Part shown: piece after piece, positions 1-64,000 of the stretch | How the letters are laid out: every line of letters begins with the position of its first letter | How positions within the stretch are numbered: position 1 is the first letter of the stretch | Assembly (NCBI RefSeq): GCF_026586665.1 | Contig: NZ_JAODIY010000018.1 | Location: 27,870 to 91,869, forward strand | Reading direction: 5' to 3' | DNA: 64,000 nucleotides | Source: Halovenus rubra | GTDB lineage: Archaea > Halobacteriota > Halobacteria > Halobacteriales > Haloarculaceae | Position numbers and translations under genes: made by a program | The notes under the pieces: generated by a model | What the model was told of the DNA's origin: nothing | Seen by the model: the letters and a program-made list of their open reading frames with translations, nothing else | The model's database searches: none

Positions 1-60
1 AGCTGCAGCGTTCATCTGCGGGTTGCGGTCAATCAGCACCGAACCTTTGTGAGGTACTGA

Positions 61-225
61 GCCTTGATTGACCAAATTCTATCCGATGGCGAACGAGTCG
101 TCGTCGAAGCTGATCTCTTGACCAAGCACGGTGAAACGATACCGTATGAGTTCACAGGCATTCCAGTTGAGGACGACAATAGAGTTATCGGTGTCGTTGG
201 GATTGGACGGCGTCTCTCTCCATAA
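61..225 (+). pseudogene. C-terminal scrap of a PAS-domain protein
   Basis: An open frame with no start codon runs to a TAA at 223-225 and is closed upstream by a TGA at 58-60. Its translation (…TKHGETIPYEFTGIPVEDD…GVVGIGRRLSP) resembles the last two strands of a PAS domain from a haloarchaeal sensor kinase or Bat-like regulator. Only about 54 residues remain, so it is probably the decayed 3' end of a longer gene. The family assignment rests on the short motif alone. Confidence 0.45.
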
Positions 226-308
226 CTGCATGATCAGTTGGAAAGGAGCAATACCTACACAAGAGTGAGGTGGTTCTGTTTGTCATCTCTCTCACCGATT
301 CTCGAATC

Positions 309-360
309 TGTAAACCAAAATGCGCAAACACTTATATACGATAAGACAATATAGTTTACA
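309..360 (+). promoter_or_regulatory. Promoter with flanking inverted repeat (possible operator)
   Basis: A TATA-like ttatata at 332-338 lies about 28 bases before the ATG at 364, the right spacing for a leaderless archaeal transcript. A 7-bp inverted repeat (tgtaaac at 309-315 and gtttaca at 354-360) flanks the box. Because the first gene is an HTH protein, autoregulation at this site is a reasonable inference. Confidence 0.5.
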
Positions 361-363
361 AAG

Positions 364-1320
364 ATGCTTACGAAGGCCGGGCTCGCTATTCTGGACCTGC
401 TGAGTTCCGGGGGGGACGCGACCGCACAAGAGTTGGCCGCAGAAACTGGGTATAGTCGCAAGCAGGTCTACCGCGTCGTTGACGACTTACTCGACAAAGG
501 GGTACTGGACGAGTCCCGAGCAAAACACAACCAGCGTGTCCTGCGCGCCTCTGACGATCCGATTGTCGAAGCGTACCGAGGCCTGACATCGGACCTCGGG
601 CACGTGGACTGGGCAGACCTCCTCTCACCGGCTACGATACAGGTCTGCTGGTATCTCGATGAACCACGCCGCATCACCACGATCGCTGACCGATTAGGAA
701 TCACGCGACAGGCCGTCCACAAGGCGTTATCCCCGCTGAAGGACCGAGCGATGCTCGCCCCCGCCGGCCCAGAGTACGCACTCGCCGACGACCTTCACCC
801 CTTACTCGAATTCGCCAACACCGTCATCAGGCATGGCCACCGAGACCGCGTTCGACAACTCGCACCCAGTGCCACGATCGCGTGGTGTGACCCGAAACGC
901 GCACTCGTTCAAGTACAAACCTCCAAAGACACGGAGAAACTCCAAGATGCCGACGACTGGGACGTGACTGGATTAGCGGCATTCCAAGCGTATGGTCTGC
1001 AGTTCTTCCTCGCAGGGGAACCTGCTTTCTGGTACGCGCCAGACGACGATCTCACCCCTGCAGACATCATTTGCCATACCCTCACCCTCAACACGGACTC
1101 CCGGCGCGTGAGCTACGCGATGCTGCTCATCGAGCAGGAACGAATCGAACAGGAAACACTCACCGAGACCGCGACTTGGTACGGTCTGAGCTCAACGATA
1201 CCCCGGATGTATCGCCTCATAGACGAGGATATCGACGCTGACGATGAGATGGCGGCGGAGAGTCCGTTGCCGAGCGCACAAGAATACGCGGTGCTGAAAG
1301 ACCAGTATGGTGTCGCATAA
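364..1320 (+). CDS. HTH DNA-binding protein paired with a nucleotidyltransferase (putative antitoxin/regulator)
   Basis: This 318-residue protein opens with a winged-helix-like segment (about residues 1-65, including TAQELAAETGYSRKQVYRVV). A second HTH lies at about 85-140 (ITTIADRLGITRQAVHKALS). The C-terminal half has no motif I recognise. Its stop codon abuts the ATG of the next gene, a Pol-beta-like nucleotidyltransferase, so the two are co-transcribed. The arrangement recalls two-gene AbiE-type modules, in which an HTH antitoxin sits upstream of a nucleotidyltransferase toxin; that functional reading is inference. The ATG is supported by a TATA box 28 bases upstream. A plain transcription regulator is the alternative. 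Confidence 0.7.
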   Translation: MLTKAGLAILDLLSSGGDATAQELAAETGYSRKQVYRVVDDLLDKGVLDESRAKHNQRVLRASDDPIVEAYRGLTSDLGHVDWADLLSPATIQVCWYLDEPRRITTIADRLGITRQAVHKALSPLKDRAMLAPAGPEYALADDLHPLLEFANTVIRHGHRDRVRQLAPSATIAWCDPKRALVQVQTSKDTEKLQDADDWDVTGLAAFQAYGLQFFLAGEPAFWYAPDDDLTPADIICHTLTLNTDSRRVSYAMLLIEQERIEQETLTETATWYGLSSTIPRMYRLIDEDIDADDEMAAESPLPSAQEYAVLKDQYGVA

Positions 1321-2196
1321 ATGACTGTCTTCAGCGGCGAAGAGGCCATCAAGACGTTTCTTGCTGAGTTTGACGAGTGGCTCGCAGAACCGGTGAACGT
1401 GTACCTCCTTGGCGGGTCTGCAATGACGGTTCACGGGCTGAAAGACCAAACCGAAGATATCGACTTGGCCCTCGGCGTCCCAACCGAATTCGAACACGTC
1501 TACCACGCCCTTCGAGAACAAGGATTTCAGGTGACGGGTGAGCCGACCGCGTCATTCGAAGGGGTTGGAAAAACGGTTGAACTCTACCATCCTGGCCGCG
1601 GGTTTCGGGTTGACTTGTTCGAGCAACAGGTTGTCGGGAAAGTCTGGATCACAGAGAGCATGCACGACCGGGCGGACGAGTTCTGGACAGGGGAGTATGC
1701 AACGGCGTACGTGCTCGCTGATGAGGATTTGTTCTTGTTGAAGGCAGTGTCCGGTGGCGACTTAGGGGCTGGCAGACGACGCGACATTGAGGATATGCGG
1801 ACGTACGCGCAGCGTGGACTCGCCTACGAGGAGATCCTCAACGAGATTGAGGAACAGCGCCCGTTCAATACGGGGTCAATTGAAGCGACGCATATCCGTA
1901 ATCAATCTCATCCGTTATTTACTATCGAGGTGGCTGTACAGTCGCTTTCCGGGCTGCCATCCTCGTTTACGGATCGCGTGTCGGAGTTCGCAACCGAATT
2001 CGAAGTTGAGTACGGTATCTTGGAAGCGGTCGATGAGGGTCTTCGGAGTCCACGCGCGATCAGCGAACGTGTTCTTTCGAACGTCCGAGAGCTCTCCGTT
2101 GGCGACGAGGAGGCGGTGTCTGCTGGGATCGATCGTCTCGTCGAAAAGGAAATTCTTGACCGAGAAGGGGAGACTGTTCACCCCTCGTCCAACTAA
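1321..2196 (+). CDS. Nucleotidyltransferase (AbiEii/DUF6036-like), putative toxin
   Basis: This 291-residue protein has the minimal nucleotidyltransferase signature: VYLLGGSAMTVHG at about 28-40, then a D-x-D pair in TEDIDLAL at about 45-52, and a third acidic strand in FRVDLFEQ at about 98-105. Pol-beta-fold enzymes of this kind transfer nucleotides to tRNA, protein or small molecules, and several act as toxins. Residues after about 190 resemble a winged helix (EEAVSAGIDRLVEKEILDRE), unusual for a bare toxin. It starts directly after the upstream TAA. Partner order suggests a toxin-antitoxin or abortive-infection pair. The substrate cannot be told from sequence. Confidence 0.7.
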   Translation: MTVFSGEEAIKTFLAEFDEWLAEPVNVYLLGGSAMTVHGLKDQTEDIDLALGVPTEFEHVYHALREQGFQVTGEPTASFEGVGKTVELYHPGRGFRVDLFEQQVVGKVWITESMHDRADEFWTGEYATAYVLADEDLFLLKAVSGGDLGAGRRRDIEDMRTYAQRGLAYEEILNEIEEQRPFNTGSIEATHIRNQSHPLFTIEVAVQSLSGLPSSFTDRVSEFATEFEVEYGILEAVDEGLRSPRAISERVLSNVRELSVGDEEAVSAGIDRLVEKEILDREGETVHPSSN

Positions 2197-2256
2197 CTCG
2201 GTGCTTTCGAATCTCTTAGTGACGGCACTGGGATGAGGATGGCAAGCATTCGGCAG

Positions 2257-2375
2257 TACGTCTCTGGGTACGTACTTGTGTACGTCTCTGGGTACGTACT
2301 TGTGTACGTCTCTGGGTACGTACTTGTGTACATCCATGTGTACGTCCACAAGTACGTGAGTACGTACATTCTACC
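2257..2375. repeat. 24-bp tandem repeat (3 exact copies) plus degenerate tail
   Basis: Three perfect copies of a 24-bp unit beginning tacgtctctgggtacg occupy 2257-2280, 2281-2304 and 2305-2328. A degenerate extension rich in tacgt/gtac steps continues to about 2375. The tract lies in the gap after the nucleotidyltransferase gene and encodes nothing convincing. Such tracts usually vary in copy number by slippage. Confidence 0.9.
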
Positions 2376-2408
2376 GAACGCCAGAATCCTCAGTGGATCT
2401 CGTGGTAT

Positions 2409-2714
2409 TGCTTGTTCCAGAACATCCGTACTCAGCCGCTATGACGGACACATCTTGATTAAGACGTTCTCAGGATTATACCCACAGACGCCCAACCAGA
2501 GCCACGTCCAATCCTACGCGGCCACAAGCACTGGCACCAGTATGTGATCAGCAACTGACCCCCCAATCTTGGAAACCGCTGAACGTCCGTATTCAGAGTG
2601 TGCCGCTTGCACGAGAGCCCGACGGTTCTGGAAGATCTATTGGTCACCGACGCCATCATCGTAGGATTCGGGAAATCCGATCCGGCTGAGAGTGGTATTT
2701 ACCGCGACTCTCGT
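2409..2714 (+). repeat. Imperfect direct repeat A flanking the methyltransferase gene
   Basis: This ~306-bp stretch aligns along its length with 5302-5602 in the same orientation. Shared blocks include ctcagccgctatga, cggccacaagcact, gaacgtccgtat and gcgactctcgt. By eye about three quarters of the bases agree. No terminal inverted repeats or intact ORF were seen. It may be the remnant of a mobile element or of a duplicated gene end. Confidence 0.7.
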
Positions 2715-2768
2715 GAAGGAGCGTCGGGATCACCAAGCCAAGTACCTGAGTCAGAACCGAACGCTGAA

Positions 2769-5060
2769 TCACAGGGTCTGCTGGAGTACAGCATCGATGC
2801 GATTAATGACGGACTCGCAATCATCGTCGCGGCGGGTGGTCTCTCGCAGCGTATCGAATAAGTCAGCAAGGTCAGTCGTCAACTCATCATCGATGTCGGT
2901 CACATCAATCACAGGCAGTTTTTTGAGAGCTCCCGGCCCCAATTTTTCCAAACCACCTTGCCGGGTCTGCGTGTAATTGGAAACGACGCGCTCGGCAACG
3001 CCACTATTCAAATACGCGAGCAACGCCTTCAGTTCCGTCTCGTTCAGCGTTACGTCGTAGAGTCCATCGAAATTGTGGATGTTTCGGGCCGGTGTCTCAT
3101 TCAGCAGGAACGTGAATCCGTCTCCGCTCGCGTTTTGAATCAGAACCTGGGGAGAGTCTTGTCTCCTCGGCCGGTACCAGTACGGACGATCTTCGAACGT
3201 AGTCGTCTCTGATAGACCGTGATTGCTAACGCCGTCACACAGATATGCAAGCACATTCGCTGCACTGCCGTAGTCGCCGTCTGGTAGTCCCGATGCATCT
3301 CCAGCCATCTGCTCGGTAAATACGCGGATCGACTCCGGGATCTCTTGGATCAAGTCAGGATCGAACAACCACACGTCCTCCCCGCTCCCTCGTAGTTCCT
3401 CCCAGTCTTCGTCACGGAAATCATACCCGTCGACGAGTCTTGGCCGCCGAATCAGCCGGGAAAGATGCTTGTTGTCTAATTCGAGGTCGTCAACGTCGGC
3501 CTGTGAGAGGCAGAAGAAATCGACTGCGCCAGTCGTCACGCCACGATGTACTGTGGCGAACTCGTCAAGGCGTCTGAAACTGCTCGTATCGATGTCCGTC
3601 GGGGTGAATAATGCTTCCCAGTTCTTGACTGGATCGAGCTGTGTTTGTTGCACGCAGTTGATGAACCCCCAGTCGGTGCGCCCCGGCCCACCCTCCTTGA
3701 CTGCGTCACGAAGTTCAGACACGCTGACCGAGTCATCGACGCGAATGAACCGTGTTTCGCCATCTGATTCATTCTCAGGTGTTGCTTCTAAGAATGTGAT
3801 GAGGGCAGTCGTGTGAGCGTCCGGGAAGATTCGTTCACCAGCCGGGTTGAATTGGACGAACGCTTTGATAGAGAACACCTCTAGGAGGAACTGCTTGAGG
3901 GATTCTCCGTAACGTGTCGTGAGGAGGCTTTGCGGTGTGAGGAAGGCTGCACGATCTCCTGCAGAGAGAAACTGTCGTGCGTGGTAGATGAAATACGCAT
4001 GGAGCGGCGAGCGTGCGCTGATTTCGCTCCCGATCGACCGCTCTATTTGCGCATTGATCCGGTCTTTGTACGCTGCCGGGAGCGAATCGCCACTCGTGTA
4101 GGGAGGGTTGCAGATGATCGCGTCGACATCTCGCTGCAGGTCTGCCGGTGAGAGGTCGAGAAAATCAGTCGTACGCGGGTCGTGTGACTGCCCGTACAGC
4201 GTGAGCGCGGTCGTCCCCATGAGGTTCGAGAGGGGGCTCTTGTCAATCCCGTTAACGTGGGCTGGTTCTGTACTCACATCCCACTGTGGGTGGAATGGGC
4301 TTGATAGGACACCAGCTCCCATCCCGGGGTCAAGCACACTGTCATCGCCACCGGCTGCCCACGCCTGCATGAGCGTCCCGACGGATGGAGGCGTCCGGAA
4401 TTGACCGAGTATCTGACGGTCGTCGTTCGACGTCAGGTCTGCATAGAGCCGGCCGATGGCTTCAGCCGGCTCTCCCGACTCCAGCAACCAGTCCCGAGCA
4501 TCGACTACCGGTGCGAGATTGGCGTCGTCAGCGAACCAGACGATCTCATCAAGAACGTACTCGTTGAACGCTGGATTCTCTGTTTGATCCGCTGCTCGTT
4601 GAAGTGCCTCTTGCGTATTGGTGGGTAGCGATGGCAGGTCGGCGTGCTGGTGGTACCACTCGTAGAGTGTCGTCTTGAGAAGTACGTTCAGTACAGCTTG
4701 CCGAGCGATGATCGTCCGAGTATGCGTCGTAGCCGGAGTATCAAGCCCGTGGAGTGCGCACCACTCCGTAACCTGATCCTGTAGGGACTCGGGCAGAGCA
4801 GAATCGATGGTCGCGGTAAGAGCGTCGGCTGCCGTCCGGAGCCTCTCTACGAGGGCATCATGCGTGCTCTCGTCGAGTCGGTCCGGAACAGGTTCCCAGT
4901 CACTGACGCTCAGTCTCTCAGTCCCGGTTGGAGTGATATGCGACACGACACTAGCACTCTGGGTGGCGGTGACCCGTTCGGTATCTTGAGAGTTGTAGCA
5001 CTCACCAGTAGACGGTCGTAATCGACCGACGGACTTTGTTTCTGAAGTAGTTCGAGACAT
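2769..5060 (-). CDS. N6-adenine DNA methyltransferase (Eco57I/type II-like, solitary)
   Basis: This 763-residue protein carries an adenine-methyltransferase core: FRTPP at about 225, the AdoMet-binding motif LDPGMGAGVL at about 241-250, and the catalytic motif IICNPPYTSG with NPPY at about 317-320. The C-terminal half (about 450-760) has the mixed layout of a target-recognition domain (YWYRPRRQ, ETPARNIHNF, LLAYLNSGV). It would methylate adenine in a specific site, but no cognate endonuclease gene is adjacent. It could be an orphan methylase or a type IIG-like enzyme; I see no clear N-terminal nuclease motif. A TATA-like tract at 5087-5096 supports the ATG at 5060. The gene is bracketed by two ~300-bp direct repeats, suggesting it moved as a cassette. 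Confidence 0.85.
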   Translation of the reverse strand: MSRTTSETKSVGRLRPSTGECYNSQDTERVTATQSASVVSHITPTGTERLSVSDWEPVPDRLDESTHDALVERLRTAADALTATIDSALPESLQDQVTEWCALHGLDTPATTHTRTIIARQAVLNVLLKTTLYEWYHQHADLPSLPTNTQEALQRAADQTENPAFNEYVLDEIVWFADDANLAPVVDARDWLLESGEPAEAIGRLYADLTSNDDRQILGQFRTPPSVGTLMQAWAAGGDDSVLDPGMGAGVLSSPFHPQWDVSTEPAHVNGIDKSPLSNLMGTTALTLYGQSHDPRTTDFLDLSPADLQRDVDAIICNPPYTSGDSLPAAYKDRINAQIERSIGSEISARSPLHAYFIYHARQFLSAGDRAAFLTPQSLLTTRYGESLKQFLLEVFSIKAFVQFNPAGERIFPDAHTTALITFLEATPENESDGETRFIRVDDSVSVSELRDAVKEGGPGRTDWGFINCVQQTQLDPVKNWEALFTPTDIDTSSFRRLDEFATVHRGVTTGAVDFFCLSQADVDDLELDNKHLSRLIRRPRLVDGYDFRDEDWEELRGSGEDVWLFDPDLIQEIPESIRVFTEQMAGDASGLPDGDYGSAANVLAYLCDGVSNHGLSETTTFEDRPYWYRPRRQDSPQVLIQNASGDGFTFLLNETPARNIHNFDGLYDVTLNETELKALLAYLNSGVAERVVSNYTQTRQGGLEKLGPGALKKLPVIDVTDIDDELTTDLADLFDTLRETTRRDDDCESVINRIDAVLQQTL

Positions 5061-5301
5061 CGGAGTAATGCAGTTTCAAGAGCCGGTATTTTAAAACGGT
5101 AAGCCACTCAAGGAGTTAGCGTTCTACCCACTGCCAGCTACGGCCGCACCGGACACCACGACAGACATGCTTCTTAGCCCCGTCCACGGCGATTCCGAGG
5201 GGGCCCCGTCGAATTTCATAGAGCCATAGTTCTCGTTTAGACGTCGAACAACGAGAACGATCAGCGATACCAAGCGCGCGTGAAACCGCTCTTCGATGTA
5301 A

Positions 5302-5602
5302 TGCTTTCTCCAGAACAACGGCACTCAGCCGCTATGAGGGACACATCTTGGTTGATACGTTCTTAGGATCATACCTACAGGCACCCAATCAGAGGCACAT
5401 CTGATCTGATACGGCCACAAGCACTAACGGTGGTATGATGAGCAGCGCGCCTTTCAGAACCTGAAGAATGTTGAACGTCCGTATCCAGACTGTGCCGCTC
5501 GCATGAGTGCGGTTCTATAAGTTCCATTGAATTACCGACGCCATCACAGCAGGATTCGGAAAATCCGAGCCGGTAGAGAGTAGTACTTATTGCGACTCTC
5601 GT
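5302..5602 (+). repeat. Imperfect direct repeat B flanking the methyltransferase gene
   Basis: This is the second copy of the ~300-bp repeat described at 2409-2714, in the same orientation. The gap between the methyltransferase start and the next gene (5061-5718) is otherwise empty apart from this repeat and a promoter. Several minus-strand stretches between 5124 and 5290 read like decayed coding sequence, but no family is recognisable. Confidence 0.7.
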
Positions 5603-5678
5603 CGTATTTCCCGAATCCGGGGGGCGGGGCTCTCAGCGGGCCAGGGTTTATACCACGGTGGTTATTTTGCCGGTGTAC

Positions 5679-5711
5679 CTGAACGGCAAGCAAATATACG
5701 CAACCGTTCAG
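5679..5711 (+). promoter_or_regulatory. TATA box inside an 8-bp inverted repeat
   Basis: The arms ctgaacgg (5679-5686) and ccgttcag (5704-5711) are perfect inverted repeats separated by 17 bases that contain the TATA-like aaatata. The ATG of the next gene is at 5719, consistent with a leaderless promoter controlled by a dimeric repressor. No regulator gene is adjacent. Confidence 0.6.
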
Positions 5712-5718
5712 AAGCACT

Positions 5719-6156
5719 ATGACAGAGACACGCACTACCAACTCGGCTGACGCGGAATGGACGCATCCAATCCCGAAGGATATCGTCCTCTCCGTGGCTG
5801 ACGAACACGAAATCGACGCAAAGTTGTTACACACACTTCTTGAAGAAGGAAGTTCAGTTTGGGACGGGCACAGAGAGGACCTAGAGGAAACCTTCTACGC
5901 GCTACATTTCGGACCGACCGGGTTCCGAACGTTCACAGTGGAAGGATTTCTGATCGCGTGGGGCCCGGACTATCACCCCAAATACCTCCTCCGTGACGTA
6001 CATCTCCCTGACCATGCGGGAGATTACCACTGGGAAATGAGCGAAGTCCGCCTCCTCATGGCAGTAACACAAGCACATCGACGATTTGCTGGACGCTTAC
6101 ACGGCCGTGAGAGTGATGACTGGTGCCCAGTCGTGATTCGAGGCCCAAGCGAGTAG
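5719..6156 (+). CDS. Hypothetical haloarchaeal protein
   Basis: I do not recognise this 145-residue acidic protein. It has no membrane segment or signal peptide. It is rich in His, Trp and aromatic residues in the centre (GPDYHPKYLLRDVHLPDH, then YHWEMSEVRLLMAV). The start is well supported by a TATA box about 28 bases upstream embedded in an inverted repeat. It stands alone between the methyltransferase cassette and the PLD-ATPase gene, with its own promoter. Its role is unknown. Confidence 0.6.
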   Translation: MTETRTTNSADAEWTHPIPKDIVLSVADEHEIDAKLLHTLLEEGSSVWDGHREDLEETFYALHFGPTGFRTFTVEGFLIAWGPDYHPKYLLRDVHLPDHAGDYHWEMSEVRLLMAVTQAHRRFAGRLHGRESDDWCPVVIRGPSE

Positions 6157-6408
6157 CGATCTCGCTTACGCAGGGTATAGAACGATTCGAAGACTGTCTG
6201 TCTCAACTATCTCTTATAAATTTAACAATAGGGGTGTCGAATCAACGACCAAATCCAGCGGTGTAGTGCCGTGGAATTCCCTTGTCTCCGGCACGGGAGG
6301 ATGTCAGTCTCGCTCATCGCTGTCGAAGTGTCACCAAGTGTCGACAGCGTGTGTTCTACTACCGCCCCACGGCACGGTTTTTATTCGTTTCAGACCGCTG
6401 CCGTGTGT

Positions 6409-8682
6409 ATGGACGAACTGACAGCGAATATCTCATTCGACCGATTCGCAGATATGCCGGAGTTCTACGGATCGGGGGCTGCGGAATACCGCCTGGCGAT
6501 GGTGAAAGAGCGTGCTGACTTTCTCGATCTGTTCGCAGGCGCTCGTCACGTGGACGCCGTGACGTACGCGGAGACACCTGAGCTGATGGTACAGATGCTG
6601 ACGGAGTACGACATCGGGTCGCTGGACGTACTTATCGGGAACGCTGAAGACTACGCCGACCAGGTGAACGAAGTCTCTACAGCGAGGTCACTCGTTCGAC
6701 TTCGACAGGATGACCGACTCACGATTCGGCTGAAGAACCGGAAGACGGTCCACTCGAAGATTTACCGGATCGTTATGCCGGACGACACGGTGAAGCTCGT
6801 CCAAGGATCGGCGAACCTCTCGCGGAACTCCTGGGAGTACCACACGAACCAAATCTCCGTCATTACGACCGATGTCGGAACCGAACTGGACGAAGAGTTC
6901 GAGCGGTTCATCGACGAGTACCGCGAAGGGTACAGCGACCAGACGCTCCTCGAAGGGCTCGTTGAGGCGCTAGAAGAAGCCGATTCGCCGGAAGAGCGGG
7001 AGAACCGCATCGAGTACTGGGTCGGAGCCGGCGACCTCGACGTGAGTGACACTGCCGCCCTGAATCAGGACGCCGTCGAGGACCTGAAAGACGTCGCCGA
7101 TCAGGTCACTGCCGTCGTTGACGACCCAGAGGAGGCCGACGAGACAGTTGCATTCGTCGAAGAACCCGAGAACGCCGACCGCAACGTCATCGAGCCAGAT
7201 GACTCCACGGACGAGGAAGACTCGACCGTCGCTCCGGACGAGGATGAATCACCGGACGTCGGGCTCGTCGAATCAGATCACGAAACGGGGCTGACGGACG
7301 GGCTCGACCGGCCGCGGATCCGCGCGCCCGACGAGAAGATACGAATGGGAACCAGCAAGGTGGACAAAGACACTGCCGATGAGTTCGGGTCCGGGCTCCG
7401 TGACCGTGGGGCGACCGTCGAAGATCATAGTATCACCGCGCCGCTGAGCGCGTACAATAACCAGGTCAAGGAGTCGACGGCCATCCCGACGATGTCCGTC
7501 CTTCCAGAGGCCGAGCAGGTCGTGATCGGGGAGGATGACGAGATGATTCTCGTCGCCACTGACGAGCCGACCCCCGAAGTTCTGGATCACTGCCTCGAAA
7601 CCATCGAAGACTACATCGAGACTGTCCAGAACCACGGCCACACGCAATCCGAGACCGCAGTGATGGCGCAGATGTACGAGGCGTTCCTCTACGGGTTCTG
7701 GGCCCCGTTCGCCAACCAGTACGCCGAGGCATTGTCGTCACCGTCACGAACGCTAGACAACGTCCTGCAGCACCTCTACATCGAAGGGAAAAGCGACGCA
7801 GGGAAGGACAAACTCACCGAGTACATCTTGCGACTCGTCTCCGACAACACGGTCATCTCCGGTGTGGACGCAGACGACGTCGGCGTCAAAGAGGTCCGCG
7901 GCGTCCGCGAATGGGACACGTGCTTCCCGTACGCCATCATCGACGCCGAAAAAGAGAAGATCCAGCGCTGGAGCCCGATCCGAAACTACTGGGGCGACTG
8001 GACACCCACCAGCGTCGATCAGCCTTGCCTCATCTTCACGACCAACGACGCTCTCCCGAAATCCGAATTCCGGAACCGAATGAAAATCCTGAGCATGGAC
8101 GTCTCCTTCCCCTCCAACCCGGAGGATCCAGGCTTCCGCGAAGCACAAAAAGACCTCTCGGGCGTGCTAGAACGGCAGAACCCGATCTTCAGTTACGTGG
8201 CCCGCCGAATGCTTACCGAACAACCGTGGACCGACGGCAACGGCACGATCGAAGACGTCCGCCGTATTGTCCGCGAATTCTACGACGAAGCCGGTCGGGA
8301 GCAACCCGAGTATTTCCCCGCCGACGAACCGGCCGAGAAGACGTACGATACGGGGCGGCTGAAGTGGCAGCGCGACATTCAAGGCGGCCGTGTCACGTTC
8401 GAGTCGGAGCCGAATGCCATCACAGCTGACTTCGACCGCGAAGAGTACGAGGTCTACGACTATGAGAAACGCCTCCCCAAACGGTTTATGTCCGAGAAAT
8501 CGTCCACGAGCGTCTACATCGGCGCACCCGAAGAATTCGCCGAGTGGATCGGGTACTCCGTCAATGACCTCCTGAACGGGGCGGCCGAAACCGGCACAGA
8601 CACCGAGCAGTCAACAACCATGGAAGACGCATCGGATACGGACAACTCCAGGGGATTCCTATCTCGACTGTTCGGAGACTAG
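6409..8682 (+). CDS. PLD-family nuclease fused to an SF3/D5-like ATPase
   Basis: This 757-residue protein (from the ATG at 6409) has one phospholipase-D half-site near the N terminus: VHSKIYRI at about 114-121 followed by GSANLSRNSWEYH at about 132-144. One HKD half-site usually means the nuclease works as a dimer. A very acidic linker (about 225-310) follows. The C-terminal domain has a P-loop variant EGKSDAGKDKL at about 458-468 and a later CLIFTTND…FRNRMKILSMDVSF segment, which resembles the sensor and arginine regions of SF3/D5-like helicases. A role in DNA unwinding plus cleavage is likely. I chose 6409 over the earlier in-frame GTG at 6271 because a TTTTTAT box lies about 28 bases upstream. 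It precedes the Mre11-Rad50-NurA-HerA operon, so it may be part of the same system. Confidence 0.75.
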   Translation: MDELTANISFDRFADMPEFYGSGAAEYRLAMVKERADFLDLFAGARHVDAVTYAETPELMVQMLTEYDIGSLDVLIGNAEDYADQVNEVSTARSLVRLRQDDRLTIRLKNRKTVHSKIYRIVMPDDTVKLVQGSANLSRNSWEYHTNQISVITTDVGTELDEEFERFIDEYREGYSDQTLLEGLVEALEEADSPEERENRIEYWVGAGDLDVSDTAALNQDAVEDLKDVADQVTAVVDDPEEADETVAFVEEPENADRNVIEPDDSTDEEDSTVAPDEDESPDVGLVESDHETGLTDGLDRPRIRAPDEKIRMGTSKVDKDTADEFGSGLRDRGATVEDHSITAPLSAYNNQVKESTAIPTMSVLPEAEQVVIGEDDEMILVATDEPTPEVLDHCLETIEDYIETVQNHGHTQSETAVMAQMYEAFLYGFWAPFANQYAEALSSPSRTLDNVLQHLYIEGKSDAGKDKLTEYILRLVSDNTVISGVDADDVGVKEVRGVREWDTCFPYAIIDAEKEKIQRWSPIRNYWGDWTPTSVDQPCLIFTTNDALPKSEFRNRMKILSMDVSFPSNPEDPGFREAQKDLSGVLERQNPIFSYVARRMLTEQPWTDGNGTIEDVRRIVREFYDEAGREQPEYFPADEPAEKTYDTGRLKWQRDIQGGRVTFESEPNAITADFDREEYEVYDYEKRLPKRFMSEKSSTSVYIGAPEEFAEWIGYSVNDLLNGAAETGTDTEQSTTMEDASDTDNSRGFLSRLFGD

Positions 8683-8725
8683 TCTCGTCTGTTTTCCGCC
8701 TAATATGAAGTTCTGTAGTACTGGG

Positions 8726-9412
8726 TCAGTGGTGATTTTGGTATAGGAACGGGTCGCCCCATTCTTGCTCCTTGTCTGCGGCCAGTACTTGATCCAGTGT
8801 TTCTACTACCCTATCCACGCCCATCTCGTCAAACTGATCTCTGAGTTCCGTGGCGAGCGGTCGCCACTCAGCACCGTGGATTTTGTTCCATTCTGGCGGG
8901 ACGAGGATGTCGGCGAACATGTGTCCGTAGTCCTCGTAGTGGTGGTCGCATAGGGGTGCGAGATTCTCTGACTCTCTAGAACCACCGTATCGAGGTGGAA
9001 CCATTCGGACAACATACGACGCCTCCTCATTACAGACCAAGCATTGGCCGTCAGTCTTCTCCATCGCATCCTCTCGCTGTGTAGCCGTTATTTGCTTGAT
9101 CTCACTCTTCGGAGTAGGACGATAGCCACGCGCTCGAATATGTTGCTCTCGGTCGATAGACGGGTACTCACCGCATTCCGGACAGCGCTTCTGCCCACCA
9201 TTGCGCCATGACTTACAGTTCGGCCACGAAACTTTCCCCTCGTCACCTGTATCAAGTATCTCTGGCGTCAGTTCCGCGCCACAATCGCATGTGTACGGTT
9301 CTGGCTCAATCCGACTGAGTCCATGCGACTCCGCATTAGCGAGTACGAACACCAGATGCGGCTTCCGATTATGGTGGTGATCTCCCTCTTCAAAATATGT
9401 CGTGACATACAT
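8726..9412 (-). CDS. HNH-nuclease-like zinc protein, active site possibly degenerate
   Basis: This 228-residue protein (ATG at 9412; a GTG at 9463 is possible) contains several Cys pairs: CDCGAE, CPECGEYP and CLVCNEE, which suggests zinc ribbons. Its C-terminal half has the HNH layout PPRYGGSRESENLAPLCDHHYEDYGH with the late Asn and His residues present. The first catalytic His pair expected before PPRYGG is replaced by VRM, so nuclease activity is uncertain. It is the only minus-strand gene between the PLD-ATPase and the Mre11 operon, and is convergent with the former. It may have been inserted there independently. Confidence 0.65.
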   Translation of the reverse strand: MYVTTYFEEGDHHHNRKPHLVFVLANAESHGLSRIEPEPYTCDCGAELTPEILDTGDEGKVSWPNCKSWRNGGQKRCPECGEYPSIDREQHIRARGYRPTPKSEIKQITATQREDAMEKTDGQCLVCNEEASYVVRMVPPRYGGSRESENLAPLCDHHYEDYGHMFADILVPPEWNKIHGAEWRPLATELRDQFDEMGVDRVVETLDQVLAADKEQEWGDPFLYQNHH

Positions 9413-9593
9413 ATCTCGTCCTGTTTCACCCCCTGGACAAAGACATACTGAAACAATTTCCACACCTCAGGTGGAAAGAGAAGCGCCATTGCCGTCATCA
9501 CTTCTGAGCCTTACTCAGCCTCTCTTTAGTTTCACCTTGGTTGCCATACGTTATTGTACCCTCCGCTGTCAGGTTACAATAACCCGGATACCA

Positions 9594-10778
9594 ATGACCA
9601 AGATCCTCCATCTAAGTGACACGCATCTTGGAAATCGACAATATGGAAGCGACACTCGCAGAGACGACTTCACACGCGCTTTCGAGGCCGCCATCGACCG
9701 CGCACTCGAAGAGAACGTCGACGCAGTCATCCACACCGGCGACCTCTTCCATCGCCGAACACCGTCACTCCCTATCGTTACAGACTGTATCGAGATTCTC
9801 AGAAAGCTCGCTGATGAGGACATCCCGTTCTACGGGATCGTCGGGAACCACGACCGGAAAATGGATCAACAGTGGCTCGACCTCATCCGCGAAACGGGGA
9901 CCGCAAAGCGCCTTGACCAAACGCCGACGATAGTGAACGATGACGTCGCCATCTACGGGATTGACGCCGTCACCAAACCGGCATGGCACGCAGCAGACTT
10001 CACCCTCGAAGATCCCCCGAACCCTGACGCGTTCCGACTGCTGGGCATGCACCAACTCTTCGAGCCGCTCGTGCCCGAGTTCTACGCAGATCACGACTTG
10101 ACCGACGTCCTTGACCGGGTGGACATCGATATTGACGCACTCGCGCTCGGTGACTACCACAAGACGGAGAGCCGCATTGTCGAGGGTGTTCCAGCGTGGT
10201 ATGCCGGGTCAACTGATCGATGTGCGACAGACGAAATCGAACCGCGCACCGTCAGTCTCCTCGAAATCGAAGACGGGGATCTCGACCGCCGGGAGATCGA
10301 ACTTAACACTCGGGAATTCGAGTCGATCCGCATCGAATTCGACGAGGATGACAGTCACGGGTTCGCCCGCGATGAACTGGACCGGCACCAGCTCGACGAC
10401 AAGGTCGCTATTGTGAAGCTCACGGGTGAGCGGACGCCCGTCACGTCAAGCGACGTGTACGATATGGCGATAGACAAGGGCGCGGCAGTCTGTAAAGTGG
10501 ATGATAGTCGCGGCCGCAGACAACTTGACTTGGAGGACGGACCGCAGGGGGATATCCAGAGCGCTGATAAGCTCATCGAGGAGAAGCTCGCTGACCAGAA
10601 CCTGAGTGACATCGCCACCGACATCGAAGAGCGGGTTCGCACAGACGACGATCTTGCCCAGACAGCCATCGATGATACGATGGAAGAACTAATCAAGGAG
10701 GCCCAGGCGGACGCCTTCGACGAGCGGGACGTCGACCCTGACCTCGATGACGCGGACGGGGAGGTGAGCGGCGAATGA
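9594..10778 (+). CDS. mre11: Mre11-like DNA double-strand-break nuclease
   Basis: This 394-residue metallophosphoesterase has the Mre11/SbcD motifs in order: HLSDTHLG (D9, H11), HTGDLF at about 48-53, GNHD at about 83-86, MHQ at about 152-154, and a final motif reading LALGDYH at about 183-189. The family usually has GHxH in that last motif; here the first His is Asp. With Rad50 it would trim and open DNA ends using Mn. The ATG at 9594 matches the family N terminus; an upstream extension to 9402 in the same frame is not conserved-looking. It overlaps rad50 by four bases (ATGA). This copy sits in a defence island, so it may serve defence rather than housekeeping repair. Confidence 0.9.
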   Translation: MTKILHLSDTHLGNRQYGSDTRRDDFTRAFEAAIDRALEENVDAVIHTGDLFHRRTPSLPIVTDCIEILRKLADEDIPFYGIVGNHDRKMDQQWLDLIRETGTAKRLDQTPTIVNDDVAIYGIDAVTKPAWHAADFTLEDPPNPDAFRLLGMHQLFEPLVPEFYADHDLTDVLDRVDIDIDALALGDYHKTESRIVEGVPAWYAGSTDRCATDEIEPRTVSLLEIEDGDLDRREIELNTREFESIRIEFDEDDSHGFARDELDRHQLDDKVAIVKLTGERTPVTSSDVYDMAIDKGAAVCKVDDSRGRRQLDLEDGPQGDIQSADKLIEEKLADQNLSDIATDIEERVRTDDDLAQTAIDDTMEELIKEAQADAFDERDVDPDLDDADGEVSGE

Positions 10779-13700
10779 AGATTAAAGCGCTCACGCTGCA
10801 GAATATTCGAAGCTACGAGGATCAGACGGTCGAATTTCCCGATGGAACCATCCTCATTCGCGGTGACAATGGTGCCGGGAAAACGTCTCTCCTGATGGGG
10901 ATCTTCGGCGGGCTGTTCCTCTCGAAGATTCGGAACGTCGGAACGAACGACTTCAATCTCGATGATTTAGTCCGGCGCGGTGAAGACAAGGGCGTCGTAG
11001 AACTGGTCTTCGAGATTGACGGGACAGAGTTCACGGTGACCTGGGAGTTGTACACGACGAGCACCCAGAACAGTGCGACGTTGGACTCCGAGTCGTTCTC
11101 GGATCCAGTAACCGGTATCGAAGACGTCCGGGAAGAGGTGATTGGGTTACTCGGGATGGATGAAGACGACTTCTCCAGTTCTGTCTACGTCAAGCAAGGC
11201 GAAATCGACCGTCTCATCGAAGCAGGTGACCGCGCGGAGATGATCGACAGCCTCCTCGGATTAGACGAACTTGACGAGCACATCGAACGGATGAAAGCGG
11301 CACGCCGCGGTGCCGGTCGCGTCCAAGACCAGAACAAAACGAGTCGGGAGAACTACCAAGAGGACCTCGATGACATCGGGAAAACGGAAGCTGAGTACGA
11401 AGACGAAATCCACTCGCTCACCGACGACATCGCCAACCTCGAAGCAGACATCGAGGAAATCGAGGAGTTCATTGACGAGCTGAAAAACCACCGAACCAGC
11501 ATCAAGAGCGACATTGAGGACTACGAGGACCTGCAGGAACGCAAGGACGAGAAGCAAGAACAGATCGAGGAGACAAAATCGAAGCGGGCTGATCAACAGT
11601 CCACCATCGACAAGAGTGAGACCACCATCGAGGAGGCACAGGACGAGATCGACACGCTCGAAAGTGACATCGAAGCCCTCGATACAGCGGTCGAGTACGA
11701 CCTGAATTCTGCAGAGAGCGCTGAGGACGCGAACGAAGCCGTGCAGGAATCCTTCTTAGAGGCGACGACGGAACGCAACGATTGCGAGAACGACCTTCAG
11801 AACGCCCAAGAAGAACTGGACCGTCTCGAAGACGGCCTCTCTGAGGCCAAGACCGAGCGTGAGGACCTCATAGAGGAGCGTGAGGACCTGCAGTCGGGTT
11901 TCGACGACGCTACTGACCGTCTCACCGACGCGGAAGCAGAACGAGACTCGCTTACGACTGAGCGGAACGAGAGCGTGGCTGCGTTCCTCCCCGCGGTTGC
12001 TGATGGGGACGAGGTCACAGATGACCACGAGGAGGCGGTCGAGGCGCGGCTTGCAGAGCTCCGCGACGAGCGAGAAGACGTGACCGCGACCAAGCGGGAA
12101 GTCACGACGAAGCGCGACCGTGCCGAGGAGGACCTCGAAACAGCGCGTGCGGAACTGGAGACGGCAACTGGTGACTTCGAGGAGGCAGAGTCCGACCTCG
12201 AAACGGTGCAGTCCGAACTGGCGACTGCTAAAGATGAGCTCACGGCTGCCGAAGCGGAGTTCGAAGAACGTGTCGAGGCACTCGCAGACCAGGCCTCTGA
12301 GTTCGACGTGGAAGTCACATCTGAGAACTTAGACGAGCTTCGTGACACGGTGGTCCCGGAGCTCATCGAGGACACCAACGCGGACCTGAACGACATCGGG
12401 AACGCGGTCACGGAGCATCGAAACGACAAGCAGCGCTACGAAGAGGACCTCGCGGAGATCAAGGAACTCGGTGCGCAGGATAAGTGCCCGAAGTGTGGGC
12501 AGACTGTTGAGGACGCGCACATCGAGAGTGAGGTTGAGGAGCTGGAAGCTGCGATTGCCGCTGCGCAGGAGGCTGTGGAAGACGCCCAGGAGACTGAGGT
12601 GGGCCTGCAGTCACGGAAAGATGAGTTGCAGGCGTTCCGTGAGGACTTGCTGGACACGATTACCTACCGTGACGAGACGTTGGCAACGGCACGAGACGAG
12701 GTGGAATCCCTTCGTGACGAGGCGGACGAGCTGCAGTCCCGTATTGAGGAGTTGGAGGACACTATCCAGGACCACGAGTCCACCATCGCAGACTTAGAGG
12801 CAAACATCGATGACCTCGAAGAGCAGGAAGCAACGCTCGATGCGGAACTCTCTGAGGTCAACGACGCCATCGAGACTGGGGAGGATGTCTTAGACGCGTT
12901 CGAGCAGGTGGCCGACCAGCAAGAAACGGTGGCCGATCTTGAAGACGAGATTAGCGATATCGAGAGAGACATCGAGGACATCAACGACGATCTCGCGGAC
13001 GTTGAAGAGGAAATCGAGGGACTGGAAGGCACTATTGAAGAACAGGAGACTGTCGTTGGTGACTGTGAGGCCGCGCTTGAAGCTGCCGAGGAGCGCGTCG
13101 AAGAGGTCGAAGCTGTTCAGGAAACCGTTGAAGACGCGGTTGGGAAGCACGATACCATCAGCGAGTTACGGACGACGATTGAGCAGGAACAGCAAGCCAT
13201 CCAGCACGCTCGTGATCGGATTGACGACCTCAACAGTCAGATCGCTCGCCTCCAAGACGAGAAGGAGGATATCGAGGCGCAACTCGGCGACGAGGATGTA
13301 GAGGACCTACGTGAGGACTTGGAGCGCGTCAACACACGGATCGAGCAGCGCCAGGAGACGCGCGACGAGTATCAAGACGAACTGCAGGAGACACGTGACG
13401 AGCGTACACGGCTCGAAACGGAGCTCACCTCGCTGCGTGAGACGAAAGCCCAGATCGAACTGTTCGAGGACAAAGAGCAGTGGGCAAAGGAGGTTTACGA
13501 CGAACTTGATGCGGTCATCTCGGTCTACGAAAGCACGAAATCCGATCTCCGCGAGCAGTACCTCGCCTACATCAACGAGTACACGAACGACATCTTCAAA
13601 GAGATTTACAAGAACAGTAGCTACCAGCAGGTCATCATCGAGGAGACGTACGACGACCGGCGGGACAGCTACGAGTACGACATTCGGCTGCTCCGTGACG

Positions 13701-14044
13701 ACGGGACAACCGAAGACCCGAGCAACGCGAGCGGCGGCGAGCGCGCAATCGTGAACCTCGCGCTGCGCGCGGGGATCTACAAACTCATCGCCGAACTGCA
13801 CGGTGGGAACCGCGGGCAACTCCCACCGTTCATTCTTGACGAGCCGACGACGTTCCTGGATGAAGGACACGTCGGGCAACTCGAACAAATGCTGACGACC
13901 ATCAAGGAGTGGGATGTCCCGCAGATCATCGTTGTCTCCCACGATGAAGCCCTCATCCACGGGGCTGATCACGAATGCCACGTGACCATCGACGAGTCGG
14001 ACAACACGAGTCAGATCACGATGCGTACCGCGGGGGCTGATTGA
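10775..14044 (+). CDS. rad50: Rad50-like SMC-family ATPase
   Basis: This 1089-residue protein is a complete Rad50. It has the Walker A GDNGAGKTS at about 30-38, a long coiled coil (about 170-900) of Glu/Asp-rich heptads, and a zinc hook KCPKCG with Cys at about 571 and 574. The ABC signature ASGGERAIVNLALRAG is at about 983-998, with Walker B PFILDEPTTFLDEG at about 1016-1029 and a His switch VVSHDEAL just after. It partners Mre11 to tether and process DNA ends. It starts inside the end of mre11 and its stop overlaps the ATG of the NurA gene, giving strict translational coupling. Confidence 0.95.
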   Translation: MKIKALTLQNIRSYEDQTVEFPDGTILIRGDNGAGKTSLLMGIFGGLFLSKIRNVGTNDFNLDDLVRRGEDKGVVELVFEIDGTEFTVTWELYTTSTQNSATLDSESFSDPVTGIEDVREEVIGLLGMDEDDFSSSVYVKQGEIDRLIEAGDRAEMIDSLLGLDELDEHIERMKAARRGAGRVQDQNKTSRENYQEDLDDIGKTEAEYEDEIHSLTDDIANLEADIEEIEEFIDELKNHRTSIKSDIEDYEDLQERKDEKQEQIEETKSKRADQQSTIDKSETTIEEAQDEIDTLESDIEALDTAVEYDLNSAESAEDANEAVQESFLEATTERNDCENDLQNAQEELDRLEDGLSEAKTEREDLIEEREDLQSGFDDATDRLTDAEAERDSLTTERNESVAAFLPAVADGDEVTDDHEEAVEARLAELRDEREDVTATKREVTTKRDRAEEDLETARAELETATGDFEEAESDLETVQSELATAKDELTAAEAEFEERVEALADQASEFDVEVTSENLDELRDTVVPELIEDTNADLNDIGNAVTEHRNDKQRYEEDLAEIKELGAQDKCPKCGQTVEDAHIESEVEELEAAIAAAQEAVEDAQETEVGLQSRKDELQAFREDLLDTITYRDETLATARDEVESLRDEADELQSRIEELEDTIQDHESTIADLEANIDDLEEQEATLDAELSEVNDAIETGEDVLDAFEQVADQQETVADLEDEISDIERDIEDINDDLADVEEEIEGLEGTIEEQETVVGDCEAALEAAEERVEEVEAVQETVEDAVGKHDTISELRTTIEQEQQAIQHARDRIDDLNSQIARLQDEKEDIEAQLGDEDVEDLREDLERVNTRIEQRQETRDEYQDELQETRDERTRLETELTSLRETKAQIELFEDKEQWAKEVYDELDAVISVYESTKSDLREQYLAYINEYTNDIFKEIYKNSSYQQVIIEETYDDRRDSYEYDIRLLRDDGTTEDPSNASGGERAIVNLALRAGIYKLIAELHGGNRGQLPPFILDEPTTFLDEGHVGQLEQMLTTIKEWDVPQIIVVSHDEALIHGADHECHVTIDESDNTSQITMRTAGAD

Positions 14045-15330
14045 TGGACACGAACGCACTCAGCATCGTCGAAGACATCTTCGACCACATTGACACGAAC
14101 ATTCCGCGCGATGTCACCCCACAAGCCAACTACGCCCGCCGGCTCTTCGAGCACCTCTCACAGGACGGTGGACGCGTCACCACACTCGGTGACCCGACCT
14201 ACCAGAAGACGCGGATCGACGAACTCGGCACGTGGACCGGCGACCCGTGGGGGACACCGACCTATGGGCTCGATGCCAGCACCACTCGCCCGTTGGAGTT
14301 CAACAACGGACTCATCGTGGACACCGCGTACGCCAAGCTCGGCGTCGCCGGCGCTGACACCGATAAGCGCATTGAGGAGACCGGCACTGTCGAAACGGTC
14401 GTGTACCTCGCAGACAGCGAAAGCACGCTCCACGCCGAACAGTTCGAAGCCGATCGCGTCACCGGCGAAGTCGTGCAGTTCCCACCGACAGATCGCTCTG
14501 CGACTCTCTCAAAGTCAGTTGCCAGCGCCGCGCAAGGCCTTGCGGAGAGTACTCACGCCGCGACTCACGTTGACGATCTTGATGGCTTACTGTTCATCGA
14601 CGGTGCAGTCTACCCGCTTGGCATCCTCTACTGGGTTCTTCTTGACCAAGTCGGCCGCACTACGCCCGCCGGCGCATGGGACAAGCCCGCCGAGATCATT
14701 CGGAACTACATCGACGTCATCGACACCCAGTACGAACACGGGTATCCAGTCATCGGCGTCGTGAAGACCTCCACGATCAGTCAACTCCTCGATGCCCTGG
14801 ACGCGAAACTCGCCGCGAATCACGTGACGAACGACCACGGTGGACAGCTCGATGTCCCGTGGACACGCGACCATCAGTTCGTCGCCGAAGTGTTACGCGA
14901 CGACAGCCTCGAACACCTCACGTACACGTCATGGTTTGTCCACAAGCAAGCCCCTGTTGACGGGCAATCGTTCGAACTCCTAGAACCGTACAGCGAGAGC
15001 CTATCACACGGAGACCCCGCCGACTACCGGCGAGCGTTCTTCTACGTCCGACTCCCGAAAACCGGTGACGTACTCCGCGTGGAAACACCGCGGCTCATGA
15101 TCAACGACGAACAGACCCGCAACCAGATCCAGTACAAAGTTCTGAAAGAGATTGCGCAGACCCAGGACGTCCCACAGGCCGTCGGGCGCGCCGACCGGAT
15201 CGCCCGGATCAGCCGTGACAACCGTGACACGATTCGGGACTTCCTTACGACCGCCGACTACGCCCACGACTACAACTGGGACGGCCGCTGGAACGACATC
15301 GAACAAGCACCCGACACCCAACTCCAATAA
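14044..15330 (+). CDS. nurA: NurA-like 5'-3' nuclease
   Basis: This 428-residue protein has the NurA motifs: YGLDAS at about 73-78 with the first metal-binding Asp, and LLFIDGAVYPLG at about 181-192 with the second. A later segment (YPVIGVVKTS at about 238-247) fits the RNase-H-like fold of the family. NurA forms a ring-bound nuclease on the HerA translocase and resects 5' strands at breaks. The ATG at 14044 overlaps the rad50 stop; a TTG immediately before it is possible. Its stop overlaps the herA start by one base. Its place between rad50 and herA makes the assignment firm. Confidence 0.85.
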   Translation: MDTNALSIVEDIFDHIDTNIPRDVTPQANYARRLFEHLSQDGGRVTTLGDPTYQKTRIDELGTWTGDPWGTPTYGLDASTTRPLEFNNGLIVDTAYAKLGVAGADTDKRIEETGTVETVVYLADSESTLHAEQFEADRVTGEVVQFPPTDRSATLSKSVASAAQGLAESTHAATHVDDLDGLLFIDGAVYPLGILYWVLLDQVGRTTPAGAWDKPAEIIRNYIDVIDTQYEHGYPVIGVVKTSTISQLLDALDAKLAANHVTNDHGGQLDVPWTRDHQFVAEVLRDDSLEHLTYTSWFVHKQAPVDGQSFELLEPYSESLSHGDPADYRRAFFYVRLPKTGDVLRVETPRLMINDEQTRNQIQYKVLKEIAQTQDVPQAVGRADRIARISRDNRDTIRDFLTTADYAHDYNWDGRWNDIEQAPDTQLQ

Positions 15331-17210
15331 TGAGCGACAACACAGACGACATCCTCGACCGCGATCCCGTCAGTAACGACGAATCAACGAGTGCCGACAC
15401 CGGTACCGACGAACCCACCGATAACGAGACGGACACTACAGACAGGGAGACGGACGATCAGACCACCGTCCCAGAAACGACGGTTCCGAACTCGCTGACT
15501 GACGCCGACGAGGACGAACTCGGACACGTCGTTGCCAGTGAAGAAATCCACGTCACGCGTAGCGAGTATACCGTCAACGCGTTCGTAAAAACCGACTGCC
15601 GTGATGACGTCCGCGTCGGCGATTACGTCCAAATCCCATACCCTGGGTCAGACCCAACCGAGCAAGCTGACGAACTGTTCGCCGTCGTCGATGGGCTCCG
15701 ATACGAACCCTACACGGAACTCGACGACAAATCGGACACCCACAACCGGATCGCGTCAGTCCACGCCCTTGACGAGACAGAGTTCGTCCTCGTCGCCGAA
15801 CTCGAACCCATCGCCATCATCTCCTCAACCGACGACGGACTCGAACGCAGCATCGTCAACAAAATCCCGAAACCCAACACGCCTGTCGCGTTCTCCCTTG
15901 ACGAAGAGTATCTTCGCACCGGCCTCAACATCCCACAAGACGGTGTGTTCGCCGGGTACCTCTCCGTCGGCGGTGACCGTATGACCGTGGACGGCGACCC
16001 GCTCCCCTACTTCATCAACAACCCCGGCATTGACCCCGTGACCGAGGACGTTGAGTCCGGCGAACCCGCAATCTTCCGGCACACCCTCGTCGCCGGCTCC
16101 ACCGGGAAAGGGAAAACGCACTTCACGAAAAACCTGCTCCGACAGTTCGCTACGGACAAGCGGTACCCAATAGAAAACCACCAGACCGGCGACACCGAAT
16201 ACAGCCGCCTCAACCTCGTCATCCTCGATCCCGAAAACGAGTACTCCGAAATGCGGAACGGCAACCCCGAACTTCGTAACGAGGACGAACTCGTTCAGCG
16301 GCTCGAACGGCAAGGCATTGAGGTCGGCGGTATCGATAACTTCGAGACGTTCATCCCCGATATCGGGAACACAAACGCTCCCACAACCGGAGAAAGCCGG
16401 AACCTGACGATCCCGTTCTCTCTCGTTGAACACCGCCCGCAACTCCTCATGCCGTACACACCGACGGAAGTCACGCGCGGAGCCCTCGAAAACTGTATCG
16501 ACGCCTACTTCTCCGATACTGACACGCCAACGTACGACGGCTTCCTCCAATACCTCCGTACCAACGAAGATTCAGAAAGTCCGCTCCGCCAGCGGTACAA
16601 CATCGAAGACGGCACATGGAGCGCGATCATGCGCCGCGTCACCGACGCCGCCTACCGCGACGTCTTCGACCACGGCACGAATCCCCTCCCCGACGTATCA
16701 AACGCCGTGTTCCGTGAAGGCCAGGTCACTGTCGTCCCGACCAGTCACCTCCACGGCGCAAAAGAAGAACTCACCGTCCTCTCCATCCTCTCCTACATCA
16801 TCGACAACAAAATCGACGACTACAACGTCGATCCCAACGTCAAGGATACCCCGCTCCTCGTCGCCGTTGACGAAGCCCACAACTACGTTTCTGACCCCGA
16901 CACTCTCCGGGAACAATACATCGTCAACCGCGCTCGTGATGCCGTCAAACAAGGCCGCAAAGACAAACTCGGCCTCTTCATGATCACGCAAAACCCCGAA
17001 GACATCGACGGCGACATCCTCAAACAAACCAACACCAACATCTTCCTCGGTCTCCGCGAAGAAGTCATCACCAAAGTCCCCTCCATCCCCCGCGGCTACG
17101 AACAAGACCTCCAAAAATACGGCAAAGGCCAAGCCGTCATCAAAGCCCCAGACGTCGAAGCTGTCGAAGTTCTCGGCCTTCCCTACTGCCTCACCCAACA
17201 CAGCAACTGA
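15330..17210 (+). CDS. herA: HerA-like hexameric DNA translocase
   Basis: This 626-residue protein begins with about 70 disordered, Asp/Thr-rich residues not typical of HerA. A HAS-barrel-like region (about 70-200) follows. The ATPase has Walker A VAGSTGKGKTHFTKNLL at about 252-268, an arginine-rich centre, and Walker B LLVAVDEAHNYVS at about 508-520. The C-terminal MITQNPEDIDGDILKQTNT segment is typical of HerA/FtsK relatives. HerA pumps duplex DNA toward NurA and Mre11-Rad50. It is the last gene of the operon. Bacterial HerA-nuclease pairs act in antiphage defence, so a defence role here is plausible but inferred. Confidence 0.9.
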   Translation: MSDNTDDILDRDPVSNDESTSADTGTDEPTDNETDTTDRETDDQTTVPETTVPNSLTDADEDELGHVVASEEIHVTRSEYTVNAFVKTDCRDDVRVGDYVQIPYPGSDPTEQADELFAVVDGLRYEPYTELDDKSDTHNRIASVHALDETEFVLVAELEPIAIISSTDDGLERSIVNKIPKPNTPVAFSLDEEYLRTGLNIPQDGVFAGYLSVGGDRMTVDGDPLPYFINNPGIDPVTEDVESGEPAIFRHTLVAGSTGKGKTHFTKNLLRQFATDKRYPIENHQTGDTEYSRLNLVILDPENEYSEMRNGNPELRNEDELVQRLERQGIEVGGIDNFETFIPDIGNTNAPTTGESRNLTIPFSLVEHRPQLLMPYTPTEVTRGALENCIDAYFSDTDTPTYDGFLQYLRTNEDSESPLRQRYNIEDGTWSAIMRRVTDAAYRDVFDHGTNPLPDVSNAVFREGQVTVVPTSHLHGAKEELTVLSILSYIIDNKIDDYNVDPNVKDTPLLVAVDEAHNYVSDPDTLREQYIVNRARDAVKQGRKDKLGLFMITQNPEDIDGDILKQTNTNIFLGLREEVITKVPSIPRGYEQDLQKYGKGQAVIKAPDVEAVEVLGLPYCLTQHSN

Positions 17211-17309
17211 GAAGCCACCTAAAGCGCTCTACACGATCATTCAAACTTGTTATTGCACACTGGAACCGCCCACAGCGTGTATAGAGATAGGTACTGAGTA
17301 CTGTGGTGT

Positions 17310-18827
17310 TCACTTATCAAGTCGTCTCATCGTCTCTCGAAGAGATTCTGAATCAAGACCGACTTGGGGCGGTGATTTTTTCGCCAACGCATCTTCGAAC
17401 AGCCGTTCAACATCGTCAACTGTCACGTCAAAGAGCGTAATCTCAGTAGAGCCAAGCGATGGCCAGTTTTCAGGTTCCATGTCGTCGTGCTTCTCCTCAT
17501 GATACTCTCTGAATTCTGTCTCCGAAATATGATCAGTATCTTGCTGAAGCAACCGATTAAACTCCAAACGGAGAGTCTGCTGGATCTTTTTTGCTTCAGA
17601 TTTGTTATCGCGTACTGCCCGGTACAGTTCGATCAGAGCGTCAGCACGAATCTGAATGATCGGTGCGCCGTTCATGTAACTGGCGTCACTGTACTGTTCA
17701 GCTAGCTTTGATGCGAAACCTTCCAGATCACTCGCATCCATTCTTGGAGAAATGAAAATGAAACCAGCAAATGAATCAATCGGGAAATCCTCCTCGATCA
17801 TCTCAGAATTTTCTCGGATCAGTCGAGGATACTTCGTCATGTTTCGCTGATCGCTTGCGCTTAGGTCGTATGGCTCTTTCTCTGGAATTGAATACTTGGC
17901 ATCCCAGAGATACAATCGGCCAGTACCATCGACTTGAAGACATAGAGTCCCGTCCGGAAATTCTAGCCCGCTTTCCGTGGTCCCGAAGAGTTGAGAGGTT
18001 CTGAAGCAATAATTGAAAAGAGTATTGACGATGTATTCAAACACATCTTCATTGATTCGATCTATATCTCCGACTTCCTCTCTGTGATTCTCGTACAATT
18101 GAGCAGCAATGCGTGCTCGCGTATCGAGATCGGTGAGCTCCCCGATATGGCACGCTGACTCGATTAAGTCTTGGAGCTTCTCTATCTGTGCATCCGATTC
18201 CATTTGATATAGTTCTCCGAATTCGATGAACGGCAAATTGAGTTGCTCCATATAATTCCGGTTCCCGACCCCATTGCCAACAAGAACAAAGAATGCTTGT
18301 CGTCGGTAGAGTTTTATCGTCTTTACAACTGGCTCTGGAAGCCTGGTCGTACAAAGATGAACATCAACAGTATCTTGAATGGGTTCTCTATCTCGGAACC
18401 CCTGACGCTTTATTCTCAGGACCTGACCGTTGAATCTGTATCCTAAATATGTCAGTGACTTCTTCTGAGCAGAAAAAATTGATTCTATTTTCTTAGATTC
18501 GCTCTGGATATAGTTCCGAACCTCATCGAAGTCTGTCTTGAACCGAAACTGGGTTTTTGGCCTCTTTTTACTGAGATCGATTTGACGTCCACAGTCGCAC
18601 GATACAATTCCTGCGTCCTGCTGTGCCTCTGTAACCTCTATGGCTCTATCACACCCCTCAATTTCTGCAATTTCAAAATCATCGTCCTCACGCGAGGTAC
18701 ACTCAATGAGAGTAACCGGCACCTTGGACCCGAGTCCAGCCTCCTCAAGTTCATCCAGCTGATCTTCTAAGCCCGGTCCATTCCCCTCAAACGACGGGTC
18801 AAGAATATCGTCGATAGAGACACTCAT
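17310..18827 (-). CDS. FokI-like PD-(D/E)xK nuclease with N-terminal recognition region
   Basis: This 505-residue protein contains GLEFPDGTLCLQV at about 286-298 followed by YLWDAKYSIPEKEPYDLS at about 304-321 and MTKYPRLI. The PDG…DAKYS spacing and the trailing helix match the FokI cleavage domain, so it should cut DNA. A CDCGRQ motif near residue 78 may bind zinc. I see no methyltransferase or helicase part. The ATG at 18827 overlaps the stop of the upstream gene (ATGA), so the two are coupled; in-frame codons further upstream are not preferred. The partner gene would supply sensing or restraint. Family beyond the nuclease fold is unknown. Confidence 0.65.
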   Translation of the reverse strand: MSVSIDDILDPSFEGNGPGLEDQLDELEEAGLGSKVPVTLIECTSREDDDFEIAEIEGCDRAIEVTEAQQDAGIVSCDCGRQIDLSKKRPKTQFRFKTDFDEVRNYIQSESKKIESIFSAQKKSLTYLGYRFNGQVLRIKRQGFRDREPIQDTVDVHLCTTRLPEPVVKTIKLYRRQAFFVLVGNGVGNRNYMEQLNLPFIEFGELYQMESDAQIEKLQDLIESACHIGELTDLDTRARIAAQLYENHREEVGDIDRINEDVFEYIVNTLFNYCFRTSQLFGTTESGLEFPDGTLCLQVDGTGRLYLWDAKYSIPEKEPYDLSASDQRNMTKYPRLIRENSEMIEEDFPIDSFAGFIFISPRMDASDLEGFASKLAEQYSDASYMNGAPIIQIRADALIELYRAVRDNKSEAKKIQQTLRLEFNRLLQQDTDHISETEFREYHEEKHDDMEPENWPSLGSTEITLFDVTVDDVERLFEDALAKKSPPQVGLDSESLRETMRRLDK

Positions 18828-20074
18828 TCTGATGAAACAAAACAAGGAGTGATATCTAGGGCCTCCTCCATATCGTGTTCAAACTCCTCACGTTCGGTAT
18901 CAGAGATACCAGCAGCTTGGTACCGGACGTACCATTCATAGTCATTCCCCTCATCCTGACGGGGAAAAATCGTATAGGTCGTGTCGTCTTTTTCGATTGC
19001 GATATGTTTGACCCTCCGCATTTCGGTAAAGAATTGATCGCTCGTCGTTTGCAGGTCCTGAATAGCCGGAAGCACCCTTTCACCGTTGGTTCGTAACTTC
19101 ACAGTGGGGTTATTCGTCAGCTTTGAATCACCAGTGAGTATCCCCGTCACGACGTATTTCCCTACATTCTCAACATTTTCAATAAGGTCTATCGGGGAGA
19201 TTCCATCGAAATGGTCGTGTGGCTTACGCTCTTCAGCCCTCTCGAACTCTACGTCTGTGTCATGATACGCACCGGCCAATGATGTTCGAACCGTCCCCGC
19301 CGTCGATTTCTTCTCAGTATGAATCTCAACCTTGTCGTCAACGAACTTAGAAACGACATATTCCGCTTGCTCTACTTCTTCGTTCGTCGTGGTTTGGGTA
19401 TCTACCGCGTCACGGTAGTGCCGCTTGATCGTCAAAAAATGACTACCGCCATACTGGAATGAATGCCACTCTTGCGCGTCTCGACTTGACGTTTCTAGTA
19501 CATCTTCGACATCTCCTACAGTGAGATCATCAATCGGATTCGAAGGAGGGTTGTCAGCTTGGCCGATTTCACGAGGCTTGGGGCGATCAATATGATCAAG
19601 CGTAAAGATACTTTTCAGTGACTCCTTGTCATACAAATAAATGAACATACACTTGCTGACTCTCCGGTTCTGCTTATCAAGTGAATCATAGAGGTCCTTG
19701 TACCCCGAATCTACGTCCCCAGCAATTTCATTGTAGTAATAGTCGATATACTCCTCTTTTACCCCTCTCGTGAATCGATAGGCTGCGTACATACACTTTA
19801 ATCCACCAGAGTCCATTGAATCGATAAGATCGAAAGTCTCCTCCTTACTCTGCTTCACTTGATCACGGTCAGACTCACCCTCCACCTGCTTCCAAGCGAT
19901 TCGCAACGCGTCTTTGCTAATACTCGGACTAGCCGCCCGGTGTCGAGCATCACCTCGAATGTCCTCATCAGTCCAATTATTGTCAATAATCTCGCCCGGA
20001 ACTTCGAGGTTTACCCAGTCTGACGGCTGATACGAGAGCGTCGTGAGAGAAGAAGTAGTTTGACTTGAAGACAT
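18824..20074 (-). CDS. Unrecognised protein coupled to the FokI-like nuclease
   Basis: I do not recognise this 416-residue protein. It is acidic and soluble, with no Walker, nuclease or membrane motif. Residues about 100-125 are aromatic (YAAYRFTRGVKEEYIDYYYN). The C-terminal third (VKHIAIEKDDTTYTIFPRQD) looks like a beta-rich binding domain. A TATA-like tttatcatt sits about 25-30 bases before the ATG, giving a leaderless promoter for the two-gene operon. Since the downstream partner is a predicted DNA nuclease, this protein may sense the invader or hold the nuclease inactive. That is inference from gene order only. Confidence 0.6.
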   Translation of the reverse strand: MSSSQTTSSLTTLSYQPSDWVNLEVPGEIIDNNWTDEDIRGDARHRAASPSISKDALRIAWKQVEGESDRDQVKQSKEETFDLIDSMDSGGLKCMYAAYRFTRGVKEEYIDYYYNEIAGDVDSGYKDLYDSLDKQNRRVSKCMFIYLYDKESLKSIFTLDHIDRPKPREIGQADNPPSNPIDDLTVGDVEDVLETSSRDAQEWHSFQYGGSHFLTIKRHYRDAVDTQTTTNEEVEQAEYVVSKFVDDKVEIHTEKKSTAGTVRTSLAGAYHDTDVEFERAEERKPHDHFDGISPIDLIENVENVGKYVVTGILTGDSKLTNNPTVKLRTNGERVLPAIQDLQTTSDQFFTEMRRVKHIAIEKDDTTYTIFPRQDEGNDYEWYVRYQAAGISDTEREEFEHDMEEALDITPCFVSSE

Positions 20075-20466
20075 GATTTGTAGTGTATGTGTGATAATGA
20101 TAAACGTTGCGTGGTATTCATCTCTTCAGACTTAACTCTATGACTACTACTCAAAATGAGATCTATCACACTATCAATCTTCACAGTCACGAACTTCACC
20201 AGAAAGTTATGCTCGGCGCTAGTAGCGATGTTCCGCGATTATGTTTCGTGTTCAACGACGACATCACTCTGGGAGAGGGGGTTTGGCTACCTGTTCGGTA
20301 ACTAGTTCGATACCGGGGAAAATTTAGCTGGGACTCCAAGAGTGCTCTTGGGCGAACGAGTTCTACGACCCCAACGGATAGTGACTCTCAACTCTCACTA
20401 GATCTGCTGCGAGACTCCAATTTACCAGTAAGAGCCCGCACGAACGATGGTAGTGTGAGTAACCGC

Positions 20467-20748
20467 TTAGTCGTCGTTTGACTGGCTCTCTTGGAGATCT
20501 GCGATGAGCTGGGAGGCTTTCGACGCGACATCGTCGTACCCACCTTCGATAGCCAGTCCCGCTGTTTGTCCCATCGCCTTCTCCATATGCCCTCTGTAGG
20601 CCCGCACGGAATCCACAGTGCCACCAGCACGGAACAACGCACCTCGCGGCCCGCCTAATTCCATTCCTTTCTGTTCTTCTAACTCTGCGATGATTTCTTT
20701 TGCTTCGTCGAGCTTCTGTACTCGAACGCTTGCGTTTGTCTGTTGCAT
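20467..20748 (-). CDS. Small hypothetical protein
   Basis: This 93-residue protein is acidic and mostly helical. It has a Gly-rich centre (MELGGPRGALFRAGGTVDSV) and a Ser/Asp-rich end. It has a normal haloarchaeal composition, whereas the overlapping frames read as Arg-rich shadows. No family is recognised. It stands alone between the FokI-like operon and the Vsr-like nuclease. Confidence 0.55.
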   Translation of the reverse strand: MQQTNASVRVQKLDEAKEIIAELEEQKGMELGGPRGALFRAGGTVDSVRAYRGHMEKAMGQTAGLAIEGGYDDVASKASQLIADLQESQSNDD

Positions 20749-21122
20749 TGGTTCGACCCGAACAGGTTGAGAATCTACCCACTTTTAAAACTCTGCCTCA
20801 TAGCCGATTCAGACCCCAGATAGAACACAAACATCTGGCTCCAACTACCCCAACGATAGAAGAGACGACACGTGAAATATCGAATACACCCGTTACAGCG
20901 CCTGGTGTGGACGAACTCTTGAATTAGTGTTACAGAACCTGTATTTGCGTCCGAAGCTTCCCAGACCAGCGAGGCCAACAATGGAAACTACGGAATCGCT
21001 GTACAGACCACACGTGAGGGTGTTGATTGGCGGCTGTCCAAGCGGACGCGAGAAGTCTCCAATACCACCACCGACGGTCCTCTGCAGAAGGAGGGGGTAC
21101 CACCTGACACCACGCAGCAGCA
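20749..21122. other. Intergenic stretch, no supported gene
   Basis: These 374 bases hold only short Cys/Arg/Pro-rich ORFs on both strands that look like non-coding noise. A short plus-strand tail ending near 20925 (VTAPGVDELLN) may be a decayed gene end. I see no promoter, RNA or repeat. Confidence 0.4.
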
Positions 21123-22286
21123 TCACTCCTCAATCAACGGGTTGATTGTCCGTTCGATAAGTGCGTCCGTCAACTCCTGGTCGTGCCGGATGCATACCAG
21201 ATCGATATCGTGCTCGTCGCACAGTTCCTTCTTTTTCTGGTCACGCTCCTGCCGCTGTTTGAGGCCTTCCTCGCCACCCCAGTGCTCCACTGCCTCGTAG
21301 TGCTGGATTCCCTGATATTCAATCCCGACCTCGGCTTCTTCCAGAAAAATATCTAACTCCAGTCCGTCGAGAAAGTCCGGTCGGTAGTGACGCTTGATGG
21401 TGTGATCAGGATAGTTCGACTCCACGATCTGGTAGAGGATGGTCTCGCTGGTCCACCGGTTGCCCTTCTTGTAGTGGCCGAACGCCTGCCGAACCTCGTT
21501 CTCGACAGTGTCCATGATCTCCTTGCGCTCCGCCTGCAACTGGTCCTGCAGCTCCGCAAAATCCTCGGCTTCGTCGTCGGGTAGTGGATCCATCTCTTCG
21601 TAGGGCTCCCGAACCTCGCGGATCCGGCGGTACCGCTCCTCCCGGTCAATATCATCCGGCAATTCGTCCCGGACCTCGTCAACCGCTTCCTCTTTCTGCT
21701 CCCGGATTTCCCGTTCGCGTTCCCATTTCTTCTCTTGGAGGCGTTCGAATCGGTCAATGCGGTCCCGGAAGCCATCGTCCACGATGTCGGCGATATCTTC
21801 GGGGAGGGCATCGTGGAGATAGTCATTTCCACCGCAGACTCCGTATTCATACTGTTGCTGATTGACATACCAACCGTGTTTTTGCATGAAGACAGTGCCG
21901 TACATCTCGTGACAGTACTGATATTCGGGGACAACGCCATTGCAGCGGTGGCAAAGCTGGTCGGCAAAATTGAGGTCCTCAATAACGGCATCCGGTGAGT
22001 CAACATCCGTATTAGGGACTTGGTCAAGCGTATCCTCCGGAAATTTCCGACTGAAAATGTTCTCAACTGAGGGGGTACGGCCAGAGACAGCAGGATTCTC
22101 CACCTCACACCGAATATAGTTCCGAATCGCGTCCTTCGCACAGCTGCAAAAATGGAGGTCGCCATCCGGCTCTGGTTTGAAGCCGATGAACACACCGTAG
22201 TGAGCGGGGTACTGAACGATCGGATAAGGTAGTTTGTCCTGCCGGTTTTCACGGCCGGGATCCACGACGATAGGGTTCTCCGCCAT
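21123..22286 (-). CDS. Zinc-cluster protein with Vsr-like nuclease domain
   Basis: This 387-residue protein has three parts. The N-terminal third holds Cys motifs (FCSCAKDAIRNYIRC at about 47-61 and CHRCNG…CHEMYG at about 111-131) that suggest zinc binding. The middle (about 165-270) is a charged coiled coil. The C-terminal domain reads LELDIFLEEAEVGIEYQG followed by IQHYEA and a basic helix, the layout of Vsr/DUF559-type PD-(D/E)xK nucleases, with Asp and Glu-x-Gln on adjacent strands. It probably nicks or cuts DNA. There is no methyltransferase next to it; the following gene is an unknown on the same strand 67 bases away. Confidence 0.7.
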   Translation of the reverse strand: MAENPIVVDPGRENRQDKLPYPIVQYPAHYGVFIGFKPEPDGDLHFCSCAKDAIRNYIRCEVENPAVSGRTPSVENIFSRKFPEDTLDQVPNTDVDSPDAVIEDLNFADQLCHRCNGVVPEYQYCHEMYGTVFMQKHGWYVNQQQYEYGVCGGNDYLHDALPEDIADIVDDGFRDRIDRFERLQEKKWEREREIREQKEEAVDEVRDELPDDIDREERYRRIREVREPYEEMDPLPDDEAEDFAELQDQLQAERKEIMDTVENEVRQAFGHYKKGNRWTSETILYQIVESNYPDHTIKRHYRPDFLDGLELDIFLEEAEVGIEYQGIQHYEAVEHWGGEEGLKQRQERDQKKKELCDEHDIDLVCIRHDQELTDALIERTINPLIEE

Positions 22287-22353
22287 AGATTGTCGTTATC
22301 AACTAACAGAACGAGGTTTCAAAAACCCATGTCTCAGCATTGCTTGAGTGATC

Positions 22354-23088
22354 TTAGTCTACGAGCGTCACCTCCACTCCATATTCCAGATGCGGTGTTC
22401 GTCGGCTACGGTGATCTCTGATCGCGTCATATAACACCTCTACGTAGATGTCCTGAAGGGTCGCTTCGACGTCGTCACTCACATCACCGGTGACGTGCTC
22501 GTCAATGAACCACGTTGCCGCCCTGTCTGCTTCAATGTAGATGGCTTCATCTTCGTGCGCGGTCCACGCAGTGCGCCCGGTCCATCCAGCATGCCCTTCG
22601 TAGAGCCTCTCTTTGACGACTTGTTCCGACCCAGTCAGCCATCTGGTTACGAGGTCGTCCGCGACCTCCGTGACGTTTCGGACAAGGGCAGTGAACGGTT
22701 TGACCGGTTGCCCAACCGTTTCGTGAGTGTCGATCGCGTCAAGCGCTTCACTGCAGATGCGGTCAGCGATGAGATCCCGATCAAGTTCCAACGCTTCAAC
22801 TTGAAGAGTTTCGCCGTGATCTTTGACTGCAACGCCGCTTCCGCCGCCGACTTCTGACCACGTTTGAACCGCGATCCACTCCTCGCCTGTTCTGATGAGG
22901 TGGTCAGTCACGCTGTGACTGGAGTCGTGGTCATGGTTATGAGCGCGAACGGTGACGTCACAGTCCTTCACTGGGTGATCGTGTTTGAGAGCTTCCCTGG
23001 CTTTGTCTTCTACCGTTTCAAGGGCCACGTTCTTCTCGGTGCCCTGATCTGTGCTTTCACCGACTTCAGATGCGGTTTTTCGTGTCAT
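22354..23088 (-). CDS. Unrecognised protein upstream of the Vsr-like nuclease
   Basis: I do not recognise this 244-residue acidic protein. A His-rich stretch (VRAHNHDHDSSHSVTDHL, about 47-64) could bind metal. Trp residues are frequent (WLTGSEQ, GHAGWTGRTAWTAHED). There are no transmembrane segments. It is 67 bases upstream of the Vsr-like nuclease on the same strand and may be co-transcribed with it. Confidence 0.5.
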   Translation of the reverse strand: MTRKTASEVGESTDQGTEKNVALETVEDKAREALKHDHPVKDCDVTVRAHNHDHDSSHSVTDHLIRTGEEWIAVQTWSEVGGGSGVAVKDHGETLQVEALELDRDLIADRICSEALDAIDTHETVGQPVKPFTALVRNVTEVADDLVTRWLTGSEQVVKERLYEGHAGWTGRTAWTAHEDEAIYIEADRAATWFIDEHVTGDVSDDVEATLQDIYVEVLYDAIRDHRSRRTPHLEYGVEVTLVD

Positions 23089-23541
23089 TAGTATCGCGTG
23101 CTGTCCGCTGATCGTACTGCTAACACGCGACGTCCGACGACGCGCTGGCCTCGCGTCGGCAAGAGTCTATGATACCAGGGATTGCGGTATCGAATTAGTG
23201 TACCAGAGAGGGTCTATGCATCGTCAGCTTGTAGATGCGGGGGATTCTCGGGCGTCGCTTAATTGCTCAAAGGAACCTGAAAGGTATAAACCCTCGTCCG
23301 CTTGACGTGCAGCGATCACGACTTCTCGCTCAGCAGGACACGCGTGGAGCGAAGTGCGGACTATTTCTAAGTTCCCTCACTACGTCACCGGTCGTCACGC
23401 AACACCCACGGTTTCGCATCAGAGTCGTACTCGCTGATCTTCCTGCTGTGACTGCGTGTCTCCGCGGCAAGCACGCCGATAGTGGATCGGAACTTCTTCA
23501 GCTAGAGTAGTTAGGGTGGTTCGGCAGGGGTGGAGAATGGC
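23089..23541. other. Intergenic stretch holding a gene-tail duplication
   Basis: The first ~290 bases hold no supported gene. The segment at 23385-23480 duplicates the 3' end of the nuclease gene at 34460 and is listed separately. The rest, up to the stop of the 843-residue gene, shows nothing. Confidence 0.4.
23385..23480 (-). pseudogene. 96-bp copy of the 3' end of the nuclease gene at 34460
   Basis: Bases 23385-23480 match 34460-34555 at 93 of 96 positions. They include the stop codon region and the coding end (…SEYDSDAKPWVLRDD) of the PD-(D/E)xK gene there. Homology stops abruptly at both ends. It lies just downstream of the 843-residue FokI-like gene, and a longer decayed copy lies just upstream of it. 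Confidence 0.85.
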
Positions 23542-26073
23542 TTACGGGAAGATATCTTGCTCCATGAAGTCGCGCAGGGTGCTGATGTCAAGTGAGCTCC
23601 CTGTCGTATGCTCGTCAAAGTTTTCGAACAGCGCCCCAGCGTCTTCAACAGTCAAGTGGACATAGAACTCATCATCCACGTCACGATGATAGTAATTACC
23701 GTCGTTTAGAATCAGATAGAACTGCTCATAGAACTCCTGGATATGTCGTTTGATTGCCTCAACGTTTTCGTTGAAGCCGATGTGAAGTCCGAGAAGGAAG
23801 TCAACATGCATTAATACTGGAATTCCATCCCAACTCTGCATCTTGTTAATACGTTCGGCGACACGTGAACCAAAATTGCCGGGCTCGGCGTTAGTAATCA
23901 CGACAAAGTTTCTGAATTGCGTATCAGATGACTGAACATCAGGAGAATCCTTGATACGATGGATATAACCGCGGAGATCCTTAGCTTCTGAAGCATCGAT
24001 ACTCAATTCGTCAGAAGTAGTGAACTTTCCATCCCACGCAAAAGACCGGAAGAAGCGCCCCTGACTCTTAGAAAACAGGAGTTCCGCAAACCCATCTGGG
24101 AGATTCCCCCGTCGTTTCGTACCCCACTGCTCGGCATTCGTGATTATCTGATTGATAAGATGGAAGAGTTCCAGTTCGAAATCCCCGCCTACGTAGTCTT
24201 CGGGGTTCTCAACAATCTCCTGTAGTTGGTCATACGCGTCAGCGGCGGTTCGTGCAGCACGCTGCTCAGTAGCCCGTGCCACCTCTTCGATGTGCTGGGT
24301 GATATAGTCATCCGACAGCTCGTCATCGAGATACTTGTCGATTATCTCGCTCAAATCCAGATACGTGGCGAGGACCTCCCCCATCAACCGCTGATTTTTG
24401 ACTGTGCCCGGATTCAGCAGTGTCACCGGATTAATACTCCTGTACAGGTGATCGATGGACTTCGGAGTGATGCTCACTTCCGGGGTATTAATCAGCACAT
24501 GGACAATATCGCCTTCATGACGGACACGACGGAATCGATATTCTGTCCGGTATATCTTCTCTGTTTTCGTCCCTAGGTAGTCCAGTCCCTCGTCTGCAAG
24601 CCGATTTTGAAAGAAATTCAAAACGCCGCGACTCGACAACGTCACCTTCTCAAACTCCGCGAAAACAACTAAATCGCCGCCACATGCTGGACAGGTATCG
24701 TCCTCCCGCTGCTCATAGATTTCTTCACAACCTTGACACTGCTTCCGATCGACAGAGTGCGTGTTGACCACGCCGAGTTCGGCGAGATCATCAATCAAGT
24801 CTTGATACAGATTATTCTGTGTTTCATAAGTAGGCGGATTTTTGAGGATAAAGGAGATTACCTGCTTCCTCTCTCCGGTCACCCAGTGTAAGGGTATTTC
24901 CTGGTCAAGCGGAATTCCAAACCGGTCTTGGAACGTATCCCGAATTCTGCCAGAGAGATCACCTGAGTGTGTCTTGATATCTGAATCAAGTCGAAGAATA
25001 TTCTCATCAGTTTCAATATCGACGTGTACCCGAGCGTCAACGCCATAGGCGTTAAACCAGAATCGGCGAATGTTCAGGATGCTTGGATTAACGACATCTT
25101 CAGCGAGCGCTGAAACGACATTTCGTATTTCAGTGTCGTAGGATTTTTTGGAGACCGTAAGCGGTACTGACGGAGTTGTCTCCGTCCGCCGAAATTCGAC
25201 GTTCAGCAGCCGGATTTCGCTTCCCTCCGCGTCATCGTCTAATTCACGGAGAGACGACTCGAACTGTGCCGCATCGACAGCCATCTGATTTTGAACGGCA
25301 TCAACATTCACCAACGAAATAGCGAAAATCTCCTCAAGCTTTTCTACAAGCGTGTCACGGATTGTCTGATTGTTCGCAATAATCTTGACGACGCCTTCCT
25401 CCTCTTTAACCTCTACAAAGATGCTTCGTAGGTTACGACGCCGTTGAGCGCCGACAACGTCACGTCGATCTCTATCAGAGGTTTGACGGTCGATTGCAAA
25501 GATGGTCGAATTCATAAAGGAGAGTTCGTTTCGGTCTTCATATCTGAAATGGCCGGTGTTCATACGGCGTGATAGGGTAACCTGGATTTTCCGAAAGTCA
25601 TCATCAAAACGATCGATATAGTCATCAGGAAGGTCGTTTTCGACACTGTATGTCCGTTCATTCTTCGCATCGGACCACTCCTTATAAAGCAGCGATTGAT
25701 AGGCGAAACTCTGATTCCCATCTAGGAACGCTTGAAGCAGATATCGATATTCCTCATCCTCCTCAACCTCGTCTCCATATCTTCCTGCCATTTCCCGTAG
25801 GAGCGTGCGTTTATCGGCAAGAAATCGGTAGAGGGTGTAGAGTGTAACTGCCTCCGCTTGATGGGACACAATCTCTGATTGGAGATTGTCTGTCCCATCG
25901 TCGATATCCAGAAGCTCACGAATAACATCTAGCGTATCAGAATCAAGATTATCCAGGAGATCCTCAAACTTCGATTTGTATATATCGTCCCATCCGTCCT
26001 CATACCGTGGCCGATCAGCGGGGACATCCCTCAATATGGTATCGGGGTTTAACTGGGCTTGAACCGCTGCCAT
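23542..26073 (-). CDS. Large single-protein FokI-like nuclease (candidate defence effector)
   Basis: This 843-residue protein has a long N-terminal part of unknown fold. A zinc ribbon follows (CQGCEE at about 445 and CPACGG at about 461). The nuclease signature is ELFHLINQI, then LPDGFAELLF at about 655-664 and SFAWDGKFTTSDE at about 674-686, with a helix LRGYIHRI after it. That order, PDG…D-x-K…helix, matches the FokI cleavage domain. The central repeats of beta-rich sequence (about 230-430) might bind DNA or a ligand. No partner gene is adjacent; it stands alone between two fragments of one nuclease gene, so it may be a self-contained restriction factor. No known system is recognised. Confidence 0.6.
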   Translation of the reverse strand: MAAVQAQLNPDTILRDVPADRPRYEDGWDDIYKSKFEDLLDNLDSDTLDVIRELLDIDDGTDNLQSEIVSHQAEAVTLYTLYRFLADKRTLLREMAGRYGDEVEEDEEYRYLLQAFLDGNQSFAYQSLLYKEWSDAKNERTYSVENDLPDDYIDRFDDDFRKIQVTLSRRMNTGHFRYEDRNELSFMNSTIFAIDRQTSDRDRRDVVGAQRRRNLRSIFVEVKEEEGVVKIIANNQTIRDTLVEKLEEIFAISLVNVDAVQNQMAVDAAQFESSLRELDDDAEGSEIRLLNVEFRRTETTPSVPLTVSKKSYDTEIRNVVSALAEDVVNPSILNIRRFWFNAYGVDARVHVDIETDENILRLDSDIKTHSGDLSGRIRDTFQDRFGIPLDQEIPLHWVTGERKQVISFILKNPPTYETQNNLYQDLIDDLAELGVVNTHSVDRKQCQGCEEIYEQREDDTCPACGGDLVVFAEFEKVTLSSRGVLNFFQNRLADEGLDYLGTKTEKIYRTEYRFRRVRHEGDIVHVLINTPEVSITPKSIDHLYRSINPVTLLNPGTVKNQRLMGEVLATYLDLSEIIDKYLDDELSDDYITQHIEEVARATEQRAARTAADAYDQLQEIVENPEDYVGGDFELELFHLINQIITNAEQWGTKRRGNLPDGFAELLFSKSQGRFFRSFAWDGKFTTSDELSIDASEAKDLRGYIHRIKDSPDVQSSDTQFRNFVVITNAEPGNFGSRVAERINKMQSWDGIPVLMHVDFLLGLHIGFNENVEAIKRHIQEFYEQFYLILNDGNYYHRDVDDEFYVHLTVEDAGALFENFDEHTTGSSLDISTLRDFMEQDIFP

Positions 26074-26324
26074 GCGGCTTGAGACGAAGGGCAGTCTTTT
26101 ATTGTTTTGGCTCTACGTGATGCGGTCTCTATCACTATCCAGAACACAACGACCTCGAATTGTCGAGACTCTGGAAAGCAATACTGAACAACGACCGATC
26201 ACAGTCATCTCGCGGTCAACAAACAGTAGATGACTGATCAAGGCGATAGCTGCTTCCAGCTGAAGCTCTCAGGGAGCGCTTGAATTCAACTTATTTGCGA
26301 TCCGGATCAATATCACTCACGTCT

Positions 26325-26575
26325 CACCCGTCTTCGCGCATTATCTACGGCTTCGCATCTGGGGCGTACTCGCTGACCTTCTCGCTGTGACTGTGCATTT
26401 CCGCGGCAAGCACGCCGATATGCTTGAGTTGCTGCACGAAATTGAACAGGACGTTCGTTCGAATAATGTCCTTCCAGACGGCTTCCTCCTCGTAGATTCG
26501 GGACACCTAGCCGGCCTCGATTAACTCTCGGGCTCGCGTTCGGCCTGCTTGCGTGCAGAACGTATTTAGGAGAGA
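26325..26575 (-). pseudogene. Decayed C-terminal fragment of a PD-(D/E)xK nuclease gene
   Basis: This ~250-bp segment aligns with the last ~80 codons of the gene at 34460-35623. It matches the region encoding RIYEEEAVWKDIIRTNVLFN and the following LKHIGVLA block. A TAG replaces a Gln codon (EAGQ becomes EAG-stop), so it cannot make the full tail. No N-terminal part is present. It lies between the 843-residue gene and the next operon. Confidence 0.85.
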
Positions 26576-26709
26576 CAGAAGAGTAGAGTTTCGACATCAG
26601 GAAACCTGTTCCCCCTCGCAACCCTGTCGGTATCCAAGGAGTGAGCGTATACACCCAAGTGCAGGTTCTACTTTGACTTCTAGTGTACTCCGTGCATTAT
26701 TCTAACTTA

Positions 26710-27795
26710 TCAGAAGTCATCAAGTTGGCTTTGCTTGCCGAGCTCTGCAACAATACGCTCCTCACACGCATCTCTTAACTGGTCCTTCATTCCCTCAATC
26801 CGCCAGTCTACCCACTTGTTTTCGAGTGCTCGTTCAAGATCGTCTTTAGCGGTATAATTGGACACGATCTTGAACTCTGCTCGATCATCATCCCATTCAG
26901 ACAAGAAGTTGAGGTGTTTCCCTGATTCGATGAGCTCATCGACGATTTCTGAGATGCGCTCCTCGGTGTAATTCAACGCACTATTCGAAACGTACTCCTT
27001 GATATCGTCACGGTCAACACACGGGTATCGATCTTCAACTCGGCGAGATTGTATGACAACACGTAGACGGTCTACAATGATGGAAGTCGGTAGAACATCT
27101 GCCTGCCCGAAGCTCGTGGTCACCCGATCCAGTTCGCTGTTCAGAGACGAAATGTCGTGAGTATGTCGGCGGTCAAGCTCTTCGAGCATAGCATCAGGGT
27201 CGTCAGATTCCAAGTTGTCAGGAAATGACCCGGGTCTTGCCTGCCGAATCCACAGCGTATCGGAGTGAGCATCCACGACCCACGTAATGAATTCCACACC
27301 GGTCTCGATAATCTCCTTCGCAATCTTATCACCGTGATTGACGTATGTCGCTACCACGAACTCCATATGGTTGATATCGCTTCCGAGATACTCCTCTTCG
27401 ATGTATTCCTTGTGATCCTCTGCTACTTCCTTTCGTTCTTGAATTTGGTTTACAACAGTGGCTGCGCTATCAGGTATCGAAGATTTCGCTTCGCCGAATA
27501 TCACACTACCGTCAAGATTCCAAAGTAAGAAATCGAAGTTTGGAACATCGAGTTCCTCCAGCGGCTCAGCGGTGATGAACTTGTATCCAGCAGGGTTTCC
27601 TTGTGCGAACGGGAAGATTGAGTAGCTGATGAGTTTGCGATGATGGCGTTGAACGTCGATCTCCTCACGGAGGGTTTCACGTTTTGACTGCTCCGGGAAC
27701 TCTTGGAGCTTATGATGGACACACTTGCCGTATAGCCCACGGTATTTCGTTTTTTGACCCTCTGGCACCGACTCTGGAGGGTCAACGTTCGTCAT
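26710..27795 (-). CDS. PD-(D/E)xK nuclease-fold protein
   Basis: This 361-residue protein has VPNFDFLLWNLDGSVIFGEAKSSIP at residues about 84-108. The Asp followed by the GEAKSS strand is a classic PD-(D/E)xK metal-binding site, so it should cleave DNA or RNA. The C-terminal half is charged and helical, with a winged-helix-like SALNYTEERISEIVDELIES segment. It starts one base after the stop of the upstream unknown gene, so the two are one operon. The layout, unknown protein then nuclease, mirrors the operon at 17.3-20.1 kb although the sequences differ. Confidence 0.65.
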   Translation of the reverse strand: MTNVDPPESVPEGQKTKYRGLYGKCVHHKLQEFPEQSKRETLREEIDVQRHHRKLISYSIFPFAQGNPAGYKFITAEPLEELDVPNFDFLLWNLDGSVIFGEAKSSIPDSAATVVNQIQERKEVAEDHKEYIEEEYLGSDINHMEFVVATYVNHGDKIAKEIIETGVEFITWVVDAHSDTLWIRQARPGSFPDNLESDDPDAMLEELDRRHTHDISSLNSELDRVTTSFGQADVLPTSIIVDRLRVVIQSRRVEDRYPCVDRDDIKEYVSNSALNYTEERISEIVDELIESGKHLNFLSEWDDDRAEFKIVSNYTAKDDLERALENKWVDWRIEGMKDQLRDACEERIVAELGKQSQLDDF

Positions 27796-27796
27796 A

Positions 27797-28894
27797 TTAT
27801 GCCGCGGTCTGAGATTCGTAGAGCTTCATTTTCGCCCCACCATCCAACATCTGGATTACTGCGAGATAGAACTCAACGAGAGACGGGAACGAGCAGTTAT
27901 GCTTCGGAACGATCCGCATCGATTCCTCAGTCGCACTTACGTTGAAAAGCGACCCTCTATTTTCGTCAGTCACCTGTGCAGAGAAGTCCAGCGATCCGGC
28001 TTGTTTCGTGACGTCGGTGAAGCTGAAGTTCAGATCATCGCTATTCTTGGTACCCCTGATGAAACTCTCGGCTTGCATCAACGTCACTGGGTGATCAAAA
28101 TCTATTTCGCCAGAACTCACCTCCGGTACTTGGAGTTTCAAGTTTCCCGGCTCCACCTCACGCTTCTCGAACTTGATCTGATTCGCCACATCGAGCAATT
28201 CGAGAACGTTCACGACAACCTCGCTGAGCAGTTCGAACAGGATGTTGAAGCTTTCCTGATTAACGGTCTCTAAAGTGAACTTGCCAGAGGTGTCGATCCT
28301 GATGGAGACATTCTCGTGTTCGTATTGAATACGGGTCGGGACAACACCGTACTCCTCGCGGAATTCGTCGAGGCGGTCACGGCCGTCGATGCCTTTGTAT
28401 TCGATCTCTCGATCAACGTCCGGTCGGGTTCGAGCGTCCGCCAGACTCGGAACGCGCTTTGATTTGAACTCGGAGATCCGCATATCATCGTAGCTACTGA
28501 GGACGATCTCGTTCATCGTCTGGAAGTCCTCAGTCATAATCGGCATCGGTGACAGGCAGTCACTGTGCTCTGACACCGGACGCAAGGCTTGTCGAATAGC
28601 CTCCTCGGTTTCGGCAGTGAGCACCATCTGGAGATCGTCCTTGTACTCCCCGACGTAGAATTTAGCTGGCTGATCTGCACCTTTCCTATTCGTATACTCC
28701 CCGACGAACTTCGTCATCCCGCCGAGTTCCTCGGTCTCGTAATGCTGGTCAAGGTAATCGCGCCAGCCGTCATCTGAGAGGTATAAGAACGATTTGATGC
28801 GTTGTCCATGATATCCCTCTAGGACAGACTCTGGCGAGTCGAAAATAACCCGACAGAACTCCTTGAGATTGTATTGACCTTCAGGGATATGCAT
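27797..28894 (-). CDS. Unrecognised protein coupled to a PD-(D/E)xK nuclease
   Basis: I do not recognise this 365-residue protein. It is acidic and soluble. It contains an alternating beta pattern (RIQYEHENVSIRIDTSGKFTLE is one such block, about 190-211) and two helical stretches (LFELLSEVVVNVLELLDVA). No enzyme motif is visible. A TATA-like taatata lies about 55 bases upstream on the minus strand. Its one-base spacing from the following nuclease suggests that it acts as the sensor or regulator of that nuclease. Confidence 0.55.
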   Translation of the reverse strand: MHIPEGQYNLKEFCRVIFDSPESVLEGYHGQRIKSFLYLSDDGWRDYLDQHYETEELGGMTKFVGEYTNRKGADQPAKFYVGEYKDDLQMVLTAETEEAIRQALRPVSEHSDCLSPMPIMTEDFQTMNEIVLSSYDDMRISEFKSKRVPSLADARTRPDVDREIEYKGIDGRDRLDEFREEYGVVPTRIQYEHENVSIRIDTSGKFTLETVNQESFNILFELLSEVVVNVLELLDVANQIKFEKREVEPGNLKLQVPEVSSGEIDFDHPVTLMQAESFIRGTKNSDDLNFSFTDVTKQAGSLDFSAQVTDENRGSLFNVSATEESMRIVPKHNCSFPSLVEFYLAVIQMLDGGAKMKLYESQTAA

Positions 28895-29080
28895 AAGCGA
28901 ACCTCCGACAACGCTGTTTGTTGAACATGGTATGCCTGACCGTATATTAGTTCCCCATCCTCGGTGAAAGTGAACCGTCGATTCCGACCGATTTGCTCTC
29001 CTGAGTACTACGCTTGGTTCGGGAAAACTCTTATGCGGGAACTGCCCCAGCTAGAACCGGCCTAACTGGAGACTCCAACG

Positions 29081-29185
29081 ATGACCTTCCAAGAACAACT
29101 CCGCTCAATAGAAGAGCGGTATGACGTAAGCGAGAGCGAATATGCCCGGGAGCTTGGGCGCACCGTCGCGGATCTTCAGGACTAA
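29081..29185 (+). CDS. Possible 34-residue protein
   Basis: An ATG at 29081 opens a 34-codon frame (MTFQEQLRSIEERYDVSESE…) ending at TAA 29183-29185. The acidic composition and a TATA-like ctcttat about 50 bases upstream make it plausible. It is too short to recognise and could be the start of a truncated gene. Confidence 0.3.
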   Translation: MTFQEQLRSIEERYDVSESEYARELGRTVADLQD

Positions 29186-29569
29186 CGCGGATATTCTGCC
29201 TCTTCAAGGGACGAGACGAACTCCACGTTTCCGATACCGTCCGTACTGCTGAGCTCGTTGTGTCCAGCTCGTGTGACGGATTCAATGAGGAAGTCCGTAC
29301 AGAGTTCGGTATGCACATTCCCATAGTGCGCGTAAGCTTCTGAACGAATGAAATTAAGGTCGTGCTCTGCAAGAACGATCTCGATACCATTCTTCCGTAT
29401 AACGGTGTCACACCCCCACTCAGAGAGTAACGAGAACGATTCTATAGATGTGGAGCCGGAGACGGTTAACCGGTTGCTCGGATACGAGGAGTTATCCTGG
29501 CCACAGGGACTCTGGCGGGTGAGTGACGACCGTCCAACGGAACGTATTGTTCTCAAGTTTGATGTATGA
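29182..29569. pseudogene. Two opposing gene fragments
   Basis: On the minus strand, a frame ending at 29182 reads plausibly over about 80 codons (WGCDTVIRKNGIEIVLAEHD…) but its upstream part is basic and unconvincing. On the plus strand, a frame from the GTG at 29450 to 29569 reads MEPETVNRLLGYEELSWPQG and ends KFDV. They overlap, so at most one is intact at the join. They look like scraps of two genes left at a recombination hotspot next to CBASS. Confidence 0.3.
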
Positions 29570-29590
29570 AATTTGAACTTCTTATATGTT

Positions 29591-30895
29591 TCAGGAGTGG
29601 GGGAGCCAGTTTGTGATGGTCTCTTTTATACGGTGACCGAAAGTGGACGGGGGCTCCGTTGTCTCTTCTTGGTTATCAGCTGGTTGGTTGTTGAGGAGTA
29701 GCGCTGCTCTGTGATACGTATTGACTCCGTTTGGGAGGAGATAGGTTTGGATAGGTGGGAAGGTATTGGTTTGTTGGCCGAAGAGGAAGGCGAGTCCTGT
29801 TGGGACTGCCATGAAGAGATGAATCTTGGATACTGGGCCTATGTTATTGACTGTTTCACGTATCTCAGTGCGAAACACCGATGCAGCGTGACCTGCTTGG
29901 TCGGGAGTCAATCTGATGTCTGGCCCGTCGCCCGGTGTGAACTCAAGAACGCCTCGAAACTCGGAGAGATCCGATACCGTGTTGGCCACTTCAGGACGTA
30001 CATTACCAGAAATGCTGACTAAGACCGCGAGGTCAGATCCTGAGGCATTTTTCCGGGTAAACTCGGCTGATATCCCACTGTTCTCTGCATCCTTGTCGAG
30101 CGACCATGCTTGCGTGTTTCCAGCCTGATCAGCTTGCATCCACGTTGCATTGACATTCCGCGTTGCCTGGAGGCACCGACCTAACGCAAACGAGGCAGGG
30201 AGATGGCTATGGCCGCGCAACTGGATCGGGCGATCAGGCGCTTCGGATCTGATCCGATTGGTGACCGTCGTGATCGCGGGAATCAGCCGTTGGTTCCAGA
30301 TTTCCTGCGATGGTGGCCCATGGTCAAAGTGCTGGGACCAATCTATTCTGAGGGCGGGCCATGGCTTGTGGGCTGGTTCTTCATAGGTATCAAGCGAACA
30401 CGTGATGGGTTGGCCATCGTCAAGTGCTGCATCCAGCTTAACCAGGCGTTGTTGCAGCACGAAATCAGCGACCTCAGCAGCCGCTTCAGGCGTCTTCTCG
30501 TCCAGTTGTTCCATATACCATGAAGAGAAATCATGGAGTGACGTAGATTTGCTAAGAATAGCTTTCGCATCCGACACACCTAGATCTGGACACCGAACGA
30601 TGACTGCCAAGAACGTATCGTCAGCCTCCCACCGCTCCCGAAACCGAGGTAGCTCAACATCTAGAATCACATCTGAGTCGGCAACATCCTCACTGATCAG
30701 TCCGATACCGCCGGCGATCTGCTGTTTGTCCTCAATGATGTGCTCTAAGCCTGATTCGAGTGGCTCTGAGGGTTGATCCGATTGATCGCGCCACACCGGA
30801 ATACCATGGTCCCATAACGCATCTTCGAGCAAATCTGCAGTGTCCGATTGCTCGTGCTTATAACTGAGAAAGATCTTGCCTGTTGGATCAGTCAT
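29591..30895 (-). CDS. TIR-SAVED effector of type II CBASS
   Basis: This 434-residue protein begins with a TIR domain (KIFLSYKHEQSDTADLLEDA at about 7-26, Glu-rich helix after it). SAVED-domain features follow from about residue 195: IQLRGHSHLPASFALGRCLQ, SDLAVLVSISGNV, and IHLFMAVPTGLAFLFGQQ at about 365-382. SAVED domains bind cyclic oligonucleotides made by CD-NTases; TIR-SAVED proteins then form filaments and destroy NAD+, killing the infected cell. It is the last gene of a three-gene operon and overlaps the upstream stop by four bases. The family is known to respond to 3'3'3'-cAAA in a bacterial example; the ligand here is not known. Confidence 0.9.
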   Translation of the reverse strand: MTDPTGKIFLSYKHEQSDTADLLEDALWDHGIPVWRDQSDQPSEPLESGLEHIIEDKQQIAGGIGLISEDVADSDVILDVELPRFRERWEADDTFLAVIVRCPDLGVSDAKAILSKSTSLHDFSSWYMEQLDEKTPEAAAEVADFVLQQRLVKLDAALDDGQPITCSLDTYEEPAHKPWPALRIDWSQHFDHGPPSQEIWNQRLIPAITTVTNRIRSEAPDRPIQLRGHSHLPASFALGRCLQATRNVNATWMQADQAGNTQAWSLDKDAENSGISAEFTRKNASGSDLAVLVSISGNVRPEVANTVSDLSEFRGVLEFTPGDGPDIRLTPDQAGHAASVFRTEIRETVNNIGPVSKIHLFMAVPTGLAFLFGQQTNTFPPIQTYLLPNGVNTYHRAALLLNNQPADNQEETTEPPSTFGHRIKETITNWLPHS

Positions 30896-33228
30896 ACTGT
30901 CTTACCATCCGTACCCGCTTCCCCTGTATCATCTGGTCGGTCGCTCATACGGTAGAGTTGCTCATAATCGTTATCGCGGTGGAACAAATACGCGTTGACC
31001 GCAAACTCCTGCGTATCGTCCTGACCGACAATGAAGAGTAGAGGGTGCGGACAGTCATAGCCATCATCAGCCGCGATCTCGTTCATCGCTTTCCGATCGT
31101 CGAGACTGATATCAGGTGGTGCTGCAGGATGGTAATGCCATTCACCAAGATAATCGATACCAAGGCTTTCCCGGGCATCTCGAAGCCAGTCCTCAACCTT
31201 GTCAGTTCCACGGAGGAACTTTGTTGGCTCTTGGATTGAGTCAGGGGGCGGCTCTTGGGCATTGATGAGGAGTGCAGGGTCGTCCTCGCGGTCGATCCCT
31301 GCTAGAATTCCACCTGTCTCGCAAGGGTGATCCTGGCGACAGCGTTCGAACATCGCCTCACGACATTTTTCGGGTACTTGGACAGTGACTGGCGAAGTCG
31401 CGGCCTCCCATGTCGTCACATCTTGAAAGGGCGGAGTAGCCTCCGAAACCGTTGGTACCTCGTCGTCTCCAGAGGTTTCCAACACGGTGAAGTCTGTTTC
31501 GCCAAGAGTTAATCCGGTCGCATTGTCGAGAAGCCGGGTCACGGTTCCTGCCCATGTCATGACGCGATCTGTCCGAATGACGGACGCGGGGTGCCAGCAA
31601 CCGATACGCTCGGGAACTGCATCCGTCTCATCATCCCATTCAATCTGTTCCTGCAACCGCCACAGGCTAAATGCCTCCTCGTAGTCAGTGTACGGAAAGG
31701 TGTGGGAATAGGCGGTGAAGCAGAACAGCCGGTTGGCTCGGCGACCCATAGCAGCAGAGCAAAAGACGACGCGGTGATCCCAGCGCTCACGATCAAGTGC
31801 GCGGCGAACAACACGCGAGGCCGAACAATCAATGACAACCTCTGCGTCGCTGATTGATGCCGGCATCTCACCGCTCGGTGGAAACGCGGTGTCCACGTCC
31901 ACGGCTTGAACATACGGAGCCACGGATTGGAGGCGGTCTGCGAGCATTGTTGCTTTGTTTCGGCCTACATCATCCAGCGACAGGGTATGACGAGACACAT
32001 TCCCAATCTCATACGTGTCGCTATCGACAATGGTGAGCTGCTGGCACCCGGCCCGCACTAAATTCTCTGCCACCATACTACCGAGTGCACCCGCTCCGAT
32101 GAGCACGATGGTGCGATCAAGAAACCACTCGTCCATGTGGCCACGTCGGATGAGCTGGTCATGCGACCAGTTGTTTGCCTCAAGCCACCGGATCTGTTCG
32201 CGCCCCGCTACTATCCGGGCAGCTCGGCACTGTCCTTGACCGGTTGATCGGTGACCGACATCCTGTGGATCTTTGAACTCCTCAATCTCACTCGGTTGCC
32301 AGTAGATGAGTTCTGGTTCGTTACCAACTTGTGCAGGGATCGGAAACCCGATTAGGAGGATCTTGACCGATTCCTCCTCCAGGACTGGCTTGATATTCGC
32401 ACGAAGGGTATACGGATCCGTCGCCGTCTCTTCGAAAAAGTCTTCGAGATCCCGCCAGGTTTCCGGGGCTTCCCACGGCGGGTCAATCGGAACCTGATCT
32501 AATAATGCCCACGCCCCACAAACCGCATCGTCCATTTCTGACTCAATATATCCGCCCCAATCAGGCTCATAGACGACCTCACCGTCATCATCTGTGAATA
32601 CGTCGGTCACGTAGGTCTCTTCAGCTGTCGGAACAGAATAGAGTGCGACGGTTCCCCATTGGCCATATACATCTACCCAATCGTCGAATGACTCCCGGGA
32701 TTCGTTGAACGCAAGTGTCGGCCCTTGGGCATCGGCCGTATTGAACGCCGGAATTTCAAACGGTTCGTCCGGCTCACGGAGCTCGCCCTGGGCAGCGTTC
32801 CGCAGCCATTGCAACGCACGATCCATATGCCAACAGAGCCGGTCTGTTCCCGTACTGGGTTCGCCCGTCGCTCCGGTCTGATTAAGCGTATGCCCGTACC
32901 GAGCAACACAGATGTCACCTTTGCGCCACGGCGTATCTTCACTGCCAGCAACGTTCAGTTTTTGGTGGGCAAACGTAGCAGTAATCGTGTTCGCGTCCTG
33001 ATCCGCAGGGTAGATTCCGATTGACCCCGCCGGAAAGGTGTCGCGCAGATGGAGATACCAGTCAGTCTCGCGTGGTACCTCCGAATGATCAGCTAAGTCG
33101 TCTGGTCGGAGACGGATTTTGACGACCCATCTTCCCCTCTCTTCGTCAAGATAGAGATCGTCAAGGACAGTGACTCCAGCGCGCTCATCGATAGCTGCCA
33201 CGGCCTCAGTGATTTCGTCAGAAGGCAT
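30892..33228 (-). CDS. cap2-cap3: Fused Cap2-Cap3: E2/E1 ubiquitin-transfer enzyme with JAB protease
   Basis: This 778-residue protein joins three parts. The N terminus (about 20-330) is E2-like, with candidate Cys in GDICVAR and DRLCWHM. The E1/ThiF domain starts at about 375 with TIVLIGAGALGSMVAENLVR and continues with GNVSRHTLSLDDVGRNKA. The C-terminal JAB/JAMM protease has ETGGIL at about 640 and GEWHYHPAAPPDISLDDRK at about 697-715, giving the E…H-x-H…S…D site. In type II CBASS, Cap2 conjugates the CD-NTase C terminus to targets to prime it and Cap3 removes it. Here both are one polypeptide. It sits 17 bases downstream of the CD-NTase gene. Confidence 0.9.
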   Translation of the reverse strand: MPSDEITEAVAAIDERAGVTVLDDLYLDEERGRWVVKIRLRPDDLADHSEVPRETDWYLHLRDTFPAGSIGIYPADQDANTITATFAHQKLNVAGSEDTPWRKGDICVARYGHTLNQTGATGEPSTGTDRLCWHMDRALQWLRNAAQGELREPDEPFEIPAFNTADAQGPTLAFNESRESFDDWVDVYGQWGTVALYSVPTAEETYVTDVFTDDDGEVVYEPDWGGYIESEMDDAVCGAWALLDQVPIDPPWEAPETWRDLEDFFEETATDPYTLRANIKPVLEEESVKILLIGFPIPAQVGNEPELIYWQPSEIEEFKDPQDVGHRSTGQGQCRAARIVAGREQIRWLEANNWSHDQLIRRGHMDEWFLDRTIVLIGAGALGSMVAENLVRAGCQQLTIVDSDTYEIGNVSRHTLSLDDVGRNKATMLADRLQSVAPYVQAVDVDTAFPPSGEMPASISDAEVVIDCSASRVVRRALDRERWDHRVVFCSAAMGRRANRLFCFTAYSHTFPYTDYEEAFSLWRLQEQIEWDDETDAVPERIGCWHPASVIRTDRVMTWAGTVTRLLDNATGLTLGETDFTVLETSGDDEVPTVSEATPPFQDVTTWEAATSPVTVQVPEKCREAMFERCRQDHPCETGGILAGIDREDDPALLINAQEPPPDSIQEPTKFLRGTDKVEDWLRDARESLGIDYLGEWHYHPAAPPDISLDDRKAMNEIAADDGYDCPHPLLFIVGQDDTQEFAVNAYLFHRDNDYEQLYRMSDRPDDTGEAGTDGKTV

Positions 33229-33245
33229 ATCTCAAATCAGTATGA

Positions 33246-34355
33246 CTAAGCGAACTGATGGTCCGAGGGGTCATCTACTTGTGACGACGAGCCAAGGGTC
33301 ATTGCCTTCTCTCCCCCGTCATCGCTCTCGTCATCACTTCCATACGGCGGGAACTCATCCCCGAAGAGTTCGTACCACAGATCGCGGGACGTTGCTTTAT
33401 CGTCCTCCTCCAATGCCGCGCGCGCCAGCTGTGCGGCGTCTGATACCTCGTTGTGGAATGCGGCGAAGGCTTCTCCATCAATGTGCTTAAGGGCGTTATG
33501 TTCGGGGATAGCCGGCAGGCCGTGAGCCGGCAAGAACGGTATATCTTCATTTCCTGCTTCACTCTTGAACTGCCGTTCAATCTGTTCAAAAGTCCGTGTG
33601 ACGCCTTCAGCGACACTATCGATATCATCGGGACAGCACTCCCAGATCATCCGCTCAAGGGGATAGCTTCTGGGCCCGTCAATTTCTGGTATTTTGGTCC
33701 GCCGCCACCATTTGATGGCCTTGACGACATTCACATAGTGGCCGCCCGTGCTATCATTCTTGTCCAGGGTGACAGCAATCGTCGCAAGCGGATGTGTCGA
33801 TTCCCAATTATTGGCCTCCCGATCTGGGACCTCAAGTGGCTCCTCCTTCCACTGCTCGTCACCATCAACGGACATATTGAGAGCCCCAGCCACTGTTGAG
33901 AAATCGTCCTCGCTCAGTGCAGTCCCGACATCCAGTGACCCGAGAGCTTTCGCAACTTCCTGAATAGCTTCGCTCGGGGCAACTGTCAACACGAGGTCAA
34001 GTTCCACATCCTCTTCTCGTATCTCGTACGAATGGTCGTTCGGTTCCCATTGGTCCTCGTAGTATTCTTCAAGGAATGGTTCGCATTGTTCTAACGCGTC
34101 TTCGGCCTCGTAGTCCTGAAGATCGGTGACGAGGACAATATCGACGTCGGACTTTTCGCCTTCTTTAGGTCTGAGTGCGGTCCATCGTCGATAGCTTCCT
34201 TGGAGGAAATCGGCAACATAGAACTCTTGGATATCGTCGTCATCCTGTAAACGGTCTCGGAGTGTTTCGTGCCCCTCTTTGTACGCGTCTTGATGTTCGT
34301 CCTGGGGTCTAATATCCGAAAGAAAAGTTCTGAACAGAGATGGGAGCGTGGCCAT
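33246..34355 (-). CDS. cdn: CBASS CD-NTase (cGAS/DncV-like nucleotidyltransferase)
   Basis: This 369-residue protein has the CD-NTase core: LQGSYRRWTALRP at about 50-62 (GS motif) and KSDVDIVLVTDL at about 67-78 with the catalytic D-x-D, then VELDLVLTVAP at about 118-128 with the third Asp. It makes a cyclic oligonucleotide signal on phage infection. I chose the ATG at 34355 because a TATA-like aacttat lies about 28 bases upstream; the frame continues upstream with a basic, non-acidic extension that looks non-coding. The end is Ser/Asp-rich and closes with SDHQFA; in type II CBASS the free C-terminal residue is what Cap2 conjugates. Confidence 0.9.
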   Translation of the reverse strand: MATLPSLFRTFLSDIRPQDEHQDAYKEGHETLRDRLQDDDDIQEFYVADFLQGSYRRWTALRPKEGEKSDVDIVLVTDLQDYEAEDALEQCEPFLEEYYEDQWEPNDHSYEIREEDVELDLVLTVAPSEAIQEVAKALGSLDVGTALSEDDFSTVAGALNMSVDGDEQWKEEPLEVPDREANNWESTHPLATIAVTLDKNDSTGGHYVNVVKAIKWWRRTKIPEIDGPRSYPLERMIWECCPDDIDSVAEGVTRTFEQIERQFKSEAGNEDIPFLPAHGLPAIPEHNALKHIDGEAFAAFHNEVSDAAQLARAALEEDDKATSRDLWYELFGDEFPPYGSDDESDDGGEKAMTLGSSSQVDDPSDHQFA

Positions 34356-34380
34356 GCTGCAAGCGATGGACTGGAAAGGC

Positions 34381-34390
34381 ATAAGTTTCG
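34381..34390 (-). promoter_or_regulatory. TATA box of the CBASS operon
   Basis: On the minus strand the sequence gaaacttat lies about 28 bases before the ATG of the CD-NTase gene. This decides the start and implies a leaderless mRNA for the whole three-gene operon. Confidence 0.5.
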
Positions 34391-34459
34391 ATGACCGCCG
34401 AAAGCTCTTACGCCCGGCGTGGTCCGATGTATCAGTGACAATACTACTCCGCCGAGGAC

Positions 34460-35623
34460 TCACCGGTCGTCTCGCAACACCCACGGTTTCGCATCAGAGT
34501 CGTACTCGCTGATCTTCCCGCTGTGACTGCGTGTCTCCGCGGCAAGCACACCGATGTGCTTGAGCTGCTGCACGAAATTGAATAACACGTTGGTGCGGAT
34601 GATGTCCTTCCAGACGGCTTCCTCCTCGTAGATTCGAGATACCTGGCCGGCCTCGATCAGTTCCCGCGCCCGTGTACGCCCCGCTCGCGTGCAGAACGTG
34701 TTCAGGAAGACGTTCGGATACTCGTGAACCAACCGGCGAACCAAGTCGGGAAAATGAATCCGCGGGCCTTCTTTCCGCAGCGCATCAAGTAACAGCCGGA
34801 ATTCGGGGTGTCGCTCGTAACAGTTCCGGAGCAGAATGGCGAGCGGCTGGTGTTCCGCGACGACCGTTGATCGACCGACATCACTCTTGACCGCATCAAG
34901 CTCTTCAAGTGTCGAAATCCCGGACCCACGAAGCACCGTCGCCGCGAGTTCCCCCTGGTCAGTCAGCGTGAATCGACCAGTACCCTCCAACAGTCCGAGC
35001 GACAGCGCACTCCGCCGAGCCTGAGTGCCCGCACCGAACCCGTACTCAGCTTCGATCACATCCACCAACTCATCGCCAGCCAGCGGCCCGTGCAGATCAA
35101 CCGCGACGACCGGCGCGAGATAATTCAGCGGCTGGGCAAGCGAAAGACTCGCAATATCACCAGCAATGTCACTCCGACGCAGCCGAACCGACAACTGCCC
35201 CTCAATATCAACGACCTGCTCGTGGGACTCCGAGGTCGGCGGGCCCGACCACCGCGTCACGCCATCGTCCGTCGCGCCAATCACACCGACGCCCTTCGAC
35301 CGGAGCAAATCAGTATGTTGCCCAACCGTGTCGGCCGCCGCCGCGAGGTACGAGACGTGCGCGCCCTGCTGGTACGTAAGCGCCTGCCCGATCCCGCGGA
35401 GGAGGCCGCTCGACCCCTTCACCTCAACAGCAAACACGCGATCAGCATGCGTGAACCCGAGCACATCCGGATACCGTCCACCAATCGTAATCTGATGGGT
35501 TTCGCACCGATCCAAGACATCCGCGTACGTGTCTTCATGTGCACCCGGGACATGGACGAGTGGCTGGTAATCACGTGTTTCGAGTTCATCGATGACGTGC
35601 CCGAACACCGCCGATTCCTCCAT
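34460..35623 (-). CDS. PD-(D/E)xK nuclease with C-terminal winged-helix region
   Basis: This 387-residue protein has GRYPDVLGF at about 49-57 followed by VFAVEVKGSSGLLRGIGQAL at about 63-82. PD…E-V-K is a textbook PD-(D/E)xK site with a helix after it, as in Mrr/archaeal Holliday-junction-like nucleases. The rest holds a winged-helix pattern (SLGLLEGTGRFTLTDQGELA). It begins at the ATG 35623; a GTG at 35662 is possible. Its 3' end has been copied at least twice elsewhere in this window (23.4 and 26.3 kb). It is upstream of CBASS on the same strand with its own promoter and is probably an independent restriction-like gene. Confidence 0.75.
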   Translation of the reverse strand: MEESAVFGHVIDELETRDYQPLVHVPGAHEDTYADVLDRCETHQITIGGRYPDVLGFTHADRVFAVEVKGSSGLLRGIGQALTYQQGAHVSYLAAAADTVGQHTDLLRSKGVGVIGATDDGVTRWSGPPTSESHEQVVDIEGQLSVRLRRSDIAGDIASLSLAQPLNYLAPVVAVDLHGPLAGDELVDVIEAEYGFGAGTQARRSALSLGLLEGTGRFTLTDQGELAATVLRGSGISTLEELDAVKSDVGRSTVVAEHQPLAILLRNCYERHPEFRLLLDALRKEGPRIHFPDLVRRLVHEYPNVFLNTFCTRAGRTRARELIEAGQVSRIYEEEAVWKDIIRTNVLFNFVQQLKHIGVLAAETRSHSGKISEYDSDAKPWVLRDDR

Positions 35624-35784
35624 CGTAGCAACGCATTCACACCGGGACCGCTTGAATGTCACCCAGTCGAATTTCAGAGTATTAGATGCCCATTGAGAAT
35701 CTGTTTTAATAGCAGGACGCTTTCGGATCTGCCGGTATTAGCGGTCTAGGGCGGCCTAGACGGCGTTTGACCGGCGATAGTTAT

Positions 35785-36738
35785 ATGGGGGTGAAAGTCG
35801 TAGTGGATCGTGTCTCCCATCTGAAAGCACAACCGGAGACGAGGAGAGAAAGTTTGAGTTCGCACGCTGAATCCCAAGAAATCGGTAGAGGCCAGCAAAC
35901 ACTGCACGAGGCGGTTAATTCTCACCGCATCTACGAGCCGATTAGAGGAGTTCATCCTCGCATCGAACTTCCGGACGAAGAGTTTGAGGAGTGGCTTGAT
36001 GGCAATCAGGAAATCGAGTACGTGGTTGTCAATTTCACTGACGCCAAGGAGGTCATCGAGCGGGACGGTGACCTGAGCCGGGTTTTAGAGCCGTGGCATA
36101 TCCCAGTGATCCTCGGTACGGAATATGATGAGGCTGTGAATGCACGTACCTTGCAGGATGTTTTAGACGTGCTGGCGATAGCGCAACCCGCGATCTACGT
36201 CCCGGACGTGGTCTACAGCTACAACTGGATGGAGGACGAGATTCAAGAAAACGCTCTTGAAGCCTACACCAGCCACGTTAGAACGCTGCAGGAACTAGTT
36301 ATTGAGGAGAACTTGGATGTCCGGTTGATCCCGACGAACAAGGGCTGGACGTACGAACACTTCCTAGAGTACCGCGAGTTGTTCGAGGAGTTCGACTACG
36401 ATGAGTTCGCGTTCTACGCCGTTCAGTACACTGGAGGTGACGCTGGTAACGCAATCAACGTCCTCCGGAGCCACGTTAGGAACTCCATTGCCGCCATCGA
36501 TATGGAGAATGTTTTCCTGATTGGACGGCTCGCGGAGGACGACCTGTTGGATTTCGCTCCGCGAGTGCGTGGAGCAACTGGACTTCGACAATGGACGGAC
36601 GCATGCTCTACTGAGAGCGGGCTTTCGCAACGTCTGTGGCCGGCGTTCCAGGAGGGACGGGAGGCCAAACTGTCGGTCAACGATGGTCAAGAACAGAGGC
36701 CTGTAAACGAGTTCGGCGGCACGAAGGAGGACAACTGA
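35785..36738 (+). CDS. Possible TGT/DpdA-like TIM-barrel protein
   Basis: This 317-residue protein has no textbook motif. Its C-terminal two thirds follow a TIM-barrel pattern: PAIYVPDVVYSYNWMEDE, LDVRLIPTNKGWTYEHFLEY, YDEFAFYAVQY and MENVFLIGRLAEDDLLDF, then GATGLRQWTDA. The order (substrate-channel Asp, LIP-x-x-x-GWT, I-G at a late strand, a G-x-x-x-x-x-W end) is reminiscent of tRNA-guanine transglycosylases and of DpdA, which put deazapurines into DNA. The match is weak and by eye. Start codon is uncertain: the ATG at 35785 overlaps a TATA-like sequence and a GTG at 35803 is possible. It is followed three bases later by a DsbA-like gene. Confidence 0.4.
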   Translation: MGVKVVVDRVSHLKAQPETRRESLSSHAESQEIGRGQQTLHEAVNSHRIYEPIRGVHPRIELPDEEFEEWLDGNQEIEYVVVNFTDAKEVIERDGDLSRVLEPWHIPVILGTEYDEAVNARTLQDVLDVLAIAQPAIYVPDVVYSYNWMEDEIQENALEAYTSHVRTLQELVIEENLDVRLIPTNKGWTYEHFLEYRELFEEFDYDEFAFYAVQYTGGDAGNAINVLRSHVRNSIAAIDMENVFLIGRLAEDDLLDFAPRVRGATGLRQWTDACSTESGLSQRLWPAFQEGREAKLSVNDGQEQRPVNEFGGTKEDN

Positions 36739-36741
36739 ACG

Positions 36742-37944
36742 ATGTTCGTATTCATGGGTTCATACAGTGGCGGCGATTACGATTCGTCAGACGATGATGA
36801 TTCGCAGGACGACGAATCGACAGACGACCATACGCAAACCGGTGTAGACGATTACACTGGTGATGACGAAGGTGACGGTTCTGGAGAGGATTCAGGCGGT
36901 GGTAAAGCCGCTGCTGCGGCTGGCGCTGCCGGTGCCGCTGGTACTGCAGGTGCAGGTGGTGCTGGTGCTGCCGGTGCTGCTGCTTCAGGTGCCGGCGGCG
37001 GTGCGGTTACTGAGCCGCCCGCGGGTGAGGATTCCGGAGATGGCGATGACTCGGACGACGAAGAGTGTGAAGAAGAGGAAGAAGAAGAGAATCAGCCGGA
37101 ATCGCCAGATGTCGAAGAGTCGGATATAGAGCTGGAAGACGACATCGAGGAACCCGAGACGGAGGAAGACGCGGAAGAAGAGGATGCCGACGAGGAAGAG
37201 GATGAAGACGAAGATGAGGAGGAAGATGAGACGATGGTTGTGGTCCAGGAAGTCGATGCCCTGAGTGCGCTGTCCTGGGGTGTCCAACCGGTGATGAAAC
37301 ACGTCGAGGAGTGCTACGGTGAAGAGATCGAACTCTTCTACAAACCAGCTCCTGTCCGAGAGATCGACCCGGAGCAAGCGAAACAACAGTGGGTAGAGTG
37401 CAGCGAGGAACTGGAAATGCCAGTCGATCCTTCGTTCTGGGATGAGGACCCGCCGGAGTCCACGGAACTGGTCAACCGAGCGTTCGAGGCAGCTCTCCAG
37501 CAGTACCGAGGTATGGAGTACATCAGGACGTTGTGGCGGCACGGTGTTGCGGCTGGCCGCGATATCAACGACCGGGAAATACTGATCGAGTTGGCCTCAG
37601 ATCTGGGTCTGGACTTAGAGCAGTTCGAGAAGGATCTGGACGAGGTGGAGGTAGAAGCCGGGGAGCGTGGTGAGCTTCCGTTCACGTTGATGGAAATCCA
37701 GGGTAATCCAGTTCCGAAGAATGGCCGTGTCCGGTATTCGGACTTCAAGACCCAATTCACGTTCCAAGGGATAGACGAGCAGGGGCCGCAGGAACTACAG
37801 GGGTTTGTTGATGAGCACGGTCCTGTAGCTACACCAGAAGTGATGGAGGTCTACGACATCCGACGCGACGAAGCTGTTCAACGCCTCCAAGACCTGGACG
37901 ATGTTTCGTCGTTCGAGAACAGTGGCGAAAACCTCTGGTACTGA
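36742..37944 (+). CDS. DsbA/FrnE-like thioredoxin fold without CXXC, with a long acidic N terminus
   Basis: Residues 1-165 of this 400-residue protein are low complexity: Asp/Ser-rich, then a Gly/Ala-only stretch (about 54-88), then long Glu/Asp runs. The folded part starts with MVVVQEVDALSALSWGVQPV at about 165-184, where DsbA-like FrnE proteins have CPWC; here no Cys remains. The later block PSFWDEDPPESTELVNRAFEA and the GLDLEQFEKDL end are typical of that family. A C-terminal winged helix (VDEHGPVATPEVMEVYDI, about 352-369) follows. Without the CXXC it cannot do dithiol chemistry, so it may be a structural or binding protein. It is three bases after the possible TIM-barrel gene. Confidence 0.65.
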   Translation: MFVFMGSYSGGDYDSSDDDDSQDDESTDDHTQTGVDDYTGDDEGDGSGEDSGGGKAAAAAGAAGAAGTAGAGGAGAAGAAASGAGGGAVTEPPAGEDSGDGDDSDDEECEEEEEEENQPESPDVEESDIELEDDIEEPETEEDAEEEDADEEEDEDEDEEEDETMVVVQEVDALSALSWGVQPVMKHVEECYGEEIELFYKPAPVREIDPEQAKQQWVECSEELEMPVDPSFWDEDPPESTELVNRAFEAALQQYRGMEYIRTLWRHGVAAGRDINDREILIELASDLGLDLEQFEKDLDEVEVEAGERGELPFTLMEIQGNPVPKNGRVRYSDFKTQFTFQGIDEQGPQELQGFVDEHGPVATPEVMEVYDIRRDEAVQRLQDLDDVSSFENSGENLWY

Positions 37945-38024
37945 ATCAATCCTCTTTCGTCGAGGCTACACTATCTTTCGCGTTCGGTGATGTCCATAGT
38001 CTGAACGTCTCTCAAACCCTGTTT

Positions 38025-39011
38025 TCACACCCACTCAAGCGCTGCGTTGTGCTGCGCAACATACTGCGGCTTCAAGCTATCATCCGGGATCGAGATTCGC
38101 TCCCCTGCACGGTCAAGAATCGTCTCCTGGAGCACCTCACTCTGTGTTTTAAACTCTGGGTTCACCCGCAACCGGTAGTCCTGATCAATAGTGAACAGCT
38201 CCCGATCGAACGCCGCGTGATGCGTCTTACTGAGCGCCAGTACGTTCGAGAGGTCAGCCCGGTGATCCGGATAGTCACTCCACGAAAGGACGTGCGCTAC
38301 GTCCAACAGTCCAGGATGATCCACGCCGGAAATCGGACACGTCCGGTCGTGACGGGACAGTACCATCGCACGGAACTCCGGATCCACTGAACGGGCGTGA
38401 ACAGTCGCGTCGTACGTCCCAGCACGCATCCCAGCATCGCTCACCAACGGTGTCCAATCCGAGTCACTCCACTCCTCCACCGCACTCTCGACGAACTGAA
38501 GGCCGTCATCCGTCAACGCGTACTCATCGCCGCGCTTCTCAACGAAACCCATACTCCGCAGCCAATTCGCCCGCTGCTTCGCCATATCCGTCTCCCCGCG
38601 ACTCCACCCTAACTCCGGATGCGTATCCAACTGCTGCGCACTGATCTCCGTAATCGACATCGGTCCAGCGGACAACGCGTACAGCAAACTCCGAAGCCCA
38701 ACATTCCGCTCACACATAATTCGCAGCAGCGTCCCCACGTCGTACTGCTGCACATACTCCCGACCAGCATCCCCGAGCACCCAGTGATCATTCTCCAGTC
38801 GTACAAACTCTGCCTGCTCCAGATACGCGACCCGCCGCATAATCGACTCCCGACTCGACACATTCGAAAACGAACCACGATGCCAGCCCACCAGTTCATC
38901 TGTCGTCGGCTGATGATTAGTCACGAACTCAAGCACCGCATCCAACGTCTCAACATAGCGTGTCCCGCCTCCAAACATTGGGACAATACTACGGAGGCGA
39001 TCCGGAGGCAT
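38025..39011 (-). CDS. HNH endonuclease with two N-terminal winged helices
   Basis: This 328-residue protein ends in an HNH_2-type domain: CPISGVDHPGLLDVAHVLSW at about 223-242, then LSNVLALSKTHHAAFDRELF at about 252-271, with the His, Asn and His positions present. Two winged-helix segments precede it (about 20-80 and 105-170), each a likely DNA or ligand sensor. This layout is common in modification-dependent restriction enzymes. The start at 39011 (GTG/ATG cluster) could instead be 38978. It stands alone, convergent with the DsbA-like gene. Confidence 0.75.
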   Translation of the reverse strand: MPPDRLRSIVPMFGGGTRYVETLDAVLEFVTNHQPTTDELVGWHRGSFSNVSSRESIMRRVAYLEQAEFVRLENDHWVLGDAGREYVQQYDVGTLLRIMCERNVGLRSLLYALSAGPMSITEISAQQLDTHPELGWSRGETDMAKQRANWLRSMGFVEKRGDEYALTDDGLQFVESAVEEWSDSDWTPLVSDAGMRAGTYDATVHARSVDPEFRAMVLSRHDRTCPISGVDHPGLLDVAHVLSWSDYPDHRADLSNVLALSKTHHAAFDRELFTIDQDYRLRVNPEFKTQSEVLQETILDRAGERISIPDDSLKPQYVAQHNAALEWV

Positions 39012-39088
39012 ACAGAAATTGTGACAGGGCCAAGTGATGATCCTTTCCCCGGACGACTACCGTGAGGGAGACAGAGAGTTGCCGCCAA

Positions 39089-39331
39089 TTATGCGTTAGG
39101 TGAATCGTCGAGGGGTGGCCGCAAGTCACGCCACCGGAAATCAGCAGTCCCACCCGAGTCAAACGCGACCCGATACAGTTGCGCATCCCGCTTGTCACCA
39201 GTTAACGAATCTACATCATCACTTAGTACTGCAACGACCTGTCCGTGTTCCCCATGGTACTCCTGATGATCGAGATCTGTCTCATCAGGAATATCAACCC
39301 GGACGCGATCTCCCTCAGAGAAGCACTGCAT
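39089..39331 (-). CDS. Small SH3-barrel-like haloarchaeal protein
   Basis: This 80-residue protein has the pattern FSEGDRVRVDIPDETDLDH, then GEHGQVVAVL and LYRVAFDSGGTADFRWRDLR. Repeated short beta strands with GDxVRV at the start are typical of L21e/KOW-like SH3 barrels that bind nucleic acid or protein. It is widespread-looking in Halobacteria, but I cannot name its function. Confidence 0.6.
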   Translation of the reverse strand: MQCFSEGDRVRVDIPDETDLDHQEYHGEHGQVVAVLSDDVDSLTGDKRDAQLYRVAFDSGGTADFRWRDLRPPLDDSPNA

Positions 39332-39524
39332 TGAGGTTCAGTACGGTTCGACTACAGTTAGACCATATGATTCATGACGAGTGTAGGTAGGGCTCTGTCC
39401 CGGTCAAATGTAGTGCAAATCTATTATATACTGTAGCCAGAATTAGATTAATCATATTGGATTACACTTTTCTGTCCCTTTATCCCGATAAGCTACAAGA
39501 CATTCCAGTCGGTATCAACTCACT

Positions 39525-40538
39525 GTGACTCGCCTGTATGTCGTTCCTGTCGGTGACGATTGGATTCAGCGATTCAACAACACCGTCGCCTCACCAGTAT
39601 CTATCCCTGCGGAAGCGCCTGAGGATCTTCAGAAACAAAACGAAGCACGCATTTGGGGTACCACCGATGGGAATCAGAAACGCACGTTTTTTGAAGAAAT
39701 GGAGACTGGTGACCCACTCCTCTTCTATAACGACGGTGATTTCTTTGCTGCCGGTCGTGTCGGTGCTGCCTTCGAAGACCCGTCAGTCGGTGACGCGCTG
39801 TGGGACAATCCTGACAGTCGATTCATCTATACTGTCACCGATTACCAAGAAATCTCAGTTGATCGAGAACGAATCGCGCAGTTGCTTGGATACGAGGATA
39901 ACTGGGTTCCCTACCGGTTCCTTCGCGTGTCCCAAGACGCAGTCAGTAGTCTACTCCGGGAATACAATTCAATCGAAGAAGCCTTCCAAGACTTTCACAA
40001 CGGCGGTACGATCGATCCACCAGACACCGGTGGAGACAATGACGATCCGCGTGAACACACAGAAATCCAGTGGTTACTCATTCAACTCGGCCTGCGACAC
40101 GGCTACGACGTGTACGTAGCCACGAATGACAAAAACCGCACGTACAACGGGAACCGACTCGGTGATGACTGCGTTGAGAACCTCAACCTCCCCGGGTTCA
40201 GTGCCGCCGCCACACGCATCATCAAATACGTAGATGTGATCTGGCTGCGAGACGATTTCATCGTGAAAATGTTCGAAGTCGAAAGTACCACCAGCATCTA
40301 CAGCGGCATTCTTCGCATGACCGACTTCATGGTGAAAGTTCCGAACATCGCCGTCGATATGCACATCGTCGCCCCGGACGATGATGAGGACAAGGTCCGG
40401 GAAGAGATTAACCGCCCAACGTTCCAGCACGTCCTTCAACCCGCTGACCACTGCACCCTCCGATACCTCTCGTTTAACGATATCCGGACCACCCACGAGA
40501 CAGTCGAGCAAGCCGGACCACTGCAAGACGTTTTTTGA
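39525..40538 (+). CDS. EVE-like domain fused to a PD-(D/E)xK nuclease
   Basis: This 337-residue protein begins with an EVE/PUA-like domain (about 1-150): RIWGTTDGNQKRTFFEEM, then LLFYNDGDFFAAGRVGA. EVE domains bind modified bases. The C-terminal part has YVDVIWLRDDFIVKMFEVES at about 233-252, an Asp…E-V-E site resembling type II and TnsA-like nucleases, followed by TTSIYSGILRM. Together they suggest modification-dependent restriction (type IV-like). The GTG at 39525 is the best start; a TATA-like ctttat lies about 45 bases upstream. It heads a run of three nuclease genes on the plus strand. Confidence 0.7.
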   Translation: MTRLYVVPVGDDWIQRFNNTVASPVSIPAEAPEDLQKQNEARIWGTTDGNQKRTFFEEMETGDPLLFYNDGDFFAAGRVGAAFEDPSVGDALWDNPDSRFIYTVTDYQEISVDRERIAQLLGYEDNWVPYRFLRVSQDAVSSLLREYNSIEEAFQDFHNGGTIDPPDTGGDNDDPREHTEIQWLLIQLGLRHGYDVYVATNDKNRTYNGNRLGDDCVENLNLPGFSAAATRIIKYVDVIWLRDDFIVKMFEVESTTSIYSGILRMTDFMVKVPNIAVDMHIVAPDDDEDKVREEINRPTFQHVLQPADHCTLRYLSFNDIRTTHETVEQAGPLQDVF

Positions 40539-40606
40539 TGCGATAGTATCCCGCTTGATTCATGCGTGGTCTTATCAGGATAACATGAGTATGTGCCCAC
40601 AGTAGT

Positions 40607-41689
40607 ATGGCAACCGGTGTGACGGATTTCATTCAAATTGACGAAGTGCGGCATGAGATCGATTCTACGTATCCTGACCCTGGCACCGACGCCTCACGTG
40701 ATCTTTCGGTTCCGAACAACGGGTACAGTCACAAACTAATCGGACAGACAGTCGAATTCCTCTGTAAGGTATGGTTGTACCGGAACTGTGAGGAAGTTAT
40801 TCGACCGTCGATCCATTCTTCCAGAGAATTGGAAGACGATGATGGCGACAAATGGATTAGAGGCGCTCGATACCGTAAAATACCGGAGGTGACAGTTACC
40901 GTCTTTGACGGAAAGAAGTGGGAAGACCGTGATTCGGGCCCGTCAAATCAAAATGAATGGGATGTGATGAATGAAGACAGGCCAGACTGGGATCAACGAA
41001 GCCCGGTTCAGTGGGCAGAAAATGAGGATCTCTCCAAAATAGTCAATCAGTTCATTGAGACCGGAATGAATACAGACGGTGTCGTGAAAGCCGCGCTGCT
41101 CAACGCGGGCTGGCAACCCCCTGACGCAATCCAAACTTGGATCAACCGTGAAGCGATTGAGAATGAACTCCTCCATGAAATAGAAGAGCTATTCAGACTT
41201 CTCCGTACCCAAGAATGGGGCACCGGTGAGGTAGTATTTGAAAAGCCTCGATTCGGACACTTTCGCCATATTCTCCCAGGAGAAGGCGACTTCATCGTTG
41301 ACGATTTACTCGTCGACATCAAGACAACAGAGCGCAAATCATTCACGAACGCATTCTGGCGACAACTCCTGTTGTACTACGTACTGAATGACGTACAACG
41401 CGAACTATACGATTCGGAAACAGTCTCCCGAAGCGGGCGAGAGTTATTCAATGGGAAGTACCCTGAAATAACCCGTGTTGGTATCTATTTCTCCCGCCAC
41501 GGAGAATTACAGACCGTTGATATCAGCGAGCTCATTGATGATACAGACCGGTACGAAGAGTTCCGAGCTTGGATCGTGGATCGGGCAATCGAAGAGAACA
41601 GGCATGCCCAGATCAATTACTCAGCAATCAGGGGAGTACTCACTGAACCATACGATTACGAGCGGCAACAATCCCTCTTCGATTTCTAA
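40607..41689 (+). CDS. RecB/Cas4-like PD-(D/E)xK nuclease
   Basis: This 360-residue protein has GEGDFIVDDLLVDIKTTER at about 224-242 followed by NAFWRQLLLYYVLND. Asp…D-I-K plus a Gln-Tyr helix is the RecB-family (Cas4-like) nuclease motif. It lacks the Cys cluster of Cas4. The N terminus (about 20-110) is of unknown fold. It begins 68 bases after the EVE-nuclease gene with its own TATA-like cttatc. Its role is probably DNA end processing or restriction within this nuclease group. Confidence 0.7.
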   Translation: MATGVTDFIQIDEVRHEIDSTYPDPGTDASRDLSVPNNGYSHKLIGQTVEFLCKVWLYRNCEEVIRPSIHSSRELEDDDGDKWIRGARYRKIPEVTVTVFDGKKWEDRDSGPSNQNEWDVMNEDRPDWDQRSPVQWAENEDLSKIVNQFIETGMNTDGVVKAALLNAGWQPPDAIQTWINREAIENELLHEIEELFRLLRTQEWGTGEVVFEKPRFGHFRHILPGEGDFIVDDLLVDIKTTERKSFTNAFWRQLLLYYVLNDVQRELYDSETVSRSGRELFNGKYPEITRVGIYFSRHGELQTVDISELIDDTDRYEEFRAWIVDRAIEENRHAQINYSAIRGVLTEPYDYERQQSLFDF

Positions 41690-41744
41690 CGCTACACTCG
41701 AAAAAAGTACTGAAGAATAATCGATTGCCACTTCACCTACCTCA

Positions 41745-42440
41745 ATGACAAACCAATCTACCACCTTCGATGATCACGACCCACTTGCCAACCACATCCT
41801 GAACGTTCTAGAGGACTTCATTGATGAGATCGGAGCACGCGAATGCACCGCACACTTCGACACTGTCGTTGACGGAAAATACTTTCTCAAAGGACAAAAT
41901 CTCATCCAAAAACCAGAGCGGTTCATCGAAGACCATCTCGTATTCCCGATGCTCCGACAGGCATTCGGGTATTCGTTGCGCCCACAACCGAAACAGTACG
42001 CACCGCGATGGCCACGAGGCGGCGGCATCCCGGACTTCGCAATTACTTCGATTCCAATCGAGACAGCGATGCAGCAAGACATCCGGTTTTTCGGCGAAGT
42101 AAAACCCCCAAAGAAAATCAAAAACGCCGGGAACGACATGGAGAACTATCTTAACAGCGACCTTGACATCCATGCAGTAGCAATACTTTCTGACGGATTC
42201 GACTGGGAACTCTGGATTCGACCGAAAGGAGAATCCATAGACGATCTGGATAACCCGGTTCAAGAAGCCAGTCTCCGAGACTCGCTCAGAACTGTCCGTA
42301 CACGAAATATGCAGACCGCATCATACCGACCACACAAAGTCCGCAGCAACATCAACACAGAAGCCTTCTCTGAATTCACAGTAGACACAGTTCTGGATGC
42401 GATTGAAACAGAGCTTAATGTGCCAGTAAACCATTACTGA
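41745..42440 (+). CDS. PD-(D/E)xK nuclease-fold protein
   Basis: This 231-residue protein has GGGIPDFAITSIP at about 91-103 and RFFGEVKPPKKIKN at about 114-127. IPD…GEVK is a strong metal-binding nuclease site, like those in type I restriction R subunits and Mrr-like proteins. It has no helicase or recognition domain of its own. It follows the RecB-like gene by 55 bases and is the third nuclease-fold gene in a row, so the three may form one unit. Confidence 0.7.
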   Translation: MTNQSTTFDDHDPLANHILNVLEDFIDEIGARECTAHFDTVVDGKYFLKGQNLIQKPERFIEDHLVFPMLRQAFGYSLRPQPKQYAPRWPRGGGIPDFAITSIPIETAMQQDIRFFGEVKPPKKIKNAGNDMENYLNSDLDIHAVAILSDGFDWELWIRPKGESIDDLDNPVQEASLRDSLRTVRTRNMQTASYRPHKVRSNINTEAFSEFTVDTVLDAIETELNVPVNHY

Positions 42441-42671
42441 TAGTTCGTCCCCCCCCTCCTACACGGCCAACTGATTCTCATGTCTCAAAGACATCACGAC
42501 CAGAATCCACATACTATGCCGTTCACAGTAGTGTGCCGTCTACTTCCACAGATTCTTCACCCTCTACTACACTCAGTAGCACAATGTCATATCGTCCAAC
42601 AATACATCACGCCAGCGGGTGAATCCGTGTACTGACCTTCTAAACAGGATTACGGTCTTTTTCTTCAGTAG

Positions 42672-43340
42672 ATGGCTCCGACACGAGAGAAGTCGCTTAG
42701 TGAACGAGAGTTTGAATTACTGCTGGAAGGCGCAGGACGTATTGACGACCCCACTCAGCGACTCGAATCACGGGCCGCTATTCTAATAGGAGGTCGGCTC
42801 GGACTGAGACCTGGAGAGACAACACATCTGAGCGCATCGTGGATCGACCAAGAGCGACAGATGATCCGCATCCCCGAACACCACGCATGTACGAAGGGAC
42901 GAGACGGTGATCTCTGCGGCTATTGTCGTCAAGCAATCGAGCAACGCTTACGACATAACCCCGATAGTGAATTCAACGATTTTGCAGATCTGTATTGGCT
43001 TCCAAAAACGGAAGCAGCCGCACGAACGGTCCCATTCCATTTCTCGTATCGGGTTCGGGTAGCGATTGATCTTCTAATCACAGAACATAGTGGCTGGCCA
43101 TACTCATTCTCAACTTTACAACGAAGACTGAATACTGCTCTTGATCTCGCACCACAACTTTCCAGAAACGATACGTCCCTACACGGCCTTCGAGCAACGG
43201 CTGCTTCCCACCACGCCAGCAGAGGATTAGACTTGGCAGCACTTCGAGCAATGTTTGGCTGGGAGGACATTACTACAGCCCGTCAATATCTTAACGTGGA
43301 CGGTGCGATGACTCGTCGAGCATTAGATAATATCCACTGA
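42672..43340 (+). CDS. Tyrosine recombinase (integrase family), catalytic domain only
   Basis: This 222-residue protein carries the tyrosine-recombinase residues: Arg in GLRPGE (R46), Lys in LPKTEAAART, H-x-x-R in LHGLRATAAS at about 170-179, Trp in GWEDITTARQYL and Tyr at about 206. The N-terminal SAM-like DNA-binding domain usual in XerC-type enzymes is missing or very short. It may bind a partner or be specialised. It lies next to the invertible methyltransferase locus, convergent with the silent cassette, so it is the natural candidate for catalysing that inversion. It could equally be an integrase from a departed element. Confidence 0.85.
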   Translation: MAPTREKSLSEREFELLLEGAGRIDDPTQRLESRAAILIGGRLGLRPGETTHLSASWIDQERQMIRIPEHHACTKGRDGDLCGYCRQAIEQRLRHNPDSEFNDFADLYWLPKTEAAARTVPFHFSYRVRVAIDLLITEHSGWPYSFSTLQRRLNTALDLAPQLSRNDTSLHGLRATAASHHASRGLDLAALRAMFGWEDITTARQYLNVDGAMTRRALDNIH

Positions 43341-43381
43341 GTTCAGAAGATAGGATACAGGGGAACACCCAGTTCAAGGTA

Positions 43382-45559
43382 CTATGGTTGTGGTCCGGTT
43401 TGTTCGAGGACGTCGTACTTTTCGAAGACCATATCGAAGTACGCATCGGTCATAATTCGCGGGTCAGAGACACGGTGGAAGTCGTTGAGAATGAACTCTA
43501 CATCACGGCGATTCAGTCCGTATGCATGGAATGCGGCAGCATCGATCTCGGCCTGTAGTTCACGGCGCTCTTGCTCATCAGTCACAGGATTAATTCCACC
43601 GAGCCGATCCCGCATTTCGGTGAATTCCTCGCCATAGCAGTTCAGCTGGGCAGCCCGCTTTGAAATATAATAAAACCAGTCAGCACCTTCGGTTAGACGA
43701 GGTAATTTGGATTCCAAGAGCTTGTACTCTACAAGGTGCTTGTCGGTCTTCGTACGCATTAGGTAGTCGAAAGAAAGGCTGTTGATGAGTCCTAAGGCAA
43801 CGAACAGTTCATGGTCGGAGAATCGTCGGTCATACACTCCATGAAGTGGCGACTGTTTTAGATTATCCTCGGTAGGGTTGATTTCATATGGTCGGAAAGT
43901 TGCAAGCGTATGGACGCAAAGAACGTCTTTCGGAAGGACTGTTGCGATCATCGTTCTCTCATTTGTCGAACTGGCCACATCACGATACGCGATGCGGTAC
44001 TCCGAAGAGTCCAAGAGGACATCTTTCTCCGATAGTTCTTCACCTCTGTGTTTGGTCAGAAGGTCGTTCACGAACCCAATTTGTGACTTACTGGTTGATG
44101 ATCCTCCAAAGTCGTCGTAGAGTGCCTTCTTTGGTTCACCGGCGTTGAACCGCTTTTCACGGATACGACGCTTTGCACTACTATCGGGGTCTCGGTCCTC
44201 CTCTACACTCCAGTAGGTAGGGGAGTCATTCGCGTCACTCAGCGTATCGTCATACTGGTACTGAAAGACGTTGCTCCCTGTGTAGACTGGATAGTCTGGG
44301 TTGTCAACGTCCTCGTCGAAATAGCCCTTACGCTTGTCACGTGTCTCATTCAGCTCTTCCGGGAGCAGATTAATACTCCATGCATCATCTACCTGTGCGG
44401 AGAGTGGGGGATGTTGCAGAATCTTATCAAGTACTTCGACCTCCCGCTGGCTCTTCACCCATGGAAAGATGCGAGCTTCTGGCGAATACTCAGCAAGTAC
44501 CCGCCGCGGAAGGTGAAGTCCAAACTCTTCCAGGTTGGTGAATGGTCGTGTATCCTTCTGGTCGAAGACGCCCCACAGATCCTCTGTTCTGCCGGAGTTC
44601 TTGAAAGTGATTACAGCAAATCGCTGCTGTTTGTGGATGTCGAAAATGCCGTTATTCTCAAACTCAATGATTGACTGAACACTCGTTTCGTTCAGAAGTT
44701 GCATCCGTAGATCCTTCGACCCTTCCCCGTTCACGATAAGTCCAGGAAGCACCTGTGAAAGATAGGCATCGTCATCAACGAGGTGTAACACCCGCTCAAA
44801 GAACAATTTTGAAAGATCGTTCTTGTAGGTTGCAGTCTCGCCAGCAACTTCTGGCGTTTGAAGCGTGTATTCACCACTGTTCTTGAAGTACTCGGTGAGC
44901 CGCCTAATATTCTCCTGGTAGGACTCCCACTCTGACTTGATCTCAGGGTCGGACAGCTTCTCGTCCATGAACGCTTCTTTCTCTTCTCGATCCAGACTTC
45001 TGAAGGTGGGATTATATTGTGCAAAAAACTCGTCACTGCTCGAACTTAGGACATCCCACGGAGGATTACCGACGATGACGTCAAAGCCACCATCGCGGTA
45101 GACCCTCGCAAACTCTAGCACCCAGTGAAATGGCGAGTATCCCAGAACATCGTCGAAGGTAATGTTCTCAACACCAGATCCCTTGAACTGCTTCAGAATC
45201 TTCTTATGAAGATGTTGGCCATACTCTTCGATGAGTTTCTCTGCCTCGCGGCGGGCCTCAGCTGCTTCTCTAGCAGATTCGGATTCCCGGTGTCGCTCCA
45301 CAGATCTGATTACGTCTCTGTACATCTCTTGTACGTTCTCACCGATTCCACCGCCATAATTCGTAAGCGAAGCGTCACCTTCCTCAGTAGCGACTTCTTC
45401 GACATCCGTAAATCCGATCAGGGTGTTCCCCTGTCGGATATTGAAGTCAATATTGGGGAGCGGCTCCACCTCACTCGGTTCGTCTTCAATGTCTGCAACC
45501 ATTGAAAGCCATAATCGAAGTTTACAGATTTCGACCGCCCCCTGGTCAATATCTACCCC
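43382..45559 (-). pseudogene. Silent C-terminal cassette of an Eco57I/PglX-like methyltransferase
   Basis: This 725-codon open frame begins inside a methyltransferase, at GVDIDQGAVEICKLRLWLSM, and has no promoter or AdoMet motif I upstream. It has the catalytic motif in FDVIVGNPPWDVL and a full C-terminal half with target-recognition-like sequence. Its first 80 bases are perfectly inverted-repeated at 47200-47279 in the expressed gene and keep codon phase. Past that the two diverge, especially in the recognition half, but end alike (DRLGGINPVTDEQERRELQA). It is a store of alternative specificity, not a dead remnant: the frame is intact over 2.1 kb. Confidence 0.8.
45480..45559 (-). repeat. 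80-bp perfect inverted repeat, left arm
   Basis: This is the reverse complement of 47200-47279. It covers codons for GVDIDQGAVEICKLRLW… at the start of the silent cassette. Identity ends at once on both sides: at 45560 versus 47199 and at 45479 versus 47280. Recombination between the arms inverts the 45559-47200 interval, carrying the promoter and N-terminal half of the expressed gene. Confidence 0.95.
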
Positions 45560-45741
45560 CACTCAATCAGGCGTTAATAAGCAAATCCGGTAGTAGAGTG
45601 GACCTCCGTTTCCAGAGTAAGAATATCGAGAACCCACTGGCTAATCAATCAAACGAACAACGTTGGAAAAGTCTCCGCGGAGATTCCATCTAAACAGTTG
45701 CTATCCGTACATTCATTACGGTGTCATTACTTCCATATGCT

Positions 45742-48700
45742 ATGGCTCTCCAGCAGATCACCGCGAACGATATCGCGGGCTGGGACTCTTTACAGGATAT
45801 CGCTGACTCGTTCGAAAAACGTGGCCTGAAACCACGCCCTAATCTCGGGGAAGACAACGAACTGGTCCTCCAACTCGCCGATGACGAGTTTATTGTGCTC
45901 GTTAATGCTGGACCCGGGGAGGCGGCGACAGATTTCAAGCCGGATAACAGATCCCGACATACGAATCTCGTTGCCACGAATGATTTTGAAGACTTCACGT
46001 TCCTTACCCGCACGCGAAGCTGGGAGGGTCAACAGCACGGTCGTATTAAGCACCAGAAAATCTCGTTTAGTAAAGATCAGTTTACGCGAGACAGCGGGGA
46101 GAAGAACACTGTACTGAAGAAACTCAACTCGATTGAGTACGGTTCGTCTGCTGCAATCTACGACACGCTGTACGACACACAGCAGGTGGTCAAAGAATTC
46201 TACGAAGAGTTTGAGGAGCTTCGCACCGATCTCGTTCAGGAGGTCTCCGGAATTCCGGATGACCGCGGTGACGCGAAGCAACGCTACGTACAGGTCATCC
46301 TTGACCGGATGATCTTCCTATACTTCATCCAGGAGAAACGACTGCTAGACCGGAACCCGAACTATCTGCATGAACAGCCTGGCGACGTCATAGCTGATGG
46401 TGAAGATCGGTATGAGAACTTCTACAGGCCACTGTTCTTCGACTACCTCGCTGAGGACAAGCAGAATCCTGACTTCGGGAGCCTTCCATACTTGAATGGC
46501 GGATTGTTCGCCAAGAATCCAGTTGAGGAAGAATTCGCAGATGCGAAGCTCGGTGAGTCCGCTGAAGAGACAAACGAACTTTTCGACGAGATTCTGGACT
46601 TCCTCTCGGACTGGAACTGGAACGTAGACGAGCGGTTGGATATCGTTGACCCAAAGAACTTGTCTCCAGCGATTCTGGGACACATCTTCGAGCAGACGGT
46701 GAACCAGAAGGAAATGGGTGCGTACTACACACCCGAAGAAATCACGGGGTTCATGTCCCGCCGAACGATCCATCCGTACCTGCTGGATCAACTTAACGAC
46801 GCTGTCGATGCTGAATACGACGAAATCGACGACGTGTTTGGATTCCCCGGGATAGAAGCCAGCAGCGATGAAGCGGCGTTAGCGGACGGCGGTACGATGA
46901 CTCGCCAGGTCCCCACTAACAACGTGGAGACGAAACACGTCGAAACGCTGTATCACGACATCCTAAAAGAGGTACACGTCCTTGATCCGGCGGTCGGTAG
47001 TGGTGCGTTCCTGCTTGCTGCACAGGACGTGTTGGTGGATATCTACATGCAGTGTATCGAGTACTTCCAGCAACTCGAAAGCGAAGGTAAGGGATGGGAA
47101 TTAGATTCTCGAACACGTGATGAACTGGAAGAGGTCAATAAAGGACAGGGAGGGGTATCGCTATACGCGAAGCGGACGATCATTCTGAATAATCTGTACG
47201 GGGTAGATATTGACCAGGGGGCGGTCGAAATCTGTAAACTTCGATTATGGCTTTCAATGGTTGCAGACATTGAAGACGAGCCCAACGAGGTCGAACCGCT
47301 GCCGAATATCGATTTCAATATCCGACAGGGCAACTCACTCATCGGGTTCACGGATGTCGAAGAAGTAGCCACTGAGAGTGGGGATGCATCTCTTTCGAAC
47401 TACGGGGGTGGAACTGGGACTGGCATCAAAGAGATGTACGAAGGGGTGATCGAAGCCATTGAACGTCACCAAGATGCGACAAGCTCTAAAGTTGCTACAA
47501 ACGCGAGGAAGCTGGCAGAATCACGGATTGATTCCCACAGTGAGAAGCTGAATGAAAAAATCCTCAAGCAGTTCCACGATGCTGGTATCGAGAAGGTTGA
47601 TGAAAAGACGCTAGAAGAATATCACCCGTTCCATTGGGTGATTGAATTTCCTACAATCTACCGGGATGGTGGGTTCGACATCATCATCGGGAACCCACCC
47701 TGGGACGTACTCACACCTGATCGAAGTCACTTCTTCCCCAAATACGACGAGCGGTTCAGAACCCGACCACCAAGTGAAAAAGACCGAAAAGAGGAGGAGC
47801 TTCTATCGAATCCTGACATCGCAGCCGAGTATGAAGAATTCAAGAAAAATATGCAGATTCGGTCTGATTATTATAACTCATCAGACCAGTATGAACTACA
47901 GAAACCCACTGTCGGTGGTCAGACCGTTGCCACTGAAACGGACCTTTCACTCCTGTTTTTTGAGCGGGTTACCCAGTTAGCTGGAGACCAATCATATGTT
48001 ACCCAGATTATGCCGGGTAATTTCTTCCTTGGAGCGACGGCCAAGGACCTTCGGGAGTATATTATCAATAAAACTGAATTGAAGCACTTCGTCCAGTTTG
48101 AAAATAAAGACCTTTTCAACAATGTGGATGACCGCTATCATTTTGCCATCTGTACTTTTCGAAATTCCGGCTCTACAGAAGTAGTAAACGGCGGCTTTGC
48201 AAGCGGAGATACCTCCATACTTATCAATTTCGACAGAGATTCAATTGATATCCCATCAGAAGTTCTTGCTGAATACTCACCCGAATCACGTATCTTCCCT
48301 TTCTTCCGGTCACAAGAATTGATCGACTCGCTGTCTAAATTCGTAGACCATCCTCCAATTGGAGAGAAAGTTGGGGACGATTGGTTTGTCTCTCTGTACA
48401 TGAAGGAGCTTGACCGGGCAAATGACTCCGATCTCCTCATAGAACAACAAGAGGACGGCGATTACCCAATCTACGAAGGGAAGAATATGCACCAGTTCGC
48501 CTATGATGACACCTCCGTCTTCGACATCAATCCTATATCTCTCTGGGGAGTGGACGAAGACGACCCAGGCCGAAGTGCGAAACACAGAGTTCGGATGAAG
48601 AACTTTCGGTCACGTGATCCTGATGCGAGTTTGAAAAAGGCGATCTACAACAAGTTCGATGGGTCAGGCTCGCAGAAGTCGTTCGTCAACGGTCTGCTTG

Positions 48701-49374
48701 AGCAACATGGTCGGCCAGAGCTATCGAAGGAAGATGTGCTGCTTGACTGTACGAAGTACCGAATCGCTATTCGAAAGATTACGAATAGCACCAATGAGAG
48801 AACATTAATCGCTGGTGTCATTCCAAAGGACACCGTCACTGTACACAGCATCGCCACAGTTCGCCCCCATGTTGTGGAACCGACAGAGGATGATCTAGGT
48901 AATTACCCGATGCACAGCGCCTACGAAGAGGTGTTTACCGATGAAGAATTATTCGTCGTCCTTGGATTATTGAATAGCATCCCCATCGACTACCTGATGA
49001 GGACGAAGATCGACACCAATATCGTCCAATACAAACTTAATGAGACGCAGCTTCCTCGACTCACTGCCAGTGACAACTGGTTTAATTGGATTTCTCAGCG
49101 TGCGGCGAGACTGAATTGCTATGGAGACGAATTCTCCGAAATGCGCGACCGCCTAGGAGGTATTGACCCAGCTACTGATGCGCAAAAACGCCGGGAGTTA
49201 CAAGCAGAGATCGACGCTGCTGCATTCCATGCCTATGGGATGAACGAGGAAGAGACAAAATTCATCCTCAGTGACTTTTACCAGGTAGACAGTCCAAAGC
49301 TAATGGATGATCCCTATTTCGATCTCGTGTTTGAGAAGTACTCCGATTTAGATGAAGAGGGGCCTTACCCGTAG
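45742..49374 (+). CDS. Eco57I/PglX-like N6-adenine methyltransferase, phase-variable
   Basis: This 1210-residue protein has an N-terminal helical half. Motifs follow: QTVNQKEMGAYYTPEEI at about 323-339, AdoMet motif VLDPAVGSGAFLLA at about 412-425, catalytic IIGNPPWDVL at about 647-656, and a C-terminal recognition half. It would methylate adenine. Length and layout match type IIG/ISP enzymes and PglX of BREX. The ATG at 45742 is chosen; a GTG at 45721 is possible. Codons 487-513 lie in the 80-bp inverted repeat shared with the silent cassette. No PglZ/BrxC partner was seen, so I do not call it BREX. It is convergent with a PLD-SNF2 helicase gene. Confidence 0.9.
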   Translation: MALQQITANDIAGWDSLQDIADSFEKRGLKPRPNLGEDNELVLQLADDEFIVLVNAGPGEAATDFKPDNRSRHTNLVATNDFEDFTFLTRTRSWEGQQHGRIKHQKISFSKDQFTRDSGEKNTVLKKLNSIEYGSSAAIYDTLYDTQQVVKEFYEEFEELRTDLVQEVSGIPDDRGDAKQRYVQVILDRMIFLYFIQEKRLLDRNPNYLHEQPGDVIADGEDRYENFYRPLFFDYLAEDKQNPDFGSLPYLNGGLFAKNPVEEEFADAKLGESAEETNELFDEILDFLSDWNWNVDERLDIVDPKNLSPAILGHIFEQTVNQKEMGAYYTPEEITGFMSRRTIHPYLLDQLNDAVDAEYDEIDDVFGFPGIEASSDEAALADGGTMTRQVPTNNVETKHVETLYHDILKEVHVLDPAVGSGAFLLAAQDVLVDIYMQCIEYFQQLESEGKGWELDSRTRDELEEVNKGQGGVSLYAKRTIILNNLYGVDIDQGAVEICKLRLWLSMVADIEDEPNEVEPLPNIDFNIRQGNSLIGFTDVEEVATESGDASLSNYGGGTGTGIKEMYEGVIEAIERHQDATSSKVATNARKLAESRIDSHSEKLNEKILKQFHDAGIEKVDEKTLEEYHPFHWVIEFPTIYRDGGFDIIIGNPPWDVLTPDRSHFFPKYDERFRTRPPSEKDRKEEELLSNPDIAAEYEEFKKNMQIRSDYYNSSDQYELQKPTVGGQTVATETDLSLLFFERVTQLAGDQSYVTQIMPGNFFLGATAKDLREYIINKTELKHFVQFENKDLFNNVDDRYHFAICTFRNSGSTEVVNGGFASGDTSILINFDRDSIDIPSEVLAEYSPESRIFPFFRSQELIDSLSKFVDHPPIGEKVGDDWFVSLYMKELDRANDSDLLIEQQEDGDYPIYEGKNMHQFAYDDTSVFDINPISLWGVDEDDPGRSAKHRVRMKNFRSRDPDASLKKAIYNKFDGSGSQKSFVNGLLEQHGRPELSKEDVLLDCTKYRIAIRKITNSTNERTLIAGVIPKDTVTVHSIATVRPHVVEPTEDDLGNYPMHSAYEEVFTDEELFVVLGLLNSIPIDYLMRTKIDTNIVQYKLNETQLPRLTASDNWFNWISQRAARLNCYGDEFSEMRDRLGGIDPATDAQKRRELQAEIDAAAFHAYGMNEEETKFILSDFYQVDSPKLMDDPYFDLVFEKYSDLDEEGPYP
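47200..47279 (+). repeat. 80-bp perfect inverted repeat, right arm
   Basis: This arm pairs with 45480-45559. Both arms carry the same codon phase (GGG-GTA-GAT…), so inversion would fuse the N-terminal half of the expressed methyltransferase to the silent C-terminal half without a frameshift. Confidence 0.95.
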
Positions 49375-49404
49375 GTTCCCTCACTACAGGTTACCGAACA
49401 TTGG

Positions 49405-52400
49405 TCAGGTGCCGATAACGCCCCAACACATTAACCGGGCTTGCACCTCACTTTCTCCGACCAACTTAGCTTGGTACTCCGTCGATTCTTCCACGTTCTC
49501 CTCCAGGAACGATTCTAACTCTTCTAAGAACTCCACCGGTGGCCAATCTGGGAACGAATCATACTGCTCGTTATGCCGGAAGGTCTCCCGAAGGATACGA
49601 TCTTCATCAGTATTGGCTAACTTCACGTCCTGTAAGTGTTCTCGTAAGTCTTCAGCCCATTCTTCAAGCGTTTCGTGCTCGTCTACAGGAGCGGATATCT
49701 CACCGTGGTTCGGTTGTAAGTAGCGATCGATGAAGTCTAGAATCGTTTCTTGCTCTTTCGAGAACTTTGCCCCATCCTTGAATATTTGCTCAGTCTGACT
49801 GCTCCGAATCGCTTCAAGCCGGTCGTCAAGGACATCTTGGATTGCCTCCCGGTTGGACAAGACATTGTCGGCATTCCCGGTGATGGGTTCTCCACCCACC
49901 TCAGGGTCGATTTTAAGCGTGCCGACAGGCCGTTCCTTAACTTCGTCTGTGAACGGCTTGTAGTAGAAGGCCCGTCGGACACGCCCCAGTGGCGATTCGC
50001 GGTCGTCATCATCGAACCAGAGGTGTGCAAGTCCGAACACACCCGGGCGTGGACCGGAATCGTGATCGGTGATATTCGTGTACAGGCGTTCGCGTTCCTC
50101 GGGGGACTCCTCAAAGTAGTCTGCGGCGTACTCGAAGTCGTCTTCTGAGAGCCCGAACTCCTCGTTCAATTCCTTCTTGAGCAGGAACCGCTCGTACGCG
50201 GCGTGCTCGTTACTCCCCGCATTTCGAAGGAGCGGGTTCTTACTCGTATCATCGAGTTCGTTCACGTCCTCGATCTCTCGTGACTTCTGTAGCGAGTCTT
50301 CGATCTCGTCCACCTGCAACTCTCCAATCGTCTTTTCGGTTTCTACACCGGTCTTCTCCAGTATCTGGTCCTCGTTCGGGTCCAGGATGTTGTTCTCTTT
50401 CCCAACAATGAGTGCAATGTCGTTGATCTTCGCCTGTAGCCGCTTCAGGAGCTTAATGGCGGCTTCGATGTCTCCATCAGGATAGAAGTTGTGGACGTAC
50501 TTCTCTTCGGTACTCCCGATCCGGTCGATACGCCCTACGCGCTGAACGATCCGCATCGGATTCCACGGCAGATCGAACGATATTTGGACAGACACGTCCT
50601 GGAGATTGACCCCCTCCGACAGGGTGTCGGTTGCTATGACGTACTGTAGTTCGGATTCACCGGATTCGGCCAGCGTTTGCTGGTACCCCGAGGCTTCGGG
50701 GGCGAATCGCTGAATGACGTCTTGCTTGTTTTCATCACCGCCTTTGACTACAGCACTATTGGCCTCTGTGAGGGGCGAGTCAGGGTCGTTGAGAAGCGTT
50801 CGGTGGACGTAGTCTGCCGTGGCACGGTATTGGGTGAAGGCGAGAACCTTCTCGTCATCATACCCGTTAAGGACATCCGCGAGCCGCTCAACTTTCGGGT
50901 CACGGAACTCCCGTAACGAGAACACTGCTTCGTAGAATTCCCGCGTCTCCTCATCAACGTCACTCAAGTCACTTCGCGGATAGAGAATCGGGTTTAGTTC
51001 CTCCTCGGGAACGTCTGGGAGGACACCGGCATTATGATCGTGAAGCCACTGTCGTGTCGCAACAGCTTGGTCGCTCACATCGCCGGCGTCCTGTGCGATA
51101 TCACCGATAAACTGCGACAAGAAGTACGCCAGTAGCGTCAGGTCCTCTCGAATATACGTCTTCACCTCACCAATTGTTGCATCTGCCAATTCGTCCGTAC
51201 TGTCACTCTCAGCATCTTCATCGGCACGGACCGAGGTCGCATCGAATCCAAACTCTTCCAGCGTCTGTTCGAGATCTTCGGCGGCATCATCTCCTTCTAC
51301 AAAGTCATTAAGCGTCTCCGATTCTTCGTCGTCCTGAGCAGCACGCAGCACATCGATCTGCTCATCTTCTGGAAGCCCATCAAGAAGGCCGAGGAGTTGG
51401 CGTTCGCTACGGTGTAGCGTTTCGATTGACTGTACGAACGCGTATGTTGAAGATTCTAACCGCTTGAGCAGGTTTAGCTTATACAGCGCCTTCAGTGTCC
51501 CCCCAGCTTTCGGGTTCTTCACCGTAATGTGCGGAAGGTGGAGCGCGTCCATCACGTCCGGCAGCATCCGGTACACTGGCTGGTATGCCGCCGGGAGCGA
51601 GTACTGCTCCTTGCTGAGCGTTGGCGGCTTGAAACTCATCTCGAAGTCCTCCTCATCCTGGATTTGGTCTTTGACGTGCTTTCGTGTCCGGAGCACCATT
51701 ACCTCATTCAGAATCTTCGAGATCTCCTCCGAATGCCGCTGGAGCTGTTCGGTGATTTTTCGTTGTTCCTCCTCGGTGGCTTCCTCCTTCCCCGCGGCGA
51801 TCTTCTTCCGCGTCTCAGAAAGCTCAATGTATTCTTCGAAGGCGTCGAAGTCTAGTGATGCCTTGTTCCGAAGTTCTTCCGGGCTGGTGAACAGGCTGAT
51901 GAGGTTTTCTAAGTCGGTCGCGGAGTTGTTGATCGGCGTCGCCGTCAGCATAATCATTGTTTTCCCACGGAGCTGACGCAAGTTCGCGTGCCGCCGAGTG
52001 CCTTTGTAGTCGTCTTCGTCTTCTGGGTTCGGTCGCCACTTCCCGTGGTTCCGGAAGCGGTGGGCTTCGTCAATCAGGACGACGTCGAACGCGTCCTTGA
52101 GATTCTGCACCTCATCGTATGTGAGGTTCTGAAACTTGCTAATGCTCATCACGTCCAAATGCGTCCCATCGATGTCGAGTCCGAAGTATGGATTCCCGTC
52201 TTCGTCTGTGTCGTCTTGGAGGAGGTCTTCCCACTGTTCGGTGAGATTCGCAGGCACGACAAGGAGACAATGGTCACCACGTTGGCGGTAGTCATGCAGG
52301 AGTTCACCGCCGATGAATGATTTTCCGAGCCCGACAGAGTCGGAGATGATGCAGCCGTTGAACCGAGAGAGTTTCTCCTTCGCGCTTTCGTATCCGAGTG

Positions 52401-53241
52401 TCTGGAAGTAGTACAGCGGGCTGTCGCGGATGTTGACATTCCCGCTCAGTTCGTCGTATGCCAGAAGCTTGTACAGTTCAAACGGCTCGATGTACGTCCC
52501 TAGGTCATCAGGCGTGTCTTCATCATCCGGCTCGTTTTCTTGTTGTTCCTGCCAGTCTTGGTACTTTTCGCTGTTCTCGATGATCCGGATGATTTCCTCG
52601 CTAAAGTCTTCAGCATTCGCCCACTGGTTATCGTACCAGTTTTCGAATGCCTCTGCTTCAGGCCGGTCTTGGCTCGTGAGGTTCAGTTCGATGTTGTTTC
52701 GGTGTCCACTCGCGGTGAAGTTTGAGGAACCAACAATCGTTGCACACGGACGCGTATCAGTATCGTCGTCAGTACTCCAGTCATCATCATCTTGCGGTGC
52801 TCTGAACGAGGCTCCTTTGGCGTGGAAGTAGCCGTTTTCTGGATTTCGCACACGGACGCTAACCTTGTCTTCGGCTATGAAGTCTCGCAGTCGATCTAAC
52901 CGTCCTAACTGGGCGTTGTTCAGCTCCTCAATACTCTCTTCAACATCGTCTTTGAGTTCATCCTTTAGATTTTGGCCCTCGTCAATTTCCGCTGCTGTAC
53001 TGCGGTTCGTTTGTCGCCCCATCAAGATTCGAATCGGGGCATGGCCGAGTTCGTCTGGGTCAGCAAGCTGTTCGAGATCATCGCGGTACAGGTCGAAGCC
53101 AGAGAGATAGAAATAGCCGGTGGCGATACGTGCTTCCTCGATTTGCGGGATGATCTTCTTGTAGACGTCTTCGACAGACCGATTGGCGTTATCGACGAGA
53201 GGAGGGAGAGAGATCATTGTGTTGCCGAATGTAACCAGCAT
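49405..53241 (-). CDS. PLD-nuclease/SNF2 helicase fusion
   Basis: This 1278-residue protein starts with a PLD-like domain (about 15-230; GYFYLSGFDLYRDD, YFHAKGASFRAPQ, TIVGSSNFTASGHRNN gives the H-x-K and GSxN elements). An SF2/SNF2 helicase follows: IISDSVGLGKSFIGGELL at about 296-313, VVLIDEAHRFRN at about 386-397, MIMLTATPINNS, and the late IATDTLSEGVNLQDV and IVQRVGRIDRIGS. A charged C-terminal region ends it. It would remodel or unwind DNA and cut it. The start could be 53217. It faces the methyltransferase gene tail to tail with 30 bases between, so the two likely form one restriction system despite opposite orientation. Confidence 0.85.
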   Translation of the reverse strand: MLVTFGNTMISLPPLVDNANRSVEDVYKKIIPQIEEARIATGYFYLSGFDLYRDDLEQLADPDELGHAPIRILMGRQTNRSTAAEIDEGQNLKDELKDDVEESIEELNNAQLGRLDRLRDFIAEDKVSVRVRNPENGYFHAKGASFRAPQDDDDWSTDDDTDTRPCATIVGSSNFTASGHRNNIELNLTSQDRPEAEAFENWYDNQWANAEDFSEEIIRIIENSEKYQDWQEQQENEPDDEDTPDDLGTYIEPFELYKLLAYDELSGNVNIRDSPLYYFQTLGYESAKEKLSRFNGCIISDSVGLGKSFIGGELLHDYRQRGDHCLLVVPANLTEQWEDLLQDDTDEDGNPYFGLDIDGTHLDVMSISKFQNLTYDEVQNLKDAFDVVLIDEAHRFRNHGKWRPNPEDEDDYKGTRRHANLRQLRGKTMIMLTATPINNSATDLENLISLFTSPEELRNKASLDFDAFEEYIELSETRKKIAAGKEEATEEEQRKITEQLQRHSEEISKILNEVMVLRTRKHVKDQIQDEEDFEMSFKPPTLSKEQYSLPAAYQPVYRMLPDVMDALHLPHITVKNPKAGGTLKALYKLNLLKRLESSTYAFVQSIETLHRSERQLLGLLDGLPEDEQIDVLRAAQDDEESETLNDFVEGDDAAEDLEQTLEEFGFDATSVRADEDAESDSTDELADATIGEVKTYIREDLTLLAYFLSQFIGDIAQDAGDVSDQAVATRQWLHDHNAGVLPDVPEEELNPILYPRSDLSDVDEETREFYEAVFSLREFRDPKVERLADVLNGYDDEKVLAFTQYRATADYVHRTLLNDPDSPLTEANSAVVKGGDENKQDVIQRFAPEASGYQQTLAESGESELQYVIATDTLSEGVNLQDVSVQISFDLPWNPMRIVQRVGRIDRIGSTEEKYVHNFYPDGDIEAAIKLLKRLQAKINDIALIVGKENNILDPNEDQILEKTGVETEKTIGELQVDEIEDSLQKSREIEDVNELDDTSKNPLLRNAGSNEHAAYERFLLKKELNEEFGLSEDDFEYAADYFEESPEERERLYTNITDHDSGPRPGVFGLAHLWFDDDDRESPLGRVRRAFYYKPFTDEVKERPVGTLKIDPEVGGEPITGNADNVLSNREAIQDVLDDRLEAIRSSQTEQIFKDGAKFSKEQETILDFIDRYLQPNHGEISAPVDEHETLEEWAEDLREHLQDVKLANTDEDRILRETFRHNEQYDSFPDWPPVEFLEELESFLEENVEESTEYQAKLVGESEVQARLMCWGVIGT

Positions 53242-53348
53242 AGTGACTTAGTGTTTAGTGACTAATGACATATGCTGTCTGTCAGTTTGTCCCTGTGAAG
53301 AGTCTGACTAGGACGTTCTTGACGGTGTAATTGAGGAGTTTTGGAAAG

Positions 53349-53501
53349 TCAGAGATGGCACATCTCCATTGAGTTTCCTCTCAGGATGTCGATGTCACCA
53401 TCATAACTGGCGCGCAGATCCTCCAACAGGAGTCCACCCCACTCGATGATCAACTCCTCCGAATTTGGCCTAGAGGTACGAATACCACAAAATGGAGACA
53501 C
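53349..53501 (-). CDS. Possible 50-residue protein or gene remnant
   Basis: A minus-strand frame from the GTG at 53501 to the TGA at 53349 reads VSPFCGIRTSRPNSEELIIE, then a helix and DGDIDILRGN. The composition is coding-like. The DGDIDIL element also occurs near the end of the 70-residue gene next door, so this may be a duplicated and decayed relative. No promoter is clear. Confidence 0.35.
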   Translation of the reverse strand: MSPFCGIRTSRPNSEELIIEWGGLLLEDLRASYDGDIDILRGNSMEMCHL

Positions 53502-53560
53502 TCTTGTCCGGAAAACGAATAGGTACTGTAGGTGTCAACAGAGAGTTTAATCGAGGAGAT

Positions 53561-53773
53561 TCATTGACCGTCTTCACAGACGACTTCGCGCAATTCCTTA
53601 AGCAGGTCTTCCCGATTGTTGGCTAAAATATCAATGTCTCCATCTACGTTCTCAATCTTCGTGCGGATTCGACTGACGACTCTATACCGGTAGTTATCGG
53701 AGACATCGGCGTCCCCTTTGATAATTTCTCGCTCACGTTCGGTGAGGAGTCCACGATACTGGTCATCAACCAT
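53561..53773 (-). CDS. Small conserved haloarchaeal protein
   Basis: This 70-residue protein (MVDDQYRGLLTEREREIIKG…) is a type I have seen often in Halobacteria: a helical start with LLTEREREII, then RYRVVSRIRTKIENVDGDIDIL and an acidic end. It resembles part of a DNA- or RNA-binding helical bundle, but I cannot name it. A TATA-like aatatat lies about 25 bases upstream on the minus strand. It is divergent from the HRAMP operon and shares a palindromic region with it. Confidence 0.7.
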   Translation of the reverse strand: MVDDQYRGLLTEREREIIKGDADVSDNYRYRVVSRIRTKIENVDGDIDILANNREDLLKELREVVCEDGQ

Positions 53774-53807
53774 ATCTGCCGATTGGCTTCGCCACCATAT
53801 ATTAGCT

Positions 53808-53865
53808 GTTACTGTGTATGGTCATATTAATACTGTTTACAGTAATGGTGACCATATACAGTAAC
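53808..53865. promoter_or_regulatory. Nested palindromes in a divergent promoter (operator candidate)
   Basis: The arms gttactgtgtatggtca (53808-53824) and tgaccatatacagtaac (53849-53865) are inverted repeats with one mismatch. Inside lies a perfect tactgt-tt-acagta palindrome (53831-53844). The site sits between the 70-residue gene and the HRAMP operon and overlaps likely TATA boxes, so a dimeric regulator could control both. Confidence 0.6.
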
Positions 53866-53991
53866 TACTAAGTGACTACAAGTAGTAACCACATAGTGTG
53901 GAACCCGGTTCTACAGGGCATAGCGGTAACAGAATGCGCCCGGGTGGTTGGAACACCCGAGCTGGGTCCCCCACAGTATGTGAAAGAACCC

Positions 53992-54591
53992 ATGAATCAC
54001 TCGACACCACCCACGCAAGAACCCATCGACAGTCAGCTAATTGAAGAAATATCACAATTTAAACAAATTGCGCTCGGGGAAGGGGCCGCGGTTTGTGAAG
54101 TCTGCGACGAAAAACTGCGGGAAGGCGCACCGGTCGTTGTGTTTGCCTTCCGGCCGGTTGAGCAACCGGTCTTCCAGATCGGGCACGTGAAATGCACTGA
54201 GTGTCGGCACGAGCCAACGGAGTACTTCACGCTCGGTGTGCGCGAGCTTGTCTTGGATGGCCGGATCGGGACGTGTACTGATCCTGCGACGCAGTCATGG
54301 TGGCCTGTCTTCCTGGCCCCACAACCGCGCGCGGTGAGCGCGCCGGACTCGACGGCGGTGCGACCGCTGCCGGGTGTGGCGTGGTTTCGCCAACCGGTTG
54401 CGCGGAGCGACACGTTCGTTGCTGCGGATTGTGAATCAATGCGCAAGCCGTGGCAGCGTCCGGTGGTGCGGGCTGACGACGTTGACCCCGATAGCGCGTC
54501 CGAACCTAAACGGGATCCGAAGAGCGACGATGTGACTGAAACTACTGCCCCACACGCCGCTGATGGCGGCCGATCAGGAGGTGCTCGGTGA
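53992..54591 (+). CDS. Zinc-binding haloarchaeal protein at the head of the HRAMP operon
   Basis: This 199-residue protein has CEVCDEKLREG at about 34-44 and HVKCTECRHEP at about 67-77, two CxxC pairs that likely bind one zinc. The LGVRELVLDGRIGTCTDPAT and QSWWPVFLAPQP segments are typical of a haloarchaeal DUF found in several loci. I chose the ATG at 53992; an upstream GTG at 53872 would add a non-acidic 40-residue extension. It overlaps the Cas7-like gene start (GTGA). Zinc-ribbon proteins called Csf1 head type IV CRISPR loci, but I see no other resemblance. Confidence 0.65.
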   Translation: MNHSTPPTQEPIDSQLIEEISQFKQIALGEGAAVCEVCDEKLREGAPVVVFAFRPVEQPVFQIGHVKCTECRHEPTEYFTLGVRELVLDGRIGTCTDPATQSWWPVFLAPQPRAVSAPDSTAVRPLPGVAWFRQPVARSDTFVAADCESMRKPWQRPVVRADDVDPDSASEPKRDPKSDDVTETTAPHAADGGRSGGAR

Positions 54592-55559
54592 CGATGCACG
54601 GGGAGCAAGACGCGCAGGCGTTCGACGCCTCGCACCTCGACATCGATTTCGACTTTCCGCGTCCTGTCGATGAGACAGCGTTCCCGGATCTGTACGTCGG
54701 GCTGGATATCGACTTGCTCGCACCGGGTGATGGGATCGTCACGGATCGACACCATGCGTCGGCGGACCGGTACGAGGCTGATGATCCGCAGAATCAGATT
54801 GCGGGGCAGATTTCGCCGTTCACGTTGTCGGGCTGGCTGCGCCATGGCTGTGAGCGGGTGGTGCAGGCGGCGGGCGCGACGGTGTGCCATCCCGGCGAGT
54901 CGAACGCGGATTACATGCTCGAAGACGTCTATGACCGCGATCTCGATGCCGGGTATCACGAGAAGGGGAGCTGTGTTGAGGGCGATGATGGGACGGGCTG
55001 TGTTGTCCACGACTTGTTCGGCGGGTTCGGTAATCGGGCGGGCCGCGTGATTCGCCGGCCGATTCGCTTCTCACCCATCCGCAGGCAGGTGGATGTGACG
55101 AAAGGTGAGGCGGAAGCGCATTACCGCCAGTTGAATACGCAGGTGCGGTCGCGGAATGCTGCGGATGAAGGGCAACCACTTCGGCAGGCGACGCGGGATG
55201 TCGTCGGGAATCTCGTGGGGACGTGGCGACTCACGCTCCGCGAACTGAAGCCCGAATACGTGGGGTTGCTCGTTGAGGCGATCGATTACCTGGATGCGCA
55301 TAGCGATGAGTATGCGATGCAGCTTGGCGGTGCGCGGAATTTCGGTGCAGGGATCGTCGATGCTGAAGTGGTGAACCCGTTGTATTCGGATGCTGAGCTG
55401 CGGCGCGTGTATAATCGCGCGCAGGATGCGACGAGCGGGATGGACACGAAGGATGATGTGTGGCGGGAGCAGTGTCGTGCAGAGTTTGTGCGGGCGTTGC
55501 AGGCGCGGACGGCGGCGCGTGATGGTGACGTGCCGGTGCCTGGAGGTGAGTCGGTGTGA
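54588..55559 (+). CDS. Cas7-like RAMP protein (HRAMP system)
   Basis: This 323-residue protein follows the Cas7/Csf2-type RAMP layout. ISPFTLSGWLRHGCERVV at about 75-92 matches the loop-helix after the first strand (compare the SLKGALR motif). DLFGGFGNRAGRVIRRPIRF at about 143-162 and MQLGGARNFGAGIVDAEVV at about 244-262 are Gly-rich RAMP loops. Cas7 proteins form the RNA-binding backbone of class 1 effectors. It starts on the GTG overlapping the upstream stop; an ATG at 54594 is also possible. It matches the diverged Cas7 of the haloarchaeal HRAMP system reported by Makarova and co-workers in 2019. Confidence 0.75.
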   Translation: MTMHGEQDAQAFDASHLDIDFDFPRPVDETAFPDLYVGLDIDLLAPGDGIVTDRHHASADRYEADDPQNQIAGQISPFTLSGWLRHGCERVVQAAGATVCHPGESNADYMLEDVYDRDLDAGYHEKGSCVEGDDGTGCVVHDLFGGFGNRAGRVIRRPIRFSPIRRQVDVTKGEAEAHYRQLNTQVRSRNAADEGQPLRQATRDVVGNLVGTWRLTLRELKPEYVGLLVEAIDYLDAHSDEYAMQLGGARNFGAGIVDAEVVNPLYSDAELRRVYNRAQDATSGMDTKDDVWREQCRAEFVRALQARTAARDGDVPVPGGESV

Positions 55560-55873
55560 CGGGGTCTGACGGGGCTGACGGTGGCGGTGTCGATGACGAT
55601 GTGGAGGATGAGGATCTTGATGAGCTGCACCCGGTGTCGTCGTCGTTGCGGACGGCTCAAGAGCAGGAGGGCGGGACGAGTCGAGTGGTGGAGGCTGACG
55701 ATGGGCAGACGGAGTCGAAGGGATCGGGTGGTGGCTCGGAGTTGGATGAATTAGCTCCTGTGGCGTCGGGGGTTCGAACGACACAGAGCCAACCTGTGGC
55801 TGATGATCTCGATGCTGCGGGTGATGACGGTGATGCGGGTGCGTCGGATGAGGAGAGTGGTGGCGATGACTGA
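55556..55873 (+). CDS. Small acidic low-complexity HRAMP-operon protein
   Basis: This 105-residue protein starts at the GTG overlapping the Cas7-like stop. It is almost all Asp, Gly, Ser and Glu, with two copies of a short element (DELHPVSSSLRTAQ and DELAPVASGVRTTQ). It is probably disordered. The repeated element may dock on a partner. It overlaps the next gene by eight bases. Confidence 0.55.
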   Translation: MTGSDGADGGGVDDDVEDEDLDELHPVSSSLRTAQEQEGGTSRVVEADDGQTESKGSGGGSELDELAPVASGVRTTQSQPVADDLDAAGDDGDAGASDEESGGDD

Positions 55874-56708
55874 TTCGTCGGCGACTGCGGGCGCTGGTCG
55901 AGAGTCGGGTGACGGTGAGGCTGTGACGGATGTGGTTTCGATGCTGGCGGTGTATCGGCATGACGTTCACAAGCTGCGTGGGCGGTCGCATTCGTCGGCT
56001 CGTGACTGGGTTGCTGGTGTGCGGGTGAATGAGACGGTGCCGTTGGGTGCGGATCGGGATGCGGCGTTGTTGAGCCGCCCGTCCGGGGAGCCGGAGCAGA
56101 CGCTGGCTGCGCACGAGTCTCCGTCGCGGGTGTCGCTGCTGACTGGTGACGTGGTACTGTCGGGCCCGGTTGACGCGGATGGTCGTGGCGCGGCTGTGCG
56201 GGAGTTAGTCCGGGTCGAGGACCCGGTGGCGATGCATGAGGCATGGCTGTCGTCGGACGTGGCGGGGCTGTTCAGCGAGTCGCTGTTCTACCCGTACACG
56301 TCGTTACAGTATCACACGCTGTTGGCGGCGGCGCTGCTCGATAATTACCGTGCAGGGTTCGAGTTCGCGGATCTGTTCTTGGCGGTTGAGGATCCGGATG
56401 GGTCGGTGACGCCGCATCGGACGGTGCTTTCGATTCCTGAAATGCAACTGTGCGTGACTGGTGAGCCGGGTGATCGACCGGCTGCGCGGCTTGGTGACGG
56501 GCCGTCGCGGTGCTTCGCGGACGTGTGGGCGCGCCTACCGGAACACCCGCTCGATGTGGATGGCGACCGGGTGTGGCGGGTGTTGGATGCGCAGTTGCGG
56601 CGGATTCGGTCGTGGTCGGTGGCGCTGCAATTCGTCAAGGAGTATTGTCGGCGCTTCGACCCGGGGAGTGATGCGGGTCGCGGTGGTCGTCGTGGGGGTG
56701 GGAGGTGA
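55866..56708 (+). CDS. Conserved uncharacterised HRAMP-operon protein
   Basis: This 280-residue protein begins at the ATG 55866, eight bases before the previous stop. The sequence is partly helical (VSMLAVYRHDVHKLRGRSHS; ESLFYPYTSLQYHTLLAAAL). It has no metal, nuclease or ATPase motif I can name. HRAMP loci are described as having one conserved protein besides Cas5 and Cas7; this is the best candidate. It ends 448 bases before the next CDS, the only large gap in the operon. Confidence 0.6.
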   Translation: MTDSSATAGAGRESGDGEAVTDVVSMLAVYRHDVHKLRGRSHSSARDWVAGVRVNETVPLGADRDAALLSRPSGEPEQTLAAHESPSRVSLLTGDVVLSGPVDADGRGAAVRELVRVEDPVAMHEAWLSSDVAGLFSESLFYPYTSLQYHTLLAAALLDNYRAGFEFADLFLAVEDPDGSVTPHRTVLSIPEMQLCVTGEPGDRPAARLGDGPSRCFADVWARLPEHPLDVDGDRVWRVLDAQLRRIRSWSVALQFVKEYCRRFDPGSDAGRGGRRGGGR

Positions 56709-57156
56709 TGCCGGTGGGCTGGGGGTGCGGTGGTGTCTGGTGTGGTTGTCGTGGCGGAGCGGCGGTGCTCGTGGTGGAGCACCGTTCGTGCCGGGTTGTG
56801 GCTGCTCGTGTGGCAGGCTGTGGTGGTCCTGGCGCTGCGAGTAGCAGTGAGAGTGACCGTGGAGTCGATGGGCGGGGACAGCCGTCGGGATGCGTGGTGG
56901 TGTCCCGACGTCGTTGCCCGACCGCTCACTGCGTCGGGGCGAGTGGGTCTGCGTGGCCGCTGCGACGGGTTCGCGCTCGGTCCGATGCTGCGTGGCGAGT
57001 ATCGAAGACACTTGAAACGGGGTGTGTCCCTGGTCGAAGAACACTTGAAACGGGGTGTGTGGGGGTGCAGTGGTGTCGTGAGTGTGGTGGTTGTCATCGT
57101 GTGCGTGGTGGCACACGGTTGGGCAGTACTTGGAGTGGAAACGGAGGGGTGTGTGG
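56709..57156 (+). other. Gap in the HRAMP operon with direct repeats; possible RNA
   Basis: This gap is G/T-rich on the plus strand and holds only Cys/Arg/Val-rich frames of no likely protein. Two near-identical 20-bp direct repeats occur at 57008-57027 and 57041-57060 (acacttgaaacggggtgtgt), 33 bases apart. A degenerate third copy with an insertion lies at about 57128-57156, ending just before the next start. The repeat's ends (acac/gtgt) can pair as a short hairpin, and it contains ttgaaac, a common end of CRISPR repeats. It is not an array by spacing. Confidence 0.5.
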
Positions 57157-58146
57157 ATGACTGTCGTCCAGCAGGTATTGTTCGAGCTGGACGGCTCGTA
57201 CCTGGGGCACCCGTATTTCGTGACCGGAAACGCGCTGTTCAATTCGATTGCGCGGCGTGTTGACGGGCGGACGCGACGGGCGTTACACGTCAGTCACGGC
57301 GTGTTCGTCCCCGGAGAGTACGGCGAGTACCCGGCTGCGCATTCGGAGTCGGGGTACGCGGGGAAACTTGGCCAGTCGCTGCCGCCGGTCGAGACGTACG
57401 ACGATTTGTTCGTGTTCCGGGACGCGGCTCAACGGTGGTTGTTGGAGTCTCGGCCGCGGGACGCGCATAACACGCACGACATCGAGCGGCACGGTGACCG
57501 GGTAGCGTTCGCGCCGAAATGTTTCTTCGGGCGACCGGCGGAAACGAGGAATTCGAAGCGGTCGGTGCAGTGGTTCGTGCACTGCTACCTGCACGCGGAT
57601 CGCGCCACGGACGATGTCCTGCCGCTCTCTGAGGACGTGCTTGACGGAGTCCGGGTTGGCGGGGCGCGAAACTACGGCTTCGGTGAACTGTCGCTGGTGG
57701 ATTCGCAGGTCGTTGATCTCGATGCGCTCGACTACGGGCGACTCACAGACGGAGAGTCGGGCGCGTATGTGCTTGAGCTCGTGTCGCCGTACGTCCTGGC
57801 GAGTGAATGTCCCGGGGCGGATGACCAGTCGGTGCCGTGGTGGTGGGACGCGAAGATGGAGTCGTCGATGATCGAGGCAGGGTCGGTGCCGGGAACGGGT
57901 GCGACGGGTGGGCGGCGTGATGACGGGTTGCGGCGACGGGACACACAGCTCGTTGACGGTGGCGAGGCGTATCGTGTTGAGACGGTTGATCATGGGCAGG
58001 TGGTTGGGTACGCGGGGAGTGACCCGGTGGCGACGGCACGGAACGGCGTGTTACGGGTCGGGACGCATGCGAAGTATGGGTTCGGTGAGTTCCGCGTCCA
58101 GCCACCTGGTGATCGGCGAGTGGAGCCGGTTGGAGGTGATCGGTGA
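57157..58146 (+). CDS. Cas5-like RAMP protein (HRAMP system)
   Basis: This 329-residue protein (ATG at 57157, just after the third repeat) has two Gly-rich RAMP loops: VGGARNYGFGELSLVDSQVV at about 166-185 and GTHAKYGFGEFRVQP at about 301-315. Two such loops in one chain suggest two RRM-like folds, as in Cas5/Cas6. In class 1 effectors Cas5 caps the 5' end of the guide RNA. It overlaps the next gene's ATG by one base. With the Cas7-like protein it defines the HRAMP pair; no Cas10, Cas8, Cas3, Cas1 or Cas2 was seen. Confidence 0.7.
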   Translation: MTVVQQVLFELDGSYLGHPYFVTGNALFNSIARRVDGRTRRALHVSHGVFVPGEYGEYPAAHSESGYAGKLGQSLPPVETYDDLFVFRDAAQRWLLESRPRDAHNTHDIERHGDRVAFAPKCFFGRPAETRNSKRSVQWFVHCYLHADRATDDVLPLSEDVLDGVRVGGARNYGFGELSLVDSQVVDLDALDYGRLTDGESGAYVLELVSPYVLASECPGADDQSVPWWWDAKMESSMIEAGSVPGTGATGGRRDDGLRRRDTQLVDGGEAYRVETVDHGQVVGYAGSDPVATARNGVLRVGTHAKYGFGEFRVQPPGDRRVEPVGGDR

Positions 58147-58829
58147 TGGCGTTGGAGATGGTGCCGTTCGATATTGAGACGACCGGGTTCGAAGTTTCGG
58201 ATGAAGTGACGGTGGTCGGGTTCGAATTATCACTTGGGTGCCGCGTGTTCCTGCAGGTGGATGCGGACACGGTGACCGGTGAAGGCGCGGCCGGTGAGTT
58301 GGAGGCGACTGTTGCGGATCGGTGTGGAACGCATGTGAAGCTCTCAGTGCATTCGTCGGAGGCGGCGTTACTGCAGGCGGTCGGGTCATTCGCTACGGAC
58401 CGGTTGAGCGGCGATGACATGTTGCTAGTGGCGTATAATGGTGAACGGTGGAAGGACGGGTTTGACTTGCCGTTTTTGCGGACGCGACTGGCGGCGACGG
58501 GTGTAGAGTGGCCGTTCCGCGACATGCCGTACGCGGACTTGTTGCCAGTCGTGACGCGACGGTTCAATCTCGTCAGGGATGATGAGGAACAGTCGAGTCT
58601 GCCGGCAGCATATGCGACGCTCGTCGGCGGGGAGCTGAACGACCGGGACCCGTTCGAAGACAGCGCTGCGGCGGTGACGGCGTTTGAGAACCACCAGTAC
58701 GCTAACCTCGTGACGCACAACGTTGTTGACGTGCTGCGAACCGGCGCATTAGGCCAGGTGACGCGGCGGTACTGCTCGAAATCGGATTACTCGCTGAAAT
58801 CACTAACACCAACGATTCACGACACATGA
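58146..58829 (+). CDS. DEDD 3'-5' exonuclease-like protein (HRAMP nuclease)
   Basis: This 227-residue protein has PFDIETTGFE at about 7-16 with the first Asp and Glu of the DnaQ-like fold. The second Asp is in KDGFDLPFLRTRL at about 102-114 and the last in LVTHNVVDVLRTG at about 187-199 with a His four residues earlier. The resulting D-E-D-D set with His suggests a DEDDh-type exonuclease acting on DNA or RNA ends. It overlaps the Cas5-like gene by one base. HRAMP loci are known to carry varied nucleases in place of the usual Cas3; this may be the one here. Confidence 0.7.
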   Translation: MALEMVPFDIETTGFEVSDEVTVVGFELSLGCRVFLQVDADTVTGEGAAGELEATVADRCGTHVKLSVHSSEAALLQAVGSFATDRLSGDDMLLVAYNGERWKDGFDLPFLRTRLAATGVEWPFRDMPYADLLPVVTRRFNLVRDDEEQSSLPAAYATLVGGELNDRDPFEDSAAAVTAFENHQYANLVTHNVVDVLRTGALGQVTRRYCSKSDYSLKSLTPTIHDT

Positions 58830-58878
58830 CACGACACACGAGCCACCAACAGCAGCAGAACCGACAGGTGAGACACGT

Positions 58879-59619
58879 ATGAGTGGGTTCGAGATTTGGG
58901 GTGATGTTGAGAGGTTTCGAACGGCAGGAACGGAATCGGTCGAGCATCTGTGGGCGAAAGTAGAGTTAGATCGGCGACGGGAAGATAAACGTAAGCCGTT
59001 TTTCCCCGGCAACTACCGATTCGAAAAGAAGTTTGCTGACCGGGTGCCTGATTGTCTGGTGTACGGCGGGCCGGTGAATCGGTGGATCGAGATCGTGGCT
59101 GGGAGTGACCAGCCGTACCGCGAAAAGACGCGGGAAGCGCTCCGGCTCGGGTGTGTCGTTCACTGGGTGTTCCACACTGAGCATCGTGAGCAGCAGGCAG
59201 CGGCGCGAGCGGCGCTCGAACCGGAGCTTGAGGGGCCGTTCGAGTTCGGCGAGTATGATCCGCGGGCGGGCGAGTTAGATGTGGGCACCCCGATCACGTT
59301 TAAGAACTACGCGTTCCCTGTCGAGGAATTCGCTGAGTTTCAGCCTGAGGAGATTCTCGGGTATCGGAAAGGGAAAGCGCGGATTGCACGGCGAGCGTGC
59401 GGGTGGGATCTCGGGTTGTTCGACCTGGCAGGCAGTCACCGCCGGTTGATCGCTATGACCCGTGACGGCCGGCATAGCAAGTCACTGGCACCAGGCCAAC
59501 CCGATGAAGACGCTGTCTGGGACTTCCCAGCGAAAGACGGGATTAAAACATTAATCGAGAACGGGCGGGTCACACGGCTCGGGCCAGTCGGGCAACCCGA
59601 CAATCAGGACTCTCGATAG
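58879..59619 (+). CDS. CoiA-like PD-(D/E)xK protein
   Basis: This 246-residue protein has DRVPDCLVYGG at about 53-63 and NRWIEIVAGSDQPY at about 68-81, then GCVVHWVFHTEH. This is the layout of CoiA/Vsr-like nucleases, with an E-I-V strand in place of E-x-K. Its C-terminal end (WDFPAKDGIKTLIENG) recurs as a broken copy at 60.8 kb. It follows the exonuclease by 49 bases and is probably the last HRAMP gene. The missing Lys makes activity uncertain. Confidence 0.65.
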   Translation: MSGFEIWGDVERFRTAGTESVEHLWAKVELDRRREDKRKPFFPGNYRFEKKFADRVPDCLVYGGPVNRWIEIVAGSDQPYREKTREALRLGCVVHWVFHTEHREQQAAARAALEPELEGPFEFGEYDPRAGELDVGTPITFKNYAFPVEEFAEFQPEEILGYRKGKARIARRACGWDLGLFDLAGSHRRLIAMTRDGRHSKSLAPGQPDEDAVWDFPAKDGIKTLIENGRVTRLGPVGQPDNQDSR

Positions 59620-59872
59620 GCAGGTAGTCAGGCTCATACAAGAGAACCGAGGACAGCATCCGTCCTGCGGGAGGCACTTGCTGTGTGCGATCAAGCACTT
59701 GATATCGGGACATCTGATGGGACGAAAGGCGGGTTCGGGGGGCGGAAAGAATACCTCCGCAAGAATGAACGATTGATCGAACCGGTCATCCAGAATTTCT
59801 TGCCCTGTAGGGGGTGTGGAACGGTGACTGGCGATACACCTATATGATTGTACATACAACGTACGTACACTG
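59620..59872 (+). other. Intergenic stretch with a possible gene remnant
   Basis: After the TAG of the CoiA-like gene, the same frame continues open to a TGA near 59848 with coding-like sequence (REPRTASVLREALAVCDQAL… and FLPCRGCGTVTG) but no start codon. It may be the tail of another gene. No other feature is seen before the antitoxin at 59873. Confidence 0.25.
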
Positions 59873-60175
59873 ATGAGCACGAAGCGAGTGAATTTCCGGC
59901 TCCCGGAGGAACTGATCGCTCAAGCGGACGTCGCTGCGGAAGTTACGCACAAGAACCGGACTGAGATCCTGGTCGAGGCACTACGGCAGTATTTAGAAGA
60001 GAAGGAGTCTGATGAAAGCTTCCGAGAGGCGGTCGTGGAACTGTACCTCGACGACCAGATCGGGTTTGAGAAACTCGCGGAAGTCATCGGTCGGCAGGAT
60101 GCCGAGTCAGTGCGTGCGTCAAAGAACGTGCTAGATCGGGGCGAGGAGCTCGCTGACGATCTCGCAGAGCTGTGA
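59873..60175 (+). CDS. Ribbon-helix-helix antitoxin
   Basis: This 100-residue protein starts KRVNFRLPEELIAQADVAAE, the short strand then two helices of the RHH/MetJ fold. The C-terminal half (RQDAESVRASKNVLDRGEE) is a helical toxin-binding tail. It represses its own operon and neutralises the toxin. It overlaps the PIN gene by four bases (GTGA). The pair lies just after the HRAMP locus and probably stabilises it. Confidence 0.85.
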   Translation: MSTKRVNFRLPEELIAQADVAAEVTHKNRTEILVEALRQYLEEKESDESFREAVVELYLDDQIGFEKLAEVIGRQDAESVRASKNVLDRGEELADDLAEL

Positions 60176-60669
60176 CTGTCGTCATCGATACGAGCGCGCT
60201 TATTTCACTCGCTGTCGGTGACGTGCTCGATCAGACGTTGGCAGCGTTCGACGTCGTCACGACGCCGACAGTCATCGTGGAACTCGAAGAGACGGCTGAG
60301 TACGATGATCGGCATGGGACAGCGGCGACCACCGTACTCGGACAGACAGACGCACTAACGGTGCAGGACGCGGATGGTGCGCCGTTCGAAACGAGTCGTG
60401 TTGATACCGGAGAAGCGAGTTGCGTCGCCGCCGCACGCGACGTTGACGCTGCGTTCCTCGTAACAGACGATTATCGAGCACTGCCCGAACTAGAGGGACT
60501 GGTTGATGCGGAGGTGGCAGTGTCACCGATCGTGCTCCGAGCGCTCGTCAAACGTGACGCGCTCAGTTCTGAGAGCGCGGAAACCGCGTTCGAAACGATC
60601 GCGTCCGGGCGAGACTGGCTCGACGCGCCGATCTACCGGTACGCGCGCCGACTGTTCAACGAGTCCTGA
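60172..60669 (+). CDS. PIN-domain RNase toxin
   Basis: This 165-residue protein has the PIN acidic set: VVIDTSALISL at about 3-13 (first Asp), ELEETAEYD at about 38-46, GEASCVAAARDVDAAFLVTD at about 82-101 with a conserved Glu and Asp, and a later DDY. It is a metal-dependent RNase restrained by the RHH partner. The GTG at 60172 is coupled to the antitoxin stop. Length is slightly above the usual 130-140 residues; the extra tail (residues 130-165) is helical. Confidence 0.85.
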   Translation: MTVVIDTSALISLAVGDVLDQTLAAFDVVTTPTVIVELEETAEYDDRHGTAATTVLGQTDALTVQDADGAPFETSRVDTGEASCVAAARDVDAAFLVTDDYRALPELEGLVDAEVAVSPIVLRALVKRDALSSESAETAFETIASGRDWLDAPIYRYARRLFNES

Positions 60670-61201
60670 GAAATGACGTTCCAAATCCGGCTTCTGGCTG
60701 ATCCAACGAACCATAGTGTTATGTTTTCACTCTGATTCAGCGTGACGCTGCGAGCCAGAAGAGGGCGCACCGGGATCATACGCTGCCTCTTAGTACTTCC
60801 CCGCCGCTAAGCCTGGGCAAGCGTTCGACACGGCAACCTTCGGCTTCCCCACAGAAGACGGGCTTGAACGGCTTGTTGAGGCCGGGCAGATCACGCGGCT
60901 CGGACCAGTTCGACGGCGTGACGCTGAGGAGTGGGACGTGTCTCGGTAGGATCCACTCCTCTCGCCGGTGTGAAACGATTTGAAGAATAGAGTCTGCAAC
61001 TAGCGGCACGCGGGTTTCAGGTGCAGTTGGACAGTCTAGAGTCGGTCTTGTAGCGTTTGATGAGTCTCTCAGACGTCGGCTCAGGTCATTGTTCTAGGGC
61101 TGGGAATTCATCCAGCGATCCGGCTACGTGTGTTACTTCGTGTTCTGATGAGCAAGAATCGTCAAACGAGGGAATGCGAATGACGGGGTATGAGTCAAGT
61201 G
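60670..61201. other. Intergenic stretch with one gene fragment
   Basis: Apart from the broken CoiA-like tail at 60794-60949, these bases hold no supported gene. The composition from 61000 to 61190 is mixed, and no promoter or repeat was found. Confidence 0.4.
60794..60949 (+). pseudogene. Fragment of a second CoiA-like gene (C-terminal end)
   Basis: This frame reads YFPAAKPGQAFDTATFGFPT, then EDGLERLVEAGQITRLGPVR, and ends in TAG at 60947-60949. It parallels the end of the CoiA-like protein at 58879 (APGQPDEDAVWDFPAKDG…GRVTRLGPVG). Only ~50 codons remain and there is no start. The RHH/PIN pair lies between the intact gene and this scrap, as if inserted between two tandem copies. Confidence 0.75.
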
Positions 61202-62485
61202 TTAGACCTTGTTGAATCCGTATTGGCGCGGCAACTCGTGAGACCCAAAGTCTAGCAGCGTTACTTCCTTAGTCTGGTCGTCAATTTGTACAACAAGCCG
61301 CTTGCTCCCTGTGACATCGATGTATCGTTTGTCTTTTGGACCGAAGCTCATTCCCTTCCAAGTCAGATGCCCGAACCGGTTTTTGATATCTTCGACAAGA
61401 TCGTCAACATCGCGTTGCAGCGTTCCATCGGCCTTCTGGTAGCTCCGCTCAAATTCGTCCGTCCGAGAGATTGGGCGCGGTTCTAACTCAAGCGAGCGAG
61501 TTCCTGGTCGATTCGTGATCGTGCCATAGTCCGAATCAGGTTCCCGTCGCGTGATGTACACCTGGATTCGGGTGGGAACACTCCGGTCGAGGCGGCGGCT
61601 GGGAAGTTCATCAGCAAGAAAGCCTTCGGAACGTGAGGTGTTGATATCGAACGCTGACGAGAGCACGCTAACCTGTTGCCGGTGAAGCGTCTGTGGCGAC
61701 TCACTGCTGAACTGTGAGAGAACGTTCCTGTTGTTGTTCGTGAAAGCTGCAGTCATCCGGCGGAGCAACGGGTCATACAGGCCGGAGGGAGCGAGACGGC
61801 GACACGCGGTGCTACGGTCAAGTTGTCTGAGTAACCGGTACCGCGTAGCGATTTCGTCTGCGTCAAGCCGCCGATTCTGGTCGTAGTAGACGTCGTACGC
61901 GTCAATACCAGTGAAGTCAGCCAGATGTGTAGCGAGTACCTCTAGTTGGTGGTCTGCCCAGCGGTACCGGACGAGTAATTCCGCTGCGAGGTCGAATGCT
62001 TGGGTTAGAGAGTCGAATGGTGACTGGGGGAGAGTATTCGTAGTGGCGTCGAGATGGATTGCTTCAGGCGCGGTGTCCGGTTCTGCTGTCAGTTTTCGTG
62101 CCCAACCGTCTAGTAAATGTCCTAGACTGCGGATGCAGCGCTGCGGAATGTAAATCCCGTATGATTGCTCATCGGTATGGAACGGGATGTATTCGGTAAC
62201 ACCATCGAGCCCGTATGCGCCGACTGCGGTATCCCACTCGGCTTCAAGAAAATGTGAGATGTCTTCAGCACGCACCTCGTCGGTATCGGGGGTGGTGTCT
62301 TGAAGTCGGTGTTCATACTTGTCTCGTGGGATAACGTGCCCGTCTGCTGGCCAGCCGATGGTTGTCTGATGATCATTGAAAACCGATGGAGGACTGGTGC
62401 CGTCTTGGAGAGGGCCGCCGTACGGTTTATAACTCTCACCAGCTGCGTACCGGGAGAGGAACTCCCGGCAGTCCATGAGGCGCAT
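61202..62485 (-). CDS. Unrecognised haloarchaeal protein
   Basis: I do not recognise this 427-residue protein. It has a helical middle (LATHLADFTGIDAYDVYYDQ, then a run of Arg-rich helices) and a beta-rich end (KRYIDVTGSKRLVVQIDDQ). No enzyme, membrane or zinc motif is seen. The ATG at 62485 is supported by a TATA-like gtataac about 33 bases upstream; later in-frame ATGs at 62476 are possible. It is divergent from the cold-shock-domain gene. Confidence 0.55.
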   Translation of the reverse strand: MRLMDCREFLSRYAAGESYKPYGGPLQDGTSPPSVFNDHQTTIGWPADGHVIPRDKYEHRLQDTTPDTDEVRAEDISHFLEAEWDTAVGAYGLDGVTEYIPFHTDEQSYGIYIPQRCIRSLGHLLDGWARKLTAEPDTAPEAIHLDATTNTLPQSPFDSLTQAFDLAAELLVRYRWADHQLEVLATHLADFTGIDAYDVYYDQNRRLDADEIATRYRLLRQLDRSTACRRLAPSGLYDPLLRRMTAAFTNNNRNVLSQFSSESPQTLHRQQVSVLSSAFDINTSRSEGFLADELPSRRLDRSVPTRIQVYITRREPDSDYGTITNRPGTRSLELEPRPISRTDEFERSYQKADGTLQRDVDDLVEDIKNRFGHLTWKGMSFGPKDKRYIDVTGSKRLVVQIDDQTKEVTLLDFGSHELPRQYGFNKV

Positions 62486-62615
62486 ATGCTCCAATCGAAT
62501 TCTGGGAACGAGTTATACCTCGGGGAAAAGAGGCGATATTTCAGAGTCACTAACCAGCGTGAGAAATAGACCTCTCATCTCAGGAACGTCATCGGTTTTG
62601 ATTTATTAGGCAACT

Positions 62616-64000
62616 ATGGGTCAACAGAAATATCACGGCACCTACGGATTATCAGATATGGCCCGACTCTATCGATATGCGTCTTCAAACGACAAAAGCG
62701 GATATTTTCTACGAGGATGGACGCCAAATACCGGAAATACAACAATTCAGGTGACGAAAGTTGCTTCAGACATCTTTGATTGGCTCAATCTTCAACCTGA
62801 AGACCAGATTCCAAACGACCTTCTATATGCTATGCTGGATACAGGGTTAGTTTATACCGACTCGGGAGGGTCTCAGCAGAATGAATATTCGGTAGATGTA
62901 CAGCGAATCGAAAATTCCCTTTCTGAGACTCAGTTTCAGCGTCTGATCGGGTTCTTGAAATCGTTCGATGACGATGCACCGAGTTCAGTACGTCAATTAG
63001 CTTCCGCTCTTGGAGCAAAATCGCGCCAAGTTGTAGGTGAGTCCATCCCTGATACTGCGAAGTATCCCACAACAACAGATAGTTCGCGTACGAAAACAGC
63101 GGAACTAGAATCGATAGTCAACCGTGTTTTCCGGGATCGTGATGGCCTCCCTGATCTCCACGAACACACTATATCGACGATAAAACAAGTACCAGGATCC
63201 GTTCTTCTGGAGGATATTGATGCGTTACCCAATGGTGAGCCGTTAGTTCAGGCAATGGCATCGTATCCTGGGACAGTGCGACGAGTTTCAACCTCGGATA
63301 CCGGAATTCACTACTCCACACCGGCTCCAAGTCCTCAATCTACCGATCAGTTCGCTCCGATTGGGAACTGCCGTGTGAGTGATCGATCTACTCCAGAGTC
63401 AACTGAGATTCAAGTTAGTATGGTGTTCTCATTATCTGATCCATACAAACTTAGAACAGGTCAATCGGAGGATGACTTCGTTTCGTACGTCTGGGAGGTT
63501 ATCGATGGTAAGGTAACGAAGTTCAACATCCACGCGTTCACATCTGACACTGACTCAGAGGACGCCGAACAGAAGGTCAGAAACTTAGAATCCTTCTTTT
63601 TTGATGTGCTTGAATTATTCACAGAGCACCATCCGAGGCTAAGTAGCTCCATTCTTTCCCATTTCGACTATGGCGAGACCAACCCCGAAATAATGGATTC
63701 TTCTGCGTCAGAGATAGAGTCAGGATATATTACAAACATCCTCCAGCATCAGTCCAAATTCGGATTCATTCGAAGTTCTAAATACGATCAGAATGTTTTC
63801 TTCCACGAATCAGAGCTCCAAGATCATATTGACAAGTACAGTATTGGGGATTATGTTCGCTTCAAGATCCAGGAGACTGAAAAGGGATTGCAAGCAAATG
63901 ATCTTGAACACGTCTCTCCTCCAGACACAGAACCGTCCCCACCGCGACTCCTATTCACGCAAGATAACCTGATCAAACTAGACGTAGACTGTATTGTTCT
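62616..64000 (+). CDS. Cold-shock-domain protein, 3' end beyond the window
   Basis: An ATG at 62616 opens a frame that runs off the right edge (461 codons seen). Near the end is a clear cold-shock domain, about residues 368-432: SGYITNILQHQSKFGFIRSS and NVFFHESELQDHIDKYSIGD, with the RNP1-like KFGFI and VFFH positions. CSDs bind single-stranded RNA or DNA. The ~365 residues before it are unrecognised. The end at 64000 (LLFTQDNLIKLDVDCIVL) starts another domain. GC content is visibly lower than in the neighbours, so this gene may have been acquired separately. Intact length and start are unconfirmed. Confidence 0.7.
   Translation, partial: MGQQKYHGTYGLSDMARLYRYASSNDKSGYFLRGWTPNTGNTTIQVTKVASDIFDWLNLQPEDQIPNDLLYAMLDTGLVYTDSGGSQQNEYSVDVQRIENSLSETQFQRLIGFLKSFDDDAPSSVRQLASALGAKSRQVVGESIPDTAKYPTTTDSSRTKTAELESIVNRVFRDRDGLPDLHEHTISTIKQVPGSVLLEDIDALPNGEPLVQAMASYPGTVRRVSTSDTGIHYSTPAPSPQSTDQFAPIGNCRVSDRSTPESTEIQVSMVFSLSDPYKLRTGQSEDDFVSYVWEVIDGKVTKFNIHAFTSDTDSEDAEQKVRNLESFFFDVLELFTEHHPRLSSSILSHFDYGETNPEIMDSSASEIESGYITNILQHQSKFGFIRSSKYDQNVFFHESELQDHIDKYSIGDYVRFKIQETEKGLQANDLEHVSPPDTEPSPPRLLFTQDNLIKLDVDCIV

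What the first reader, a model, noticed from the sequence alone, without database searches (positions are those of the whole stretch)
17310..20074. Two-gene operon: unknown protein plus FokI-like nuclease, a candidate new defence system
The downstream protein has PDG…DAKYS spacing with a trailing helix as in the FokI cleavage domain. The upstream partner has no known motif and overlaps it by ATGA. There is no methyltransferase to protect self DNA, so activity must be gated, perhaps by the partner. I know no described system of this form.
Basis: partly seen in the sequence, partly recalled or inferred. Interest (0 to 1): 0.75.

Follow-up and report, generated by a model that had tools for sequence, protein, structure and literature searches.

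The report
Archaeal FokI-type nuclease with sensor-like partner
Next to other antiviral genes, this salt-loving archaeon carries a pair of genes for a FokI-like DNA-cutting enzyme and an unknown partner; relatives that make both halves as one protein suggest the pair works as a single, so far undescribed, defence nuclease.

Summary
At 17310-20074 (minus strand) an undescribed 416-aa protein overlaps a 505-aa nuclease by ATGA. The nuclease C-terminus models as a FokI/BspD6I cleavage domain (Z 10.6-10.7), and E264, D/E292, D309 and K311 are conserved in 20 of 20 aligned relatives. The family has no Pfam or NCBIfam model and no credible PADLOC match. Seven of eight split loci found (nucleases 22-46% identical) carry the partner directly upstream with overlapping genes; the eighth is cut by a contig end. 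In other archaea both halves are one 783-848-aa protein, colinear with the pair, and one such protein (843 aa) lies 3.5 kb away in this window. So the partner is probably a permanent subunit, not a loose antitoxin. Single-chain members sit next to BREX-5, McrBC, GmrSD and DUF499/DUF1156 genes; the window also holds type II CBASS and type IIG genes. Best reading: a methyltransferase-independent defence nuclease in which the partner (helical plus TBP-like domains) and the nuclease's zinc ribbon do the sensing, and FokI-type dimerisation gates cutting. Defence, cutting and target are untested. A weak CENP-N/RnlA-like fold match of the partner is the most surprising lead.

The parts
18824..20074 (-). 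partner protein P0002 (416 aa): helical N-terminal region (residues about 17-163) followed by two alpha/beta (TBP-like / helix-grip-type) regions (about 164-277 and 308-412)
   Evidence: ORF; AlphaFold2 model pLDDT 69.7, pTM 0.59; homologous to the N-terminal half of single-chain relatives
17310..18827 (-). nuclease P0001 (505 aa)
   Evidence: ORF; AlphaFold2 model pLDDT 77.0, pTM 0.73; 7 further split homologues
18824..18827 (-). ATGA overlap of the partner stop and the nuclease start
   Evidence: sequence; 7 of 7 junctions in hand overlap (6 by 4 nt, 1 by 1 nt)
18591..18701 (-). zinc ribbon of the nuclease (C43, C59, C77, C79), preceded by a short helical segment in the place of the winged-helix-like stretch of relatives
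   Evidence: C43, C59, C79 in 20 of 20 rows and the fourth Cys in 18 of 20 at the aligned column, the window row carrying it one place over; weak profile matches to RPB12/RpoP (E 0.9-2)
18141..18530 (-). middle domain of the nuclease (residues 100-229), restriction-endonuclease-like fold, no conserved catalytic residues, probably inactive
   Evidence: VIA-align Z 8.1 to 8bao and, for residues 4-227, Z 8.1 to 1xmx; no column at 18 of 20 or more identity between residues 80 and 262
17409..18131 (-). FokI/BspD6I-type PD-(D/E)XK cleavage domain (residues about 233-473); catalytic set E264, D292, D309, K311
   Evidence: Foldseek top rows 1fok, 2fok and BspD6I; VIA-align Z 10.6-10.7; conservation in 20 of 20
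20093..20104 (-). TTTATCATTATC, a TATA-like element 19-30 nt before the partner ATG, as expected for a leaderless archaeal transcript (inference)
   Evidence: sequence; not tested against chance
23542..26073 (-). single-chain homologue P0003 (843 aa) with zinc ribbon and PDG...WDGK nuclease: both halves of the pair in one protein
   Evidence: found (E 1.4e-10 with L022); hhalign of the split-nuclease profile to P0003 E 4.1e-15

Best explanation
The pair encodes the two subunits of one nuclease machine, the split form of an archaeal family that elsewhere is a single chain. SHOWN by sequence and model: a FokI-type catalytic domain with a complete PD-(D/E)XK set, a zinc ribbon, a restriction-endonuclease-like middle domain without conserved active-site residues, constant coupling to a partner homologous to the N-terminal half of single-chain members, and residence of the family in defence-gene neighbourhoods. 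INFERRED: the partner and the zinc-ribbon region form the recognition/sensor part; they bind a feature of invading DNA or of a DNA-protein complex, not a sequence protected by a partner methylase. Bound complexes then bring two FokI-type domains together and cut both strands. Because one FokI domain alone does not cut duplex DNA, self-damage is limited by the need for a trigger and for dimerisation, so no methyltransferase is needed. Functionally this would resemble type IV restriction or Shedu-like nuclease immunity.
For: Cleavage domain; the eight top VIA rows are all FokI or BspD6I (Z 9.6-10.7), then a step down to other nucleases (for example Avs4 6.8, Shedu 5.6). Active-site set conserved in 20 of 20. 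Partner directly upstream in 7 of 8 split loci, genes overlapping in 7 of 7. Colinear single-chain homologues: partner profile to fused residues 11-392 (hhalign E 2.3e-8; E 2.4e-9 with P0003 added); nuclease profile to fused 419-833 (E 7.9e-18). Defence context of single-chain members in 8 plasmid regions read: inside BREX-5 in 2; downstream of McrBC-type genes in 3; DUF262/DUF1156/DUF499 genes in 4. One single-chain member outside the order is next to OLD-TOPRIM plus UvrD genes. The window has CBASS, type IIG and HKD-Snf2 genes, and Natrialba aegyptia has an Mrr_cat gene directly upstream of its pair. Distribution is patchy, 4 of 392 genomes of the order, on a megaplasmid and next to integrases, as for horizontally moved defence genes; the pair's G+C is 46.7% against 54.1% for the window. 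FokI domains must dimerise to cut and are sequestered before that (PMC4081073, passages read).
Against: No activity, phenotype or target is known. Defence context is weaker for the split form than for the single-chain form: GN101, G326, G407, G429 and G430 neighbours are mostly unnamed genes, integrases or primase-like genes, and Halanaeroarchaeum's single-chain region shows no clear defence gene. The partner alignment to one single-chain sequence alone (P0003) is weak (hhalign prob 7.3, E 0.005); it is firm only with several sequences. The TBP-like reading of the partner rests on a medium-confidence model.
Confidence: 0.6

Rival explanations
1. Toxin-antitoxin or abortive-infection pair: the partner holds an otherwise toxic nuclease inactive and virus infection frees it.
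For: Two overlapping genes with the partner first, as in many such modules; no adjacent methyltransferase seen. The partner fold search returns RnlA, a toxin of a TA system, at ranks 5 and 11, though RnlA is the toxin there, not the antitoxin.
Against: Twelve single-chain homologues used here carry the partner half fused to the nuclease, which does not fit a labile, removable antitoxin. The partner is nearly as large as the nuclease and similarly conserved.
Confidence: 0.17
2. Classical restriction enzyme (type IIS-like) protected by a methyltransferase elsewhere in the genome, for example the Eco57I-type genes at 43-49 kb of the window.
For: FokI and BspD6I, the nearest folds, are type IIS-type enzymes. 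Single-chain relatives often lie near methylase genes such as pglX and DUF1156.
Against: No methyltransferase among the adjacent genes scanned of the split loci. The window's MTase genes match type IIG restriction-methylase models, which carry their own nuclease, and lie about 23 kb off.
Confidence: 0.1
3. A nuclease serving the mobile element that carries it (integration, plasmid competition, replication), or a repair nuclease, rather than antiviral defence.
For: Carried on a megaplasmid and near integrases and primase-polymerases. The window pair converges on a Mre11-Rad50-NurA-HerA-like operon.
Against: Single-chain relatives are embedded in BREX-5 or lie beside McrBC and GmrSD. Distribution is too patchy for core repair (4 of 392).
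Confidence: 0.13

Closest known systems
FokI / R.BspD6I restriction and nicking endonucleases
   Same: C-terminal PD-(D/E)XK cleavage domain of the same fold (Z 10.6-10.7); D292-D309-x-K311 spacing as in FokI (FokI numbering recalled)
   Different: No FokI-like recognition domain found; zinc ribbon, restriction-endonuclease-like middle domain and a separate partner instead; no adjacent cognate methyltransferase seen
GmrSD (type IV restriction)
   Same: Two subunits that exist as two genes or as one fused chain (GmrS/GmrD precedent: PMC4437046, abstract in search listing); methyltransferase-independent; found beside BREX
   Different: Different domains: GmrSD is a ParB-like plus HNH enzyme (PMC12839542, section 35); no sequence relation seen
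Shedu, Avs4 and LmuA nuclease domains
   Same: PD-(D/E)XK nuclease gated by a sensor part (recalled); the nuclease domains appear lower in the same fold search (Z 5.6, 6.8, 5.5)
   Different: Clearly less similar than FokI; no NTPase or coiled-coil subunit here
CENP-N/Chl4 (inner kinetochore) and RnlA
   Same: Partner model: top four Foldseek rows are CENP-N/Chl4 (E 1.8e-3 to 8.7e-3, prob 0.98-1.00) and rank 5 is RnlA; VIA Z 5.9-7.5 over 156-182 residues for CENP-N/Chl4 rows
   Different: No sequence match; Z is within the usual noise range; other alpha/beta folds score as high or higher over residues 151-277

Membership tests
PD-(D/E)XK nuclease, FokI-type cleavage domain | FokI-like fold of the catalytic domain | tested here: met
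   1fok_A Foldseek E 0.010 prob 0.98; VIA Z 10.6 over 164 residues, rmsd 4.0; BspD6I Z 10.7 over 199
PD-(D/E)XK nuclease, FokI-type cleavage domain | Acidic residue plus D/E-x-K catalytic set | tested here: met
   D/E292, D309, K311 and E264 in 20 of 20 aligned proteins
PD-(D/E)XK nuclease, FokI-type cleavage domain | Cutting of duplex DNA after dimerisation | not testable with these tools
   needs protein
Type II (IIS) restriction-modification system | Cognate methyltransferase in the locus | tested here: not met
   none in the GN101 region (26 annotated features; incomplete table) and none among the adjacent genes scanned in the other split loci (only part of the neighbours scanned); the window's MTases are about 23 kb off and type IIG-like
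Type II (IIS) restriction-modification system | Fixed recognition sequence | not testable with these tools
   needs enzyme assays
Known anti-phage systems of PADLOC-DB 2.0.0 | Match to a model of a system component | tested here: not met
   P0002 none and P0001 only a 57-residue Drt2 match at E 2.5e-4 judged spurious; none for 6 further family proteins; none for P0003 and 3 further single-chain members
CENP-N / RnlA-like fold (partner) | Same domain arrangement: helical N-terminal domain plus TBP-like domain | tested here: inconclusive
   ranks 1-4 of Foldseek, but E above 1e-3 and VIA Z 5.9-7.5; model pLDDT 69.7

The most novel reading that the evidence does not exclude
The partner is an archaeal member of the fold group to which the kinetochore DNA/nucleosome reader CENP-N/Chl4 belongs, and reads a DNA-protein or chromatin state of invading genomes (unchromatinised, packaged or replicating DNA). 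On recognition it licenses a FokI-type nuclease. That would be an innate, methylation-free self/non-self rule based on chromatin state, and would give the eukaryotic CENP-N module a prokaryotic conflict-system relative.
Probability: 0.1. Interest if true: 0.88.

Novelty: new variant of a known kind. Interest (0 to 1): 0.6.

Why it matters
Defence families of archaea are thinly described. Here a two-gene locus without a name or a Pfam model turns out to be the split form of a family with three sequence groups, found inside or beside BREX-5, McrBC, GmrSD and DUF499/DUF1156 neighbourhoods. If it defends, it is a methyltransferase-free FokI-type nuclease whose natural gating could teach how FokI domains are kept safe, and its split/fused design gives a ready two-component test. 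The possible CENP-N/RnlA-like partner bears on where kinetochore DNA-reading folds came from.

Tried and rejected
Single-sequence searches: no Pfam family (best for P0002 an Xre/MbcA match at E 0.26, below cut-off); NCBIfam only a LysW-like zinc ribbon, E 0.02, for P0001; PADLOC gives P0001 a Drt2 match at E 2.5e-4 over 57 residues, judged spurious. PDB sequence search: none for P0001, ThreeFoil E 0.27 for P0002; with alignments only weak hits. PHROGs only E 0.005-0.006 matches to unnamed families for 2 of 7 proteins. No relatives in IMG/VR contigs. The fused protein had no match in plasmids or phages; the first genome-contig scan found none, the second 2 loci. A search of the class of G553 with the fused profile found 2 of 232 genomes, both already known.

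Row dropped before counting: G578/L026 (E 5.5e-4, 57 residues, a zinc-ribbon-only match in a 153-aa frame). For the tree and the 20-row motif count I left out near copies (L036, L038), L022 (its locus is cut before its start codon) and the plasmid copies H5, H6, H7, H11 and H12; single-chain rows entered as their last 450 residues. The tree warns that long branches meet (P0003, G326), so 'split is one side of one branch (100/99)' is support, not proof, of a single fission or fusion.

Idea that the middle domain is a receiver or CARF sensor: the VIA list mixes receivers, Card1/Can2-type nucleases, McrC, EndoMS and BstEII, so I call it restriction-endonuclease-like without active-site residues and go no further. 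Idea of viral relatives of the partner: BFVD gave RdgC-like and unnamed rows at E 1e-3 to 0.04, not convincing. Literature: no description found in searches. The 2026 BREX survey PMC12839542 (passages, and the first of two parts of section 35) catalogues PD-(D/E)XK nucleases and OLD ATPases beside BREX; its supplement could not be read, so the BREX-5 single-chain members may be listed there without a family description. A claim of novelty rests on these searches only.

Full report
What is there. On the minus strand, gene 1 (partner, 18824-20074, 416 aa) overlaps gene 2 (nuclease, 17310-18827, 505 aa) by ATGA. The pair is more AT-rich (46.7% G+C) than the window (54.1%) and both proteins are acidic, about 20% D+E. 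Neither has a Pfam or NCBIfam model, and PADLOC gives only one match, judged spurious.

It is conserved. Protein searches of whole genomes found the nuclease in 4 of 392 genomes of the order (own included) and the partner in 3 of the same 392, all three also positive for the nuclease. Profile searches found 3 of 125 in the family of G371 (2 seen before) and 4 of 170 in the family of G284 (1 seen before, one a single-chain form). The plasmid collection holds one locus, megaplasmid 2 of Halobacterium sp. GN101. That makes 8 split loci with the window. Seven have the partner immediately upstream; in the eighth (Haloferax sp. Q22) the contig starts 104 bases before the nuclease. All 7 junctions overlap, 6 by four bases and 1 by one base, although the nucleases share only 22-46% identity with the window's and the partners 20-52%.

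The nuclease. The AlphaFold2 model (10-row alignment, pLDDT 77.0, pTM 0.73) matches FokI and BspD6I best of 350,542 PDB chains (Foldseek E 0.010-0.031 for the nine FokI/BspD6I rows at the top). VIA-align gives Z 10.7 for BspD6I (195-199 residues) and 10.6 for FokI (164 residues, rmsd 4.0), with a clear step down to other nucleases (Avs4 6.8, Shedu 5.6, LmuA 5.5). Foldseek's own E-values are modest, so the fold call rests on both programs and on the motif. In 20 aligned proteins E264, D309 and K311 are invariant and residue 292 is D or E. In front lie a four-Cys zinc ribbon (C43, C59 and C79 in 20 of 20) and a domain (100-229) that resembles restriction-endonuclease-like domains (1xmx and 8bao, Z 8.1) but has no conserved active-site residues.

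The partner. The model is weaker (pLDDT 69.7, pTM 0.59): helices to residue 163, then two alpha/beta regions. Its four best Foldseek rows are CENP-N/Chl4 of human and yeast kinetochores (E 1.8e-3 to 8.7e-3, prob 0.98-1.00) and rank 5 is RnlA. VIA-align gives 5.9-7.5 for CENP-N/Chl4 over 156-182 residues spanning both parts, while short matches of the alpha/beta part to COR, adaptin appendage and similar domains reach 8.8. By the tool's own note such Z values may be only a common arrangement. No sequence match supports it. I keep it as a lead. That these alpha/beta folds belong to a TBP-like/helix-grip group is recalled, not tested.

Single-chain relatives. A phylum search gave 5 of 294 genomes: the window's own, three genomes outside the order with one long protein each, and one zinc-ribbon-only match that I dropped. 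The long proteins (834-848 aa) are colinear with the pair: the partner profile aligns to residues 11-392 (hhalign prob 95.3, E 2.3e-8) and the nuclease profile to 419-833 (prob 99.0, E 7.9e-18). A second single-chain group occurs in haloarchaea: 8 of 185 genomes, own included, and 9 plasmid records; the two groups are homologous over most of their length (hhalign E 7.4e-27). The own-genome match is in the window itself: an 843-aa protein at 23542-26073 (P0003), 3.5 kb upstream of the pair, with the same zinc ribbon and a PDG...WDGK nuclease motif. On the tree of nuclease halves, the 8 split rows form one side of one branch (100/99), with a long-branch warning. Own-genome searches with the two single-chain profiles found only P0003.

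Surroundings. The window is a defence island. It holds a type II CBASS set: SMODS cyclase 33246-34484, E1-E2-JAB 30892-33228 and TIR-SAVED 29591-30895. It also has type IIG restriction-methylase genes at 43-49 kb and an HKD-Snf2 helicase at 49.4-53.2 kb. A metallophosphatase-Rad50-NurA-HerA-like operon converges on the pair. Single-chain members on plasmids lie between pglZ and an OLD-family gene of BREX-5 loci (OLD assignment), 58 bases after McrBC-type genes, or beside DUF262/DUF1156/DUF499 genes. Of 8 distinct plasmid regions read (the ninth record is a second entry of the Halanaeroarchaeum plasmid and was not read), 7 contain at least one gene annotated with a defence-type name; the Halanaeroarchaeum region has none, and the Halomontanus region only BrxE at its edge. 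The split loci are less clearly placed: an Mrr_cat gene upstream in Natrialba aegyptia, integrases near G429 and G430, primase-polymerase genes near G326 and G407. I scanned only part of the neighbours there.

How it probably works. A partner half that is fused in many relatives is a permanent subunit. A FokI-type domain cuts duplex DNA only after two domains meet and is sequestered until then (PMC4081073, passages). I therefore propose that partner plus zinc ribbon recognise an invader feature, that assembly on DNA brings two nuclease domains together, and that no methylase is needed. The GmrSD enzyme gives a precedent for a two-gene/one-gene modification-dependent restriction enzyme (PMC4437046, abstract in the listing). 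What is recognised, and that DNA is cut at all, is inference.

Novelty. The catalytic domain is a known kind; the family, its domain order and its split/fused forms were not found in Pfam, NCBIfam, PADLOC 2.0.0, PHROGs or in nine literature searches. The closest survey (PMC12839542, passages and the first part of section 35) describes PD-(D/E)XK nucleases beside BREX in general; its supplement was not readable here. I rate it a new variant of a known kind (methyltransferase-free nuclease immunity), with interest 0.6.

Noticed in passing
window 29591-34484 (-): Type II CBASS set: TIR-SAVED effector, E1-E2-JAB protein, SMODS cyclase.
   Followed up: partly
window 9402-17210 (+): Four-gene operon of metallophosphatase, Rad50-like ATPase, NurA-domain protein and HerA-like ATPase; the Rad50- and HerA-like proteins score far below the curated cut-offs of the housekeeping families, so it may be a mobile or defence version.
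   Followed up: partly
window 43382-49374: Type IIG-like restriction-methylase (1217 aa, +) beside a shorter, oppositely oriented Eco57I-type copy (726 aa, -): possibly a specificity-switching or decayed duplicate; an integrase lies at 42672-43340.
   Followed up: no
window 49405-53241 (-): HKD(PLD)-Snf2 helicase, best PADLOC model C3a139 'HKD+Snf2'; resembles the helicase of the type-2 BREX-related systems described in PMC12839542.
   Followed up: no
L042 / L044 (BREX-5 plasmids) 7578-11810: Single-chain relative followed by an OLD-TOPRIM ATPase, both next to pglZ (and, in L042, before pglX) and on the opposite strand to them: a possible two-gene add-on of BREX-5.
   Followed up: partly
L033 3979-7833 (unnamed archaeal genome G714): OLD-TOPRIM ATPase plus UvrD helicase (Gabija-like) close to the single-chain relative.
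   Followed up: no
window 21123-22286, 26710-28894 (-): Proteins without Pfam match; the 387-aa one ends in a sequence that looks endonuclease-like by eye.
   Followed up: no

Follow-up and report, generated by a model that had tools for sequence, protein, structure and literature searches.

Can a cellular archaeon change the specificity of one of its own DNA methyltransferases by turning around part of the gene and, if so, by means of which enzyme and to what end? Bacteria are known to alter the specificity of restriction or methylation by programmed inversion, and haloviruses to invert their tail-fibre genes; the question of an archaeal cellular counterpart is raised by a locus of Halovenus rubra, lying in a stretch of DNA of 64,000 nucleotides (“the window”; positions are counted from its first letter). 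The gene concerned (45742-49374) encodes an N6-adenine methyltransferase of 1210 amino acids (Pfam Eco57I) and shares an inverted repeat with a silent reading frame on the minus strand.

The probable invertible segment of the Halovenus rubra locus

The initial annotation of this region had described an exact inverted repeat of 80 bp, with identity ending abruptly on both sides, a silent frame in the codon phase of the expressed gene, an inversion that would cause no frameshift, and a tyrosine recombinase next door (Table 1). The two arms are indeed exact reverse complements (80/80), a match far beyond chance, and they are the sole pair when 38-56 kb is scanned for inverted repeats of at least 20 nt. 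Identity ends abruptly only on the inner side, toward the head and promoter: there, one arm borders on codon 493 of the gene and the other on the presumed promoter region. Toward the tails no such break is seen, and the arms stay homologous to 214 nt (86%). The silent frame (43382-45562, minus strand) reads GVDIDQGAVE... from the arm onward, in the same phase as the gene, and reverse-complementing 45480-47279 in silico yields a single minus-strand ORF which leads from the head into the silent tail, ends at 43385 and encodes an intact protein of 1211 amino acids, compared with 1210 in the present orientation. The recombinase was likewise found in the place described. The moving piece consists of the promoter and the N-terminal head, while both C-terminal tails are fixed. 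The likely start of the expressed gene is the ATG at 45742, conserved in relatives, not the listed GTG at 45721.

Table 1. Features of the methyltransferase locus in the window
Feature	Position	Strand	Basis
Int1-like tyrosine recombinase, presumed invertase, 222 aa	42672-43340	+	PF00589; homology and motifs in common with Int1 of phiH1/phiCh1/ChaoS9
Silent alternative tail, recombinase side, 725 codons, intact	43382-45559	-	Eco57I Pfam match; open frame
Left repeat arm (80 bp): region of the recombination site and initial codons of the silent tail	45480-45559	-	Exact reverse complement of 47200-47279
Right repeat arm (80 bp), within the expressed gene at codons 494-520 (GVDIDQGAVEICKLRLWLSM...)	47200-47279	+	Exact reverse complement of 45480-45559
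Outer limits of the longer arms (214 nt, 86%)	45346-47413		Arms 45346-45559 and 47200-47413
Invertible segment including arms: promoter region and N-terminal head	45480-47279		In-silico inversion; homologous segment in both orientations among relatives
Presumed promoter/leader within the invertible segment, travels with the head	45560-45741	+	Position alone; relatives conserve the ATG at 45742
Head: N-terminal region and SAM-binding motif DPAVGSG (aa 422)	45742-47199	+	Motif scan; conservation among relatives
Expressed tail, helicase side: NPPW (aa 658) and target-recognition domain	47200-49374	+	Motif scan; predicted fold
PLD-SNF2 helicase, constant methyltransferase partner	49405-53241	-	Domain matches; next to the gene in almost every locus with sufficient flank

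We consider it very probable that this arrangement switches a defence methyltransferase between two states by DNA inversion, with an Int1-like recombinase acting inside the arms and the recognition being changed. The recombinase would recombine sites within the two arms, and the 1.8-kb segment carrying the promoter and the N-terminal half with its SAM-binding motif would flip between two fixed, convergent C-terminal halves, each bringing its own NPPW catalytic motif and target-recognition domain; in the present orientation the gene would end in the helicase-side tail, after inversion in the recombinase-side tail. As the promoter accompanies the head, the expected result of a flip is a gene that is still expressed but has another recognition sequence, not one that is switched off.

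Orientation of the head and state of the silent tail in relatives

Relatives of the methyltransferase (E 1e-60 or better) are present in 90 of 392 haloarchaeal genomes, and none was found in the viral contigs searched. They come in two layouts: solo loci (e.g., L033-L039, L041-L044) comprise a head and one tail, usually with a PLD-SNF2 helicase, and switching loci, seen in relatives from several families, are arranged as recombinase> <tail, head, tail> <helicase. One haloarchaeal-type solo locus (L035, head 91%) resides in a metagenome-assembled genome labelled Nitriliruptoria, a label which is probably a binning error.

Among the switching loci, the head is directed toward the helicase side in the window and in L045, L059, L060 and L073, and toward the recombinase side in L040, L046, L047, L048, L055, L061, L071, L072, L095 and L096. 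Halorubrum salipaludis (L048) and the Halorubrum salinarum plasmid NZ_CP053943.1 (L059) have tails that are 99.2% and 99.5% identical and heads in opposite orientation; the interior of the head is 99.5% identical only when flipped. A second case is provided by Halorussus vallis NZ_CP100003.1 (L101/L102), the first and last 46 kb of which repeat each other, from base 1 to the last base. The terminal copies are colinear at 99.8-99.99%, and their only structural difference is the head, which is inverted exactly between 54-bp arms (20440-20493 and 21961-22014). The simplest reading is that this is an untrimmed circular overlap; because the 46-kb overlap differs only by the inversion of the head, one culture probably held both forms, and the true length of the sequence, deposited as a “complete” plasmid, is probably about 121 kb. 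A true duplication of 46 kb could be invoked instead and would still require an inversion. Further, contigs end at the arms in four short-read genomes (G031, G206, G130, G365), which fits mixed orientations; this is circumstantial, because short k-mers can also produce such ends. The comparisons indicate that inversion of the head has happened in related species and in one sequenced culture. On the Natrinema sp. DC36 plasmid (L097, 7100-9645), head fragments form a 1115-bp palindrome between two tails, one of which contains an IS6 element; this is a broken locus or a misassembly.

The silent tail might be nothing but the dead leftover of a duplication or a gene fusion, the repeat a product of recent gene conversion, and the strain of the window might not switch at all. 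Such decay does occur: the silent tail of L061 is a short frame and that of L049 is frameshifted, and G163 carries a headless orphan copy of part of the window's silent tail (L108, 8583-10128), 97.6% identical in DNA, in which identity begins at the inner edge of the arm and no head is present within the fetched 19 kb. The window's own silent tail, however, is open over all of its 725 codons, and in the relatives dN/dS is about 0.04-0.12 in most tail pairs and about 0.05-0.12 between silent tails of different genomes, like that of expressed pairs; the silent tails of relatives are thus under purifying selection. Together with the occurrence of both orientations in relatives and in the assembly of one culture, this leaves the dead-leftover explanation with very little probability. 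The tail that is silent in L055 (G355) shares 99% identity with the one expressed in the window. With inverted repeats in the coding frame and an in-frame alternative half, both orientations in existence among relatives and an alternative half that is intact here and under selection in relatives, the locus has the features of a methyltransferase that is phase-variable by DNA inversion.

The recombinase and its sites

The recombinase of the window lacks an N-terminal core-binding domain. All six catalytic residues (R-K-H-R-W-Y) are present, as is a CGYC motif in common with Int1 of phiH1, and the protein is 39-41% identical to Int1 of phiH1, phiCh1 and ChaoS9 and to the recombinase of HCTV-5; both homology and catalytic residues place it among the halovirus invertases of the Int1 family. 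In phiCh1, the recombinase is reported to invert the tail-fibre module of the virus (PMC6471424; PMC8651126; PMC6210493).

Recombinase genes of this kind go with switching loci. Of 18 matches with at least 72% identity, 17 lie within 70 bp of a tail end; the exception (G180/L083, 75% identity) is situated away from any such locus, and the solo loci L033-L039 and L041-L044 have no recombinase within the fetched flanks. The arms fall into two site classes, located at codon 494 (class B: the window and, at the same position, L040, L055 and L056) or at codon 443 (class A: the others), and the two classes match two clades of recombinases, one 91-95% and the other 72-80% identical to that of the window. 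As a candidate for a recombination core common to both classes, the 6-mer [C/T]ATTGA occurs at the same offset in each; because its P is about 0.17 under synonymous shuffling, a shared core site is not claimed. More distant Int1-like genes (65-68%) adjoin larger methyltransferases of another subfamily (L077, L078, L079, L098), two of which (L078, L079) also carry another large ORF, divergently oriented, that weakly matches a methyltransferase; these are possibly other switching systems, and they were left out of the counts because no comparable arm repeats were found in them.

An inversion that is real need not be the work of the neighbouring enzyme, which would be incidental if host homologous recombination acted between the short repeats. 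The 80-bp identity exceeds what a tyrosine-recombinase site needs, the tails are homologous beyond the arms, arms of 54-80 bp could in principle recombine in this way and, according to PMC6620402, recombination of pneumococcal spnIII is independent of known recombinases. However, arms are as short as 38 bp (L055) and 27 bp (L056), or 25 bp before the first mismatch (L047, L071), which is short for homologous recombination; within a class, their inner edge does not shift by a single nucleotide between loci; and a recombinase, of the Int1 family, adjoins every two-tail locus with long enough flank and is absent from the one-tail loci examined. We regard homologous recombination as an improbable explanation and infer, from position, co-occurrence and family, that the recombinase of the window acts on these arms.

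Specificity, defence and known systems

What would be exchanged is suggested by the sequence and predicted fold of the protein. Heads of relatives are well conserved, mostly at a mean pairwise identity of 0.7-0.98, and along the protein identity drops past about residue 548. Between the window's two tails, identity is 53% overall and 35-45% across most of the presumed recognition region; inversion would thus exchange the catalytic loop together with the recognition domain. In an AlphaFold model of the whole protein the head is poorly predicted (mean pLDDT 51); residues 401-1217, refolded alone, reach a mean pLDDT of 73, and this model matches M.BseCI, CamA, PglX, BpuSI and MmeI over the methyltransferase and the C-terminal recognition domain with Z of 11-16 (VIA-align Z 13-16 for M.BseCI, CamA and PglX, the match taking in the C-terminal domain). 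In the weaker whole-protein model, the C-terminal part also matches HsdS subunits. The predicted fold of the tail matches target-recognition domains of known enzymes, and the succession of SAM motif, NPPW and this fold is that of gamma-class N6-adenine DNA methyltransferases with a C-terminal recognition domain.

The methyltransferase and the PLD-SNF2 helicase probably form a restriction- or DISARM-like defence unit; cells could then probably switch which DNA sequence is marked as self, and the self-mark would differ between cells of one population. Close to the locus, genes for a CBASS-type oligonucleotide cyclase (33249-34484; PADLOC E 3e-134) and for a TGT-domain protein (35767-36738), together spanning 33246-36738, make the surroundings a defence island. 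Between these genes and the switch (38025-41689) lie an HNH enzyme related to phosphorothioate-dependent restriction enzymes (38028-39011) and two ORFs (39525-40538 and 40607-41689) with weak matches to REase/RT-associated PDDEXK-type profiles; directly past the helicase region, two ORFs (54588-58146) weakly match type III CRISPR Csm3/Cmr3-like proteins. Phase-variable methyltransferases of pathogens act as phasevarions, according to PMC7394358, and the switch might accordingly serve epigenetic gene regulation more than protection from viruses. The constant helicase partner and the surrounding defence island point to defence, so that a chiefly regulatory switch is unlikely; the two roles are not exclusive. 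For the preferred reading of a defence switch, we infer catalysis by the window's recombinase, differing recognition sequences, the function in defence and switching in the window's own strain.

The initial annotation had likened the locus to BREX loci with shuffled PglX. As regards its mode of working, this likeness to phase-variable methyltransferases, including the PglX of Lactobacillus rhamnosus, stands; membership does not, as class assignment by the curated cut-offs of NCBIfam gives the methyltransferase 75 bits against a PglX cut-off of 500 (NF033452; other PglX models score lower), and its partner is a PLD-SNF2 helicase. PglZ matches are found only on contigs C8, C6 and, weakly, C3 of the genome and not on C10, the contig of the locus. 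The helicase reaches 131 bits against a cut-off of 610 for DISARM DrmD and 146 against 1100 for a PLD antiphage model, and matches to PF09369, as a sign of a drmB-type (DUF1998/MZB) gene, occur only on contigs C48 and C1 and not on that of the locus. By these profile scores, the methyltransferase-helicase system is neither BREX nor DISARM; it is not a Type I member either.

Resemblances to known systems are nevertheless manifold. In the Int1 tail-fibre module of phiCh1, phiH1 and ChaoS9, a homologous recombinase swaps protein ends by inversion between inverted repeats (PMC6210493, PMC6471424), but there the recombinase is part of the segment that inverts and acts on a viral tail fibre, whereas in the window its gene is outside the segment and a cellular defence methyltransferase would be switched. 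The BREX type 1 PglX of L. rhamnosus likewise comprises a full-length methyltransferase, a partial second copy and a site-specific integrase (PMC7513527); its recombinase is located between the two copies, whereas in the window it lies outside them, and the methyltransferase of the window is in addition archaeal, has a PLD-SNF2 partner, no PglZ on the contig and a score below the PglX cut-off. Type I hsdS inversion, as in the pneumococcal cod locus with its tyrosine recombinase PsrA, exchanges target-recognition domains between inverted repeats (PMC4948785, PMC7096588); there, separate S-subunit genes are shuffled, while here the methyltransferase is a single chain, divided in two, and what moves is the head with its promoter. 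DISARM has methyltransferase (DrmMI), PLD (DrmC) and SNF2 (DrmD) domains too, and weak DrmMI and DrmD profile matches exist; in the window, however, PLD and SNF2 are in one protein, scores are far below cut-offs and the contig has no DrmB-type gene. Type IIG/IIL enzymes such as MmeI, BpuSI and DrdV also have a methyltransferase domain followed by a C-terminal recognition domain in one chain, but not two alternative tails and a separate helicase partner.

By word search, such a switch is not mentioned in a review of archaeal tyrosine recombinases (PMC8371274), in surveys of archaeal (PMC10609329) and halobacterial (PMC6471742) restriction-modification, or in a BREX landscape (PMC12839542). The earlier suggestion that an archaeal example with this layout may be new agrees with its absence from the archaeal surveys, although the layout is not unique, as it recurs across haloarchaea; because the literature covered is incomplete, novelty is provisional. 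As to origin, we lean toward a scenario in which a two-gene defence system widespread in haloarchaea (N6-methyltransferase and PLD-SNF2 helicase), and different from both BREX and DISARM, took up an Int1-family invertase like those of haloviruses as well as another recognition half, and thereby gained a programmed switch of self-marking specificity.

If true, this would be the first such switch in cellular archaeal defence, as far as the literature searched shows, and a cellular defence switch whose recombinase comes from the family that serves a viral host-range switch. Conserved as it is among haloarchaea, such a switch would extend phase variation of immunity to the archaea and could be tested in existing strains. 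In finished assemblies the two states can be concealed or wrongly joined, and methylomes, transformation efficiencies and virus-resistance phenotypes of haloarchaeal cultures may be mixtures.
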